Source of the DNA: Chloranthus sessilifolius
Taxonomy: Eukaryota > Streptophyta > Magnoliopsida > Chloranthales > Chloranthaceae
Length of the DNA: 64,000 nucleotides
Assembly: GCA_021018995.1 (NCBI GenBank)
Contig: CM037596.1
Coordinates: 103,275,416-103,339,415 of the forward strand
Direction: 5' to 3'
Under the pieces are notes generated by a model. That model saw only the letters and a program-made list of their open reading frames with translations, searched no databases and was not told the origin of the DNA. Of the stretch, positions 1 through 64,000 are shown piece after piece. The translations under genes and the position numbers were made by a program. Position 1 is the stretch's first letter, and every line of letters starts with the position of its first letter.

Positions 1-1839
1 CGTAATTCAGTTAAATGCCTGAAATAAGGCGTTTAATTAGAAAAAAAACCTATAAAAGATTTTTTTCTTAATTCGCTCGGGTAGGTTGGCAATTTTCGAG
101 AGAGAACGGATTTTTTTTGGGATTTCAAAACCAGAGAACTCCGAGAATGAACGTATAGAGCAACCTAGCTATGATTTCAAAATTCAAGCTTCGAATCTTT
201 GGGATTTCTCTCCGCAGCCTCGAGCTTAGGTAAGAATTTAACCTTTAATTCCTGATCATAGTTCTTAGTTTTTTAGACTTAGGACCTTTCTTAGTTTAAA
301 TTATTGATATTAATTCGGTCTTAGACCGTAGCACCTTTTTTAGACCGTAATCTCTTATATCTGGCTCTAGTTCTCTGTTTCTAGAACCAGTCCTTAATCT
401 GGATGTTTGATTTACCGACCCTAGGCTTTAATTCTATTCTAAAATCTTAATTTCCAGTCCTATCATTAATCTCTGGTTCTAGAACCAGTCCTTAATCATA
501 CAGTCTGATTTTCTGATTTCGGACCCGAAGTCAGTCCTAGAATTTTATAGTTTGGTTTTAACTTCTTAATTTAATACTTTTAAAAATCCTAAACATTATT
601 TCAGTTTCTATAATTTTAGTTTCCCAATTTAATTCATAATTATAATCCAGAAATCAACTTTAAAAATCCAAAATACCATTTTTATAATTTGAAATTCAAC
701 TTACTTTAATCTCAGCCACTCGATTTGCCCAAGGGAGCTTACGGAGGGTACTCGGGAATGAGGCCAATCCTCCTTAGCATAGCGGGCCCAAAACCCCTTT
801 TCTTAGAATTTTAGTAAAATTAATTCATTACTTCAATTAGAATTTTAGTATAATATAATTTATTGCTTTAATCTGAATTAGTAAAAGGTAGTTCTTTTAT
901 CTCAATGAAAATTTTAGTATAGTTAATTGATTATTTTAAATCAGATTTTTTTTAGTAAAGTTAATTCCTCGAGCTGGTTAGAAAAGTTGATAAAATTAGT
1001 TCATTTATTTTAATTAGATTTTTAGTATAGTTAATTCATTGTCTTAATTAGATCTTAATAAAATTAGTTTATTTGTTTTAATTAGATCTTAATAAAATTA
1101 GTTTATTTGTTTTAATCAGATTTTAATAAAATTAATTCATTACTTAAATTAAGGTTCTAGTAAAATTAGCTCTCTATTTCAATCAGAGTTGTAGTAGAAT
1201 TATTATAATTGCTTAACTTAGAATTCTAGTACAATCAGCATGCTTGATTTAATTACAGTTTTATCAAAATTGATATATTTGCATTCCTAGTATGATTAGG
1301 AGACTAGTATTAATTAGACTTTTAGTAACATTAGGAAACTAAATTAATCAGAATTCTAACAAAATTAGAATAGTCAAATCAATTAGACTCCTAGCATAGT
1401 TAGGGCACTAAAATTAATTAGACTCCTAATAGGATTAGAATATTAAATTAACTCACTATAATAAATTCACATAACTAGATTCACAATAGAATTAGGAAAT
1501 TTAAACCAATTAGAATCATAGCAATAACAGGGAAAGAAAAGGGAAACTAAACTATCTAAATTATAAAGAAGAGTCATAGGTGCTGACATTCATAGGCGGA
1601 CGATTCAATAAAAAAGTAACCCATACCCGCTTCAAAGCGTGATCACTGACGTGTTGCAGTGTCATTAAATATCTGCTGCTGGCGATCACAACAAACTTGG
1701 AACCTTTCTAGAAAACCTCCATTTTTTAATTTTTACCTCTACCATTCCAAACACCGTATCGCTAGAGTCCACTTGGACAGAATTGGAGCCCCTGATTCAA
1801 CGAGGACCGAGACGAACCCAGAAAAGGCGCACACCAATA
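1..1839 (+). mobile_element. Tat-lineage gypsy LTR, plus orientation, truncated by window edge
   Basis: This block is an inverted, diverged copy of the LTR at 13739-16443. Position 1 pairs with about 15545 and position 1839 with 13739; shared landmarks include the leading CGTAATTC..TTAAATGCCT stretch, the AAGGGAGCTTACGGAGGGTACTC block near 730, and the end ..CACCAATA. The end corresponds to the ..CACCAACA terminus of the other copy. It is not followed by a primer binding site but by unrelated sequence, so it is more likely a solo LTR or the 3' LTR of an element lying to the left than a 5' LTR. About 0.9 kb of the LTR start lies outside the window. Confidence 0.8.
805..1480 (+). repeat. AT-rich degenerate minisatellite inside Tat LTR
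   Basis: Loose tandem copies of a roughly 45-60 bp unit built around TTAATTAGA(T/A)TTTTAGTAAAATTA with ATTCATT or GTTTATT spacers. The same repeat is present, inverted, at about 14090-14720 in the other LTR, so it belongs to the LTR and not to a separate insertion. Confidence 0.65.
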
Positions 1840-1940
1840 GGGGCAGGTATAGATCATCGTGTGTATGTTTTATTTCATTTGTTTTGGTCTTTTAGGATTT
1901 GAGGCTTCATTGGGAGGTCGACTTGTTTGTTTGGTTGTAG

Positions 1941-4112
1941 GTGATTTGGAGGCCCTACGAGGATGAGGAGGATGTTGGCGTGCCAGTGATTCAGTCTGGC
2001 CAACCCTTCTTTGATGTGGACATATGGGTCTATTATTTTGAGAGGGTAGAGAGGATCCACACATCTCGAGTGGTACGGCAGCTGGGGCTCGCTCTGGGAG
2101 TCCCTCTAGAGATTCGCCACATAGTGGCGAAGAGGATGACCGACCCTCCTGGCCGAAACTTTGCGGAGTGGATGGTGCCTCAGATAGCTGATTTTAGAGC
2201 TGAGGGGACCAAGATTACAGGGGCGCGTGATGAGGCAGGCGCCTGAGAGCATGTGAGGTGGTTTAGTGTATTGAGTGGCGGGCGCCTCTTCACACGTCCC
2301 TTCCATGAGAGTGGTTCTTTTGTGATTGGTGGGCTAGAGTCGGCGTCAGCGTTGAGGGAGAGGTTGGCTGCGTTAGACCAGGGCCATCTTACGGTGAGTG
2401 TGCAGGGGGCATTAGATGCCCTCCACAGGACGATGGAGCGGATGAGGTGTGCTCCTCGTTCGGATGAGGAGATGCTATACTCCTTAGCCCTCTTAGTTGC
2501 TCAAGCTAGGGCAGCGGAGGATGAGTTGGGGGCTCGGCTAACAGAGACTCGACAACTCTTGGTGAGTTGATTTATTAGTTTAATTGTTTATGTATTATGT
2601 TGACTTATTCTTTCTGTTGTTCTAACATGGTTGTGGTGTCCCATTTTGTTTTTGGACAATCTGAGAGGGAGGTCGAGGTCACTAGTCATGTGGCGATGAT
2701 AGGGTTGTTACGCGATCAGTAGCAGGCCGATCGAGAGGTGGAGGCCAGTTTGCGATCTTAGATCGACCGATTGGTAAGTGTCTACATGAACTTGGTTTTG
2801 TTAATTATTAGCATTGTGGGCTTACCGACTGACATGCTTATTGTTATTCATAGAGAGCCGAGCTTGCAGCTAGAGGTCCTGTTCCAATATTTGATCCATC
2901 TTTAGTTGCTTCCTCTAGTCGGGAGGATCCAGTGATGGCTCAGCTTCAGGCCGAGTTAGATCATTGGGTAAGTTCCATTCAATCTTTCAACTCTTTTGTA
3001 TAATTATATTAGTTTGTTGGGTGTTATTATTTTGCTTTCTTAACATTTTATTAATATTACGTTGTATTTCAGCGTCAGGTTGTCGAGGATCTTTGGAAGA
3101 GGGAGGCGACTGCTGCCTCTCTACGTCCCGAGAATCAGGTATAGTTTTTGGTCTGGTGTAATTCAGTTTAGGTTATTTCCTTTTATTTTATTTTGATATA
3201 TTTTGTGTTGGTTTGTTTGGTGTTGTGAAGGCTATTTCGGACTCTGCTCCTGAGGCTCCCCCTCAGGGGTCTGCTCCTATTCCTTCTTAGGTATGTTCTA
3301 GTTATTGTGTTCATAGTTTATTTATCATTATAGTGTTGTCTGATGTGTTTGTTTGTTCTCATTGTAGCCGCCTACGTTTGTTATCCCTACCGTGCCTCCT
3401 GCTGATCTAGCGACTGCCGAGACGGTTGAGCGACTTTTGGAGGAGAGGCTGGATATAGTATGATTCTTTCATTTTCAAAGTTCCCCTTTTTTTATGTTCA
3501 TATATATATATATATATGTTTTCTTTGATTTGGTGTAATTACGCAGGTTCGTCTGCTTGAGTAGGTGCGTCTAGGGGTGATGCGAGTGTGCGCCACTCCC
3601 AAGGCGAGACAGATCCTTGGGGAGACGCAGAGTCCCGATGACTTATTTGTTGAGATGATGGTTGTGCAGAAGACTTAGGCTGAGGCATTAGAGGCGGCAC
3701 GTCAGACGATGCGGGTAGAGATGCAAGTGACCCTAGATTAGTTGCAATATCGCTTGGCGAGGAGTGAGTGGGGATACATAGGTTGGCTAGTCAGCTTGGT
3801 GGATCGGAGTCGAGGGCTACGGGTTCCTCAGCTAGGCAGTCTCGTCACACCTCTTGTGGTCGTGTCAGGGGTGATGCTTGTGAGGATTCTGTTGTTCGAA
3901 AGATTTTTGCAAGGTATCCTCCTCATTCTCACTCGAGGCGATCAGTTAGTCAGACGAGTGAGGGGAGTTCTGTGGTGGGGCCTCATCGTCTAGAGGTTCC
4001 GAGGACTCTGGGCGCCGAGATTGTGTTTTCGTAGGACCAGTCTACAGAGCTCCGAGCTGATGATACTGGGGACAACGGCGCTCGTCCATCCCGGTGGCAG
4101 CGTAAGGAGTAG
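1941..4112 (+). pseudogene. Plant-mobile-domain-like spliced pseudogene (antisense extra gene of the Tat element)
   Basis: Codons 1941-2561 read continuously except for one TGA (2244). The start, WRPYEDEEDVGVPV.., followed by YFERVERIHTSRVVRQLGL and PPGRNFAEWMVPQIADF, resembles the C-terminal part of plant mobile domain (aminotransferase-like PMD) proteins. Downstream come short open blocks bounded by good splice sites: exon ends at 2561, 2773, 2967, 3138, 3290 and about 3457, and exon starts at 1941, 2854, 3073 and 3231, with others near 2663, 3369 and 3548. Introns are 80-120 bp. The last block ends at TAG 4110. Blocks after 2600 carry further stops (such as 'DQ*QAD'), and the 5' exons are missing left of the LTR. 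Antisense extra ORFs near the 3' LTR are known in Tat elements; PMD identity is from motif memory. Confidence 0.6.
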
Positions 4113-5673
4113 GGGTGTGTGTGTGTGTTTTTTTTTATTGTGTGTGCATTGTATATATAGGGGGGATGCCCCTGGTGACAAGTGTAAAAAGAAAAGAAAT
4201 TTTTTGACATATATATAGAGAGATTTTTTGTTTATATGTCCTGATTGGCTACTTTTCTTTTAGTTACCTCTTGCGTCTACTTTTGCTTTTTAGTTTCTTT
4301 AGCGCCATCGACCGTCATTGGGACTTGGATGCTTTCTGAGCTAGCCCAGTGATGGTTGAAGGTTGCTTCGTATCTGCACATGTAGAGGTAATGCTATCAA
4401 TAGTTTTTGTTCTCCCCCTTACTATTTATCAAGGGGGGTGAGTATCTCAGACCGGGGTCTGGTAATAAAGGTGGATATTATTATTATTATTATTATTATT
4501 TTTTTAAAAATAAAAATAATGCAACAGGGAAAACAAATAACTGAGACAGAAATAATAAAAATAATAAAATAAAAATGCCCCAGTGGTGGAGCATGGTAGT
4601 GTTGGCAGTATAGCATCTTCGGTAGCATTCTCCCGATGGTAATTTCATTATTGCTCATCTTCTCCGTGGACGAGTTGGTGCTTCTAACGTGATTCTCCTT
4701 CTGATATAAAAAAAATGCCCCAATGGGTAGATGTAATGGAGCTTTTCTGGGCTATTGATGAGCATTTTGGGTCTATAAGAAGTCATGGGTATTTGGTGAG
4801 TTAGTTTTGAAGAAAAGTTCATTAGTACTGTCATCGAACTGGGGGAGGTCATTTTGATTAGGTCAGTTGTATTCGGGGGTCTATCTTAGGGTGGTGGTCA
4901 TCCTATCCTGTGGTTATCAGGGAGAAGTATGGTAAGTACAGTGGGTGATTGTGTCAATCGTCATTCATCAGTTTTTAGTTTCATTTCTAGGAGCATCCTA
5001 TAAGGCTTCTGATTTATCGTCTGAAATAAAAATAGGACAGGGAGGTAAGGCTCAGTGATGCGGGGAATAGTTTGTAACTAACACTTTCCAAAAGGGGCGA
5101 GTAATAATCTTTTTCTCAAAGGGATATGGGATTCCATGATCAAGCTTCTTCGTCATGTTTCGGTGACATCAAAATCTCACATTCTATGGTTAGCAGGAGT
5201 TCGTCCTCCTACCGCCACCTTACGACGACATCTAGTAGTTTGGGGATATCAGGGATGCCCTCGCAGCTTGCTTATACACTTCAAGTAAAGTTACCAAAGA
5301 TGTCCTCACGGTTTGTTTATGCTCCCCTGAGTTCATTAACTTGTTCATTCATCGTAATGCTCTCTCTCAAAATTTTGATATATGTATTCTTCGAATGCAT
5401 CCTGCTAGCGCAAGAATAGAGAGTTTTGATTGAACCTGGCATCTTTATTTTTTTTTGCTCTAACGTCTCCTCCAATGGCGGGAGAAGGGAAATAAGGATC
5501 GAGTATTACTTATACTTTTGAAAGAGATTAGGTATGTCACTAGTCCTTTTATCAGATTGCCCGATAGGAAAAAAGTGGGCGATAAATCGGAGGTCTTAAG
5601 GATATTCTGAGAATTGATAACGTACGACCAAGAAATGGGTCGTGACGACTACAGGGGTGATAAGTATAAGTAT
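4113..5673. other. Non-coding 3' region of the Tat element
   Basis: No convincing reading frame on either strand. It contains a (TTA)n run at about 4477-4500 followed by an A-rich stretch, and two short copies of the phrase ATAAAA(A)ATGCCCCA near 4567 and 4706. Sequence between the integrase end (5674) and the antisense gene (4112) is expected to be untranslated in this lineage. Confidence 0.5.
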
Positions 5674-6712
5674 TTAACCATGGGATGTAAGGATCACAGG
5701 GCTAAGGATAATATTTTCTAAGGTACACGGTGTTCCAAGGGCTAGGGAGTTCTTTTTCATCCTAGTTCGCCAGCTTGTATGCATTTCCAGGGTATACAAT
5801 GTTATGACATAAGGGCCTTCCCAGTTTTGTTTCAGTTTTCCATTCAGATGGGCGTACTTGGAAGGCATGATTTTCTTTAAGACTAATTCTCCAATATTAA
5901 AGGTTCGTTCGAAGAATTTCTTATCGTAAGCCCTGGCCACTCTCCTCTGATATACCTGAGCGTGATCAGCTGCCCTTAGACGTGTTTCATCAAGCTGCTC
6001 TAGCTGTGTGAGTAGGGCAATTCTCCTCTTATCTAAGGATAGCTCATCATTGAGTTGAGTCTATAAGGATGATACTTGTATCTCATATGGTAGGACTTCC
6101 TCCATCCCGTAGGTAAGGAGGTAGGGAGTTTGGTCAGTGGCCATACGAATAGAGGTCCTATAGGCCCAGAGTGCTTCTGGTAGTCGTTCAGGCCAGTCAG
6201 CTCCATTGCATATTTCTACTATGCGTTTCAGGATTCGAATCAACATTTTATTCGTAGCTTTCGCTTGTCCATTTCCTTGAGGGTAGAACAATGATGAGTG
6301 GCGTAGATCGATGCCGAACTTCTTGCATAATTTTTTTGTCTTCTCCGCGATGAACTGTGGTCCATTATTGGTGATAAACATCCTGGGTACTCCAAACCTG
6401 GCAATGATATTCTGAACGATAAACCTCACGAGTGTTGAAGCGGTGATTCTAACATAGGATTCAGCTTCTGCCCATTTGGTGTAGTAGTCGATTGCTGTAA
6501 GTATGAACGTATGCTTGTGAATGTTCCCAACTGTGTCTGTGAAAGGTCCGATGACATCGAAGGCCCACATCAAAAATGGCTACGACGAGGTCATAGTGTT
6601 CAATGCAACTGATGAAGCTTTGATGAGTGCGGCATGTTCTTGGCATTATTTGCAGGATTAAACATAGAGGTGGCAATCTCTGATCATTGTCGGCCAAAAG
6701 TAACCTTGTCAT
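5674..6712 (-). pseudogene. Tat integrase, catalytically degraded
   Basis: The core is the open segment 6061-6573 (MMWAFDVIGPFTDTVGN.. to ..ALWAYRTSIRMATDQTPYLLTYG), the Ty3/gypsy integrase fold. The first catalytic Asp is present in AFDVIGPF. The second, normally in TDNGxQF, reads ITNNGPQF (Asp to Asn). The Glu normally in NGQAExTN reads NGQAKATN (Glu to Lys). The zinc-binding N-terminal part is out of frame in 6461-6712 (remnants of the HHCC region), and the C-terminal part 5674-5940 (ARAYDKKFFERTFNIGELVLKK..KLKQNWEGPY) is separated from the core by stops. Even before the frameshifts it could not have joined strands. Confidence 0.85.
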
Positions 6713-6948
6713 GTAACTTGATCGGCGAGCCTCTGTCTATCGGAGTGGGCACCACAGGTATTGGTGTGTGCTTCTCGGATGATGTATTGTCCTTCGGTGG
6801 CCGTGACGCATCGTAGTAGTACTCATTTGGTGAAGGCTTCTTTGTATAACGTTTCATCGAGTATGCAGAATCAGGTGCATCGATTCCTTATCGTCTTCTG
6901 TTCGATCTTCATAGCGTATGGAGGGACGTATTGATGCTTTAAGAAGTT

Positions 6949-7593
6949 TCAGATATCGAAATACCATGGTTGTCCATCGTCGATTGATGATTTTTCAAAT
7001 CTGAATATAGCGACTTCGGTTTCTGCCTTGACATGCTTTTCCGAAGTGATTGCTCCATTTAGTCTTGTGCTTGTGGGGAGGATTGGTAATTCTCTCTTAA
7101 CGGTCCATGCTACCTCGTGGGTGGGTACTATCAGCTTTTCGACAAAGAAGGACTTGGTACTTTGGCCGATGGATATCTGGATGACCGCGGTTAAAGTGGC
7201 TAAAGAATCTACGAGCTTGTTTTCTAGTCTAGGGATGTGCATGAAAGAGATTCTTTCAAATTTCTTTATCAAATATTAAGTGGCTTCTAGGTATGCCATT
7301 AATCTCCTTTCCTTAGTTTTCCATTCTCCTATAACTTGTGAGATTACGAGCTTGGAATCATCGATGATTTTCAACTGTTTAACTCCTAATTATAGTGCTG
7401 CTCGTAGTCCAGCTATAAAAGCTTCATATTCTGTGACGTTATTAGTGACAGGAAAATCTAGTTGAAAAGTCTTAGATATGACAACTCCTTCAGGGCTCAG
7501 GAGGACTATCTCGATGCCTTTTCCTTTATGGTTTAGAGCACTGTCGAAATAGAGGGTCCATGGCGTCTTATGGGACTCTTCGTTATGAATCAT
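6949..7593 (-). pseudogene. Second (archaeal-type) RNase H of the Tat element
   Basis: The open segment 7390-7593 gives HKTPWTLYFDSALNHKGKG.. ..NNVTEYEAFIAGLRAAL, with the Asp and Glu of an RNase H active site (YFDSA, TEYEA). A second segment, 6949-7272, supplies ..KKFERISFMHIPRLENKLVDSLATLTAV.., the conserved Asp-containing end. It follows a first retroviral RNase H, the two-RNase-H layout typical of Tat elements. The two halves lie in different frames, so the gene is broken. Confidence 0.8.
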
Positions 7594-8440
7594 GAGTAGG
7601 TCTTCATCAGGGAAATCCTAGTGTATGGGCTCATTGGTTGGGTGTGGGAGATCTGCGAGGTAATCAGCGATTGCCTATCCTTTGATCGACTTCTACGTGA
7701 TGTAAGTGATATCGAATTCTTGCAAGAGTATATGCCAGCGAGCGATCTTTCATGAGGTTGCGGGCTTTTTGAATACATACTTCAGAGGGTCCATTTCAGG
7801 TTAGTACTAGTATCTTATGTGCTCCGAAGTAGTGCCATAATTTGGTTGAGACCCACACCAATGTGAGGTAGGTATTCTCCATTGAAGTGTATTTTCGTTC
7901 GTACTCGACCATCATCCTACTAAGGTAGTAGACAACCCTTTCTCTCTTACCATTTTCTTCATATTGTCCCAGAATCACTCCCATTGCTTTATCGTTCGCT
8001 GAGAGGTATAGGATAAGAGGTCTTCTGAGAACTGGTGGTGATAGTATGGGCAGGTTAAGGAGGTACTTCTTAATATTATCGAAGGTTTATTGACACTGGT
8101 CATCCCATTTATACTCAGACCCTCCTTTAAGTAGTCTGTAGAAAGGATCACATATGTCTGAATGTTGGGAGATAAATCTCCTGATGAATTGCAATCTTCC
8201 TATTAGACCTCGAAATTTTTTGATATTATTGAGAGATGGCATCTCAAGGATGGCTCTGACTTTTACAGGGTCGACTTCGATCCCTCGCTTGCTGACTATG
8301 AAACTGAGTAATTTTTCGGAGGTGACTCCGAAGACACACTTCTTTGGGTGAAGGTCAAGGCTATTGATTCTTCTCACAAAGTCACAAAGTATCTTGTCCA
8401 GTATAATCCGTGGCTTGTTGTTTAGCCTAGATGCTTTGTG
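7594..8440 (-). pseudogene. Tat reverse transcriptase C-terminal part and first RNase H
   Basis: Reading leftwards from about 8434, the frame ASRLNNKPRIILDK..RRINSLDLHPKKCVFGVT and RGIEVDPVKVRAI..LRGLIGRLQFIRRF is the RT thumb/connection of gypsy elements. 7796-7984 (GQYEENGKRERVVYYLSRMM..YTSMENTYLTLVW) is the RNase H. Stops and shifts separate them (near 8087 and 7790). The conserved RT palm that should precede 8434, with its YVDD box, is absent. Confidence 0.8.
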
Positions 8441-8760
8441 TCCTCGTGCGGGAGATGGGATAGAAGTCTTAGGAGAACGGTCTCCTTGTTGGCCACAAAC
8501 TTGATTTGGGACGAAGGGTTTCCTTTCTTTTTCGAGGTTTTCTAATTTTTTCAGATTTTGTGTTCCTAAATTTTTAGAGTTTTATATTTTTTCTATTTTA
8601 AAATTTTTTGATAATAAATATGATACAGGGTCGGTCGCCTCAAGGGACGTTGGGAGAGTTGCTTTCTCTAACTGAGGGAGCGAGGCGGTTGCCGGAGCCG
8701 TTCGGGCGATTCTTCGAGAAATATGGACTTATTCCAAATTTGGCATTTTCTTTTTAATCC
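8441..8760 (+). other. Foreign segment replacing the RT core of the Tat element
   Basis: Between pol sequence ending ..QKVLLVED (about 8761) and RT sequence restarting at 8434 there is no RT palm. Instead, a plus-strand T-rich tract (8530-8620) ends in ..ATACAG at about 8629. An open stretch then reads GRSPQGTLGELLSLTEGARR..PEPFGRFFEKYGLIPNLAFSF and ends in TAA. The layout resembles an intron end plus an exon. The exon could be the N-terminal part of an extra gene like that at 1941-4112, but this is a weak inference. Confidence 0.4.
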
Positions 8761-10082
8761 TCAACTAATAAAACCTTTTGAATAAGTGGCGCGGGTGACA
8801 ATGGTACTAACGCTTGGATTTCCTCTATCACATTGATTGCCCCTTCTTCGAAGAAGCTCTGGAGATCGTAGTCGATCGAACTATCCTCCTCTAAGCTATA
8901 ATGTGGTTGTTCTTCCTGTCGAGAGTGATCTCATAAGGGATCCTCGGGGGTAGTGAGTTCTTTCCCTTGAACTTCATAATATGTTAGGATGAGCACACAT
9001 GCTTGGCAGCGAGGGTAATAATGGTGAGAAATGCAGGGAGATCCCCAAGGACATTCCCATCCTTGTAAGTTTGAGTCGAAGACGGTATGGAATTCATCTT
9101 TTTGATCTGACAGTGCTTGAAGTCCTAGCTTAGCTTGCTTTGCTAACTTGAGTGCAGGGAGGTCTATCCAGTAGTCCTCATCATCACTCGGGGGAGGTTG
9201 CCACTCTTTCTCGAGATATTTCTAGAATATTTAGAGTTGTGACGCATTTGGGAATGAAGAAGTATCTAGTTCAAGTTCCTCTTCAAACTTTATAAGGACG
9301 ATGTGGATGTTTCCCCCTGGGTCAATCAAATGACTATTAGAATTTTCTACTTCTTGGGCAGGTAGCTGAGTTGGTCGGTCATCACTTGCTTTTGTCATTA
9401 TGAGGTTGGGATCGTTCATTCCTAATATTATGAAATGTTGGACCCAGCTAGCAAAGCATTCTAATATATTGGTATATGCCTTACAACGGGGTTGGTATGG
9501 GTGAGCAATACAAGGGGAGTCCCATGGGCATTCCCATCCCCCAAGGTCGAGGCCGAGGTAGATGCTATGCGAGTTAAGATTTTCTTGTAGAGTGTCATCT
9601 TCTTCCCATGTTGAGTGCAAGTGCTCTTCACTATCTTGCAAGGCAGCTATGTGGAAGTCTTCATCGTCAGTGGATTCCCAATCTCATACTTACGGCTCTA
9701 GTTCTGAAGGTTCTTTCTTCCTCTCTTCTATAAACTCCTTAGTATCAAATATGGGTTTGACTCCTTCAAGCGATTTATCAATATCATCATTCAGATTGGT
9801 TAGATCATTGAATGCTTTAGCCATTTGCTCGATTTCTGCTTCTTGGGATTTAGTGAAGGATATTTCCTTCTACCTTGGTACATCTGCTTTTTTAGTGGTC
9901 CTATAGACAAAGTGGTCATATAGAGTCAATTTGGATGAGGTAGGGAACAAGTCGGCTTGTGGGCTGTCTGATTGATAACCTAACCCTATGTGATTGCATA
10001 TTTTCGTTGGGATGACAGATCCTACACGACCTTGCTTATTTTTGCCGAGTCTGGTGTGCAGGACATATCCGAGTTGGTACAT
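8761..10082 (-). pseudogene. Tat pol spacer between protease and RT, with duplicated Cys/Trp motif
   Basis: Starts with a glycine-rich stretch (MYQLGYVLHTRLGKNKQGR.., 10082 downward) that looks like the G-patch-like region seen after the protease in related elements. It continues as an acidic spacer. A motif GWECPWxSPCIxHxYxPRC occurs twice, at about 9530-9475 and 9065-9010. The end, YDLQSFFEEGAINVIEEIQALVP.., precedes the RT gap. Several TAG or TGA stops interrupt it (for example around 9690, 9230 and 8935). No enzyme function is recognisable in the spacer. Confidence 0.65.
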
Positions 10083-10371
10083 GAGGTCCCACCCTTTTGT
10101 TGCAGTGAGATTGATGTCATAAAGTTTAGCGAGGTCTGGCTAACCTCTCTCCTCATTAATTTTTGTTGACACGTTAGGGGAGAACTAGGAGGGGTAGGGG
10201 GACGGACTTTCGTAACTGTTGTCTCATCAGGGATTCGAGTCTTTTGAATATGGACCGTGTCAATACGAAATCATGGGCTATCGAAAAACTTGTCGCGTGA
10301 TCAGTATCCATCTCCTGGAGGGGTGCATTAGTGAATATATGGATGATGGAGTCCTCGTACGAGAATTTGAC

Positions 10372-10908
10372 TCATTGATGGTATGTGGATGCGACGGCCT
10401 TCATTGACTCTAGCCATTTTCTTCCTAAGATAAGATTGTACGTACTAGCGGAATCAAAAACATGGAAGGTAACGTCTTTCATTACAGGTATAAGGTGAAC
10501 CTGGAGTTTAATAGTTCCTTTGACAAAGCGACGCGAGCCATCATAAGCTATGAGTGACAGTGTCGAAGGCCTGACATCCTGCTCCGTGTATTCGAGCATC
10601 TTTAACATTGTGAGAGGGAAATATGGTACGACCAACATTGCCCTCTCACAATGTTGGTCGTACCACATTGTGAGAGCTCCTGTGTCGACCAACACATGGG
10701 GTACGAAGAATCCTCTAATTATGATTTTAAGGTATATAGGAGTCGCACTCCCATAGAGTGACTCTTTAGGCATGTCTGCGTCTTTGAAATTGAGTGCTGG
10801 AGGTTGTGCCATGACCGAGGTGATTTGATGTAGCCAATCTAATGTTGTGTCCTCATCCACTTGTGTGTCTTTAAGTGTCTTTATCAACAATCGGTGATGG
10901 TCAGGCAA
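10372..10908 (-). pseudogene. Tat aspartic protease
   Basis: Open frame with LKIIIRGFFVPHVLVDTGA, the active-site DTG of retroviral-type aspartic proteases. It is followed by RRFVKGTIKLQVHLIPV..VTFHVFDSASTYNLILGRKWL, the flap and the hydrophobic ILGR box. The catalytic triplet is intact. Upstream, 10936-11139 (..PGQEYDLLRYLQKIPT) continues the same polyprotein after a stop. It would mature the Gag-Pol polyprotein. Confidence 0.85.
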
Positions 10909-11313
10909 TTTTTTGATGAGTTCTAGTATGGATATCTAGGTCGGGATCTTTTGTAGATATCGCAGAAGGTCATATTCTTGTCCTGGATCGAGTGTCATTT
11001 CTTTACGTAGCCAATGAGCCTTGGGTGCAGATGATTGGATTGGTTGAGGTGCGAGAATTGGTGGAGGAATAACGTGAGGTGGGGATGGCAAGTTAACCTC
11101 TCTTTCTCTTACACTCCCCTCTGGTGGTTGTGCATTCATGAAATCCTTATTTTGAGGGAAAGGCAGAGATGGATAATTGGTTCCTGACTTGAGAATCGAG
11201 CATATCGATTATTGACCGAACTCGGTGTGGTTCAACGCGAATGTATTTATGAAGTGAGTGAAATTCAAGGTCAAAGCACGTACCTGAATGGTGTCGCTCC
11301 AAGGTGAAAGATA

Positions 11314-12400
11314 CTATGTGTAATCCTCTTCTTCTAGGAAAGAAGAGACCAGTGTCTCGCATGGGTCGGGATGTTCTTCGCGCTCACTTTCTTCTATGTT
11401 TGGCAAACACTCAATCTTTGTTTTATTCTCCCGGCTTGGAGTCTTTCGGATGACACTTTCTACCCATGCAGCAATTTGATCTATAGTTTGAAGAACGTGA
11501 TCTCCGTACTCGGGTTCAGAATTGAACGAAGGGAGTGGTAATGGTGTTGGTTCAGGATTCGGAGGGGTTAAAGGTTCTAGCGGGTGACTACGGAGGAATG
11601 GTCTTTTGGCCCTAAAGGAATGGACTCGTATCTGAGTGAATTTTGGATAGGGAGGTGGGCTCGGTGGGGCAATGCGAGTGATCAAGGCCGAGGGATGCGG
11701 GGCTGAAGAAACTCTCGCTAGTGTGGCAGAAGTATTAGAGGGTTGAATGCGAGTGATTAAGGTGGAAGGCTGGAAGGAGGATCGATCAGAGAGATCTACG
11801 GTGGTGACTTGAGCTGGTGTTGCCTGGTTGTGGTTGGGCATGGGGTTATTAATGATCCCTAGATTTTGATGGGGTTGGTTATTATTAGGGTTAGGATTCC
11901 TAAGCGCTTCCCAATCGATCTGATTTCGATCATTCATGTCATAGATTACATCCCTAAGGACCCAACAATCTTTTAGGTTGTGTCCCGCGTATTGATGGAA
12001 GGCACAGTATTTACTATAGTCTAGATTTGTCGGCTATGGGCGAGGTCTTTCTTGCGAGAATTGGAGGAGGTTCTGAGTGTTGAGGAGATGAAAGATGTTG
12101 GGAATCGTATTCGGTAAAGGGTGGTAGTGTTCCTGCCTCGACTGGTAGGGGCCTCTAGTTGGGTTGAAGTTTTACAGTGGGGGTACGTTATTATAGTTTG
12201 GCGCATGGGCCGGTTGATTTTGCGTCGTGTTTTGGTAGTGGTAGGTGTTGGGATATTGGTTTCTATTCTGATACTGACCCTAATTCTGGTTCTGGCCTTG
12301 GTTTTGGTTTGCATATCTTTGTTGATTAGCGCCTTAGTTTTGGTTGATGTACCGTTGTTGATTTTGATTTTGCTCAAAATTTCACGATTGGAAATTCCTG
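11314..12400 (-). pseudogene. Tat gag C-terminal region with zinc-finger-like motif
   Basis: Around 11962-12010 the frame reads CAFHQYAGHNLKDCWVLRDVI, a C-x2-H-x4-H-x4-C-like knuckle typical of Tat Gag. It is followed by the 11314-11937 open segment, which is Pro/Asn-rich (..PNPNNNQPHQNLG.., ..PPNPEPTPLPLP..) and probably disordered. 12021-12400 encodes a Gln/Asn-rich stretch whose true frame has several stops. 11147-11310 has no clear homology. Confidence 0.65.
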
Positions 12401-13657
12401 TTACCAGAGTTTTGTCCTTAGTTGACAACGGCGTTGACCTACTCGTTTCCTGAGGCTTTTATTATTATTTTTTGATTTTGATTCACTGGAAGAGCCTACT
12501 TTCAACGTGATTATGGACAGAGCAAGGTCTCTGTCTTTAATGTGTCGTGCTAGTCGGGATGCCCGAGAGTGGAGTGCAGTGAAGTTAGGGCAATCACTTA
12601 TGACAAATGCGCTCTTTAACGGTTCTCTAATATTATCGATGATAATGTCCACCGAGTCCTTCTCTTTCATTGAAGTGTCGATCCTGACAGCGAGCTTTCT
12701 CCATCTGGCGACGAAGTCAGTAAATTCTTCATCAGGTCCTTGCTTGGCCGCCATCAAATCGCTAAGACTGGCCGTCTCTTGGATCAAGTATTTGTATTGG
12801 TCTAGGAATTGACCGACCAAATCGTCGAAGGTCTCTATCTTATAAAGCGAGAGTCCCACAAACCAATCTAAAGCTTTTCCTTCTAATGAGCATTGGAAAT
12901 AGTGAATGAGAAATCCTTGATTATTACATATGGGCCGATAATCGTTATAAAAGAGGGCCAAGTGATGATTCGGATTTCCCGTGCCATTATATTTGATAAA
13001 TTTCGGTGGTTTGAATCCTATTGGTAAGTTAAATTTAATGTCTCAACAAAATTTGTCGAATCCGAATGAGTGACTTGGGCGCTCTCTCTTGGCCATGTAC
13101 TCATCGAGTATTTTAGGGAGATCTTCGATTTTAATAGTGCTATCTTTTGGAGCGACCCGTGAGCAAACCTTGTCTAGAGAGTCATCGTTGAAGGATATGT
13201 GAGCAGGTTGTCTCAATGGTGTGGCGCGGGCTGACACCGTGCTCGGGGTTGGAGGTGGCCTCTCTTGTCGTTCTTGTTCTTCTAAAAATTATTGTGACCT
13301 GATGGTTTCTTATGCAGCGGCCAATCCTCGAAGTAATTCCTCAAAGTCATCGTCTCCTCTTTGTATTCTTTGAATACTAAGCTCTACGATTTGTTGAGTA
13401 GTAAGGTTTTGTCTAGTGTTATCATCTCTCCTATTATGATTATTATCGGTGTGTGGGGTAGAGAAGGGATTTTTTTGCTCGCCAGCTATGTTAATCTCAG
13501 GTTGTCGTGGGTTGGAATTATAAAGTGATTCTTTCTCATACGCGGCGTTATTATGATACCCCCACAATGGTGGGTCTCCTAAAATCAGTCTTTGTATGCC
13601 AGACATCTTGAGTCTTTGACGAAGACTCATATATTTAAAAGAGAATCTAAATGACAC
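12401..13657 (-). pseudogene. Tat gag (capsid region)
   Basis: 12401-12961 encodes LALFYNDYRPICNN..FQCSLEGKALDWFVGL..FDDLVGQFLDQYKYLI..QGPDEEFTDFVARWRKLA, the retrotransposon Gag domain with its hallmark W-x-x-L and F-x-x-RW positions. Upstream pieces 13043-13237 and 13310-13657 give the N-terminal region (MSGIQRLILGDPPLWGYHNN starts near 13606). Stops lie between them at about 13306 and 13042. It would form the particle shell. Confidence 0.85.
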
Positions 13658-13715
13658 GATGAAAGGAAAATAGGGAAATAAAATAAAAACTATCTAAAAA
13701 AAAGGGTTTGTAAAA

Positions 13716-13735
13716 GTGTCCCATCGCGATCGCCA
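13716..13735 (-). promoter_or_regulatory. Tat primer binding site
   Basis: On the minus strand, TGGCGATCGCGATGGGACAC begins three bases after the LTR end (..CACCAACA, spacer GAC). It has the obligatory TGG start. TGGCGA..GTGATGGGACT-type sites pair with tRNA-Arg in related elements; the tRNA identity is from memory. First-strand cDNA synthesis would start here. Confidence 0.7.
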
Positions 13736-13738
13736 GTC

Positions 13739-16443
13739 TGTTGGTGCACGTTTTTTCTGGGTTCCTCTCGATTCCCGTTGAATCAGTGGCTCCAATTCTG
13801 TCCAAGTGAACTCTAGCGATGCGGCGTTTGGAATGGTGGAGGTAAAATAAAAAGGGGGTTTTTTTCTAGGAAGGTTCCTAGTTTGTTGCGATCGCCAACT
13901 GCAAATGTTTAACGACGCTGTAACACGTCAATGATCATGCTTTAGAGTGGGTGTGGGCTACTTCTTTACTGAATTGTCCACCTGCGAACGTCAGCAGCTA
14001 TGTTTCTTCTTATAATTCAAATAGTTTAGTTTTCCTTTTATTTTTCGTTATTGTTGTATTTTTAATCAGTTTAGACTTCCCAGTTCTGTTGTGAGTTTAA
14101 CTGTGTGGTTTATTATAGTTGATTTAATCTAGTATTCTAATTCTACCAGGATTCTAATTAATTTCAATTTCCTAATCTTATTAGAGTTCCAATTAATTTA
14201 GTGTCCTAATGCTACTAAAAGTCCAATTGATATCGGTCTCCTAATTGTCCTAGGAATGCAGGTATATTAATTCTTAATGAAACTCTAATTAAATCAAGCA
14301 TGCTAATTATACTGAAATTTTAAGTAAAGCAAGTATACTAATTGTATTGAAATTCTAATCAAAACGGATATAATAATTTGACTGAAATTCTAATTAGAGC
14401 AATTATAATAGTCCTACCAGAATTCTAATTGGAATAGGGAACTAATTCTACTAAAACTCTAATTAAAATAAAGAGACTAATTGTACTAGAATTACGACTA
14501 GAGCGAGAAATTAATTATCCTAAGATTCTAATTAAAGCAATGAATTATCTATGCTAAAATCTAATTAAAATAAGGGAACTGATTTTTTTCTAGAATTATA
14601 ATCAAAGCAATGAATTCTAGGGATTAAATAAAAATAAAGCATGTAAATTAATTGTATTAAAATTCTGAGAAGAAATTATGGAACTAATTTTCTAATCCTA
14701 ATTAAAGCAACAAAATAATTCTAAAAAAAAGGGATTTTGGGCTCGCTATGCTAAGGAGGATCGACCTCTTTCCCGAGTACCCTCCGTAAGCTCCCTTGGG
14801 CAAGTCGGGTGGCTGAGATTAAAGATAAATTAGATTTCGGATTATAAAAATAGTATTTTTAGATTTTCAGAGTCGATTTCGGGATTATAATTGTGAATTG
14901 AATTGAGAAACTAGAATTAAAAAACTGAAATAATGTTTAGGATTTTTAAAAAATATTAAACTAAGGAATTGAACTAAAATTTAAAATTCTAAGATTGAAT
15001 TCGGGTCTAAAATCAGAAAAATAGACCGTATGATTACGGACTGGTTCTAGAACCTAAGAACTAGAACCAGAGATTAATCATAGGGCTGGAAATTAAGATT
15101 TTAGAAAGGAATTGAGTCAAGGGTTGGTGAATTAGACCGTCAGATTAAGGACTAGTTCTAGAAACGGGGAACTAGAACCAGCTATTGAAGATTACGGTCT
15201 AAAAAGGGTGCTACAGTCTAAAACTGAAAATTCAATATTAATAATTAAAACTAAGAGAAGTCCTAGGTCTAAGAACTAAAATTAAACTAAGGGGTCAAGG
15301 TTAACGGTTGAATTTTTTACCTAGGGCCGGGGTTGCAGAGATAAATCTCAAAGATTCGAAACTTGAATCTCGAAATCATGGCTATGTTCCTCTATGGTTT
15401 CGTTATCGAAGTTCTTTGATTTCGAAATCCAAAAAAAATCCGTTCTCTCAACATTGCCAGCCTCCTCTGGGGTAAATTAGAAAAAAATCTTTTATAGGTT
15501 TTTCTCCAATTAAATGCCTTGTTTTAGGCATTTAACCGAATTACGCGCCCGTCTCCCGGTGCTTAATTGCTTGGAGTCAGCCACCGACTCAGTGAGCAAT
15601 CGGCTGACTTGCTCAGCAAGTTTCCTAGTTCTAACAACATTAGGACTCATTGTGCCCATTGTGGGGTGCACAATCCAATTAAGCACCTCTTTCAAAGTAT
15701 TTAATTTAGAAAACTTGGGGGTCAAGGACTGTAAGACTAGGTCGGGTGTAGGCCGATTGCACGCTGGTGGTGGAGTGCTTAATCCGATCGCGCGTTTCAT
15801 ATGAAGTGCGTGATCAAGTCTCAGAGTGGTATGGAAAAGGGAGTCTAGTCTGGAAAGGGGACTGATTGCGCGTTTGTGGTTTGGCGTGCAATCAAATTGC
15901 GCACGTGGTTTTAGGCACGTAATTCTGGGTTGTCCGAGTTCGGGTCAGGTCTGAAATGCCAAACTATTATTTCAGCATGCATTCCGACTGTATACTATTA
16001 TTTTAGTATATAGTCTCTCTACGTCGGGACTTGAGCCACAGAGCTATTGTTTCAGCCTGTGTTCAGCCATGTACTATTATTTTAGTGCATGGTCCCCGCG
16101 TTAGGGTTATGGGGCTTGAGCTACAGAGCTATTGTTTCAACCTGCTTTCAGCCATGTACTATTTTTTCAGTGCATGGTCCCAATTAAGGGTAGGGGGTCT
16201 AAAATGCAAGACTATTGTTTCAGTCTGCATTTCGACTACATACAATTGTTTCAGCCATGTACTATTATTTCAGTGCTTGATTCCCACGTTAGGGTCATAG
16301 GGCTTGAGCCACAGAGCTATTGTTTTAGTCTGTGTTTAGCCATATACTATTGTTTTAGCATAGGGTCCCAATTAGGGTTATGAGGTCAAAGGTTGATCGA
16401 ACGAATTTGTATATTCCGAGAGGGCAAAATGGGGGTGTCTACA
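13739..16443 (-). mobile_element. Tat 5' LTR, 2705 bp
   Basis: On the minus strand it starts TGTAGACACCCCC at 16443 and ends ..CACCAACA at 13739, with TG..CA termini. It is bounded by chromovirus gag on the right and by the primer site on the left. The inner 1.8 kb is an inverted copy of 1-1839. The candidate target duplication to the right is CTATT (16444-16448), whose partner is outside the window. Confidence 0.85.
15950..16390. repeat. Tandem repeats within Tat LTR
   Basis: About five imperfect copies of an 80-110 bp unit containing ACAGAGCTATTGTTTCAG, then GCCATGTACTATTATTT(C/T)AG and TGCATGGTCCC..TTAGGGT. They lie just inside the LTR start, where the U3 promoter region is expected, and could be reiterated enhancer units. 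Confidence 0.6.
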
Positions 16444-16448
16444 CTATT

Positions 16449-17309
16449 GTTCAAGGTCGAGCATATGCTGTCACAGCAACTGTTGCCCTGACATCAAACG
16501 ACGTCATTCAAGGTATCATTACGCTTTGAGAGTTAAATTGATTCATTGATATTCATATATTATAACATGTTTTGATAAATTTTATATTTAGAGATATTAA
16601 TGACTGCTGTACACTTAAGCTTTTATGTTTTAATATATAAACTAAAGGTACCCTTGTCATGCGTCGTAAAGGTGACATGAGTCAAGCAGATGCACGAGTA
16701 TTGATAGATCTCGAGTCTAGTTACTCATTTATCACTCCCCTATTCTCTGAGAAGTTAGGCATTGTTCCTAAAACCCTTGATTTCATATTGGCTGTATCAG
16801 TCCCTACGAGAAGCTCGGTAAGCATATATACGATATGTCAATCAGTTATCGTGATGATTGAGGATCATGAAACAATGAACGATATGATTACATTGAGTAT
16901 GGAAGGGTTTGATGTGATCCTTGGAATGGATTGGTTGTCAGCATACCATGCAAGCGTGGATTGTCTTCGGAAGATTGTGACCTTCCGACCTCCAAAGAGA
17001 AAATCCTTTTTATTTTATGGAATCAAATTCAAAGTCGCGCCATTCATTTCAGCTATCCGAGTGGAGCGTATGATGAAGAATGGTTGCTACGGATATCTTG
17101 CTTACTTGCAAGATCATCAGGAGAAGAAAAGGGACATCTCTCTTATCACAGTTGCATGTGAATATCCAGATGTTTTCCCTGAGGAATTACCCAGATTGCC
17201 ACCTGATCAGGAGATCGAGTTCACAATCGAGTTAGCACTAGGCACTGAACCATTGTCAAAGGCTTCGTACAGAATGACACCTACTGGAACTGAAGGATCA
17301 GCTTCATGA
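16449..17309 (+). pseudogene. Chromovirus gag end and protease, with an intron
   Basis: Gag ends VQGRAYAVTATVALTSNDVIQ at 16511. The frame then continues after an intron as G-TLVMRRKGDMSQADARVLIDLESSYSFI. The active site, normally D-S/T-G, reads IDLESS, so the glycine is lost. GFDVILGMDWLSAYHASVDC is the conserved chromovirus protease end. 17100-17309 (VACEYPDVFPEELPRLPPDQEIEFTIEL) leads into RT. A frameshift follows at about 17285. Confidence 0.85.
16513..16647 (+). other. Spliceosomal-type intron 1 in chromovirus gag-pol (135 bp)
   Basis: Flanks CAAG|GTATCA and CTAAAG|GTACCC; removing it joins codons CAA-G and GT-ACC and restores the conserved ..VIQGTL.. protein order. The inside is T/A-rich with stops in all frames, unlike the exons. 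The position is between Gag and protease. Confidence 0.7.
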
Positions 17310-18488
17310 GCTATTGGATAAAGGTTTTATTAGATCAAGTGTGTCTCCTTTGGGAGCACCGGTATTATTTGTGAAGAAGAAGGATGGTTCGATGCGATTG
17401 TACATCGATTACTGCCAGCTAAACAAGATGACGATTAAGAATCATTACCCACTTCCGCGGATTGACGACCTTTTTGATTAGCTACAGGGCGCAAGGTTCT
17501 TCTCAAAGATTGATCTGAGGTCGGGTTACCATCAGCTTAAGATTAAGGTGGACGACATCTCCAAGACTGCGTTTCGCATGAGGTATGGCCCTTATGAGTT
17601 CCTAGTTATGCCTTTTGGGCTAACAAATACACCGCATTGCTCATGGACTTGATGAACCGGGTATTCAAGCCATACCTCGATAAATCAATGGTAGTTTTTG
17701 TAGATGATATCCTCATCTATTCAAAAATAAGAGAGGAACATGTACAACATTTAAGAGTAGCTCTTTAAACACTCAGGGACCACCAACTATACGCCAAGCT
17801 TAGCAAGTGCGAGTTTTAGCTTGATCAGGTCAGCTTCTTAGGCCACGTCATCTCTGAGAAGGGTATAACAGTCGATCCTACAAAGATCGAATCTGTAGTG
17901 AATTAGGAGAAATTGAAGACGGTAATGGAAGTCCATAGTTTCCTGGGCTTGGCAGGATACTATAGACGATTTGTAGAAGGGTTCTCTAAACTCTTAGGTC
18001 CGCTTACTCAACTTACGAAGAAGAATGCTAAGTTTGATTAGACAGAGCAGTGTGAGAAGAGTTTTCAAGAACTCAAGAAGTGTTTGACTACAGTACCAGT
18101 ACTGGCTATACCTTCAAGTGGTGGAGGTTTTACAGTCTACACTGACGCTTCATACGGTGGATTGGGCTGTGTTCTCAATCAGGATAAGAAAGTTATCGCT
18201 TACGGATTTAGACATCTCAAAGACCATGAGAAGAACTATCCCACTCATGATTTAGAGTTAGCAGCGCTAATTTTCGCTTTGAAGATCTTGAGGCACTATT
18301 TGTACGGTGAAACGTTTGATATCTTCACAGATCATAAGAGCATCAAGTACCTTTTTAATCAGAAGGACTTGAACATGCGACAACGAAGATGGATGGAGTT
18401 CTTAAAAGATTATGATTGTTCCATCCAATATCACCCTGGGAAGGCCAATGTAGTGGCGGATGCTTTAAGCCAGAAGTCTTCGGCTTAG
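17285..18488 (+). pseudogene. Chromovirus reverse transcriptase and RNase H
   Basis: Recognisable RT blocks: [52 protein letters not shown], then after a frameshift near 17630 [17 protein letters not shown] with intact VDD, and SFLGLAGYYRRFVEGFSK. RNase H is 18084-18488 ([16 protein letters not shown].., [14 protein letters not shown].., [22 protein letters not shown]), with D, E and D present. In-frame TAG stops at 17479, 17817, 17904 and 18039 sit where Gln or Trp codons are expected, consistent with C-to-T or G-to-A change. Confidence 0.9.
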
Positions 18489-18499
18489 TTATCACATCT

Positions 18500-19618
18500 C
18501 ATTACGAGAGTGCATCGGTGGCGCTTACTTGAGGATATGGCCTTGTGTGACACAAGGTTTGACGTTAAAGGATAACAAGTATTGATGGCCACCCTCGTTA
18601 TCAGGTCAACGTTATTTGAAAATATTCATAAACTCCAAATAGTTGATGATGAGCTTATGGCCATTAGATAGGGAGTGATCAACGGATCCCGAGCAGATTT
18701 CTCCATCAGGGAGGATGGTACCTTGTTATTCCCGGATCGAGTGTGCATACCTACCAGCGTTGAGCTTCAGGACACTATTTTAGAAGAGGCTCATAAATCA
18801 ATGTATGCTATATATCCTGGGAGTTCTAAGATGTATCAAGACTTAAAGAAAAGCCTCTGATGGAGAGGCTTGAAGAAGGATGTCACAGAGCATGTGTCCA
18901 GATGCTTAATCTGCCAACAAGTAAAGGTAGATCATCAAAATCCGACGAGATTGTTGCAACCATTGTCAATATCTGAGTGGAAATGAGAAGCCATTTCTAT
19001 GAATTTTATATTAGGGTTGCTAAAGACATTGAGGAAACATAATGCCATCTGGGTCATTATGGATAGACTAACCAAATCTGCACATTTTCTGTCATATAGT
19101 ACTTCATATACTGCCAATAAGCTTGTGGAGCTGTATCTGAAAGAGATAGTTAGACTTCATGGCATATCGATCAGTATTATGTCTGATCGCGCTCCGCTCT
19201 ACACATCTTTATTCTGGCAGAGATTTCAAGAAGGCATGGGGTTCAAACTTAATTTCAGCTTAGCGTTTCATCCTCAGACATATGGGAAGATTGAAAGAGT
19301 GAATCAGATCATAGAGGATATATTGCGTGCGTGCATGTTAGATTTTTATGAGTCATGGGATCAACATTTTCCTCTGATTGAGTTTGCGTATAACAATAGT
19401 CATTAGTCCAGCATTGGCATGGCTCCCTACGAAGCCTTATATGGACGACGATGCAGATCTCCTTTGAATTGGGAGGAAGTCGGTGAGAAGCTTATTTTGG
19501 AACCTGATATCATGGACAGTACAACTGAGACGGGTGTATTGATCCGCGAGAGATTACGAGTTTCTCAAAGTTGCTAGAAAGTTATGTTAATCTTCATCGA
19601 ACGCAAGTTGAGTTTCAG
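18500..19618 (+). pseudogene. Chromovirus integrase
   Basis: The zinc-binding end (..CLICQQVKVDHQNP) precedes the core. The first catalytic Asp of ISMDFI reads ISMNFI (Asp to Asn). The second is kept in IMSDRAPLYTS, and the Glu is kept in GKIERVNQ. WDQHFPLIEFAYNNSH and MAPYEALYGRRCRSPL are typical Tekay blocks. Stops at about 18851 (RNase H-integrase linker), 18984 (W to stop) and 19405. The last exon part, SYVNLHRTQVEFQ, runs into intron 2. Confidence 0.85.
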
Positions 19619-19691
19619 GTACACTTGATTGCGTTTAATACCTTGGGTTTTCCTTGTCTTCTCAATTCGTAGAGTTAACACCTGTTTTCAG
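19619..19691 (+). other. Spliceosomal-type intron 2 in chromovirus integrase (73 bp)
   Basis: Flanks TTTCAG|GTACAC and TTTTCAG|GTAGGA. Splicing joins ..RTQVEFQ to VGDKVFVKMS.. in phase 0, exactly the contiguous sequence expected in Tekay integrases. The acceptor has a clear pyrimidine tract. Confidence 0.7.
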
Positions 19692-20112
19692 GTAGGAGAC
19701 AAGGTCTTTGTTAAGATGTCTCTAACAAAGGGCGTGATACATTTCGAAAAATGTGAAAAGCTAAGTCCACGTTACATTGGACCTTTTGAAGTGCTAGGTC
19801 GGGTTGGAGAAGTCGCGTATCGGATTGTTCTGCCACCACAGCTGGCAAGCATGCATAACATATTCCATGTTTACATGTTGAAGAAATATGTGAAAGACCC
19901 AACCCATGTCTTGAATTTTTAGCTGATTGAACTTCAAGAGGATCTGACTATGATAGAGGAGCCTATACAGATTCTGGTCCGTAAAGAGCAAATATTACGG
20001 ACTAAGCTAATTCCACTTGTGCTAGTAAGGTGGAGGAATCATTCTTCTGTAGAGGCAACCTGGGAGCGCGAAGTTGAAATTTGTGAGCAATACCTGCAGT
20101 TATTTCATTGAT
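19692..20112 (+). pseudogene. Chromovirus integrase C-terminus and chromodomain
   Basis: VGDKVFVKMSLTKGVIHFEK.. and LSPRYIGPFEVLGRVGEVAYRI..MHNIFHVYMLKKYVKDPTHVL form the GPF/Y module. After one stop (TAG 19921), the sequence IQILVRKEQILRTKLIPLVLVRW..SSVEATWEREVEICEQYLQLF is a chromodomain, the fold that directs insertion into heterochromatin. It ends at TGA 20110. Confidence 0.9.
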
Positions 20113-20289
20113 AATCAAGGTAAATTTTCATTTGGATTTAACTCTTTATTGCGCAAATTTCTTGGTTACATACAATTATGTGCATGTTATCTTGCATAGA
20201 ATACTGGTGTCATATTGCAGAATAACCTATGGTTCATATACGAAATGAACAGCTGTTAAAAACCTATAGTTTAAGAAACAATTTTGCTG

Positions 20290-20560
20290 TCATAATCTGA
20301 TCGATCAAATTTGTGATTTGATCGATCAAATGCTAATTCGATCGATCAATCTAGAAAGTTGATCGATCAAACATTGTTGGGTTTTGTTCTATTTAAGAAC
20401 TGTTCGATCAATCAAAATTGGAATTTGATTGATCAAATTGAAATCCGATCGATCAAATTAAACAATTGATCGATCAAATTTGTCGAGTTAGGGAGTTTTA
20501 TTTTGAAATCCGATCAATCAAATTTGAACATTGATCGATTGAATCTGTCAATTTAAGTTG
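20290..20560 (+). repeat. GATCGATCAAA palindrome array upstream of the extra gene
   Basis: Ten copies of GATCGATC (or one-base variants such as GATCAATC or GATTGATC), nearly all followed by AAA. Within runs, successive copies start 20 or 21 bp apart. The same word forms arrays in the LTRs at 26250-26755 and 61645-62260, yet this copy lies in the internal region between pol and the extra gene. Confidence 0.85.
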
Positions 20561-21014
20561 TATTTGGGTTTTATTTTACCCATTTGTACGATCGGAAAAA
20601 CCTAATCGTTTGAGGCTTCCTTGCATCCTTTGGGTTCGAAGTGATATTCCGGCTACTTCCGGCTGTCGATGCGTCGCATTTTCACTCTGTGGATCGCGTA
20701 GTGATAATTTCTCGCTGTAAACCCTAAAATTTTCTCTTTCTTTTAGGGTTTTTTGTGCATTTTCCACATTTTAATCTATGGGCCTGTGAACCAATAACTC
20801 CTCACACAAGGTTCCTACTTCACGGGTTCGTGCACCTCTGTAGCCCTTCGAACCGGTTGCACAACCAATCGTGCCACCCGTGGCACCACCCGAACAGGTC
20901 GTGCCAACCGTTCAACCCCCACAGCCACCACTCATTACCCGAGAACTTTCAAAGGAGTGGTGGGCATCAAAGACCTTTCTGCCCGAATATGCGTTTACCC
21001 CTACACACTTTGAC

Positions 21015-23500
21015 TGTGACAGCCCCGGATTTCGGCACCCCGAAACCCGTGCCATCAGCACGATCTTCTTGACCGTGCCCTTTTGCTAAGCACGGAACAC
21101 TGGTATATCAAGCATTGTAATAGAATAATAAACGAAATTGCGGAATTTAAATCTATATCAATCAACTCCCCAAAAGACAGTTCTACCCTCATGCCTCTGC
21201 ATGAATGGAGAACCGATCCGAACCATCGATGACAGCAATCATCACGGATGGTTCGTCCCAAAAGAATTATCCCAACTCCTTATATACATGGTTTTAAACA
21301 AAATCAAGGCTTGACATACCAAGCCGTACAAAATCTCTCTAAAAAGCCCTCAAAGCGGCACAACGGAGTCCTCTAGAAGAAGTCCTCAGGAGGTGGCTCC
21401 AACTCGTCACCGGCCGCAAGGTCCGACTCGTCGGGATCAGCGTCTCCTGAAGCCTCGGCAGCTGCTAGTAGTGGACCTGCGACGTATAGTCTATAGGGTG
21501 AGCTACATCCTAGCTCAATAGGGAACAAACACAGTTGAACATATAAATTATAACTCACATATATTCCATGATATGCCATGCATGATGTGTCTATGCAGTT
21601 ATTGATGAAAACAGTTAAAAAGCATTTCGTTTTACTGTTGATTACTTATGCTTTCATTTACTCATGAATGATGCTGAAAAGGCCTAAAGCAAAACTTAAA
21701 CTTTCAACTTAAGTAGTCCCCGAGCAATATAGCATCGAGCCCCGATGAGATACCCTTCATCGTCATCTATATAGCGGTTTAACGTATTCTGGGAATACCA
21801 TATAGTACCCAAGCCCTTTCACGGGATTGGTGGCGGGTTTCACTTGTCTCAAATCAACACCCACAGGGTGTGCTTACTATGTCTGGATAAGCCTCATCGG
21901 TTTGCGCCATACCAGATCGCGGATATCCTGCCGTGTCAATCGTGGATATCCCGCCACGTCGGTGGGGTAACCTATCAAACCTCAAATAACAAAAATATCG
22001 GTGCCTTACATATAGTTATTCACCGTGTAAGTGTGCTATCTTATATCAGTTAGGCCCTATCAAACATGATTCAATCATTGGATACATCCCTGGGATGTAT
22101 CCATTTACTTGCATCACACCTGATGCTCTCATCTCTTTACTTCTTCATCCCCTGGGGATGGCTTATTAGAATTACTCTTATGGATGTCACACGCACACAC
22201 ACTTTTCACAATTCTTAAGCAATTAAACAATTGAATTGAAATCTATATCACTACATACATGCTCTTGTAAAATAAGGTACATGTTCAAGGTGTTCCCTAC
22301 CTCAAGTCTTCATTGGATCAATGCATCAAGGTCCCACGTGGCTCCTTGTGCACTAGTCCACACGTACCACCTATCGTACCACATAACAGGTGAAACACAT
22401 CACAAAGGATGCAATAAAGAAGGTCTAAGACCCTCCAAGAATCTTAAAGTCAAACTCAAAAGTCAACATAACTTATCTCAGTCGATTAATCGAACTCCAA
22501 AATCGATTAATCGAAAGTCAATATCGATTAATCGATTCTCAAATCGATTAATCGAGATTCTCATTCGATTAATCGAATCTTAATTCGATTAATCGAAATT
22601 CTCTGTTCAGCCAAGTCGATTCTCAATTCGAGTAATCAAGTTCCTAAAATCGATTAATCGATCCCAAATTGATTAATCGAAAATTGAAATCGATTAATCG
22701 AAATCCCATTTCGATTAGTCGATTTTCCCAAGTCTTTTCCTCCAGCCCCCTGGGGTCCACTGGAGGTTCCCAGTCGATTAATCGATACCCAAATCGATTA
22801 ATCGAAATCCAAAGTCGATTAATCGAACTCCAATTCGATTAATCGAAATCGGGGTCCACTGACTTTTCAACTTCCTGGCCAATTTCGATTAATCGAAACC
22901 CAATTTCGATTAATCGAAATTGTCAGATTCAGCCCTTTTCGAGCTGTTCTTCCCCATCTTTTTCCACACTTTTTCCTCTATTTTTCTAAACCATTATCCT
23001 ATGATTTAAACCATTTTCAACTACAATTTAGACTCTACCATCTATGCATCTTATTCACAAAATTTTACCTTGAATCAATCTCAAATTGATTTCAAATCTA
23101 TGGTTGGAAAGGCTAGGGTTCCAGCTTTGCTTCTAGCGGATCCCTCGCGTCGAATCCGACGTTTATTGCTCGAATCTCCCTTCCTCAACTAGCATTTACT
23201 CCTCTCTTTACTTCTCTCTCTCTCTCTTCTTTACTCTCCTTCAACAACCATCAAACTCTTGCTTTTAGGGCTATTAAACCCTTTTATCCCTTTCCTCACT
23301 TGTGTGTTGAGCACATACACCGCGGTAGGTGTATGCGACTTCACATTCACAACACACACCACCTAGGCATTCAACCCATCACATCTCGTCCGTTCATCAC
23401 ATTCTATGCTAACTCTTGATCTCCTGATTGGTCAAACTTGTGACCAATCGGGCACGGATCCCGAGGTCATAGTTTAGCGTGATTTTTTCGGGCTATTACA
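21015..23500 (-). mobile_element. Solo gypsy LTR, 2486 bp, in the extra gene
   Basis: On the plus strand it runs TGTGACAGCC.. to ..GGGCTATTACA; on the minus strand it starts TGTAATAGCCC and ends GGCTGTCACA, the same termini as the LTR at 25478-28119. It is flanked by perfect 5-bp duplications TTGAC (21010-21014 and 23501-23505). No internal region is present, so it arose by LTR-LTR recombination. It splits the codons ..THFD / NRPK.. of the host gene. Confidence 0.92.
22480..22925. repeat. TCGATTAATCGA palindrome array in solo LTR
   Basis: About sixteen copies of the 12-bp perfect palindrome TCGATTAATCGA (a few with one change). In the first run, starts are 21, 21, 20, 21 and 20 bp apart. Spacers differ in sequence, so only the palindrome is conserved. 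Confidence 0.9.
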
Positions 23501-24513
23501 TTGACAATCGACCCAAAATGACTTGGGCGATTGATTATGTCACCAAGTTGGGAATAAAACTCATGCATGAACCATTCCACGATCACTATTGTCCTCGAAT
23601 AGTGTGGCTATTCTACCAACACCTAAGGAGGGGCAGTGACCGTCATCAATTAACCAACAAAATCGATGGACTTGAGTATAAGTTCAACCAATTCCACATT
23701 GCCGCCACCTTACAATGCCCCTCTAGGTATGTCGAGACTTGTGGTTTGTCGGCACCCTATATCAAGGACGTTCCATTCGAAGATGTCATTGCCAAAATGA
23801 CACATGGTCAATAGGGGTCGGGTCAATAAATTACCCGAGCCCAACTCCTTGATAATTTATGGATGCTTGATACCTTTATCAAGTGTACCATCTACCCGTT
23901 TTTACATAAATCAGAGCGTAGTAGCATTGTGAAATAAGCTCTTTTTTTAGCATTCGAGAACTGTTGGTTTTCTATTTTCGACGTAGTCATCGATGGCATA
24001 CTGAATGCCATGGATCGTATGTCTGAAAAGAAGGTGTCTCCAAAGAAAGAAATACCATACGCTCGACTGATTACGCGTATGGTCGAGCAATATAATGCCC
24101 TATGAGAGGCTTATAGCATGGCGCCTAGGGAGCCGAGAAGGAATAATAACATTAAGATTTTCAAACTTAAAGACTGGATCAAGAGCTACAACCTTTTAGT
24201 GAAGAGGTTATCAGAGGAACGGGTTGTACCACCAGCCCACGCAGGGGCAGAGCCTGTAGAGCGAGCTCCAGATTTGGGGAGGCACAACCCGATCTTCCAC
24301 CTTAGACGGATATACCTGCTAGACCAGCCCCCATTCCTACTTGCCGACCTACACGTGGTAGCACATCTCGACGTTCTGAGTCCTCCACTATACCCTTAAC
24401 AGTGTGCTAGCCGCGATCAATGAAGTTAATAGCTGGGTTCATGCGCCGATAGATGAGATGCAGGAGTTCCACCGTCAGGTGCATCGACGGTTAGACTTTC
24501 ATGAAGGGATGCT

Positions 24514-24743
24514 CATGGATCAAAATTTCGTCCAATATCGATACGTTTCAGACGATACGTATCGGTATCAGAGGTGGATGATAGGGTACATTAAATGTAC
24601 CGTATCGTTCTTTTATATGGTATATATCAAACGATACATTCAATGTATCGTTCGATACAAACCGATACTGATACGTATCATCCGATACGTATCGATTTTG
24701 AGCTCGGATGATACGTATCATTTTTTCATCATTTTGATCCATG
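24514..24743. mobile_element. hAT-type MITE (230 bp) with GATACGTATC core
   Basis: Perfect 13-bp terminal inverted repeats CATGGATCAAAAT..ATTTTGATCCATG, flanked by a perfect 8-bp duplication GGGATGCT (24506-24513 and 24744-24751), as expected for hAT elements. The interior is almost wholly overlapping GATAC/GTATC words that can fold on themselves. It interrupts the extra gene. Confidence 0.85.
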
Positions 24744-25463
24744 GGGATGCTATCTCTTTTGATGTAGCAGGCATACTCTACCACTGCTACCCCCATGATC
24801 GGTCATGCTCACCTATATGTCGTTGATCCACGTGACTACTGCACCAAGCCACCCAGACCCAGTAGACTTGCACCTACAGAGCCTAGACCATCTGCTCCAC
24901 CAACAGGTAATCACACTAGATCTTTTATTTAAATTTATAATTATATACAACTATTTTTGATTTTATATTTAAATTTTGATTCTGATCATGTATGTTTCCT
25001 GCATGTTGTGTTGATATTCTTTGACTGCACTTGCTTGTTATATTCGTTATCTGTCTTATGCACTCTACACTTTGTACACCCTGTCTGCGGTATATCTGCT
25101 CTGTATTCGATTTCTGTCTGCACCCTTTGAGTGACTTTTGTTAACTGTCTGTATGTCCGATCTGTATGTATGGTCGTTTGAGTCACGGTGGGGTGTTCTT
25201 CCGAGCATGTGACACTTGGGATGGTATGCATCCATGTACAGATGCAATCCTCTATGGTATTATGGGATGCCACACGCAGTACATCCAGGTTACTAAGGAT
25301 CCTGATCCTCCACCAGCATGCTTAGCGAAGTCTATTGCACTGTGACCCATTCTTTAAAGTTAGGACTATTTTGTTTATGCTTAGTTCTGAGAGATTGTTA
25401 GGATTAGGGCTCACCGTAGACCTGTCTGAATATGTCTAACATTTTCGAGGATGAAAAATTCCT

Positions 25464-25477
25464 AAGGGGGGGGAGAA
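25464..25477 (+). promoter_or_regulatory. Chromovirus polypurine tract
   Basis: AAGGGGGGGGAGAA lies immediately before the LTR TG and is preceded by the typical TTTTCGAGGATGAAAAATT. It would prime plus-strand synthesis. Confidence 0.9.
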
Positions 25478-27916
25478 TGTAATGACCCTAAAAATCTAAA
25501 ACATATTTGGCTGTATTAGTATTCGTGCCTAGCATAGAAATCGAGACAAACTTAAATTTTATAATAATAATATTAATGTCGATGTTATTAATCTGTAAGC
25601 GTGTAAAGCCATAGGTCAGGTGTTATGCGAGTATGAGATTTGAGGAGATACTTGGTGGAATGCTATACATTGAGTATGATGTATGTGCTCAACACCGGAG
25701 CGAAAGATTTAGAAATGGAAATATCAAGGATATTTCCTGAGTTAGCTTATAAGAGAAGGAAGGCTAGAGAATACCCATATCTCTCTTCTTTGATATGAAA
25801 TTCTGCCATTAAGCTCACTTGGGTGCTGATTTTATATTGAGTGTGGACTAGTTCAAGTTCTAGAGAACTCCCTGTGAAACCAAGGTTAGAGAAACCCTAA
25901 ATTATTGATACTTTGAATTAGCGCATGAAGGAATCGACGTCTGTACGTCATATCATATTTGGAAGGCATAAATGCCTTTGGGTGTTAACGTGGAGCCGTA
26001 TCTCTGGTTCATTGGTGAACTCACTTCGGCAAAACTTTTGAATTCCGGATCCGAAAAACCACCTGGAGCCAAAGTTTGCCTTGAACGACGGAAACGACGT
26101 TAAAGAGGTGAGTTACTATGTTTTTGTAGTAGTTTTGACCAAATAAATATGTAGATGCTTGAGCGTGTGTGATTCATTGAGAATCATTAGAGTTAAGGAT
26201 GAAAAGGGTTAAGAATCAACGAACTGCATTTATGACAGAAATTATCATATCCGATCGATCAAATTTGGGATTTGATCGATTGAATTATATAGAACCTTAT
26301 AGAACAGGAGGGTGATTTTCTGGAGGTTGATGCCCAATAAATCTGATTGATCAAATTTAGAACTGACCGATCAAATTATAAAATGATTGATCAAATGAAG
26401 AACTGATCGATCAAATGAGAAATTGATCGATCGAACTGTGAAATTGATCGATCATTTTGGGAAAATGATCGATCGAATTGTATAAATACCTTATAGAACA
26501 GGAGGTCTGAAATTTTAGAAATTTGACTTTGAAATCCGATCGATCAAACTTGAGAATTGATCAATCAAATTGAGAATCCGATCGATCAAATGAGGAAGTT
26601 GATCGATCGAATTCCCCTATTCTGTATATGTTAATTTTTGGGTTCTGATCGATCAAACTATGGAAGTGATCGATCAAATTGAGAATTCGATCGATCAAAA
26701 GAAGTGAATGATCGATCGAATACTAATCAATCAAATAGGGAAAATGATCGATCGAATTCCCTTGTTTTGTCTGTTTTGATTTTTTGGGAAAGACACTGCT
26801 GAGCAGTGCACCAATTGGTATTCCGACACCTCTGACACTTATTACACTGTATGTATGGTTTAGGTTAAAATTGAGACGCTTTAAAAAGCTTTGGATTTGC
26901 TTAGAAAAACCTGAGTTAAGGTAGGGGAAATTCAACTTAACTTATATATGATTCTGACTGCATGGTCTCATAGCATTTGTATTCTGATATATGTTTTGAT
27001 TTCTGTTTTAAAAAGTATGCCTTGCATATCAATAAAAGTTCTGTCATCTTCGATTCTTGTTATCTAATATCTGTCATCTAATTCCTGATGTTATGTGATA
27101 TGCATTTGATTTAAAGTTCATGTGACGAATCTCCCTTACGTGGTAGGATATCCACGACTGGTAAGACGGGATATCCGTGTATCTGATTTGTAATTCCTCC
27201 GACACAAGTTGCTCTCCTTTGTAGAGACTTGTTGTAAATTTCTACAATTGTTCATTGAACGACGATGGTCGGGGTTGCCCATCAGTAAACATCTGACTAC
27301 CACGTGTTATATTCACGGCAATTATTTAAGTATATAATTTAAGCCATTAAATACTGTATGTAGAGCTTCTAAAAACTCTGAGAATAAAATCTGTTTTCTG
27401 ATATTCTGCATCTGTTCTATTCTTTAAAGCTTTGCATCTGTATTTGACTATTTCTGTCTGTATTATTTGATTTGATCATCTGTTCTAAGATATGTTCTGC
27501 AAACCATGTTTTACATTTTCGATGCAATTTAATTGAGTTTCTTCTATTGAACTTAGATGATTAGCTCAACCCTGATTCTATATCATAGGTTTTGAGGCTA
27601 GGGCTCCCGGTACTGAGAGTGATCCTGACTATCAGCCAGAGCCTGAGGTTGTGGAGGAGGTCACTGATATCCCAGCTAAAAAGTGCTACCAATAGCTAGG
27701 GTATTTTTAGACTTGTATTATTTTTGGCATCTGTACCTGATATTTTGGATTATTCGTGTGCCTGGTGGCCACTCTGTTATGTATTATACTCTTTAGTTAT
27801 TTTTATTTATTGTTGTATACATCTTGTAGGAACCACTATTGGGAACTATTGTTTTGGGTGATGGATGTCCATCACCAGTGATTCTTTTTAGTTTTTTTTT
27901 TTATGATGTATATTCT

Positions 27917-27951
<35 letters not shown>

Positions 27952-28119
27952 TGTTTTCTTCTTTTTGTGCCTTTTATAATGACTCTATCTGCCTCTTTGG
28001 ATAGTGTCTGCTCTGATTTCTGCTAGAGGAGCATACATTCTTTGATTTGTTCTGGGGTTCATCAATGTTTATGATCCTGATGGCACGGGTTTTCTGGAGC
28101 GGAAATCCGGGCTGTCACA
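25478..28119 (+). mobile_element. Chromovirus 3' LTR, 2642 bp
   Basis: Starts TGTAATGACCC and ends GGCTGTCACA. It contains the GATCGATCAAA array, a (TA)n run near 27918, the phrase GTAGGGGAAATTCAAC near 26915 shared with other LTRs of this superfamily, and an open segment about 27590-27695 (GARAPGTESDPDYQPEPE-like) that also occurs, inverted, near 60750-60850. Relatives are at 21015-23500, 48570-53541 and 60291-63013. Confidence 0.9.
26250..26755 (+). repeat. GATCGATCAAA palindrome array in chromovirus LTR
   Basis: About nineteen copies of GATCGATC or close variants, followed by AAA or GAA. Adjacent copies start mostly 20-21 bp apart (for example three consecutive intervals of 20, 21 and 21 near 26400-26470). 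Confidence 0.9.
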
Positions 28120-28124
28120 ATTCA

Positions 28125-28445
28125 ACTCAAATAAAATCATTCAATGCCATTAATAAAAAAATAGATGCCCAATTTTTTTATTCAAACAAAAGATTGCATC
28201 TCAACTTATGATCCAACCTTTCAAATTAGCCAAACATTTCAAACTCTACATACCCAATTCTTTTATTCAAACAAAAAGAAGAAAAGAAAGAGAGTTAACA
28301 ATCTACGGACCCCATGACCCATTTTCAAAATAAAAGAAAAAAATAAAAATAAATTTGCATCGCCTCTCCTGCCAAGTGTCCCCATGCCCCAGTGATCCGT
28401 TTGAGGTGAGTTTCAAATTGGAAAGCTTTGCCTGAAATCAAAAGG
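28125..28445 (-). repeat. Segment shared by both CACTA elements
   Basis: About 320 bp match 51360-51670 with scattered differences (ATTGCATCTCAA.TTATGATCCAACC, CCAAGTGTC.CC). On the minus strand, AG at about 28430 is followed by AKLSNLKLTSNGSLGHGDTWQERR, which could be a terminal exon. In the other copy the same frame has a stop. Function unknown. Confidence 0.7.
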
Positions 28446-29447
28446 AGAACATCATTAAACTGAGATATTTATGACTTCCATCTAAGGAGTTCCCATCTAA
28501 TAGGTCAGGTTGAAAATATTGGCTTGTTATATAAATAGGTTGTATTCAAGTTAGCTCAAACCCAACTCGAACCCAACTTGGTACCTGTTTGCTACACAAT
28601 ATATACGTATATCGTTTTTTTAACAAATCCAGGTCAGGTCCAAAAGTGGATAATAAGTCGAGGTCAAAAACTGAAAATGCAATTAAACCTATGAATCAAG
28701 AATGAGTGTAGAAAAAGTACATAATCCTGATAAATACATCTGATAAAACACATTGACTTATAGAAAATACTCAAAATTTCAATTTACGCTAATGATAAGT
28801 GAGGAATTGAACATAGACTATCTATAGATGGGAAACAGTGTTATAGATTCTTATAGTTCGCTTAACAAAATATGAAACAAAATATTGCTACTCTACAAAA
28901 TATCTTGGGCAGATCGATGACAATTTTCATCTTCATTTTAGACTATATGCATCCTACTACGTAAAAAGAAGTTAATGGGCAGCAAAAATTTTCATCAATG
29001 GCAATTACATCTAGCTTAACATTCCACCTTGATTTACACCTTTTCACTATTATATGAGCCCGTGGCTGGTGTTTAGTTTTTGGACAATCAGCTGGTAGCC
29101 GTTAAAATTTAACTATTTTAGGTTCTTTAATCAAATAATAACTAATGTGATCATCATTGCATACTATTTCCAAGATGATCTTTGTTCACAAGATATTAAG
29201 CAATTACCTAATATGTTTATGAGAAGAGAATTCATGACATTAAACCCTATCCCCCACCACAAATCTCTTAAATTAATCGACGGCATCACAATGCTAGTAA
29301 TGGGTTGGACCAGGGTTCACCCATTGGGCTGGTCCAGTATTAAAAACCATGATATAGAATGCCCATAGAGCAAAGACAGCCATCTACTAAAACATATCAC
29401 GAGCTAACTCCTTGAATCCAAGTTCGGTGCAACAAGAATAATATTAC
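28446..29447. other. CACTA interior without recognisable gene
   Basis: AT-rich sequence with no frame I can support. The 73-codon plus-strand frame at 29147-29368 has no recognised motif and no gene context. Confidence 0.4.
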
Positions 29448-29552
29448 CTTTTCGTCCAGATGAACTCCAAGTTGTTGATAAGCCTGATCAAATTCCTTAC
29501 GGCTGATATCACAGATCTGTGTCCATGCTTTCCGATACTTAGCTTCTCCACT
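29448..29552 (-). pseudogene. Captured arginyl-tRNA synthetase exon
   Basis: 35 codons in phase 0 between TGCAG|AGTGGA and GAAAAG|GTAATA read SGEAKYRKAWTQICDISRKE then FDQAYQQLGVHLDEK. This matches the plant cytosolic ArgRS segment ..YRKAWxQICxISRxEFxxVYQxLGVxLEEK, from the start of the catalytic domain. Only one exon is seen here, so it is a fragment. A part of it with its 5' splice region is repeated at about 29603-29675. Confidence 0.75.
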
Positions 29553-29602
29553 CTGCATTTAACAAGTCCAAGGATGATATTAATACCAATAAAAAATTAA
29601 AC

Positions 29603-29690
29603 GTATAGCAGATCTCACAGATCTGTGTCCATGTCTTGCAACATAGCTTCCCCACTCAGCATTTCAAGAAGACCAAGGATGATATCGACC
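29603..29690 (-). repeat. Local duplicate of the ArgRS exon
   Basis: AGATCTCACAGATCTGTGTCCATG..CTTGC..AGCTTCCCCACTC.GCATTT repeats 29502-29560 with a few changes, followed by the shared AAG(A)CCAAGGATGATAT. It is a tandem duplication of about 100 bp. Confidence 0.7.
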
Positions 29691-30083
29691 CCAATAAAAA
29701 AAACATATAAAAAAAAGGGACAATGGCTCCTGACCGACATTTAACACCAAAATGCTATCTAAATGATCTTACACCATGAAAATTATACTTTTTATCTCAC
29801 ACTATTAAAGCCAAGAACAGAACACTCTACACTCATAAGGGAGTTCTTTGAGGCTCAATTCTCACTAGGTATGGTCTTTGGAGTTATGAAATGAATCTTC
29901 ACTTCAACCTTGAATCTCAGGTTCAACTGAAACTAACTCACACCAACAGGTTAAAGACATGTATTTGCTGGATGCTTCAAAGTATTACATTGTCACATTC
30001 CCCTTCTCTACATGGCTGCCTTAAATTCTCTATTTCTGAGTTATTAGACTGATAAAACATCATGAGTTTTCAATTAGGGCACT

Positions 30084-30336
30084 TTAGAAAAACAACCTTG
30101 AAAAATAAACGTTTTAGCAAAACAACCCCGAACTTAAACGTTTTAAAGAAACAGTACTTTCACGGTTTTCAGAACTTCAAAAACCCATGAAAGCACTGTT
30201 TTTTTTTTTAAATAATTTTAAAACGGTGTTTTCACGGATTTTTGAAGTTCTGAAAACCACGAAAGCATTTTTTTTTAAACGTTTAAGTTCGGGGTTGTTT
30301 TGCTAAAACATTTGTTTTTCAAGGTTGTTTTTCTAA
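30084..30336. mobile_element. MITE with very long inverted repeats (253 bp)
   Basis: TTAGAAAAACAACCTTGAAAAA.. is mirrored by ..TTTTTCAAGGTTGTTTTTCTAA. The arms cover most of the element (AACGTTTAAGTTCGGGGTTGTTTTGCTAAAAC and its partner, CACGGTTTTCAGAACTTCAAAAA and its partner). A TA lies on both sides of the GAAAA..TTTTC core, so a TA target duplication is possible; the superfamily is not certain. Confidence 0.7.
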
Positions 30337-31079
30337 TTATCCCTTTCAATTACAATGAAGTTTCTGAATCTAAATCTAAACTCAGTTTCACACATAGTCA
30401 ACTCACAGGAGAATACTTAGTTTTATCTACCCCCAAACCTATGATGAACGTTGTCCTCGATGTGCATTGAAGGAAACTACAAAGTGGGCAGTGTTAGGTT
30501 TATCACATATCTACATCCATCTCTCTATTTTCAGTTACAGCTGCGGTCAGGAGAGTCAGACTCTTTTCTAAATAAACAACAGCACAACAATCAAATTCAA
30601 ATCATTTTGGCTACCAATTGTATATACATCAGTTGTGAAATCAGTACAAATGAAAACTTTGCAGGTGTGATAAATATATTGCAATAAAAATGCACTACAA
30701 TAAGAAGTGCATGGAGGAGGAAGCTATGTGGAGACAAAAATCAAAGGCGTTATGGTTGGAGGAGGGTACAATAACACAATTTTTTTTCATTGAGTGGCAA
30801 ATGGGAGGAGAAAAACTAGCTTTATACATAAGCTGGTGGTGGATGGTTGTGAGTTTACGGATGGAGAAGAAATCATTGCCCAGATTGTAAGTTTCTATGA
30901 GAAACTGTATACATGTGAGGATTGGAAAGATCAGTCCTGGATGGCTTGAGTTCAAGTGTATAACTGAAAATAAACGACAGTGGTTGGGAAGGGAGTTTTG
31001 AGATTGATGAAGTTACGGAAGTTGTAATGAAGTCTCCTAAAAATAAGGCCCCAGGACTACAAAAGGCTTTACCTCAAGA

Positions 31080-31450
31080 GTTTTTTCAATGTTTCTTGGA
31101 CCTTATACAAAAGGCACTACAGCATCCATGAATTTTTGGACTACTAAAGAATACAATATCTCCTCCAAAACCCTTAGTCTCTCAGCAGCTTTCAACTCCG
31201 CAATTCTCCTACAAAATAGAACCATTTTTATCGGCGATGCAACTAAGATTTTCAGCTAAAATCGATATTAAAATATTTCTGTTTAGTGCAGACCTGTACA
31301 AGACGAGATCTGTTCCACTGGAACTAGGAGCCACTTCCTTCTGATCTTCAGTTTCGAGATAGGTTTGGAGTTGTTGTAGCTGTTGATCCACAGCTGCAGG
31401 AAGTAGATTAAGAGAAAATCCAAACTGGGCTAGCAAGAAATTGAAATTAA
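31080..31450 (-). pseudogene. Captured exons, possibly UPF0682 (DUF3550) family
   Basis: On the minus strand, about 31410-31295 reads FGFSLNLLPAAVDQQLQQLQ, TYLETEDQKEVAPSSSGTDLVLYR and ends at CAG|GTCTGC. After an intron, GTAG| at about 31209 is followed by RIAELKAAERLRVLEEILYS and LVVQKFMDA. The joined order LVLYR-RIAExKAxERxxxLEEILYxLVVQKFMDA fits my memory of the UPF0682 family, but I cannot confirm it. A further frame at 31455-31838 (HPSTVTSSKSNSSHTTM..) is unassigned. Confidence 0.4.
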
Positions 31451-31814
31451 GGTATCAAGAAACAATCTTTTTATCTTTCAAGAGAACAATTATTTCAGCC
31501 TCAGCATGCACACTACTTGTCATGGTGGTGTGTGAAGAGTTGGATTTTGAGCTAGTGACCGTCGAAGGATGCATAGATCCTGTAGGAATATCCTGTTGAT
31601 TTGACTGAGCTTGTTGCTCTTGAGAACCCCTGCATGAACAGAGTCTTAGAGATTGGAGTACAATGAAACAAAAATTACCAAAACATACTAGTGAGGGCGC
31701 ATTGATTAGGCCTATGAAGTCACATGGAATATGAGAACTAGAGACTATCATCAAGGTTCCCTTTTTATCAGTTAGGGAGCATAACCAGTTTGCAAGTTGT
31801 GAAATCAGGGTTCC

Positions 31815-32425
31815 GTAACTAATTAAGCTAATACACATCAGAGGTAGTTAATCTGAGTTAATTAAGCTGAAAGTTGCCCCCTTCTGGTGTGTCTTAAGCA
31901 ATGTTAATTAAGCAGGGAAGTTTTGTTACTTAATCAGAAAGCTGGTCCAATAATCAGAGTGGCCATTTTAATTAAGCAGAAAGCTGGCCTGATATTTAAT
32001 TGGGAAATGAAGCAGAGCTCTCTGATGTCTAATTAAGCATTGTAAATTCTAATTCAAAAATTAGAAGAGAAGCCATTTAAAATATCAGGTCAGCTTAAAC
32101 TAGAAGAGAAGCCATTTTAAATATCAGGCCAGCTTAAACTAGTACTTAAGCTGGTACTTACACTGATTCCAGGATGTTTAATAAAGCAGCTAAAAGAAGC
32201 TTCATTCCAGTACCTAAACTGGTTTTTAAACTGGCTTCTGAGTGTAGGTGTCCTCAATAAGTCGGTAGGTATAAATATAGCTATCCTTGTAAAAGTAAGG
32301 GAAGATTAAAAAAATTGGTCGGTTTGATAAGAAAAAACAATATTCAATCATCCCTAAGAACAGCCAGGCTGTTTGAGCTGCTGGTTCAAGTCGAAACAGT
32401 GGTTCTGAGTGTAGGTGTCCTCAAT
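31815..32425. repeat. Cluster of short repeats (TTAATTAAGC words and 45-bp duplications)
   Basis: At least six AATTAAGC words between 31818 and 32040. A 45-bp unit CTAGAAGAGAAGCCATTT..AATATCAGG.CAGCTTAAA is tandemly doubled at about 32060-32140. TCTGAGTGTAGGTGTCCTCAATAAGT occurs at 32237 and 32404. Confidence 0.6.
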
Positions 32426-33327
32426 AAGTTGGAAGGTATAAATGAACTTGAATGACAATTTTTAAGGTCTTGCATCTGACCTCTGAATTGGCAGAACCAT
32501 CCACCCATTTTAAGGGTTTTGATTGCTTTGTATCATGTTATCTGTCAACTTGCAGATGGAAGCTTTGTTACTAACATAAGCAGAAGGTATATAATGCCAT
32601 TAAAACATCATTGGCAGTTACTGTTAGTGTTCTAAAATCTAGACCAGACCCCACGAACCAGTCTCAAAAGAGATCCAATTTACTTACAAAATATTCAAAC
32701 CAGAACCAGTTTCAAAAGAGGTTCAATTTCCCCCATATACTCAAGAAAACCAATTCAATTACCAAACAGAATCAGACGAGTAGAACTGATTTGGATAAAT
32801 TTTATATTTATGGAACCAGTTATTCTGGACTAATCACTACAACAACACGATCTCCCCTCTGGATTTTAGAAATTAGCTTAAACTTGAAGTGTTGGACATG
32901 GATATGGCACCCATTTTGAAGCATATAGGTTACACAATATAAGTGATGTGACTAAATGGGATTGTTGGCTAAAGAAAATTTGACCAGCCATAGAGATCTA
33001 TTTCTCCTTAATTGTTGTCTTGTATGAATTTGTAAAATTGATCACATTCATAGAGAAGAAAGCAGGCTGTTGGCCAAACACAAACTTAAACACAAAATAT
33101 TCAATCTTTGATATCCCATCTTCTCCAACTTTCAGCATTTAGCTGTATCATCAAGATTACCCATTTCCTTTTCCTACTTCCCATGTCATCTTTGGAAACT
33201 TCTTCATGCATGATGATACAACTTCCAACACTGAAAGTTACAGGCAGCTAAAAGTCCCATTTTTAATTTCTCTTCGTGGAAAGTAGATACCCCGTTAATC
33301 TACAGAACCAAATTTGAGAAGTTTAAA
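32426..33327. other. CACTA interior without recognisable gene
   Basis: No frame is supported by motifs. The 102-codon plus-strand frame at 32611-32919 is Ser/Thr/Asn-rich without family resemblance, and all captured exons nearby are on the other strand. Confidence 0.4.
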
Positions 33328-33470
33328 TTGAATTCCACCTATCTATTGAAATAACATCATAACCATCACCAAATAACCACATTGAGCTTTTAGGTATTAA
33401 ATTGAATTCTACCTATCTATTGAAATAACATCATAACCATCACCAAAAAACCACATTGAGCTTTTAGGTA
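33328..33470. repeat. Tandem duplication of about 70 bp
   Basis: TTGAATTC.ACCTATCTATTGAAATAACATC..CACATTGAGCTTTTAGGTA occurs twice in direct order with two or three differences. Confidence 0.85.
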
Positions 33471-33507
33471 TGCCACTACAAATGTATCTGAAGAAAAAGT
33501 GAATTAC

Positions 33508-33634
33508 CGAATCAAGAAACAGAGGCTGATTTCCTTCTAAAAATATGTGGTTGGTGCTCTTGTAGAATTCAAAGTCCCATTTCTCTCCACTTTCATGCCG
33601 CCCACTAGTGATCCAATCTATAATGAATGGCTCC
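33508..33634 (-). pseudogene. Captured urease accessory protein UreD exon
   Basis: Between TTTAG|GGAGCC and GATTCG|GTAATT (127 bp) the frame reads EPFIIDWITSGRHESGEKWD, FEFYKSTNHIFLEGNQPLFLDS. DW(I/L)TSGRH..GE.W.F..Y.S...I....PL..D is the UreD (UreH) signature; UreD assembles nickel into urease with UreF and UreG. Only one exon is present. Confidence 0.8.
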
Positions 33635-34009
33635 CTAAACAAAATATTATTATATAGCAGTAGTATAATCTTAAGATACAAGAGTATATAAGTAAGCAAC
33701 AAAAAATTTTAAATAGCAAAAACAAATAAGAGGTGAAGTATTCATTTTCGAAAATAGAATAGTAATGAATTGAGAATGTTTGATTCACATGAATAGTTTG
33801 GTTAATACCACCAAAACACAGCTTATCTACTTAATGTGGATTGTGCTCTCAGATGTTTTATATACTCTAGTTAGATAGCAGCACTTTCTATAATCTATGA
33901 TACTTCTACGAAATTTTATGCATAGGCAACACACTTTGAACTACAAGTTCGATTCATGGCAAGCAGAAAATTATAGTTTTCGTGTCTTGCAGGTACGAAG
34001 TTCGATTCA

Positions 34010-34158
34010 TGGCAACCAGTTTTCTTCTTACATGAATACGATGCGCTAGGCTCTGCACATGGGATAAAATCACGACTCTGAGGAGGCTTCCATAGCTTCT
34101 TGAATTCCAACTGCCCAAACTGGCAAAGTCTAGAAGAGTGCAAACATGAAAGATGCAT
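34010..34158 (-). pseudogene. Captured O-fucosyltransferase-family exon
   Basis: The frame reads GQLEFKKLWKPPQSRDFIPC, AEPSASYSC. LWKPP..R.F.PC..PS..Y is the conserved start of the plant O-fucosyltransferase (PF10250) domain. The expected continuation ESRGYLLVxTNGGLNQMR is missing; the frame runs into a short local duplication (CGAACTTCGTA / CATGAATCGAACT). Confidence 0.6.
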
Positions 34159-35990
34159 GACTACTTTGCATCGACAAATATACTTAAACCCAAAGAAAAG
34201 AAAAAATCATGTACATTTTCTTTACAAGCAAAGCAGCCATTAATAGCCATCACAAAAAAAAATTAACTGCAAACAAATATAGTAAATAGGCATTATTTTA
34301 GAGAAAAGGAATTTTAGGGAGAAGGCACATTGACCATGGAGCCATTCTATAGACCATAGGATTATATCACATGCCAAGCAATCAAGGCCCTCCAAACCTT
34401 TGGTATCTCTTGGATGGGCCATAGTTCAAAATCACACATTAGAAATTTCTAACAATTTCTAACGGTCAGATCAATCACCTACATTTGGTGAGTCTTCAAA
34501 GTTACAGGCTACGTCCATAAACGAGTCCCTCAATTGTTGTGATAATTGAGTTAGCCCCATTCAAGCGGTTTCAAGAACATATTATGGTCTGGATTGATTA
34601 GCATTTGTTCCAATATGAGCAAAAGAGTTGGTGTCATTTTCTAAATGGTACCCTACAGTCTACATAATTGATTCGGTGTTCATATATGGAAACTGAATCA
34701 ATGGAATTGGCATTGCAATGACAATATACGAGTAGCCGAGATTTGTAAAAACGCAATCACCTTCGTCGAAGGCTGTGGCGGAGAAGGCACTTTGAGCGAT
34801 TGGGGTGGAGAATACTCACGCGTCCATCGGTGGTATCTAATTTCATATTGCTACGTAATCACAGATGAGGAAAATCAGATCTAATATAACTTCGGAAAAA
34901 AACAAAAAGGAAATTTAACATGAAAACACTCAATTATCTACAAAAACTTAGAAAAAGACTTAAATTACACAAAAAAACATAGAAAATTCTTTATTAGAGC
35001 ATTCAAATTACTTCAAATCAAAGAAAACAAATTTAAAAAATACCCTAAATTACTAAAACACTCAAATTATCCACAAGAACATAGAAAGGACCCAAATTAC
35101 AAAAACAACAAAGAGAAACCTTTATCACAGTTCAAAATTCAAACTACTTCAAATCTAAGAACAAGAGGCGCAAATAATACAAAGATCCAAAAAAAAGAAA
35201 AAGACACTCACACATACACTCAAACCTAAAAATCCTATCACAGCATTCAAACTACAACAAATCCAAGAAAACAAACCAAAAATAGCTAAATTATCAAAAG
35301 AACACAGAAAAATCTTTATCACAGTATTCAACTACTTCAAATGAACACCGAGATACAGATATGATAAAGATCCAAAAATAGAAAAAAATGAAAAAGGAAA
35401 AAAGAAAAAACAATAACCAAAAATCATAGAAAAATCTCTATCACAGAATTCAAACTACTTGAAATCGAAGAACAAGAAACACATATACGATTCAGATTGC
35501 ATAATCCACAGATCTAAACAATCTCAAATCATTAGAAACTCGAACTCGAAACATTTGAAAAAGAAAGAAAGAAGAACACATTCGTTACCTTGGGAAGTTT
35601 ATTTTGAGCGTTGAAAACTACTATGATTGTCCGATGATCGTCAAATTCTGTGAAATCAAGCATGAGAAACACGAATTCCGTTGAATCAAATGCAAAATCT
35701 ATAAATAAAAAAGGGAAAAAAAATTAAATAAAAATAGATCGCCAAAGAAAACTGACCTTATGGTGGAAAAATTAGGGCCACCGATTCACTTTGATTGAAG
35801 ATCTGAATACAGATGGTCGGATTTCGAGGCCAATATCAAATAGGAGAATGGGTGTTCGATTCACATCGAGCTCAATGTCCTCATCCGACCATCTAATTTT
35901 TGAGGAAAAAAGTGTTCGATTCTACATTTGCATGTGAATTGATCATAAGAAAAAATTGGATCGTCAAAAAACCCCTAATCAATCAGGCAA
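34159..35990. other. AT-rich degenerate repeat region of the CACTA element
   Basis: From about 34900 to 35520 there are several loose copies of ACATAGAAAAATCT(C/T)TATCACAG.ATTCAAACTACTTCAAATC, 100-180 bp apart, in A-rich sequence. No coding frame is supported. The part at 34159-34880 has no recognisable feature. Confidence 0.5.
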
Positions 35991-35994
35991 AGAG

Positions 35995-35995
35995 G

Positions 35996-36047
<52 letters not shown>

Positions 36048-36290
36048 CAGGGAGATGTTTTAAGAAGAGATCTTACTAGGGATTTGGCACCAAAAAAATG
36101 AGAAATCGAACCTCCCAAATCTCGATTTCCAGCCAAAACTAGGGTTTGTCGAGAGAGAGAGAGAGGAAGGCAAGAGAGAGGCTAGGGTTTCGAAGAGAAA
36201 AAGAAGAAAGGATTGAGAGAGACGCGTTTTGGGTTAGTGATAAAAGAGACGCTTGGGGGTCGACCCGATGGATTGCACGTGATATCATCA
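35995..36290 (-). promoter_or_regulatory. Captured promoter/5'UTR-like region
   Basis: A long (GA)n tract (35997-36041) and two telo-box motifs, AAACCCTAG on the minus strand (36131-36140 and 36182-36190), lie upstream of all the minus-strand captured exons. AAACCCTA near CT-rich leaders is typical of plant housekeeping-gene start regions. It could drive a chimeric transcript through the captured exons. Confidence 0.45.
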
Positions 36291-36416
36291 CGTGATAAGA
36301 GGATTATTTCTTAAACCACTATTTTAGCTTAAAAACTACTGATTTAGGGAATGAAATATTGCACCACTATTTTATGCAATAGTTTATATTAAATTGTTAC
36401 AATGGTTTTTCTCTTA

Positions 36417-36429
36417 TTTTGACGTAGTG
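36417..36429 (-). repeat. CACTA terminal sequence
   Basis: TTTTGACGTAGTG, read on the minus strand as CACTACGTCAAAA. The relative at 50953 begins CACTATGTGAAAA. The Athila element inserted one base beyond it. Confidence 0.75.
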
Positions 36430-36430
36430 G

Positions 36431-37914
36431 TGATCGGTGCTGAAATATGACTATATTTCACACCTTAAATCCTACATTTAGCTGTTCGATGAAAGCATCT
36501 GATGGTTGTTGTGAGGTTTTGATGTTTACAGGTATTTCCGACCATTAGATCATTCAAAAGCCTAAAAGAAGGAAATTAAAGGCTATGCAAGAGCTATGGA
36601 CAAAAAGGTCTAAAGAAGCATTGAGATCCGAGAAGAGAATCAATATCCATCAAGAAAGGAGACTTTACATTGAAGAGTCAATCGATTGAGGAATCATTGT
36701 CAATCGATTGACAGATGAAATAAACTTCAACCCTGAAAATCAATCAATTGAGACATGAAAATCAATCGATTGACACATAAGGCAGAAGTTCCCTAAAGAA
36801 ATTCGAACTCAAATTCAATCGATTGAGACTTCTGGCTCAATCGATTGAGGCAATTAGGTTTAGGTGTGCTCGGCCATTATAAAAAGGAAGCTAAAGCTTT
36901 GAAAAAGGGCTCTATTTTTGGACTTGGTGTTGAGATCTTTTGAGACTTTTCTTTGGAGGAATTAGAAGTAGATTTGATTATTTTAGAATTTTAGGGCTTT
37001 TCACTTTGGGGAACTTCTTTTCATCTTTTTAAGGTCTTCTTCTCTCCTTCTTCTAGGGTTTGATCAGGGTAGATTGTACCTAGGATTTACATTGTTTTCT
37101 TTTAAAGCATAGATTGTATTTAGGAGAGAGCATTGTAAACAAATATCTTTTGGGAAGAAATAAAAAGAGGAATGACTTTGAATGAACAAGGAGATCATAC
37201 ACCAAAGATGAGCGGCTAAATCAGTAGATCGGGGAAGATGCGATCCCCAGATAAGTACCCATATTTATGATTAATACCATAGTCTAATTACTGTCATTGT
37301 GGAATCGTTTTTGCTAAAAGTTTGTATTATTGAAAATATATTGAATGCTTGTTATGACCATTGATTGCGCGAATCAACGGCCGTAATCGCTAGATCTGGA
37401 CTTGCAGGCTGATCTAGGCTGTAGAGCGATTATGCTTTTATTATTTTGATCTACACATCATGAGATACGCTATGCTTCTTACATGACTCATACCGCAATG
37501 TTAGGCTGAGTCATTATTTTTAGATAGGGTATGCCGGATTGATGATCATACTTTATTTCAAATCATTTTTGTGAAGGAATGATGGTGTGAATGATGCTTT
37601 AATGAAACTATGGGTGTTAATGGTAAAAAAAGGGGGTACAAATCTGGGGTAGCATATTTCTTGATCTTATTTAAATATTGTTCTTAGATTCATCGGTAAT
37701 TAGTTGTTCAGATTAATTTATTTTTCTTGCATTTAGAAAAAGTGATAAATTTTTGGTAAATTGAATCTGCCCCTTGGTACTTCCTTGGGGATGTTTTTAA
37801 ATCTCTGAAAGAATTAATTAAAAATTCAAATTTCCCTGTGGGTTCGACACCCCTGTTCTTGCCATATTGCAATAGATCTTGTGCACTTGCAAGGGTTACA
37901 TTTAAAATCGATCA
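36431..37914 (+). mobile_element. Athila 5' LTR
   Basis: TGATCGGTGC..ATCGATCA, 1484 bp. A TATA box TATAAAAA lies at 36878-36885. By eye it differs from the 3' LTR at 30 positions with no indels: 29 transitions and one transversion. It carries three palindrome pairs at 36678-36848. Confidence 0.95.
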
Positions 37915-39084
37915 AGTTTTTTGCGCCGTTGCCGGAGATTTCAGCGAAATTTTGATTAATTCGGATTAGGGATTTTTGTTTTTGTTTTTAGCAGTCAATC
38001 GATTGAGAATTCTTCCTCAACCGATTGACTCTATTCTGTGGTGGAGAAACTACTTGACAGACAATCGATTGAGACCTTCTTGTCAATCGATTGACTGTGT
38101 CTTGTATTTTTTTCAGCACTTCTGTGTCAATCGATTGACACTAACTTGTCAATAGATTGACACAAAAAAAATAAAAATAAATAAATAAAATCTTTAATTC
38201 TGAAAATTTGGAAGTTTGTGGATTTGAAATCTAAAATTTGGTGCTCAAAGGTTGATTTTTGATTTTCGAACTTAAATTTTTGCAGTTTAGAATTTTTGAA
38301 ATTTAATTTCTAAATTAAAATTTGATTTTCTTGTGTGAATTTTGATTTTTGAATTTAAAAAAAAAAAAAACTAATTTTAGATTTTTGATTTGCAAAATCT
38401 TCTTTCCCTTATTTTTCTCTCTTAGGTAAGTTTTTGTAGGACTCTTTTAGGAAGTTTAGGTTTTTAGGACTTCTTATTTTAGTAGGATTCTTTTTCCTTA
38501 TTTTCCTCTTTTAGATATTCTAGGATTTTCTAAAATTAGTTATTAATTTTTATTTTTTTAGGAAGTTTATAAATTTAGGATACCTTCCTTAAGAAATTTA
38601 GGAATCTTTTATTCTTTCCCTTATTTTTCTCTTTTAGATAAGATTCTTAGGATTGCCATTAGATTTAAAAATTTAATTTCTAATTTTAATCTTGAAATTT
38701 TAATTTTAATTTTTGAAATTCGAATTTAAAAAAAAAAAAAAAAAAAAAAAATTTATCTTGTTTTGCTTTTCTTTTCTTCTTATTTTGGCCACTGTTCATA
38801 TTAGAACTCAATCGATTGAAGCTTCAGGTTCAATCGATTGAGACTGAAATATTCTCTGTTGTGATCTTTGCTTTTCTTTCAATCGATTGACATTCCTCTG
38901 TCAATCGATTGACAAAAATTCTGTGCTTGCCATTTCGGCTGAAATTCCTGTGTTAACTTGCTTTGACCTTTGAACCTCAATCGATTGAGAACAGTTCTTC
39001 AATCGATTGACTGATAAAGTCATTTCTGTGAAATTTTAAGTGTGCTTCTGTCAATCGATTGAGATCTTTGCTGCAATCGATTGA
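36678..39084 (+). repeat. Ten exact 22-bp pairs of the palindrome TCAATCGATTGA
   Basis: Pairs (start of first/second): 36678/36700, 36740/36762, 36815/36837 in the LTR; 37995/38017, 38061/38083, 38127/38149, 38808/38830, 38879/38901, 38977/38999, 39051/39073 in the untranslated leader. Every pair has the same start-to-start distance, 22 bp. The ten-base spacers are all different, and a few copies have one changed base. The 3' LTR repeats the first three pairs from 47328. Confidence 0.95.
37921..37938 (+). promoter_or_regulatory. Athila primer binding site
   Basis: TTGCGCCGTTGCCGGAGA, seven bases after the LTR. It is close to the Athila consensus TGGCGCCGTTGCCGGGGA (tRNA-Asp in the literature, from memory), with two changes including the second base. 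Confidence 0.8.
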
Positions 39085-39139
39085 GCCTATTTTGTGGATT
39101 TGTTTTGGATTCTTCAATCCCTGTTTGTGAGCGTGGTGT
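37939..39139 (+). other. Athila untranslated leader
   Basis: T/A-rich, no ORF. It holds seven of the ten palindrome pairs and two poly-A tracts (38358-38370, 38730-38750). Retroelement leaders normally carry packaging and dimerisation signals. Confidence 0.7.
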
Positions 39140-40845
39140 ATGAGCTTTACTCGTTCTCATCACCCACATCTGCTACCATTTAATCTTGAGATCGAACGAT
39201 CTTGTAGAGAGAATCGTAGAATTCAAAGGAATCAGTATCATCATACTGATACCATGGCTGATCAAAGGTAAGAAATGAATGGGAACAACCAGAATATCAA
39301 TAATGGCAATAATGGAAATAATAGAAATGATGGGAATAACAATTACAATGAGGGCCCTAGAACACTCAAATATTATAATGATCCTGGTTTTTACGAGGAT
39401 CAGGAATGTATAATGCATGATCCCATTCCAGGAAACCACTATGAATTCAAATCAGCGATGATCCAAATGCTACCAATTTTCCATGGGTTAGCAAATGAAA
39501 ATCTGCACGTTCATCTAAATGAATTCACTGGGGTATGCAAAATGTTCAGAGTCCACAATGTCACTGATGAGATAGCTAAACTCCGACTCTTTCCTTTCTC
39601 TTTAAGGGATAAGGCAAAAATGTAGTTTTATTCCTTAGAACCGCAATCTATTCGTAGTTGGCGAGCTACACGTCGGCTTTCTTAAAAAATATTTTCCCAT
39701 GACCAAAGCCATTGAGTTGCGTCAGAAGATTCAATTCTTTTCCCAACAACCTACTAAAACATTCCATGAATGTTGGGAACGTTTTAAGGAATTGATTAAG
39801 AGTTGTCCAAATCATCAAGTTCCAAGGTGGCAACAGGTCCAAAGTTTTTATAATGGACTGATTCCTGAAGAGAGACGCATGGTTGATGCATCGTGTGGTG
39901 GATCATGTGCCACAAAAGAAGCTGATGAATTGTGGGCATTGTTTGAGAAGTTATACCAAACTTCGATACAAAGTGAAACACTGGGGCGAACTAACTTGGA
40001 TTTGGCAACTAAATCTCATGTGTTGACAAGAGATGGATTGTATGATGTCAAAAATAATACCTCTGATCTATCAACAAAGGTTGATATGTTGTCCAAGCAA
40101 ATGAATATGTTGTTAGTCATGACTCAAGCAAGCTAAAGCTCCTGTCACCCCCACTGTGTGGTCAATTTGTGACCACCCAGGTCACATGGCTAATGAGTGT
40201 CCCACTACCTTGTCATTATTCCCTGATGAACCTACTCCTCAAGAGCAGGTGAATCTGACTCAATCTTATCAACGGCAGGGTAGAAACATATACTCCAATA
40301 CCTATAACCCAGAATGGAAAAATCACCCCAACTTAGGATGGGGTGGTTCGAACCAAACTGGTCAGGTAAACCAGCAGTATAGAGCCAACACAATGAGTGG
40401 ACAACAAAATTTTCGCCCACAACAGAATTCCACTTCCCAGCAAAATTCTAATTTCCAGCAGAACCCTCCTTATTACCATCCGAATTCCGATTACCGAAAA
40501 AATCAGAATTTTAATCAACCTCAGGCTACCGTTTCTAGAGATTCTGATTTGGAGGAAAAGGTGATGCGAAGCATGCAAGCTTTCCAACAGATGATGATAG
40601 ATCAATTCAGTCAACTGACAAATCAGCTGAGTCAACGAGGGGAAGGTAGGCTCCCTAGCCAACCCGTCAACAATCCTCGAGGTCAAGCACCACCTGATGC
40701 AGGACCATTGAATAGTCAACAGTTAAAAGTTGTTACGGTGCTGAGAAGTGGAAGAGAAGTTGATAATCAAGTGGAAATGCCTGTGGAATCTGATCAGGAA
40801 AAAGAGGAAGCAAGAGAAGCAGCAAAAGAGAAAGAAAACAAATAA
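39140..40845 (+). pseudogene. Athila gag
   Basis: ATG 39140 opens MSFTRSHHPHLLPFNLEIER.., stops at TAA 39269, and continues in the same frame ..YYNDPGFYEDQECIMHDPI.., ..MIQMLPIFHGLANENLHVHL.. A TAG at 39623 replaces the Trp of KMWFYSL. A frameshift follows, then 39699-40136 (MTKAIELRQKIQFFSQQP..FHECWERFKELIKSCPNH) and 40156-40845. The knuckle reads VWSICDHPGHMANEC: the first Cys is Trp, so zinc binding is lost. The tail is Gln/Asn-rich and ends with an acidic Lys/Glu run. Confidence 0.88.
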
Positions 40846-41990
40846 GAGAAAAGAACAGAGAAAGAGAAAAGAAAAGAGCAAAGAAGAGAGAAGGGAAAAG
40901 AAAAAGTAATCGAGGATGAGTCTCCCTCAACTGTCCAACTAGGACATGAACAAGAATAAAAAATGGAACCTGCACCTTATGTCTCAAGGGCACCATTCCC
41001 TCAATGCCTAACTCCTCCATCTAGAATGGGAAAGGGACCAGCAAAAATGGAAGAAAATTTTGAAACATTCAAGCAAGTAAAGATAAATCTTCCATTACTT
41101 GAAACAATCAAACAAGTGCCTGAGTATGCAAAATTTTTCAAAGATTTATGCACTCGTAAGAGAAAGGCGCGTACTCATATTTCCAAGAAAGTGTTCCTGA
41201 CTAATCAAGTCAGTTCAATATTACAATTGGAAACCCCACAGAAATTGAAAGACCCTGGAGTTCCAACTGTTCCATGTGTCATTGGTGGGCAACCAATTGG
41301 AAAAGCGCTATTGGATTTGGGAGCAAGTGTGAATCTAATCCCATACTCAATATACGAGAAACTCTGATTGGGTGAATTGCAACCCACGACGGTCACACTC
41401 CAACTGGCCGATAGGTCAGAAAGAAGACCTAGGGGAATTATCGAGAATATTTTGGTTGGAATAGACAAGTTTGTCTTTCCAGTGGACTTTGTTGTTTTAG
41501 ACATGGAACCACCTGTTAAATCAATTAATCAAGTCCCCATCATCCTTGGACGTCCGTTTCTCGCCACTGCCAACGCTTGCATTAATTGTCGAACGGGAGT
41601 CATGGACGTTTCTTTTGGGAACATGAAGGCCAGATTGAACATATTTCATGCGATGAACCATTTCCCTAACGAGGATGAGGTCGAATGTTTTTACATCGAT
41701 CAGATGGACGAAGTGGTAGATGAAGCATTACCATCAATGCTCACCAAAGAAAAATTTGAAACCGCATTGTTGGCCATCTATGAAGAAAAAGGATCTGAAA
41801 GGAAGCAGTCAGAAGTGACGAGATTGAGTTTATCATGTCCAGATGATAACTTATGTGAAGTTGTGACTAAGATAGAACCGTTACCCATTGAGGTAAAAGC
41901 TGAATCGACTCCATCAATTGAGGCGCCACCAACTGTGGAATTGAAACAGTTGCCTGAATCGCTCAAATACGCTTTTCTGGGGCCACGAGA
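40846..41990 (+). pseudogene. Athila protease and linker
   Basis: VPCVIGGQPIGKALLDLGAS then VNLIPYSIYEKL is the Athila protease active site (D-L-G-A, normal for this lineage). TGA 41365 replaces the Gly of KLGLGEL. The domain ends PIILGRPFLATANACIN. The linker to 41990 is acidic (..VECFYIDQMDEVVDEALPS..). The stretch 40846-40962 continues the gag-pol frame, Lys/Glu-rich with stops. Confidence 0.85.
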
Positions 41991-43480
41991 AATATTTTCG
42001 GTGATAATTTCATCCACGTTGTCGGAAGAACAAGAGCATGACCTGTTGAAAGTGCTTCAAGATCACAAGCAGGCTATCAGATGGACCCTAGCTAATTTAA
42101 AAGGGATTGACCCATCAGTATGTATGCACAAAATACATCTGGAAGATGAGAGTAAACCATCGAGAGAACCACAGAGGCGACTTAATCCGAACATGCAAGA
42201 AATCGTTTTAAAGGAAATCATTAAATTACTCGATGCTGGAATCATCTATCTGATTTCTGATAGTGAATGGGTTAGTCCAGTCCAAATTGTCCCGAAAAAG
42301 TTCAGAATCACTGTGAAAGAAACTGCAGAAGGAGAATTGTTGCCTACCCGTGAAACTACTGGGTGGCGCGTCTGCATTGATTATAGAAAATTGAACACAG
42401 CTACCAGAAAGGATCATTTTTCCCTTCTGTTCAACGATCAAATCCTCGAGAAGTTAGCAGGGCAAGAGTTTTATTGCTTTCTTGATGGTTATTCGGGATA
42501 CAATCAAGTGCCCGTTTTTCCACCTGATCAAGAGAAAACGACATTCACATGCCCTTATGGTACTTTGCATATCGAAGGATGCCGTTCGGCTTATGTAATG
42601 CACTTGCTACTTTCCAACGATGTATGTTGGCCATATTTTCGGATATGATTGACAAGTTCATCGAGGTGTTCATGGACGACTTCTCGGTTTTTGGGAAAAC
42701 GTTTGGTTTTTGTTTGAATCACCTCGCACAAGTTTTACAACGTTGTGTGGATTCTAAACTTGTTCTTAGCTGGGAGAAGAGCCATTTCATGGTTCAACAA
42801 GGAATTGTGCTGGGGCATATTGTTTCCAAGAAAGGAATTGAAGTGGATAAAGCCAAAGTCAACCTAATTGCCAATTTTCCCCCACCAAAGAGTGTTCGAC
42901 AAATTCGATCATTTTTGGGGCATGCTGGATTTTATAGGCGATTCATTAAGGATTTCAGCAAGGTGGCTAAACCTTTATGCACCTTGCTTGGTAAAGATGT
43001 ACCTTTTGAATTTGATGAGCATTGCATGAAATCATTTCTGAAGCTGCGTGAACTCTTATCAAATGCACCAATAATCCAACCACCGGATTATTCTCTCCCA
43101 TTCGAACTCATGTGTGATGCATCTGATTACGCTTATCGAATGAGGGTAAACAAATTACCTCACGTAATTTATTATGCCAGTAAGACGTTGATCGATGCAT
43201 AGCTTAACTACACCACCACTGAGAAAGAACTATTAGCTGTGGTGTATGTTCTGGATAAATTTCGTTTTTATCTGCTTGGATAAAAAATAGTGGTCTTTTC
43301 AGACCACTCTGCATTGAAATATTTGTTGGCAAAGAAGGATGCCAAACCAAGATTGATCCGCTGGATTCTGCTACTTCAAGAGTTTAATTTCGAAATCAAG
43401 GATAAAAAGGGAGTCGAGAATGTTGTGGCTGATCACTTGTCTCGCATTTTGCTTGAAGAATCGGTTACACCTGAACCTAT
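41991..43480 (+). pseudogene. Athila reverse transcriptase and RNase H
   Basis: RT blocks: KEIIKLLDAGIIYLISDSEW, GWRVCIDYRKLNTATRKDHF, FYCFLDGYSGYNQV, then a one-base frame change at about 42560-42580 into RRMPFGLCNALATFQRCM and FIEVFMDDFSVFG (intact FMDD). IRSFLGHAGFYRRFIKDFSK closes RT. RNase H begins FELMCDASDYA; TAG 43201 replaces Gln before LNYTTTEKELLAVVY, and TAA 43281 interrupts before VVFSDHSALKYLLAKKDAKP..VADHLSRI. Confidence 0.92.
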
Positions 43481-44815
43481 CCGGGACACTTTTCCGGATG
43501 AGAAATTAATGGCAATTGCTGCGACCGCTACGAAAGTTCCTTGGTTTGCCAATATCGTGAATTATTTGGTCACTGGCAAAATCCCTACTGAATGGGGAAA
43601 GAATGATAAGAACCTCTTTTTCTCCCAGATCAAATACTATTTTTGGGATGAACCACATTTGTTCAAGATCTGTTCAGATCAAATCATCAGGAGATGTGTA
43701 CCAGCAGAAGAGCAACTAAGAGTTCTCGATTTCTGCCATGCTGGAGCCCGTGGAGGCCATTTTGGAGGATAGAAGACTGCACAGAAAATTCTTCAAAGCG
43801 GATTCTACAGGCCCTCCATCTTTCGTGACGCTGCTCAATTTTACAAAGAATGCCAAAGATGTCAGCAGCTTGGAAATATTTCAAAATGAAATATGATGCC
43901 CCTTAACCCGATTTTGATTGTTGAAATTTTTGATGTTTGGGGGATTGACTTCATGGGTCCTTTTCCCCCATCTTTTGGGTATTCATACATTCTCGTAGCT
44001 GTTGACTACGTTTCCAAATGGATTGAAGCTGTGGCAACCCATTCAAATGACCACAAAGTGGTGGTCAAATTTCTGAAGGAAAATGTCTTTAATAGATTCG
44101 GGTTTCCACGAGCGATCATTAGTGATGGCGGTTCGCACTTCTGCAACCGCCATTTTGCTACTTTAATGAAGAAATACGGCGTCACCCACAAGGTTGCAAC
44201 GCCGTATCACCTGCAAACTAGTGGTCAGGTGGAAGTGTCGAACTGAGAGATTAAACGAATTTTAGAAAAGGACGTGCGATCGGATAGAAAGAGACCTGGT
44301 CAAACCGGCTCTCTGATGCTCTGTGGGCCTATCGCACACCAATTGGAATGTCTCCGCTCGTAATTGTCTATGGGAAAGCATGTCATCTTCTGTTGAATTA
44401 GAGCATAAGGCATTTTGGGCCATCAAAAGATTCAATTTCGACATACAAGCTGCGAGGATCAAATCGACTCATTGAGTGAATCGACGAACTACGCTACGAT
44501 GCGTATGAAAATTCAAAAATGTACAAAGAAAGATACAAGCAGCTTCATGATGAGTCAATTTCTCGAAAAGAGTTTCACATTGGGCAAAAGGTTTGGCTGT
44601 TTAATTCCAGACTAAAGCTTCACCCTGGAAAACTGAAATCTAGATGGGAAGGCCCGTATCAGGTTGTTTCCATTAGTATGCATGGTGCAATTGAGATCTG
44701 TAGTCTCAAGGACAATTGAGTTTTTAAAGTCAATGGGCAACGTCTCAAACCAATGTTTGAGCCAATCACCCAGTTTAAGATTGAGGCGATGCACCTCAGT
44801 GACCCAAATGATTGA
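43481..44815 (+). pseudogene. Athila integrase
   Basis: The HHCC region (ARGGHFGG..FYRPSIFRDAAQFYKECQRCQ) has a TAG at 43770 and a TGA at 43888. The core keeps all three catalytic acids: [39 protein letters not shown] 44245 replaces Arg after the last block, and frameshifts follow to FGLLAIK-type and 44519-44719 ([29 protein letters not shown]). The end, VNGQRLKPMFEP..MHLSDPND, stops at 44813. Confidence 0.92.
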
Positions 44816-47068
44816 TCAATGAAGAGGTCGAGCTGTCGACACTTAAACTCAGCGCTTCCTGGGAGGCAACCCAGTGTGTTTTATTTATTTTCGTTTTCAT
44901 TTTTGTTTTTGTTAGTTCTAGAATATTAGTTTTTAGTTTAGTTTAGGTTGTTTTTAATTTCCAAATTAGTGTAGCCACATTACCTTCAATCTATTTTTGG
45001 TCATGTTCTAATTTTATGCACATATTCTCTGCACCTAATCTTTGTGTTGAGGTACTTTTCAACAGGTTTGGGGGTGCAATACCTATTTCAATCAATGAGG
45101 ACATTGTCCTCATTGATCTATTTTTGGTCATGTTCTAATTTTATGCACATATTCTCTGCACCTAATCTTTGTGTTGAGGTACTTTTCAACAGGTTTGGGG
45201 GTGCAATACCTATTTCAATCAATGAGGACATTGTCATTTTTAGGTTTTGGGGTATAATTCTCTATCTTGCGTCACTTTCTTATTTTTCTTTATATAAAAA
45301 AATAAAAAATAAATAAAAAAATAAAAAAATAAAAAAATAAAAAAATTTTGAACCATCATATATGAATTATTTTTCGATAGTTTTCAAACTTTAGTTGATG
45401 ATGCATGTGAATTTAATTTTGAGAATATCGATGTCAGATTTTGAATGCTAGTATCTAGGATAATGAAGCTTAATGTGATATTTTGTGGGTAATTTTGATA
45501 TTCATGCTTAGAATTTTTACACTTATACCAAGCTAAGACTCAGAAATCGATGAACTGTTTTGAATGTTGAATCTTAGGTTCTTAGTGGAGACTAAACCCA
45601 GTGAGCTTTAGAGCTAATTTCTCGTCATTGATGAGTGAATACATAAACTCGGAGTTTTCTTTGAATACGAATTACTTTGTATAATCTCATACATTTTACT
45701 TTGGCTTGTGACTTTGCATGAAATCAAATTCATATCATTATGTTAGAACATACTGTATATCTACTCAAAACAAATAAGCATGGTTACTATCTTTTAAGGA
45801 CATGATTGAAGGCCATCTTTGGCTCGTTTGTGCTTAAAATATCTCACCTTTTATAAATTTATCCTTCTAGTATCCCTTTGAGCCTGTTGAAAAATTTACC
45901 TTTATACATTCTTTGATAAGCTATGTTAACCTTTAACCCTTCACCATTTCTGAAAATTCAGCTTTACCCTTCTTATTTCTGAGAAATTAGGAACGAGGGA
46001 TGAGAGTGAACGAAAAGAGAGTAAGTGGAGAGTTACTAAGTTGTGGTGTTTACTGAGAGTGTATGGCAAAAATATAAAAGAAAAAGGGGGGAGAAAATAA
46101 AAAAAAATTGTGAAAAATAATGAAAAATATGAGGTGCTTCAAGAAAAGGAAATTCAAAAGAAAAAGAAAGTTGAGAAAAATATTGAGAAAAATAGTGAGA
46201 GATTAGAAAAGAAAAATAAGAGAAATAGAAAAATCAAAAAGGTGTTTCCTTTCCGATTTCTCAGAAATTTTGAAGCCCAACTTCCCTTTCTTTCTTACCC
46301 TTTCCTGAGTCTCATTACAACCCTATAAAAAGACCTTCATGATCTGATCTTGTATTGGTAACTACCTTGTGGAGAGTGAATATGTGATACTTATGACACT
46401 TGATATGATATGCTTAGGATATACAAGTATCTTCTTATGAGATTTATTTTTGTTCATTGATTGCATCGTGTTTCATTTATCATGTGAGACCTTTTTATTT
46501 ACTTTGTATTGATCTCTTACATGTGTGCGAAAACTTACCCATCATCGGAGTGATTTTATTTCAAGAGTATACCTAAAGTGAGGATTGAGTCTAAACAGCA
46601 GGTCCGACGGTTTCCCGTTTGAACTAGTTCTGAGATGAATAAATTTTGGTTTGGGTATGCACACACTTCACGAGTAAGCATGAATGGATGAGTTATCTAA
46701 CGATTTGAGCATTAGACTAATTTGAATGGATGCTAGTATGATTAGTATAACATTGTTATTTAAAATTGAAGATTCGCATGTTGAATTGATTAATGGTTTT
46801 GAGTTTTGAATGGTATATATGTTATCAAAATCATATTTTGAAAACTCAATTTTATCGATGGTTTTAAAAATGTATGGAAGTTTGTAGGTACCTTAGCTGA
46901 AAACCTGCAAGAGACACAACTCCTCCACTAGGGATCACCTAGGGGTTTAAAGGCTTGTTGCATATGCTAAATGCAATCGTGTTCCCTACGGAAGTGACAT
47001 TTAAATTTTTAGGAAGTTAGTTTTATTTGCGTTATATATTCTCTTTGCTCGAGGACTAGCAAAGTGTA
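44816..47068 (+). other. Athila 3' non-coding region
   Basis: 2.2 kb where some Athila elements have an envelope-like ORF; none is visible here. It contains the GGGAGGCAACCCAG motif, a 127-bp tandem duplication, a poly-A/TAAAAAA simple repeat (45293-45345), and an A/G-rich stretch (46080-46250) whose Lys/Glu frame is a composition artefact. Confidence 0.65.
44991..45236 (+). repeat. Tandem duplication carrying internal polypurine-tract copies
   Basis: Unit CTATTTTTGGTCATGTTCTA.. to ..ATGAGGACATTGTC, period 127 bp, two nearly identical copies. Each contains GGTTTGGGGGTG (45065-45076 and 45192-45203), the same 12-mer as the terminal polypurine tract at 47069-47080. Confidence 0.93.
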
Positions 47069-47080
47069 GGTTTGGGGGTG
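47069..47080 (+). promoter_or_regulatory. Athila polypurine tract
   Basis: GGTTTGGGGGTG directly before the 3' LTR TGATCGG, preceded by GCTCGAGGACTAGCAAAGTG, a conserved Athila context. Confidence 0.9.
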
Positions 47081-48564
47081 TGATCGGTGCTGAAATATGA
47101 CTATATTTCACACCTTAAATCCTACATTTAGCTGTTCGATGAAAACATCTGATGGTTGTTGTGAGGTTTTGATGTTTACAGGTGTTTCCGACCATTAGAT
47201 CGTTCAAAAGCCTAAAAGAAGGAAATTAAAGGCTATGCAAGAGCTATGGACAAAAAGGTCCAAAGAAGCATTGAGATCCGAAAAGAGAATCAATATCCAT
47301 CAAGAAAGGAGACTTTACATTGAAGAGTCAATCGATTGAGGAATCATTGTCAATCGATTGACAGATGAAATAAACTTCAACCCTGAAAATCAATCGATTG
47401 AGACATGAAAATCAATTGATTGACACATAAGGCAGAAGTGCCCTAAAGAAATTCGAACTCAAATTCAATCGATTGAGACTTCTGGCTCAATCGATTGAGG
47501 CAATTAGGTTTAGGTGTGCTCGACCATTATAAAAAGGAAGCTAAAGCTTTGAAAAAGGGCTCTGTTTTTGGACTTGGTGTTGAGATCTTTTGAGACTTTT
47601 CTTTGGAGGAATTAGAAGTAGATTTGATTATTTTGAAATTTTAGGGCTTTTCACTTTGGGGAACTTCTTTTCATCTTTTTAAGGTCTTCTTCTCTCCTTC
47701 TTCTAGGGTTTGATCAGGGTAGATTGTACCTAGGATTTGCATTGTTTTCTTTTAAAGCATAGATTGTATTTAGGAAAGAACATTGTAAATAAATATCTTT
47801 TGGGAAGAAATAAAAAGAGGAATGGCTTTGAATGAACAAGGAAATCATACACCAAAGATGAGTGGCTAAATCAGTAGATCGGGGAAGATGCGATCCCCAG
47901 ATAAGTACCCATATTTATGATTAATACCATAGTCTAATTACTGTCATTGTGGAATCGTTTTTGCTAAAAGTTTATATTATTGAAAATATATTGAATGCTT
48001 GTTATGACCATTGATTGCGCGAATCAACGGCCGTAATCGCTAGATCTGGACCTGCAGGCTGATCTAGGCTGTAGAGCGATTATGCTTTTATTGTTTTGAT
48101 CTACACATCATGAGATACGCTATGCTTCTTACATGACTCATACCGCAATGTTAGGCTGAGTCATTGTTTTTAGATAGGGTATGCCGGATTGATGATCATA
48201 CTTTATTTCAAATCATTTTTATGAAGGAATGATGGTGTGAATGATGCTTTAATGAAACTATGGGTGTTAATGGTAAAAAAAGGGGGTACAAATTTGGGGT
48301 AGCATATTTCTTGATCTTATTTAAATATTGTTCTTAGATTCATCGGTAATTAGTTGTTCAGATTAATTTATTTTTCTTGCATTCAGAAAAAGTGATAAAT
48401 TTTTGGTAAATTGAATCTGCCCCTTGGTACTTCCTTGGGGATGTTTTTAAATCCCTGAAAGAATTAATTAAAAATTCAGATTTCCCTGTGGGTTCGACAC
48501 CCCTGTTCTTGCCATACTGCAATAGATCTTGTGCACTTGCAAGGGTTACATTTAAAATCGATCA
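47081..48564 (+). mobile_element. Athila 3' LTR
   Basis: 1484 bp, colinear with 36431-37914 without gaps and followed by the target duplication AGTGG. A TATA box is at 47528-47535, and palindrome pairs lie from 47328 to 47498. Confidence 0.95.
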
Positions 48565-48569
48565 AGTGG

Positions 48570-50949
48570 TATCACCGTTTTGGATTTTTCAAACGAGATC
48601 CTTTTAGGTCCGTTTGAGCCTCATGTAAGACTATTGGACTAGGGCTCATACATTATGATGGTGTATTGGCTTAACGCCAAATCCAGTGTAATCAGTGGTT
48701 CTGGTGTGAGAGCTCCACACTGAACCAAAGATCTTTTGGTGTAGGACGAAACACCTCGCTTAGGTGTATTAGTTCCACACTAGAACAAGTTAAATGGATA
48801 AGGCTTAACACCCGAACAGGTGAATATGTTTTGAAAGGGAACCAGCCTCCTTTAGTTTATAAAAGGCAAAACTTCATTTGGAAGCTACTACCCGTTTGCA
48901 AAGCCTTGGAGTTTTGGGTTTCTAGAGAGAGAGGGAGAGGTTGAGGAAGAGAACCAATTTCTCGTCGCCATTAATCGTCGGTCAAGAGCGCTAATCGCCA
49001 TGTGGATTTGATTGTCAACGCGAAGAACGCCATCCACTCGATCCTTTTCAATCTGTGAAGGAAAAGTGAGTTTCATTCTTCTCAAACCCTTTTGAGGCGT
49101 TCGGAACCCCAAAATCCATGAACGTTGGGAGATCTTGATTCCGAGCTTATTATAAATGTGTGAAGGGTTCAATCCCAAGATCATGCCGAAATAATCGCAA
49201 GAAGGTTTGTTTCAAACCCATTTGGTCTTGTGTGGCGCAAGCGCCAGTGATTTCAATCTCTGTACATCGTACATGTTGCTCTTGAGAGATTAGAAGGTGA
49301 GATTCAATTTAATTTGGGTAGAATTAATTTGGTTATGATTTATGGTTGATTAGTATGCTTGAAAATGAATTTTTGGGGTAAAAAACAAACCAAGGAAAAA
49401 TAAACCAAAAGGGGTGAGTGCTACATAGAAATACAGGCCAAAACGGCACTGTACAAATTCGCCGCGGCGAGCTTTGAGTGTTTGAAGACCTCGCCATAGT
49501 GAGCTACAAACCCACTGCGGCGAGGTACTATTCATAGCCAGCACGTGCTTTGTATTTTGGACATAACTTTTGACCCCAAACTCCGATTAGCGCAATTCTT
49601 AAGAAGTTGGAAAGAGGACAACGAGCCCTATAAGTTTCATAAATTAACAAATTTATGAATCAAATGTTTTAAAGGTCAAATTTGGACGGAAAGTTGGGTT
49701 AAGTTTGAAGTTAACACGAATTTTCCCATTTCCGCCTCTGTGTTGAGAAAACACTTAAGTGGTTTGAAGTCAGTAGTATTTGGAATCAATTCTTAATACA
49801 TTGTCATATGATGTGATGTAAATTGAGGATTGGAGATCATTAGTATGACCTTTTCTTTGTTTCCGTTTCGCACGACTTCGAGATTTAAGGTAGGGGAAAC
49901 TCACTACCAATTATATTTTTGACTGTGATTTATAGATATCATGATATAACATGCCTTTGTTTCGATTCATAGACTCTCACGATATTTTGATATAAGTGCA
50001 TGAGAACTTGTGATTTAAGTTTGGAACTTTGAATTTTTTAAAGAGTGTTGAACATTCGAACTTGAATTAAGGATTTGAAATTTTTATATATATTGATACC
50101 CGCATTTAAATTTGATTTGACGTGCATTCCTTTGACTTAAGTAGTAATTTTAGAAATGGAGTTAGAACTGATCGACATGACTATATTCGAATGCTTAGAA
50201 TGAAATAAGATTGGTGTGATTTGAAAATGAATTCGTTAGTCGACTGTACTTGATCAATTGAATCCTTTGAGGAATGACATTGAGTGACAGTGAGTGACAT
50301 AGGACAGTGGATCGATATGGCGGTTATCCGTATACAATGTATAATGCATGGCATATATAGTGAACCGGTACAGCGGTTATTCATACGCATTTCATAACAT
50401 ACATAGTGAACCGGTACGGCGGTTATCCGTACACATTGCATAGCATACATAAATGAACATTGTGAGTGTGGTGAACATTGTGAATGATGTGAACTTGTGA
50501 GTGTAGTGAACACAGTGAATGATGTGAACTTGTGAATACAGTGAACTTGTGAGCAAGGTGAATACAGTGAACACAGTGGACCGGTACATCGGCTATCCGT
50601 ACACAAAGAAGGAATGAATGAATGAATCCCTTACACAGTGACTTGTGGATATTGGTTCTGTGAATTGTGAATGAGTGAATGAAAGAGTGAATTCCGTACA
50701 CAGTGAATAATGGATATAGAATCATTATAGTGTGAATGATGGAATCCAAACTCTGAGCATCAAATTATTAAAATATGTATAGTGAGAAGGAAAATTTGAG
50801 CTTTTGTTCAGTTATCTGCTTCTGTTTCAATCCTTGAATACATGCTCTGCTTTAGCTTTTAAATTCATTGATGAATCTCTATCCTATTTCACTTTTTGCG
50901 TCTGACATTAAATACATGTCTTATTTCTGTCTTGAACTCTGTCTTTGAT
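48570..50949 (+). mobile_element. Gypsy LTR fragment (5' truncated), interrupted by a CACTA element
   Basis: It has LTR-like features and matches to the chromovirus LTR family: a TATA box TATAAAAG (48858-48865), GGTAGGGGAAACTCAC near 49890, and GGCGGTTATCCGTA repeats. Its far end appears to be 53230-53541 (ends GGATTGTCACA). The start was removed by the CACTA/Athila insertions at 48569. The frames seen here (48888-49184 minus, 50181-50749 minus) are low-complexity or have no homology. Confidence 0.6.
50305..50610 (+). repeat. Four copies of a GGTACGGCGGTTATCCGTA unit
   Basis: (C)CGGTAC.GCGGTTATCCGTACAC-type units start at about 50312, 50365, 50410 and 50580, separated by GTGAA/AGTGAA-rich sequence. 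Single related words occur in the LTRs at 21915-21970, 27145-27180 and 61225-61250. Confidence 0.6.
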
Positions 50950-51359
50950 TCTCACTATGTGAAAAAGCCAAAAAAATCACTACCTTAAACAGTGATTTTT
51001 TCAAAAAATCACTGTCTTTGATAGTGGTTTTTTTCAAAAAAATCACTACCAAAACAATTGTAAAAAATGTAATAGTTTTTTTTTACCACTATACAAGATA
51101 GTAGTTTATGAACTTTAACAACAACTGCTCTTAACAGTCATAGAAAAACTACTGCTTTTGGCAATGATTTTTTTATGTAATTTTTTTTTTGTAAAAAATA
51201 CTTTTTTTAAAATAAAATAAAAATTACGTCAACGATTTTTTATGCAATTTTTTTAATATATATTTTTTTAATGTAATTTTATTAATATTTTTTTTAATGC
51301 TTTAAAAAAAATTATATAAAGAAAAAAAATTATTAATCTCATATTTAAACACATTCATT

Positions 51360-51670
51360 CAATTCAAATGCAAATTATTCAATGTCATTAATAAAAAAAA
51401 TAAATGCTCAATTCTTTTATTCAAACAAAAGATTGCATCTCAATTTATGATCCAACCTTTCAAATCAGCCAAACATTTTAAACTCTATATACCCAATCCT
51501 TTTATTCAGATAAAAAAAAGAAAATAAAGAGAATTAACAATCTAAGGACTCCATGGCCCATTTTCAAAATAAAATAAAAAAATATATAAATTTGCTTCGC
51601 CTCTCTTGCCAAGTGTCTCCGTCCCTTAGTGATCAATTTGAGGTGAGCTTCAAATCGGAAAATTTCGCCT
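51360..51670 (-). repeat. Copy of the CACTA shared segment
   Basis: Aligns with 28125-28445. Here the possible exon reads EAKFSDLKLTSN then a stop, so any coding role is lost in this copy. Confidence 0.75.
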
Positions 51671-52372
51671 CAAATAATAAAAACAAAATTAATTATATTA
51701 GTAGAAGATATAAAAAAATATAACATAATATATTTCAAATTAAAAATAATGACTTTAATGAACAAAATAGGCGAACCTAAAGATTTTTTATGAAGAAACT
51801 GAATAAAATAGTACATAACCTAAAGGTCTTTTCCCCTTTAAGTACAAGTGAAATAAAAAAAGATAAAAAAAAAAAAAAAAAAAATCGGGTCCCATACAAA
51901 AATGACCAAAATTTTGATCCATAGTTATCATTTCTGTGGGGACCGAAACCGATAATTTCGGCAAAAATTTCGGTCATTTCGGCTGAAATTTTGATCCTTG
52001 GCTGGCCCACAATAAATTATGAGGAAAAATTGACCCAAGTTAGTGATATGTAATGCATAATTACTAGTTTCAATCACAGAGCAACATCTTTGATTGAAAA
52101 ATTAATCTACCAATTTTTCAGTTTCTAAGCTCACAAGAAGTAGGAATATGTCACAACTCACGACTCAATATCTTTTCTTCAATTCGTTCAGAAATGGGAC
52201 TCAATATCTTTTCTTCAATTCGTTCAGAAATGGGGTTTCTCATAATTTTCCCGAACTGAAAATAACCACTATAATATTATTAGTAAATATCAAGTAGAAT
52301 GAAATAAAAAAGGCTAAAAGCTTGAGTATATGTTGTTTTTAACAGTAAAGTTTGCACGAGAATCCATTTTAC
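51671..52372. other. CACTA interior without recognisable gene
   Basis: AT-rich. It includes an AATATCTTTTCTTCAATTCGTTCAGAAATGGG word doubled at about 52170-52235. No supported frame. Confidence 0.4.
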
Positions 52373-52715
52373 CTTGGGCTCTTTGAGGAACTTGGAGAGT
52401 CCCACAACTCGGGGCAGGTAGTGGCTTCTGGGTTTCCTTGATGCTACATTTGAAAAAATCATTAGCAACCTCTGCTGAATTTGGTGCCAAGTTGTCTGAA
52501 TACAACACACATGGCCTGAACATTGAAAAGAATCATTAGTTGTTTGTTTAATGCCACAATGAAGAGATGTACAAAAGGTAAAATATTAGATGAAAATTCG
52601 AAACTTTGGTAAAGAAGCGTGTTGCCTTTCAAGTGGCGCAACTGTTGCACCATTTCCATAGTGTTCCTCTAGGTAAGCAAACTGCTTCTTGAATTGGTCA
52701 ACAGCATTGAAAGAA
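52373..52715 (-). pseudogene. Captured MAP kinase (TDY class, MPK16-like) exons
   Basis: Two blocks read on the minus strand. About 52715-52605: FDQFKKQF-like VDQFKKQFAYLEEHYGNGAT, VAPLERQHASLPK. 52515-52373, between TTCAG|GCCATG and CCCAAG|GTAAAA: PCVLYSDNLAPNSAEVANDF, FKCSIKETQKPLPAP.. QFAxLEEHY..G..APxERQHASLPxPCVLYSDN is the C-terminal extension of plant TDY MAP kinases such as MPK16. The kinase domain is absent, so this is a fragment. Confidence 0.7.
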
Positions 52716-53229
52716 ACTAGTCATCATCATAACAGTTCAAAATCAAGGTGTAGAATTATACAGTTTTAGAGTTTATTGTAGAATTATACAGTTTTAGAGT
52801 TTATCTTTAAGGTTTATGTTCAAGGAAGGCCAACAGCGGAACTCGGCCCGAAGGAGGAAAAAATAAAGAAAAAACGCAAAAATAGAAGAGGATCTACATA
52901 AATTCATCCACTAGAGTGAGGAAGGGACCATGGCAATGCCCCAAAGGGATGACCTTATGGATAAGCATTATGGTTTGAAATTTTGTAGAAACGAGTAAAT
53001 TGTGAGCTAACTACATGGTGGTTTTGAATTGTGCTTGGTGCTTTTATTACAAGGTCCAAAGAAGTTTGGAAATCAAGGAGTCAAGAGTTCGGCTACTAAA
53101 ACTCATTACTTCAGATTTTACGGAAAATTAAGGCTCTTCAATTCAACAAGACATAATATGCTTAAGGTTGAGGGTACCTTGGATACATGAAACCCGCAGA
53201 ATCCGTTCCCTCTAAGTACTCTCTCAACA

Positions 53230-53541
53230 TATGTTTTACTTGTATTATTATGTATTTTATAAGAACCACTATTAGGGATCATTGTTTTGGGTGATGGACA
53301 TCCATCACCACTGATTCTTCTTAATTCATTTTTAAGGATATATATTTTTTTATTTTTATAGATATGCATTATTTTACTTCTCTCTTTTTAAATGCCTTAT
53401 GATGACTCAATCTGCCACTAATAGATCGCGTCTGTTCTGATTTCTACTATACAGACAAATACTCTGTGATTTGTCCTGAAATCATCCAGAACATGATCCT
53501 GATGACACGAGTTTTCGGGTACAAAAATTCGGATTGTCACA
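53230..53541 (+). mobile_element. 3' end of the interrupted gypsy LTR
   Basis: Aligns with 27790-28119 of the chromovirus LTR: AAGAACCACTATTAGGGATCATTGTTTTGGGTGATGGA.., ..GATGACTCAATCTGCC.., ..GATCCTGATGACACGAGTTTTC.. to the terminal GGATTGTCACA. Confidence 0.85.
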
Positions 53542-53865
53542 AATTGACTCACCATTATCTATAGTGGAAGCAAATGCCTTTAAAGGGCTACCATCAGACT
53601 TCTATAAATAATATTTTTTAGTAATAAAACATGGTTTGACATATGAAAATCTAAGTGGATTACTTGACTTATGTATAAAGTTTTCGTCTTTTATGCTAGG
53701 TGGTCATTGTTTTGTCCCATGTGTTTGTGGTTTCGTTATTTTATGCTGATTAGAGAATATAACAAAAAAGCGTAGGTATAATTTGCCTCTTTTCTTCTTT
53801 AATCTCCTCTGTCTTGTTGACTCTAAATAAGAATGGATTATATAAGTCGCAGTTTGGTTTGCTTA
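53542..53865. other. Unassigned sequence
   Basis: No gene, repeat or terminal structure recognised in these 324 bp. Confidence 0.3.
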
Positions 53866-53987
53866 CACTTAAAAAAAATAAGATTATTAACAACAATTTT
53901 TTGTTAAAAAAATGTCATTATTAGTCCTGTCGCTATCAAAAACTTCCTTAACAGTAAGTGCCACTAAAACACCATATTTTTATAGTG
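53866..53987. mobile_element. CACTA-type MITE 1 (122 bp)
   Basis: Starts CACTTAAAAAAAATAAGATTATTAAC and ends ..TTTTTATAGTG. Flanked by 3-bp duplications TTA (53863-53865 and 53988-53990), the size produced by CACTA transposases. Confidence 0.7.
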
Positions 53988-53993
53988 TTATCT

Positions 53994-54145
53994 CACTACA
54001 AAAAATAAGATTATTAGTGGCACCAAAAATTGTTGCTACTAACAAAAAAATTTTGTTGTCTCAATAATGACATAATTAATGGAGGCAATTTTTTTGTTAA
54101 TAGCGACAGTTTTTAGTTCCGCAAATAATCTTATTTTTTATAGTA
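53994..54145. mobile_element. CACTA-type MITE 2 (152 bp)
   Basis: CACTACAAAAAATAAGATTATT at the left mirrors AATAATCTTATTTTTTATAGTA at the right. Flanked by TCT (53991-53993 and 54146-54148). The interior shares GTTGC(T)A/GTCGC and TTTTTGTTA words with MITE 1 just six bases away. Confidence 0.85.
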
Positions 54146-54148
54146 TCT

Positions 54149-54554
54149 TCATCACAATCTTTGACATTGTGGATCTTGAGATCATGTGCTTTCCATTAGA
54201 TAATTAGTTTTTTCTTCCGTGTATGGCACACATCCCAAAAAGTAACTTGAAAATCTGGTGGAAGACATCACACTCAAACGTGATTTTATGTCACTTTGAG
54301 ATCATGTGTCTCGTGGATTATAAAACTGATCGTACGATAGTACGCCCAAGGTCTTAAGATCAATTGCGTGGTAAGTTGGGATGAAAAATAATCTCTATCG
54401 TCCAAAGAATTAAATTAATAGTTTTCACCGTAGGTACCCTAATAATTCGGTAGGTTGAATAGAGCTACACTAATTTTTATCAATTATCTCTATTTATAAT
54501 GGCATTAAATTTGAATACAATTGTAGAGTGAAAGTATACCCAAGATAATAAAAT
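54149..54554. other. Unassigned sequence
   Basis: No recognisable gene or element. Confidence 0.3.
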
Positions 54555-54775
54555 TGGTATCGGTATCAGGTATCGGTCCTTAGAGGACTGATATGAATCG
54601 GCCGATACTGATATAGATCAGTGCCTTTTTTTTTCAAAGGAAAACACTGGTATCGGCCGATATGGGCCTGTATCAGCTGATACTGATATCGAGTTAGATA
54701 CTCGATACGTATCAACGCCGATACGTATCGATTTGCCGAAAAATCAGTACGTATCGGTATTGGCCGATATTTGAT
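54555..54775. repeat. GATAC/GTATC-rich self-complementary region
   Basis: Dense overlapping copies of GGTATCGG, GCCGATAC and GATACGTATC, similar in composition to the MITE at 24514-24743 but without its terminal repeats. AGTATAC occurs on both sides (54534 and 54783). Probably another MITE of this kind. Confidence 0.5.
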
Positions 54776-54986
54776 ACTATGAGTATACTCCACTCGCCTA
54801 CCTTTCTATTCGTTGATTGTTGACCATAGATTTGTGTATATATTTTAAATGTCCTATATTTAGACCTCCAACCTTTAATTTTATATAATGACCCTCTCAT
54901 TCTCAGCATGTGAGATGCGTTTCTAAACTGAGCTGTGGGTCCATCTAGATGCATGGTCAATTGGAATCTTCAATCCATAGTCATAG

Positions 54987-54989
<3 letters not shown>

Positions 54990-55071
<82 letters not shown>
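54990..55071. repeat. Compound microsatellite (AT)n-(GA)n
   Basis: About 48 bp of AT repeats followed, after AAAGG, by about 30 bp of AG repeats. It is 200 bp downstream of the CLE gene stop. Confidence 0.95.
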
Positions 55072-55074
<3 letters not shown>

Positions 55075-55273
55075 TTAGTTTACCGATCCTTGAACCATTA
55101 TCATGAAAAAGTGGAAAACGGATTTCACATAGAACAATGATAGTAAAAAACGGTTGACCTAACACTAAGGTGAACCATCTTATTAGGCAATGTATAGTTC
55201 TCTTGCCACAAAACTGCATAGCCTTCAATTATATAAAGCATTGGCTATGCCAAAAGCTCTTTAAAATGGAGGC

Positions 55274-55510
55274 TTAATGGTGATATGGGTCTGGACCTCC
55301 AGGATTCAGCCTCTTAGACTCGTATTTGGTCTTTGAACTCACTTTCTCTTTCCTCATCCACGACTCGAAAACGGTTGTCGCACTGTCAACACCTTGGGAC
55401 GGCTCGGTCAACTCTCTCTCTTCCATAAAAATATAGAGTCGATGAGGTTTTGACCTCGCAACCAAGGCAATGACCAAGATTAGACACACCATGGCCCTTA
55501 GATTCCTCAT
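55274..55510 (-). CDS. CLE-family signalling peptide precursor (CLE1-7-like)
   Basis: Single-exon 78-codon frame. Residues 1-19 (MRNLRAMVCLILVIALVAR) form a secretion signal. A variable charged middle follows, and the last twelve residues (67-78) are RLNPGGPDPYHH with the stop directly after. This is the CLE hormone motif (R-x-x-P-x-G-P-D/N-P-x-H-H/N). Positions 4-9 and the HH end match the Arabidopsis CLE1-7 group (RLSPGGPDPxHH). The precursor length is normal, and the Lys preceding the Arg fits processing. The secreted dodecapeptide would be perceived by CLAVATA1-type receptor kinases in root or meristem signalling. No stops, shifts or missing key residues are seen. A TATA box lies about 60 bp upstream of the ATG. 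Tyr at position 10 and Asn at position 3 are less usual. Confidence 0.88.
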   Translation of the reverse strand: MRNLRAMVCLILVIALVARSKPHRLYIFMEERELTEPSQGVDSATTVFESWMRKEKVSSKTKYESKRLNPGGPDPYHH

Positions 55511-55568
55511 TCTCCTCCAAAGTTTTCAAATGCAAGTGTAGATGGATAGAAAGGGCAGCTAGACTTCA

Positions 55569-55576
55569 TTTATATA
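55569..55576 (-). promoter_or_regulatory. TATA box of the CLE gene
   Basis: TATATAAA on the minus strand, 59 bp upstream of the ATG at 55510, a normal distance for a short leader. Confidence 0.65.
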
Positions 55577-56475
55577 CGCATTTTTTGCCTATTTTTTGCT
55601 TTATTTTATCATAGTGGAAAACAAACGTGTGGTAACTGTCTTCCCACCTTAACGGTCAAAAAACCTAAATAGTCCACCAACTGACCCTATTTGTTTGATA
55701 TGCTTATGTGCTCTCTCCATTACCTACTTCTAAATTTTTTTTTAAAACGGAGAGAGCTTGGAGAGAGAAATTATACAATGCCCATGCTATGTCACTAGAA
55801 GATCATGGTATCGAGATCTTATTCATTGACCCAAATCAATCAGAAAAAGTACCAATAGAGAGAAGGCAATTATCTGATTGAATTTCAACTGGTTATTTTT
55901 TTTTTGTTAAATTTATTAATATAATATATCATTTGGGGTAGTTCGTGATGGGTCAATTAATGATCTTATTCATTGACCCAAATCAATGATGTGTGCATTT
56001 TTATTTGGGATCATCTACACAGATTTTGGGCACTGTATATAATGTTCGAACATCATAAGGGATGAAAATAGGGTATCCACCGTGGCCTACCAAATGCAAC
56101 CACAATATTTTTGCAGTGGATGTTTTTGGGGAGATTTGGTTTAGTTGTCTTATCAATATTTTCATATTGAAGAGGAACCTTTTAGAAAGGACCAATGGAG
56201 TCATCTGAGCCACAAATCTTATGAAAAGTTTACTGTTATGATTATTAAGGTCTTGGAATCTAAAGTATCAGTTTTTTTTTTTTATGAGATTTAATGACTC
56301 AGAAGTCATACTGCTTAGATGATGCAATGAGGAGAATTGAACTATTTAAGAAATTCCTCTACAGGCCTAGGAGCTGTTATATGTTTAGTTTTTAACCCTC
56401 TCTGATTTATACTCAAACTGGTGGACCACATCTTTGATGGACCATGGCCTAAAATTGCTTCGATGGGGGAGATAT
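55577..56475. other. CLE upstream region and intergenic sequence
   Basis: No gene recognised. A 27-bp direct repeat, ATCTTATTCATTGACCCAAATCAAT, occurs at about 55815 and 55964. The minus-strand frame 56001-56213 (70 codons) shows no family motif. ATGGGGGAGAT just before 56476 resembles a Copia polypurine tract. Confidence 0.45.
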
Positions 56476-57042
56476 TGTTATTTAGGCTCTAACTTATTAG
56501 AGCTCGCTTTATAGAAACTAAATCCGCTTAAGCGAGGTGGGTCACCGAAAATAACCAACTTACTGGTGTAAGTCATTCGAGCGATTTTGGTATTCGCTCA
56601 AACAACCAACGCACTATTTCAAAGGGCTATATCTCTGGTCTAAGTAGCCCGAGCAACTATGGTTCCCGCTCGAGCGACTCGTGACAAACGAGTTAAGCTT
56701 TGAGCATATATTTAGCAAGTTCTGCTTAAATTAGAAGTCTAATTTAGGTCTTCTAAATTTAAGGAGAAAACTCTTGGACGAATAAAAGATTTGAGATATC
56801 ATTGTAAAGCTTTGGAAAACCTATCTAAGATTTTATAGACAGCTTTGGTGAGGCTTGAGTGTTCTTGTATTCTTAAGGAATCATCAATATAGTGAATCAT
56901 TGTTGCCCGTGGATGTAGGCAAATTGTCGAATTATGTAAATATTGTCTCTTGTGTGATTGTGTCTGATTTTCTTTTATTTTGTATTTATATTTGATCGTT
57001 CATCATCAGATTATTGGTTAATTAGCAAGCTCCCGTTCAACA
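56476..57042 (+). mobile_element. Copia 5' LTR (567 bp)
   Basis: TGTTATTTAGG.. to ..CCCGTTCAACA, followed by a decayed primer site. Length and termini suit Tork/Tnt1 elements. It is preceded by a polypurine-like ATGGGGGAGATAT. Confidence 0.75.
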
Positions 57043-57045
57043 AAT

Positions 57046-57058
57046 TAGTATCATAACT
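57046..57058 (+). promoter_or_regulatory. Copia primer binding site (decayed)
   Basis: TAGTATCATAACT, compared with the initiator-tRNA-Met site TGGTATCAGAGCT: three differences, including the second base of TGG. Confidence 0.7.
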
Positions 57059-57122
57059 ATTAGGTTTCTATTCTACGATCGGAGATAGCATTGAAGTCCG
57101 TAAAAGTTTCGAATGCGAGGTT

Positions 57123-57962
57123 CGAGGTTGAGAAATTCGTCGAGAAGATTAATTTCGGTTATGTCAAGTACAAGTCCAGGATATCTTGATTCAACAAGAG
57201 TTACACAAGGTGTTGAAATGACTTATGGGTAAGCCGACGGATATGTCCGATGGTGATTGGAAAGAATTTGAACTTCAAAAGTGTAGTACGATTTGGCTGT
57301 GTCTAGCAAAAGAGATTACGTACAACGTGCTGAGAGATAACTTGGCGGTCGCGTTGTGGGCTAAATTGGAGAGCTTCTACATGACAGAATCTTTGATGAG
57401 TCGTCTGTATCTCAAGAAACAGCTGTACAAATTATATATGAAGGAAGGAACCTCTCTCAACGAACATCTTAATGAATTCAATAGAGTAATATCTGAATCA
57501 TTAAATGTTGGAGAAGAGGTTAAGAATGATGATAAAATACTAGTGCTTTTGTCTTCCCTCCCCGATTTCTATGAGCACCTAGTTACTACACTGCTCTATG
57601 GGAAGGAGATTATTGAATTGGAGTCAGTTACAATAACACTGCTTTGTAACGGCATGTGGAAGAAAGATTCGGATAGTGATACACAAGCAGATGACTTGTT
57701 TATTAAGGGGAGACCAGAGAACAGTAAGTCTGAAATGGATAGATCAAAGTCTAGATCTAAATCTAGAAATAGAAATATTATAGAATGCTACAAGTGTCAC
57801 GAGAAGGGTCGCATCAGAAGACATTGTCGTCAGTTACAAACTAAGAGGAATGATCCACATAATAAGAAGCAAAAAGGGATTGTTGATGAGACTGATATAG
57901 TCGAACAAGCTCTGGATGATGATGGGAACTTATTGCTATTGGTTTATGATAAATACTCATAG
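57123..57962 (+). pseudogene. Copia gag
   Basis: The N-terminus FEVEKFVEKINFGYVK is out of frame with the rest. The main frame 57225-57962 reads ..WLCLAKEITYNVLRD..ALWAKLESFYMTESLMSRLY, LKKQLYKLYMKEGTSLNEHL, NEFNRVI.. ..LLSSLPDFYEHLVTTLLYGK (UBN2/gag family). The zinc knuckle reads CYKCHEKGRIRRHC with the required His replaced by Arg. Confidence 0.88.
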
Positions 57963-58236
57963 AATGCATGGATATTTGATTCAAAGTGCTCCTACCACAT
58001 GTGTCTAAATAGGGTTTGGTTCATGTCTTATAAAGAGGTGGACGGTGGGACAGTTTTGATGGGTAACAATATGACCTGTAAAATATTTGGAAAGGGGAGT
58101 ATCAGAATAAAGATGCACGATGGGGTTGTAAGAATATTGATCGATGTATGTCATGCTCTAGAACTGACGAGGAATCTATATTGCTTGGTACACTAAACTC
58201 CAATGGGCTCAAGTTTACAGCTCAAGGTGACATGCA
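57963..58236 (+). pseudogene. Copia protease
   Basis: [13 protein letters not shown]..: the active site D-S-G reads D-S-K. It then continues ..[20 protein letters not shown] and [19 protein letters not shown], and in another frame [15 protein letters not shown] up to the composite insert. Confidence 0.85.
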
Positions 58237-58457
58237 GTAGTGGCCATGGCTTGATACTCTGCCTCTGCACTGGACCTTGACACAACTGATTGCTTTTTGC
58301 TTCTCCACGAGACTAAGTTATCTCCAATGAAAACAAAGAACCCAGTTTTAGATGAAACATAACTGGACCCAACCCAATCTGCACTGTATATGCCTTTACT
58401 GAAAAACAGCAAGAACAAGCATAAGCCCAGATCAGTTAGGGTGCCAATCAAGACCAT
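58215..58457 (-). pseudogene. Antisense Copia RNase H fragment of a different family
   Basis: On the minus strand: IYSADWVGSSYVSSKTGFFV, FIGDNLVSWRSKKQ, SVVSRSSAEAEYQAMATTAC. DW.G......ST.G....GDNL.SW.SKKQ..VSRSSAEAEY is the Copia RNase H signature. It is open for 80 codons and in the opposite orientation to the host element. Confidence 0.85.
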
Positions 58458-58510
58458 TACTAAGTAATCAATACCATTACTAAGTAATGGTATTGATTAC
58501 TTAGTAATGG
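58454..58510. repeat. Perfect 57-bp palindrome
   Basis: CCATTACTAAGTAATCAATACC, a 13-base centre ATTACTAAGTAAT, then the exact complement of the first arm. A further partial TTACTTAGTAAT follows at 58513. It separates the Copia fragment from the rRNA fragment. Confidence 0.95.
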
Positions 58511-58547
58511 CCTTACTTAGTAATCCGCGAAAGCTCAATACAGGTAA

Positions 58548-58762
58548 TAGCGTTAGCCATTAGAGTATAGCGTTTAGGACAGTTAGAGTTACTGCAGCCG
58601 TTTACTGGGGCTTCCATTCAAAGCTTATGACACTTCTCCTTCCGACCTTCCAGCACCGGGCAAGTCTCAAACTCTATACATCGTGTTACCACTTAGCAGA
58701 GTCCTGTGTTTTTAATAAACAGTCGCTACGCCCTGGTGTGTGCCGCTTTCCTACCTACAAGG
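58548..58762 (-). rRNA. rrn26: Fragment of mitochondrial 26S (large-subunit) rRNA gene, nuclear copy
   Basis: The plus strand is the complement of conserved LSU rRNA. On the minus strand, CTGTTTATTAAAAACACAGG.. and GCCCGGTGCTGGAAGGT are universally conserved LSU rRNA sequences (domain IV-V side). The surrounding sequence (CTTACCACTT-type, GACACTTCTCCTTCCGACC, TACTGCAGCCG) fits the plant mitochondrial form rather than the plastid form, by memory. It is about 0.2 kb, with no other part of the gene, so it is a pseudogene of organellar origin. Confidence 0.82.
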
Positions 58763-58931
58763 ATCCTTGTGGTTCAGTCTTTTTCTTGTTACGAATGAGC
58801 GAAGTGGGATTATCTTTGAAGAAAGGGGCTCTGCTATTTGGGTGGAAAGAAAAATGGGAAAGCAGCTTATACAACAACAGAGACCATAAAAAAAAAATGC
58901 CTAAGCATCACTGACCGCTCATTATCAGTGA
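58763..58931. other. Tail of the composite insert
   Basis: No homology recognised. It may also be mitochondrial. Copia coding resumes at about 58932 with WLKVTNESLIVMKAKKVGN. Confidence 0.35.
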
Positions 58932-59940
58932 GTGGACTGGTTGAAGGTGACAAATGAATCTCTGATTGTGATGAAAGCCAAAAAGGTTGGAAACTTTTAC
59001 TTTCTATCAAGAAATACAGTGACAGGTGGAGCAGCAATATCTACGTCAAATGATATTAGTTGGTCCTCTATACAGTTATGGTATATGCGCCTGGGGCACA
59101 TGTCAGAAAGGGGGATGACAAAGTTAAGAAAGAAGGGCTTGTTGAAAGGTATAAAGGGCGGCAAAGTTGATTTTTGTGATCATTATGTCTTCAGGAAACA
59201 GTGCAGGATTAAGTTTAACACAGCGATTCACACTACAAATGACATACTTGATCATATACCTTCAAGTGTATGGGGAATGGTCTTCAAAAGTTCCTTCTAG
59301 AGGTGGTGTTAGGTACTTTATCTCCTTCATTAAAGATTACTCTCGGTATGTATAAATCTATATGATAAAGAGTAAGGATGAGGTGTTGAAAATCTTTAAA
59401 AGCTGAAAAATACTGTTTGAGAATCAGACCGGAAGGAAGGTCAAGCAGTTGAAAATCGATAATGGTGGTGAGCACACCAGTGGACAGTTTTAGGAGTTCT
59501 GTGAAGAAAACGGTATTGTAAGGCACTTCATAATGAGGAATACAGCGTAACAAAATGGGGTAGCAAAACACATGAATAGAACTCTACTTAAAAAGATAAA
59601 ATATATGTTATCTAATGCGAGATTGGGTGGAGAGTTCTGGGTTGAGGCAATTAGTACAACGTGCTATCTAATAAACAGACTACTGTCTATGACAATAGAG
59701 ATGTTATCAGGAAAGCCTACAGATTACAGTGCATTGAGGGTCTTTAGTTACGCAACTTCCTATCATGTCAAAGATAGTAAAATTGACTTAAGAGTTAAGA
59801 ATGCAATTTTCTTAGGGTATGCAGATGGCGTGAAAGGATATAGATTATGGTGTCCAAAGCAGAATAAGGTTGTGATTAGCAGAAATGTGACCTTTGATGA
59901 ATCTGTTATACGAACTTCTAATAAAAATAGAGCATAAAAA
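58932..59940 (+). pseudogene. Copia GAG-pre-integrase and integrase
   Basis: LKVTNESLIVMKAKKVGNFY is followed by SSIQLWYMRLGHMSERGMTK and a CDHYVFRKQCRIKF knuckle (first Cys of C-x2-C altered). The integrase core is in two frames: SRGGVRYFISFIKDYSRYV, then KIDNGGEHTSGQF with the second Asp kept. The Glu of NGVAERMNRTL reads NGVAKHMNRTL (Glu to Lys). The end ..FWVEAISTTCYLINRLLS.., ..SALRVFSYATSYHV.., ..FLGYADGVKGYRLWCPKQ is clear. Confidence 0.9.
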
Positions 59941-60285
59941 TTAGAGAGATGGCAGAAGATGAGTTTGAGGTGGAGTTAGAAAATCCTACAATTACTACAT
60001 AAAAAAATAGTATAAAAATTTCAAGTGTAGAAACAGTTGAGAGAGAGTCAAAGCAATCCTAAGTGGGTAGAAGACCTAAAAGGAATACTAGAGCAGCAAT
60101 TCGCTATGGTTATAAGGATATGGTCGCCTACGTGTTGACGTTGGATGGAAATGACCGATCTTCATTCAAGGATGCAATCAGTGGAATATATGCACGGGAT
60201 TGAAAGGTCGCAATGGGTGAAGGGAAGAACTCTCTTACAAGAATCAAACTTGAGTACTGACAGATTTACCTAAAGGTAAGAGAGC
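59941..60285 (+). pseudogene. Copia integrase-RT linker and start of RT
   Basis: Remnants of the linker precede ..DLPKGKRAI, the start of Copia RT. The codon for Ile is split from its continuation by the LTR at 60291. Confidence 0.7.
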
Positions 60286-60470
60286 CATTGTGTGACAGCC
60301 CAAATTTCTGCGTTCGAAATTCCGTGCCATCAGGATCATACTCTGGATGATCCCCAGGACAAATCACAAAGTGTCTGCTTGTATAGCGGAAATCAAGCAG
60401 ACACTGTCCAATAGTGGTAGATTGAGTCAACACATAAGGCTTCACAAAAGAAAGAAGCAATTAACAATAC

Positions 60471-60517
<47 letters not shown>

Positions 60518-61644
60518 AAAAGAATATACATTCCCAAAAAGGAACCAAGAAGAATCAATGGTGATGGACATCCATCACCCAAACAATGGTTCTTGATAGT
60601 GGTTCCTATAGAATGTATAATAATATAATAAAAGAAAAAGATCTACAGAAATAAATACAGAAAGTGGCCACCAGGTACACAATAATCCAGAATATCATAC
60701 AAAATCCCCAACACAAATGACAACTAGTACCCAGACTAAGGATAAAAATCGTCCGCCTGGACGTTAGTCTCTTCGTCCTCGGCCTCAGCCTCTAGATCAG
60801 GCTGGTAGTTAGGGTCACTCTCGGTGCCTGGAACTCTAGCCTCTAAACCTAAAATGTTAATGAAAATAGGGTGAGCTACATCATAGCTCAATAAAAGAAT
60901 TCCAACTAAAATGAATTGAATATGCAGATCATGATATCTCAAAACAGGAAATCAAATCAGAACATGTGAACAAGATAAATCAAATCAAATATTGAGCTTT
61001 TAAAACAAGAAACAGATGTCGTGCAAGTATATGATCAGTGACTTAAATTGTATATGTTTTCTAACTTAAGAAACTCCCGTGAATATATAACACGGAGTAA
61101 ACAGGAATCTACCGATAGGAAACCCCAACCAATCGTCGTTCACATGAACAATTTCAGGGTGCAACAATGCCTCATCTATGGAGTGCAATTGTGCCGATGG
61201 ATTACAAGCAGATGCAGAAGTGTGCCAGACTCGGATATACCGCGCGGATCGGTGGGGATCATTTGGTTAAATCATCAAATCACATACACACATAGACTTC
61301 ACGAATCAGATAGTAGAAATCAGGAGCAAATTTTAAAATTCAAAATCAGAAAACAGGAATAAGATATAACAGGAATTTATGATATGCTAACATGCTTGTT
61401 AAAACAGAAATCAGGGTACAGGTATACAAGAATCATGAAATCATAGTAAAAAATAATTTAGGTTGGTTTTCCCCTACCTCAGGTCAGACCTCTTTCTAAG
61501 CAAATCCAAAGCTTTTCAAAGCGTCAAGGTCTGATCCTATACCATAAATATAGTATACTATGTGTCAGGTATGTTAGAAAGTCAATTGGCTCGGTGTCCA
61601 GTAGCATGCAATTCACACAAACAAAATAGGACAAAAATAGGGGT

Positions 61645-62260
61645 GATTGATCGATCAACACCCTTATTGATCGATCAATCCTCTTTGTTGATCGATCAAT
61701 ATCTCCATTGATCGATCAATACACTCAAATCACCTCACAAGTAACAGAGGTAGTTGATTGATCACTAGTCTTTATTGATCAATCAACACTCTTCATTGAT
61801 CGATCAATACCTTAATTGATCGATCAATAACTCCCTTTTCTTCACACTTTGTCATGGCAAAATTGATCGATCACCAGCTCAGTTGATTGATCAATATGTC
61901 TTGTTGATCGATCAATGACCCCATTGATCGATCAATAGCCTAAATTTTCAAATTTTCCTCTTTCTGTTCCCTTTTGTAACTTATATAGGTTGATTGATCA
62001 ATGCCTTCATTGATTGATCAATACACTCAAGTGATCGATCAATACCATTATTGATCGATCAACACCAGCCATTGATCGATCACACACTCTGTGATCGATC
62101 AATACTCAGGATTGATCGATCAATTCACATATTGATCGATCAACACCTTTCGAGCATTGAACTTCTAGGAATTTTTAGTGTTCTGTTCCCTTTTTTGTTT
62201 TATATGAATTGATCGATCAATACCTCTCATTGATCGATCAATCTAGCATTGATCGATCAA
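61645..62260. repeat. GATCGATCAA palindrome array in solo LTR
   Basis: About 23 copies of GATCGATCAA(T/C) or variants (GATTGATC, GATCAATC). The first four start 20, 21 and 20 bp apart. Short unrelated stretches such as TTTC..TTTTGTAAC interrupt the array twice. Confidence 0.92.
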
Positions 62261-63013
62261 TAATGACAGCTTCAGTGTCATTAATGGAGGTCACTTATTT
62301 TTCTTATTTTTGACCTATCTTCATTAATGGTTTCTCACAACCATTAATACACAAACAACACACATGTAAGGGGCTCTCATCTGCCCAATTTAAATGCATA
62401 GGCTCACCTTTAACTTGGGCCCTTTCGGGGTCTCGGCAAACGCAATACGGAAAGAGAGTTTCGGATCTAAACTCTCCGATTCGTCGCCATTACAACCCGG
62501 AATAGCAGGTGCTTGGCTCCGTCTTCACTCACAGTGCTAGCTCACATCCTCTCACGCCCACTCAACGTACCGACGTCGACTCCACATTCTCAAATCAAGA
62601 AATCTATAACCTAAATCTCTTGCTCAACAGTGGCTTCTCACAGAACTGTTCTCAACCCAATTTCCTTGCTGGGGTTTCTTAAGAACAAGAAGAAGAAGAA
62701 GAAGAATAAAGAGACTCCAGCTCTTCCTTCCCTTACAAGCCACCTAAACTGAAATATCTCTGATATTTCAGTTTAAACTCTAAACTATTCTCTGGTGTGA
62801 AGCGCGAACATGATCGCTACGGCGTAACGTGCCGCAACGACGTCCTACTCTACTCGGACCTAAGCGAGAATTCACATGTGAATTCATCTACACAAGGATT
62901 AATATTATTTTTTATAATATTAATTTCAAATTTTTTAAATATGTCTCTATTTTCGTGTCGGGCGCGCACATCGAAATAGTCAGGTTCTCGTTCAGAATTT
63001 TTGAGTCATCATA
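62261..63013 (-). promoter_or_regulatory. 5' part of the solo LTR (promoter side)
   Basis: In the LTR's own orientation this is the first 0.75 kb. It holds an AAG(AAG)n run (62690-62710) and pyrimidine/purine-rich leader-like sequence. No coding frame is supported. No clear TATA box was identified. Confidence 0.35.
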
Positions 63014-63750
63014 CATTGAGTGCAACTGAGTTTATAAGAAGAAAGAGGATTCTTCGAAAAGTAGTAATACAAGGTGTAAGGCACGATTGTTAGCCAAGAG
63101 CTATGCGCAAAAGGAAGGAGTTGATTACAATGAGGTGCTCTCACAAGTTGTGAAACACACCACAATTCAGGTTTCATTGTCAATTGTAGCACAGTTGGAC
63201 TTAGAGTTGGAGCAACTCGATGTGAAAATGATGTTTCTCCACTGTGATGTAGAGGAGGAGATCTATATGAACCAACCTAAATGGCTCAAATCTCCTAAAG
63301 AAGATAGATTAGTGTGCAAACTGAAGAAGTCCATGAACGGGTTAAAACAGTCGTCAAGACGATGGTATAAGAGCTTTGACACGTTCATGATGAGTCAAAA
63401 TTACATTCAAAATGAATATGACAGTTGTGTTTACTTCAAAAGGCTAGCAGATGGCTCGTATATTTATATTTTCTTGTATATTGATGGCATGCTCATAGCT
63501 GCAAAAGCATGATAGAGATCAATAAGTTGAAATCTCAACTTGACATTGAGTTTGAGATGAAGGATCTTAGTGCAGCGAGAAATATTCCTGTAATAAAGAT
63601 TAAGAGAAACAGAAAGAAAGGATAATTGTGTTTGACACAAAAGAGTTATCTAAAGAAGATACTCTCACAGAATAGGATAGAAAACTCAAAGGCAGTGAGT
63701 GCTCCATTGGCAGCTCCATTGGCAACTCACTAAAAGATGGATGAAGGAAA
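63014..63750 (+). pseudogene. Copia reverse transcriptase
   Basis: VYKKKEDSS.., ..KARLLAKSYAQKEGVDYNEV, LSQVVKHTTIQVSLSIVAQL, DLELEQLDVKMMFLHCDVEE, then SMNGLKQSSRRWYKSFDTFM. The catalytic Y-V-D-D box reads YIDG (63479-63490), with the second Asp lost. A stop at 63511 precedes INKLKSQLDIEFEMKDLSAAR and ..ENSKAVSAPLAAPLA, after which similarity ends. Confidence 0.9.
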
Positions 63751-64000
63751 GAAGTAGAACAAGAACCAAAAGGAGAAGAAGGAAAGGAAGAAAAGAGCCA
63801 GAAAACTATCAAAACCGACTGGTCGAAATCCCATTTCGATCGATTGAAATTCAAAGAAGAAATATGAAGAAGCTATCAAACTTGATAAGTCGAAACCCAA
63901 TTTCGACCGATCGAGATTCCAGAAGATGCCTAGAAACAAGAACTCGACTGGTGGAGTTTACATCTCGACCTATCGAGATTACAGAACAGAGAGAAGAAAA
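63751..64000. repeat. LTR-like tail with 21-bp CGA..TCGA pairs
   Basis: After an A/G-rich stretch (63751-63805) three pairs of CGAxxxxTCGA-like words occur: 63816/63837, 63883/63904 and 63945/63966, each pair exactly 21 bp apart. It is probably the start of another retroelement or LTR running out of the window. Confidence 0.5.

Follow-up and report, generated by a model that had tools for sequence, protein, structure and literature searches.

Palindrome pairs at a fixed 22-bp spacing form a probable promoter module in an Athila-like retrotransposon of Chloranthus sessilifolius

The closest described counterpart of the feature analysed here comes from the Sireviruses, Ty1/copia elements whose LTRs contain palindromic repeated motifs, called RM (Bousios et al., 2010, PMC2829016). 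The RM is characterised by at least eight copies per element, by clustering in the LTR's upper half, upstream of the TATA box, and by a CGG-CCG core, and its clusters border CpG islands. Further copies are found before the env gene. The excerpted text of that paper reports no fixed spacing, and terms the RM Sirevirus-specific following a comparison of Ty1/copia elements. The LTR motif of the tobacco Sirevirus Tnd-1, ACAATCGATTGT, is present in 8 copies of 100% identity; it too has no CGG-CCG, and no conserved TATA box was found in Tnd-1 (PMC2829016). Maize Sirevirus LTRs are described as having palindrome clusters in their cis-region, with strong predicted secondary structure (Bousios et al., 2016, via PMC5311732 and PMC10760457).

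Two other systems are of relevance. Arabidopsis VANDAL elements encode VANC and carry a short element-specific motif (YAGTATTAY), repeated in non-coding sequence and with turnover in copy number inside families, according to the excerpts of PMC5735166 and PMC10398659. The pairs described below are similar as regards the motif, its repetition and its turnover. They differ in that the VANDAL motif is arrayed in one orientation, and in that no such gene was found in the copy in the window. SIRC of A. thaliana are computer-defined short direct repeats with diverse spacers, some of them palindromic, and are contained in ATHILA2 and ATHILA6A (PMC10342631). In the excerpted text of that paper, and unlike the present pairs, they are given neither a constant spacing nor a connection with promoters.

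The window analysed here is a stretch of 64,000 nucleotides of the Chloranthus sessilifolius genome. On its forward strand it contains an LTR retrotransposon, whose 5' LTR (36431..37914, TGATC...ATCGATCA) and 3' LTR (47081..48564) were located by self-BLAST of the window, in which 36430–37917 and 47080–48567 are 98.05% identical. The LTR ends were set by a 5-bp target-site duplication, AGTGG, at 36426–36430 and 48565–48569. A primer binding site at 37921..37938 (+) begins after 6 bp past the 5' LTR, and is putatively tRNA-Asp-like. In the excerpted account of Calypso and Diaspora, a tRNA-Asp primer binding site starts 5 bp beyond the LTR (PMC1142308). A broken gag-pol region follows at 39275..44246 (+), identified from open reading frames and Pfam. 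The Pfam order is Retrotrans_gag, RVT_1, RT_RNaseH_2, RT_RNaseH and rve (5 of 7 frames scanned); the integrase lies downstream of reverse transcriptase and RNase H, which is the order of Ty3/gypsy; the element is not a Ty1/copia Sirevirus. The LTR is 1,484 bp long, in line with about 1.5 kb for Athila; that of Athila1-1 is given as 1,539 (PMC1142308, excerpt). Between the integrase and the 3' LTR no env-like or Athila ORF-1 frame was found, the largest stop-to-stop frame being 113 aa. Such a frame is not obligatory, and is reported in 16% of Athila elements (PMC6317226). Among the best protein matches most were unnamed, and the named ones were from plants, mostly 50–60% identical. The element is best described as an Athila-like Ty3/gypsy element, the name Athila coming both from an earlier sequence-only reading and from this analysis. 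Rfam at gathering cut-offs gave zero matches across 36400–48600. Among viral contigs, the reverse transcriptase piece had no relative and the exact palindrome pair was absent. A relaxed form of the pair was found in one GC-rich contig of the viral collection, where it is overlapped by open frames, and was judged a coincidence.

Each pair consists of two 12-letter palindromes (TCAATCGATTGA) placed 22 bp apart from start to start, with a spacer of 10 bp (12-10-12); the pairs are listed without strand. There are three in the 5' LTR (36678..36711, 36740..36773 and 36815..36848). The first and third of these have both palindromes exact, and the second begins with TCAATCAATTGA, a palindrome whose counterpart in the 3' LTR is exact. 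Seven more are found in the leader, at 37995..38028, 38061..38094, 38127..38160, 38808..38841, 38879..38912, 38977..39010 and 39051..39084. The fourth, fifth and sixth of these seven are exact, and the others have one mismatch, located in the first palindrome for 38061..38094 and in the second for 37995..38028, 38127..38160 and 39051..39084. These ten had been reported in the sequence-only reading as perfect palindromes at 22 bp. The spacing holds for all ten; the palindromes are exact in only 15 of 20, those with one mismatch starting at 36740, 38017, 38061, 38149 and 39073. To the ten can be added three further 22-bp pairs in the 3' LTR, at 47328..47361 and 47465..47498 (all palindromes exact) and at 47390..47423 (second palindrome TCAATTGATTGA).

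Altogether the element holds 26 palindrome sites with at most one mismatch, and for such sites in the window all 13 neighbour distances below 40 bp equal 22. This and the genome-wide excess described below rule out a chance origin. The distances between pairs are irregular, as previously noted: from the second member of one pair to the first of the next they are 40–76 bp within clusters, and then 659 and 1158 bp. Helical phasing between pairs was not significant when the period was left free (p 0.10); with a period of 10.5 bp fixed in advance, p is 0.03. The leader pairs starting at 37995, 38061 and 38127 are at 66-bp intervals.

The present pairs resemble the Sirevirus RM in several features. 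In both cases there is a palindrome in many copies per element (here 26 sites, as against at least eight), clustered before the TATA box in the LTR's upper half (here at offsets 248–418 of 1,484, with the TATA box at 448), and with additional copies outside the LTR. The Tnd-1 motif and the present palindrome also have a 10-bp core, CAATCGATTG, in common, judging by the excerpted text. The core here is not CGG-CCG. The palindrome of maize, CACCGGAC...GTCCGGTG, shows no sequence relationship to the present one. Unlike the RM, the present pairs are found in a Ty3/gypsy Athila-like element and keep a strict 22 bp; the last of them is separated from the TATA box by an almost constant distance, and the extra copies are in the 5' leader. 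Among the papers listed in a literature search for the core CAATCGATTG, only the Sirevirus paper appeared relevant. The earlier statement that no such Athila feature is described therefore stands for Athila, for which no description was found in the literature, but a motif like it is known from Sirevirus LTRs. The pairs would thus appear to be a variant of a kind of motif already described there.

The spacing was then searched with exact palindromes in the 2.17-Gb assembly from which the window comes (GCA_021018995.1). Palindrome-N10-palindrome, that is 22 bp, occurs at 18,872 places. The ten shorter spacings (N0–9) occur at 921 places summed, and the 21 longer ones (N11–31, 23–43 bp) at 3,210 summed, so that 22 bp makes up 82% of all exact pairs at most 43 bp apart. 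The control, in which the pattern was read backward, gave 0 matches in each of the three spacing searches. Other spacings are thus far from equally common. Certain places use 21 bp, and are counted within the 921. The raw genome counts overstate the number of independent events, because copies of one family are not independent. When related spacers were dropped, 22 distinct spacers remained among 50 places listed (28 dropped), and 35 among 93 raw pairs from the fetched loci and the window (58 dropped). Locus L001 was excluded from the pooled counts; L005 overlaps L015, and one of the 22-bp counts is 46, not 47, without L005.

Conservation was measured across three Athila-like families: that of the window and two others, A67 and A89. 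There are 8 in-register pairs for window/A67, 6 for window/A89 and 6 for A67/A89. A pair counts as in register if both families have it within two mismatches, and the 97–98% identity of the palindromes is conditioned on that: 188/192 for window/A67, 139/144 for window/A89 and 140/144 for A67/A89. The spacers of the same pairs are 48–63% identical (50/80, 31/60 and 29/60), and the remaining sequence 62–72% (72.3%, 67.0% and 61.8%). In an unfiltered comparison, in which every pair of either family was set against its aligned letters, the palindromes are 82–97% identical (209/218, 201/240, 151/159, 139/144, 174/212 and 140/144) and the spacers 48–61% (55/90, 58/100, 31/60, 31/60, 48/96 and 29/60). 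On the evidence of these alignments, the palindrome diverges less than both its spacer and its surroundings, and the spacer is as free to change as the DNA around it. All 26 pairs in the three families are at 22 bp, when up to one mismatch is allowed in each palindrome and the two may be as much as 26 bp apart. Spacer length alone makes a weak test in any one pairwise comparison, since ten consecutive bases taken outside the pairs align without a gap with a probability of 0.83–0.89. Pairs are gained and lost: those of the window that align without gaps number nine of ten in A67, six of ten in A89 and four of ten in A10. The number of modules per LTR varies from 2 to 4.

These observations bear on the simplest alternative, that the pairs have no function and represent a 34-bp unit multiplied by transposition and local copying, its spacing merely inherited. 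The 66-bp intervals in the leader resemble an old local triplication, many of the genome-wide places are copies from the same families with repeated spacers, and the sequences flanking the ten pairs show a slight likeness. However, neutral inherited units would lose their palindromes as fast as their spacers, and the palindromes persist at 97–98% (in register) or 82–97% (unfiltered) against 48–63% for the spacers; the spacers are moreover diverse (22 distinct of 50, 35 of 93). We therefore regard this alternative as highly improbable. A recently amplified tandem block is ruled out by the same spacer diversity, and by palindromes kept while spacers diverge between diverged families. The earlier proposal that the spacing is selected is strengthened: the palindromes persist, the spacers diverge, and 22 bp predominates genome-wide, all of which points to selection.

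A TATA-like box, TATAAAAAG, is found at 36878..36886 (+), at LTR offset 448, 41 bp past the start of the last LTR palindrome, which belongs to the pair at 36815..36848. In all six LTRs examined this distance is similar (41, 41, 42, 43, 45 and 41 bp), or 40 bp for A89 and 43 bp for locus L026 if an alternative, overlapping upstream TATA is used, while the LTR offset of the last palindrome ranges from 346 to 480. Genome-wide, palindrome-N27–33-TATAAA occurs 3,843 times, against 295 for N34–40. The linker between palindrome and TATA box can be aligned in part from one family to another, and shared descent thus accounts for some of its constancy in length. As far as sequence can establish it, the last LTR module precedes a TATA-like box by an almost constant distance. 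A67 and L026 have another TATA-like stretch further upstream.

On the basis of these observations, we consider it probable that the pairs are selected cis-regulatory modules of the Athila-like lineage, forming part of its promoter and bound at two fixed positions by a dimeric sequence-specific protein. A distance of 22 bp is about two helical turns of DNA. A sequence-specific nuclear protein, probably encoded by the host, would bind each palindrome as a dimer, and two dimers 22 bp apart would be in contact, lying almost on the same face of the double helix. The module closest to the TATA box would activate the U3 promoter from upstream. The copies in the leader, which presumably belong to the transcribed 5' untranslated region, would be downstream enhancers or anti-silencing sites for the same protein. 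Paired protein dimers had been suggested before, and are a better reading than one based on RNA; the TATA-box context is new.

A related idea is that the pairs are a VANC-like anti-silencing address, bound by a protein of an autonomous Athila relative that clears silent marks, other lineages having other palindromes. Other repeats in the window do bear other palindromes, each with its own spacing, and the excerpts of PMC5735166 and PMC10398659 describe the targets of VANC as short, tandemly repeated motifs in rapidly diverging non-coding parts of the element. Against this, no extra frame was found past the integrase of the window copy (113 aa at most, stop to stop), and the tight link to the TATA box suits an activator better. 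This makes such an address quite unlikely.

The pairs might instead act in RNA, each forming a 12-bp stem with a 10-nt loop and functioning in packaging, in translation, as a source of small RNA or, by pairing of the palindromes of two genomes, in dimer formation. Such stems would form in the leader and, at the 3' end of the transcript, in its U3 copy. Predicted folding is strong (z −10.4 for 37980–38175, −6.4 for 38795–39095, and −4.7 to −6.2 for the four of ten single pairs folded), and in maize, palindrome-rich Sirevirus LTR regions are small-RNA hotspots, according to the excerpts of PMC5311732 and PMC10760457. Among 30 related pairs, the bases at the two ends of the spacer are able to pair in 22 cases against 14.7 in shuffles (p 0.0004), and the third position in 16 against 11.6 (p 0.04). 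This covariation is not significant once related spacers are removed (35 pairs: Watson-Crick 13 vs 9.6, p 0.13; with G-U allowed 18 vs 14.8, p 0.15), and the outer flanks of the deduplicated pairs show none. A stem requires complementary arms; it does not require that each arm be a palindrome in itself and similar from family to family, or that the loop have exactly 10 bases. In addition, the five mismatched palindromes of the window have exact partners, so the mismatches are uncompensated, and the LTR pairs are positionally linked to the TATA box and lie upstream of where transcription presumably begins. A role in RNA is thus unlikely as the explanation; hairpins are possible, and account for less than the promoter module does. 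A main role like that of the retroviral dimer initiation site, also raised earlier, is not supported, since the three LTR pairs precede the TATA box and there are several equivalent copies, even though some are in the leader.

The spacers had been called unrelated in sequence. This is true of bases 3–10 (z 0.7 against letter shuffles) and not of the whole spacer (z 5.0): in the window pairs there is a preference for G and A at the first two bases, and bases 2–9 give z 3.5. A slight likeness extends beyond the pair, to the 20 bp that follow (z 3.4) and the 12 bp that precede it (z 3.1). In the window copy, TTGA is followed by G or C in 19 of 20 cases, and TCAA is preceded by one of them in 13 of 20. 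In the 35 deduplicated pairs, the base beside the palindrome is G or C at 56 of 70 positions on the outer side and at 42 of 70 on the inner side, in a region of 32% G+C. The bases on either side of a palindrome are complementary in 14 of 70 cases, no more often than in shuffles (20.2); this, and the greater frequency of G/C on one side, argue against a longer, perfectly symmetric site. Half-sites of HD-Zip, TALE (BELL/KNOX) and WRKY proteins (CAAT/ATTG or TTGAC) resemble parts of TCAATCGATTGA. None of the three is known to match the palindrome exactly in half-site spacing and flanks, and the resemblance is a lead only.

If the promoter module is confirmed, a Ty3/gypsy lineage would have a rigid regulatory grammar, in which motif, partner distance and TATA distance are held while the intervening sequence drifts. 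With 18,872 exact pairs, this one genome is a strong natural data set for finding the regulator, and the CAATCGATTG core in common with a tobacco Sirevirus hints at a shared, identifiable host factor. Because retrotransposons spread such modules, they could seed thousands of putative binding sites near genes. More tentatively, and with considerable doubt on our part, each retrotransposon lineage of this genome may have its own palindromic address and spacing, read by co-evolving, lineage-specific dimeric regulators (encoded by host or element) that choose which lineage is transcribed. Another palindrome, TCGATTAATCGA, occurs at 88,546 places in the same genome with a spacing of 20/21 bp, again about two turns, and a further one, TTGATCGATCAA, has its own spacing of 20–21 bp.

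The palindrome TCAATCGATTGA occurs in the window as pairs, in which two 12-bp copies are separated by a 10-bp spacer. The sequence-only reading proposed ten such pairs at an invariant 22-bp period. This is borne out: the distance from start to start is exactly 22 bp in all ten, and the 3' LTR holds three further pairs. The perfect self-complementarity also claimed is found in 15 of the 20 palindromes of the ten pairs, but not in the remaining five. Similarly, the description of the spacers as unrelated is correct for bases 3–10, but the first two bases are alike beyond shuffles. The sequence immediately outside the pairs is also slightly similar between pairs. A G or C stands next to the palindrome in 19/20 cases after TTGA and 13/20 before TCAA; in a deduplicated set of 35 pairs, retained from 93, this is true of 56/70 outer flanks and 42/70 inner flanks. 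The two flanks of one palindrome show no excess of complementarity (14/70, against 20.2 by chance), and the palindrome itself is therefore no longer than 12 bp.

The Ty3/gypsy element carrying the pairs has LTRs of 1,484 bp each (36431–37914 and 47081–48564), and is flanked by a 5-bp duplication, AGTGG. Pfam matches gag, RT, RNase H and integrase within it, in broken coding frames, and the named relatives of its proteins are from plants. The LTRs differ at 29 positions, with no gaps, which at the substitution rates of other plants gives an insertion age of about 0.7–1.4 million years. Two of the 29 differences fall on the central CG of a palindrome, a pattern that would be expected of methylated CG. 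Across the element (36431–48564), 28 of the 29 are transitions, as expected for a methylated, silent copy. Downstream of integrase is a 127-bp tandem duplication (44989–45235, 100% matching).

The preference for 22 bp extends to the whole 2,168,743,587-bp assembly. Exact copies of TCAATCGATTGA separated by ten bases are found in at least 18,872 places, compared to at least 921 for spacers of 0–9 bases pooled and at least 3,210 for 11–31 bases pooled, some of the last being gaps between pairs; these counts of repeats are lower bounds, and copies of the same family are not independent. A backward control, with the motif pattern in reverse letter order, gave no matches in any of these searches. 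There are 22 distinct spacers among the 50 ten-base places listed, all of them from the start of contig 1. In 209 kb from loci L002–L025 of the assembly (15 of the 24 picked for the ten-base pattern; L005 excluded as overlapping L015), exact neighbours at most 30 bp apart number 46 at 22 bp, 3 at 23, 1 at 24, 1 at 25 and 2 at 28; no distance is shorter than 22 bp. TCAATCGATTGA is absent from the commonest palindromes in all nine fixed-coordinate loci (L017–L025). Four loci (L003, L004, L012 and L013) have 22-bp pairs although, after palindrome masking, their DNA shows no detectable homology to Athila; L003 and L004 additionally show spacings of 16, 19, 25 or 26 bp.

Four Athila-like families from this genome were compared, namely that of the window, A67 (L006 and L007), A89 (L008 and L009) and A10 (L010 and L011). 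Their Athila protein matches are 62–97% identical to the window's, with the exception of two stretches (43 and 59%). When the three younger families are compared with one another, in-register palindromes keep 188/192, 139/144 and 140/144 letters and spacers 50/80, 31/60 and 29/60, while the rest of the LTR and leader is 72.3, 67.0 and 61.8% identical; a pair is counted only if none of its palindromes has more than two mismatches in either family, which favours the palindromes. When every pair of either family is compared with its aligned letters, palindromes are 82–97% and spacers 48–61% identical, a weaker contrast in the same direction. The fourth family, A10, with LTRs 90% identical, shows decay: in register with the window, A67 and A89 it keeps 66/72, 70/72 and 88/96 palindrome letters and 8/30, 10/30 and 14/40 spacer letters, its unfiltered palindromes are 73–90% identical, and spacings of 21 and 23 bp occur. 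Pairs are gained or lost between families, nine of the window's ten aligning without gaps in A67, six in A89 and four in A10. The idea that spacer length is kept is supported by the genome-wide spacings, but the alignments alone are not compelling on this point, because 10-bp stretches from elsewhere are also ungapped in 83–89% of cases outside the pairs.

The start of the last palindrome precedes a TATA-like box (TATAWA) by 41, 41, 42, 43, 45 and 41 bp in six LTRs (window, A67, A89, A10, L026 and L014, respectively), A67 and L026 having an additional TATA-like stretch further upstream. The LTR offset of this palindrome, by contrast, ranges over 346–480, and an LTR holds 2 to 4 pairs. Because the linkers can be aligned in part from one family to another, some of this constancy in distance to the TATA box is explained by common descent. 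Of the two gap ranges compared genome-wide, 27–33 bases from the palindrome to a downstream TATAAA gives at least 1,990 + 1,853 places, with none for the backward control, and 34–40 bases at least 144 + 151, with one for the control.

A constrained symmetric site, a free spacer, and a fixed distance to both partner and TATA box are hallmarks of DNA bound by a dimeric activator, and we hypothesise that such a protein would bind the palindromes. The pairs could alternatively act as RNA stems. Strong stems are indeed predicted, but would follow from any two palindrome copies, and the flanks show no significant covariation after deduplication, although one position did in 30 related pairs. Moreover, an RNA stem needs neither palindromic arms alike across families, nor a loop of exactly ten bases, nor a position upstream of TATA. 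Least certain is the role of the seven leader pairs.

The sequence-only reading knew of no such Athila feature, and a literature search, with most subscription papers outside its reach, found no counterpart. The pairs do belong to a known kind, the palindromic repeated motifs that precede the TATA box in Sirevirus LTRs, as described in PMC2829016. The motifs of Tnd-1, there one of two elements without a conserved TATA box, include ACAATCGATTGT. The window's element differs in not being a Sirevirus, in lacking the CGG-CCG core and in its added rigid pairing. VANC targets offer a second analogy. An Athila-like relative (L006:6436–9548) has many more pairs, including five successive sites at 22 bp, between integrase and 3' LTR, with no counterpart in the window's element; Sireviruses bear motifs in a similar place, before env.

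Other palindromes form arrays with similar spacing. TCGATTAATCGA has 17 sites at up to two mismatches (22480–22922), and TTGATCGATCAA three arrays (20293–20613, 26250–26760 and 61646–62262), the last two with common flanking sequence in opposite orientation; neighbours are mostly 20–21 bp apart in all of them. A further TTGATCGATCAA array lies in L012 (7212–7757), and arrays similar to that of TCGATTAATCGA in L015, L018 and L019. Exact TCGATTAATCGA neighbours at most 30 bp apart in the sampled loci number 3 at 19 bp, 7 at 20, 10 at 21 and 1 at 22, and pairs with spacers of 8–9 bases, the two spacings counted, occur in at least 88,546 places genome-wide. Taken with the 22 bp of TCAATCGATTGA, about two helical turns is therefore a recurring distance, the exact value of which appears to differ by palindrome. 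In the window and L018, such arrays have Ty3 genes within a few kb. CGATACGTATCG and palindromes like it form clusters at 24553–24721 and 54651–54730.
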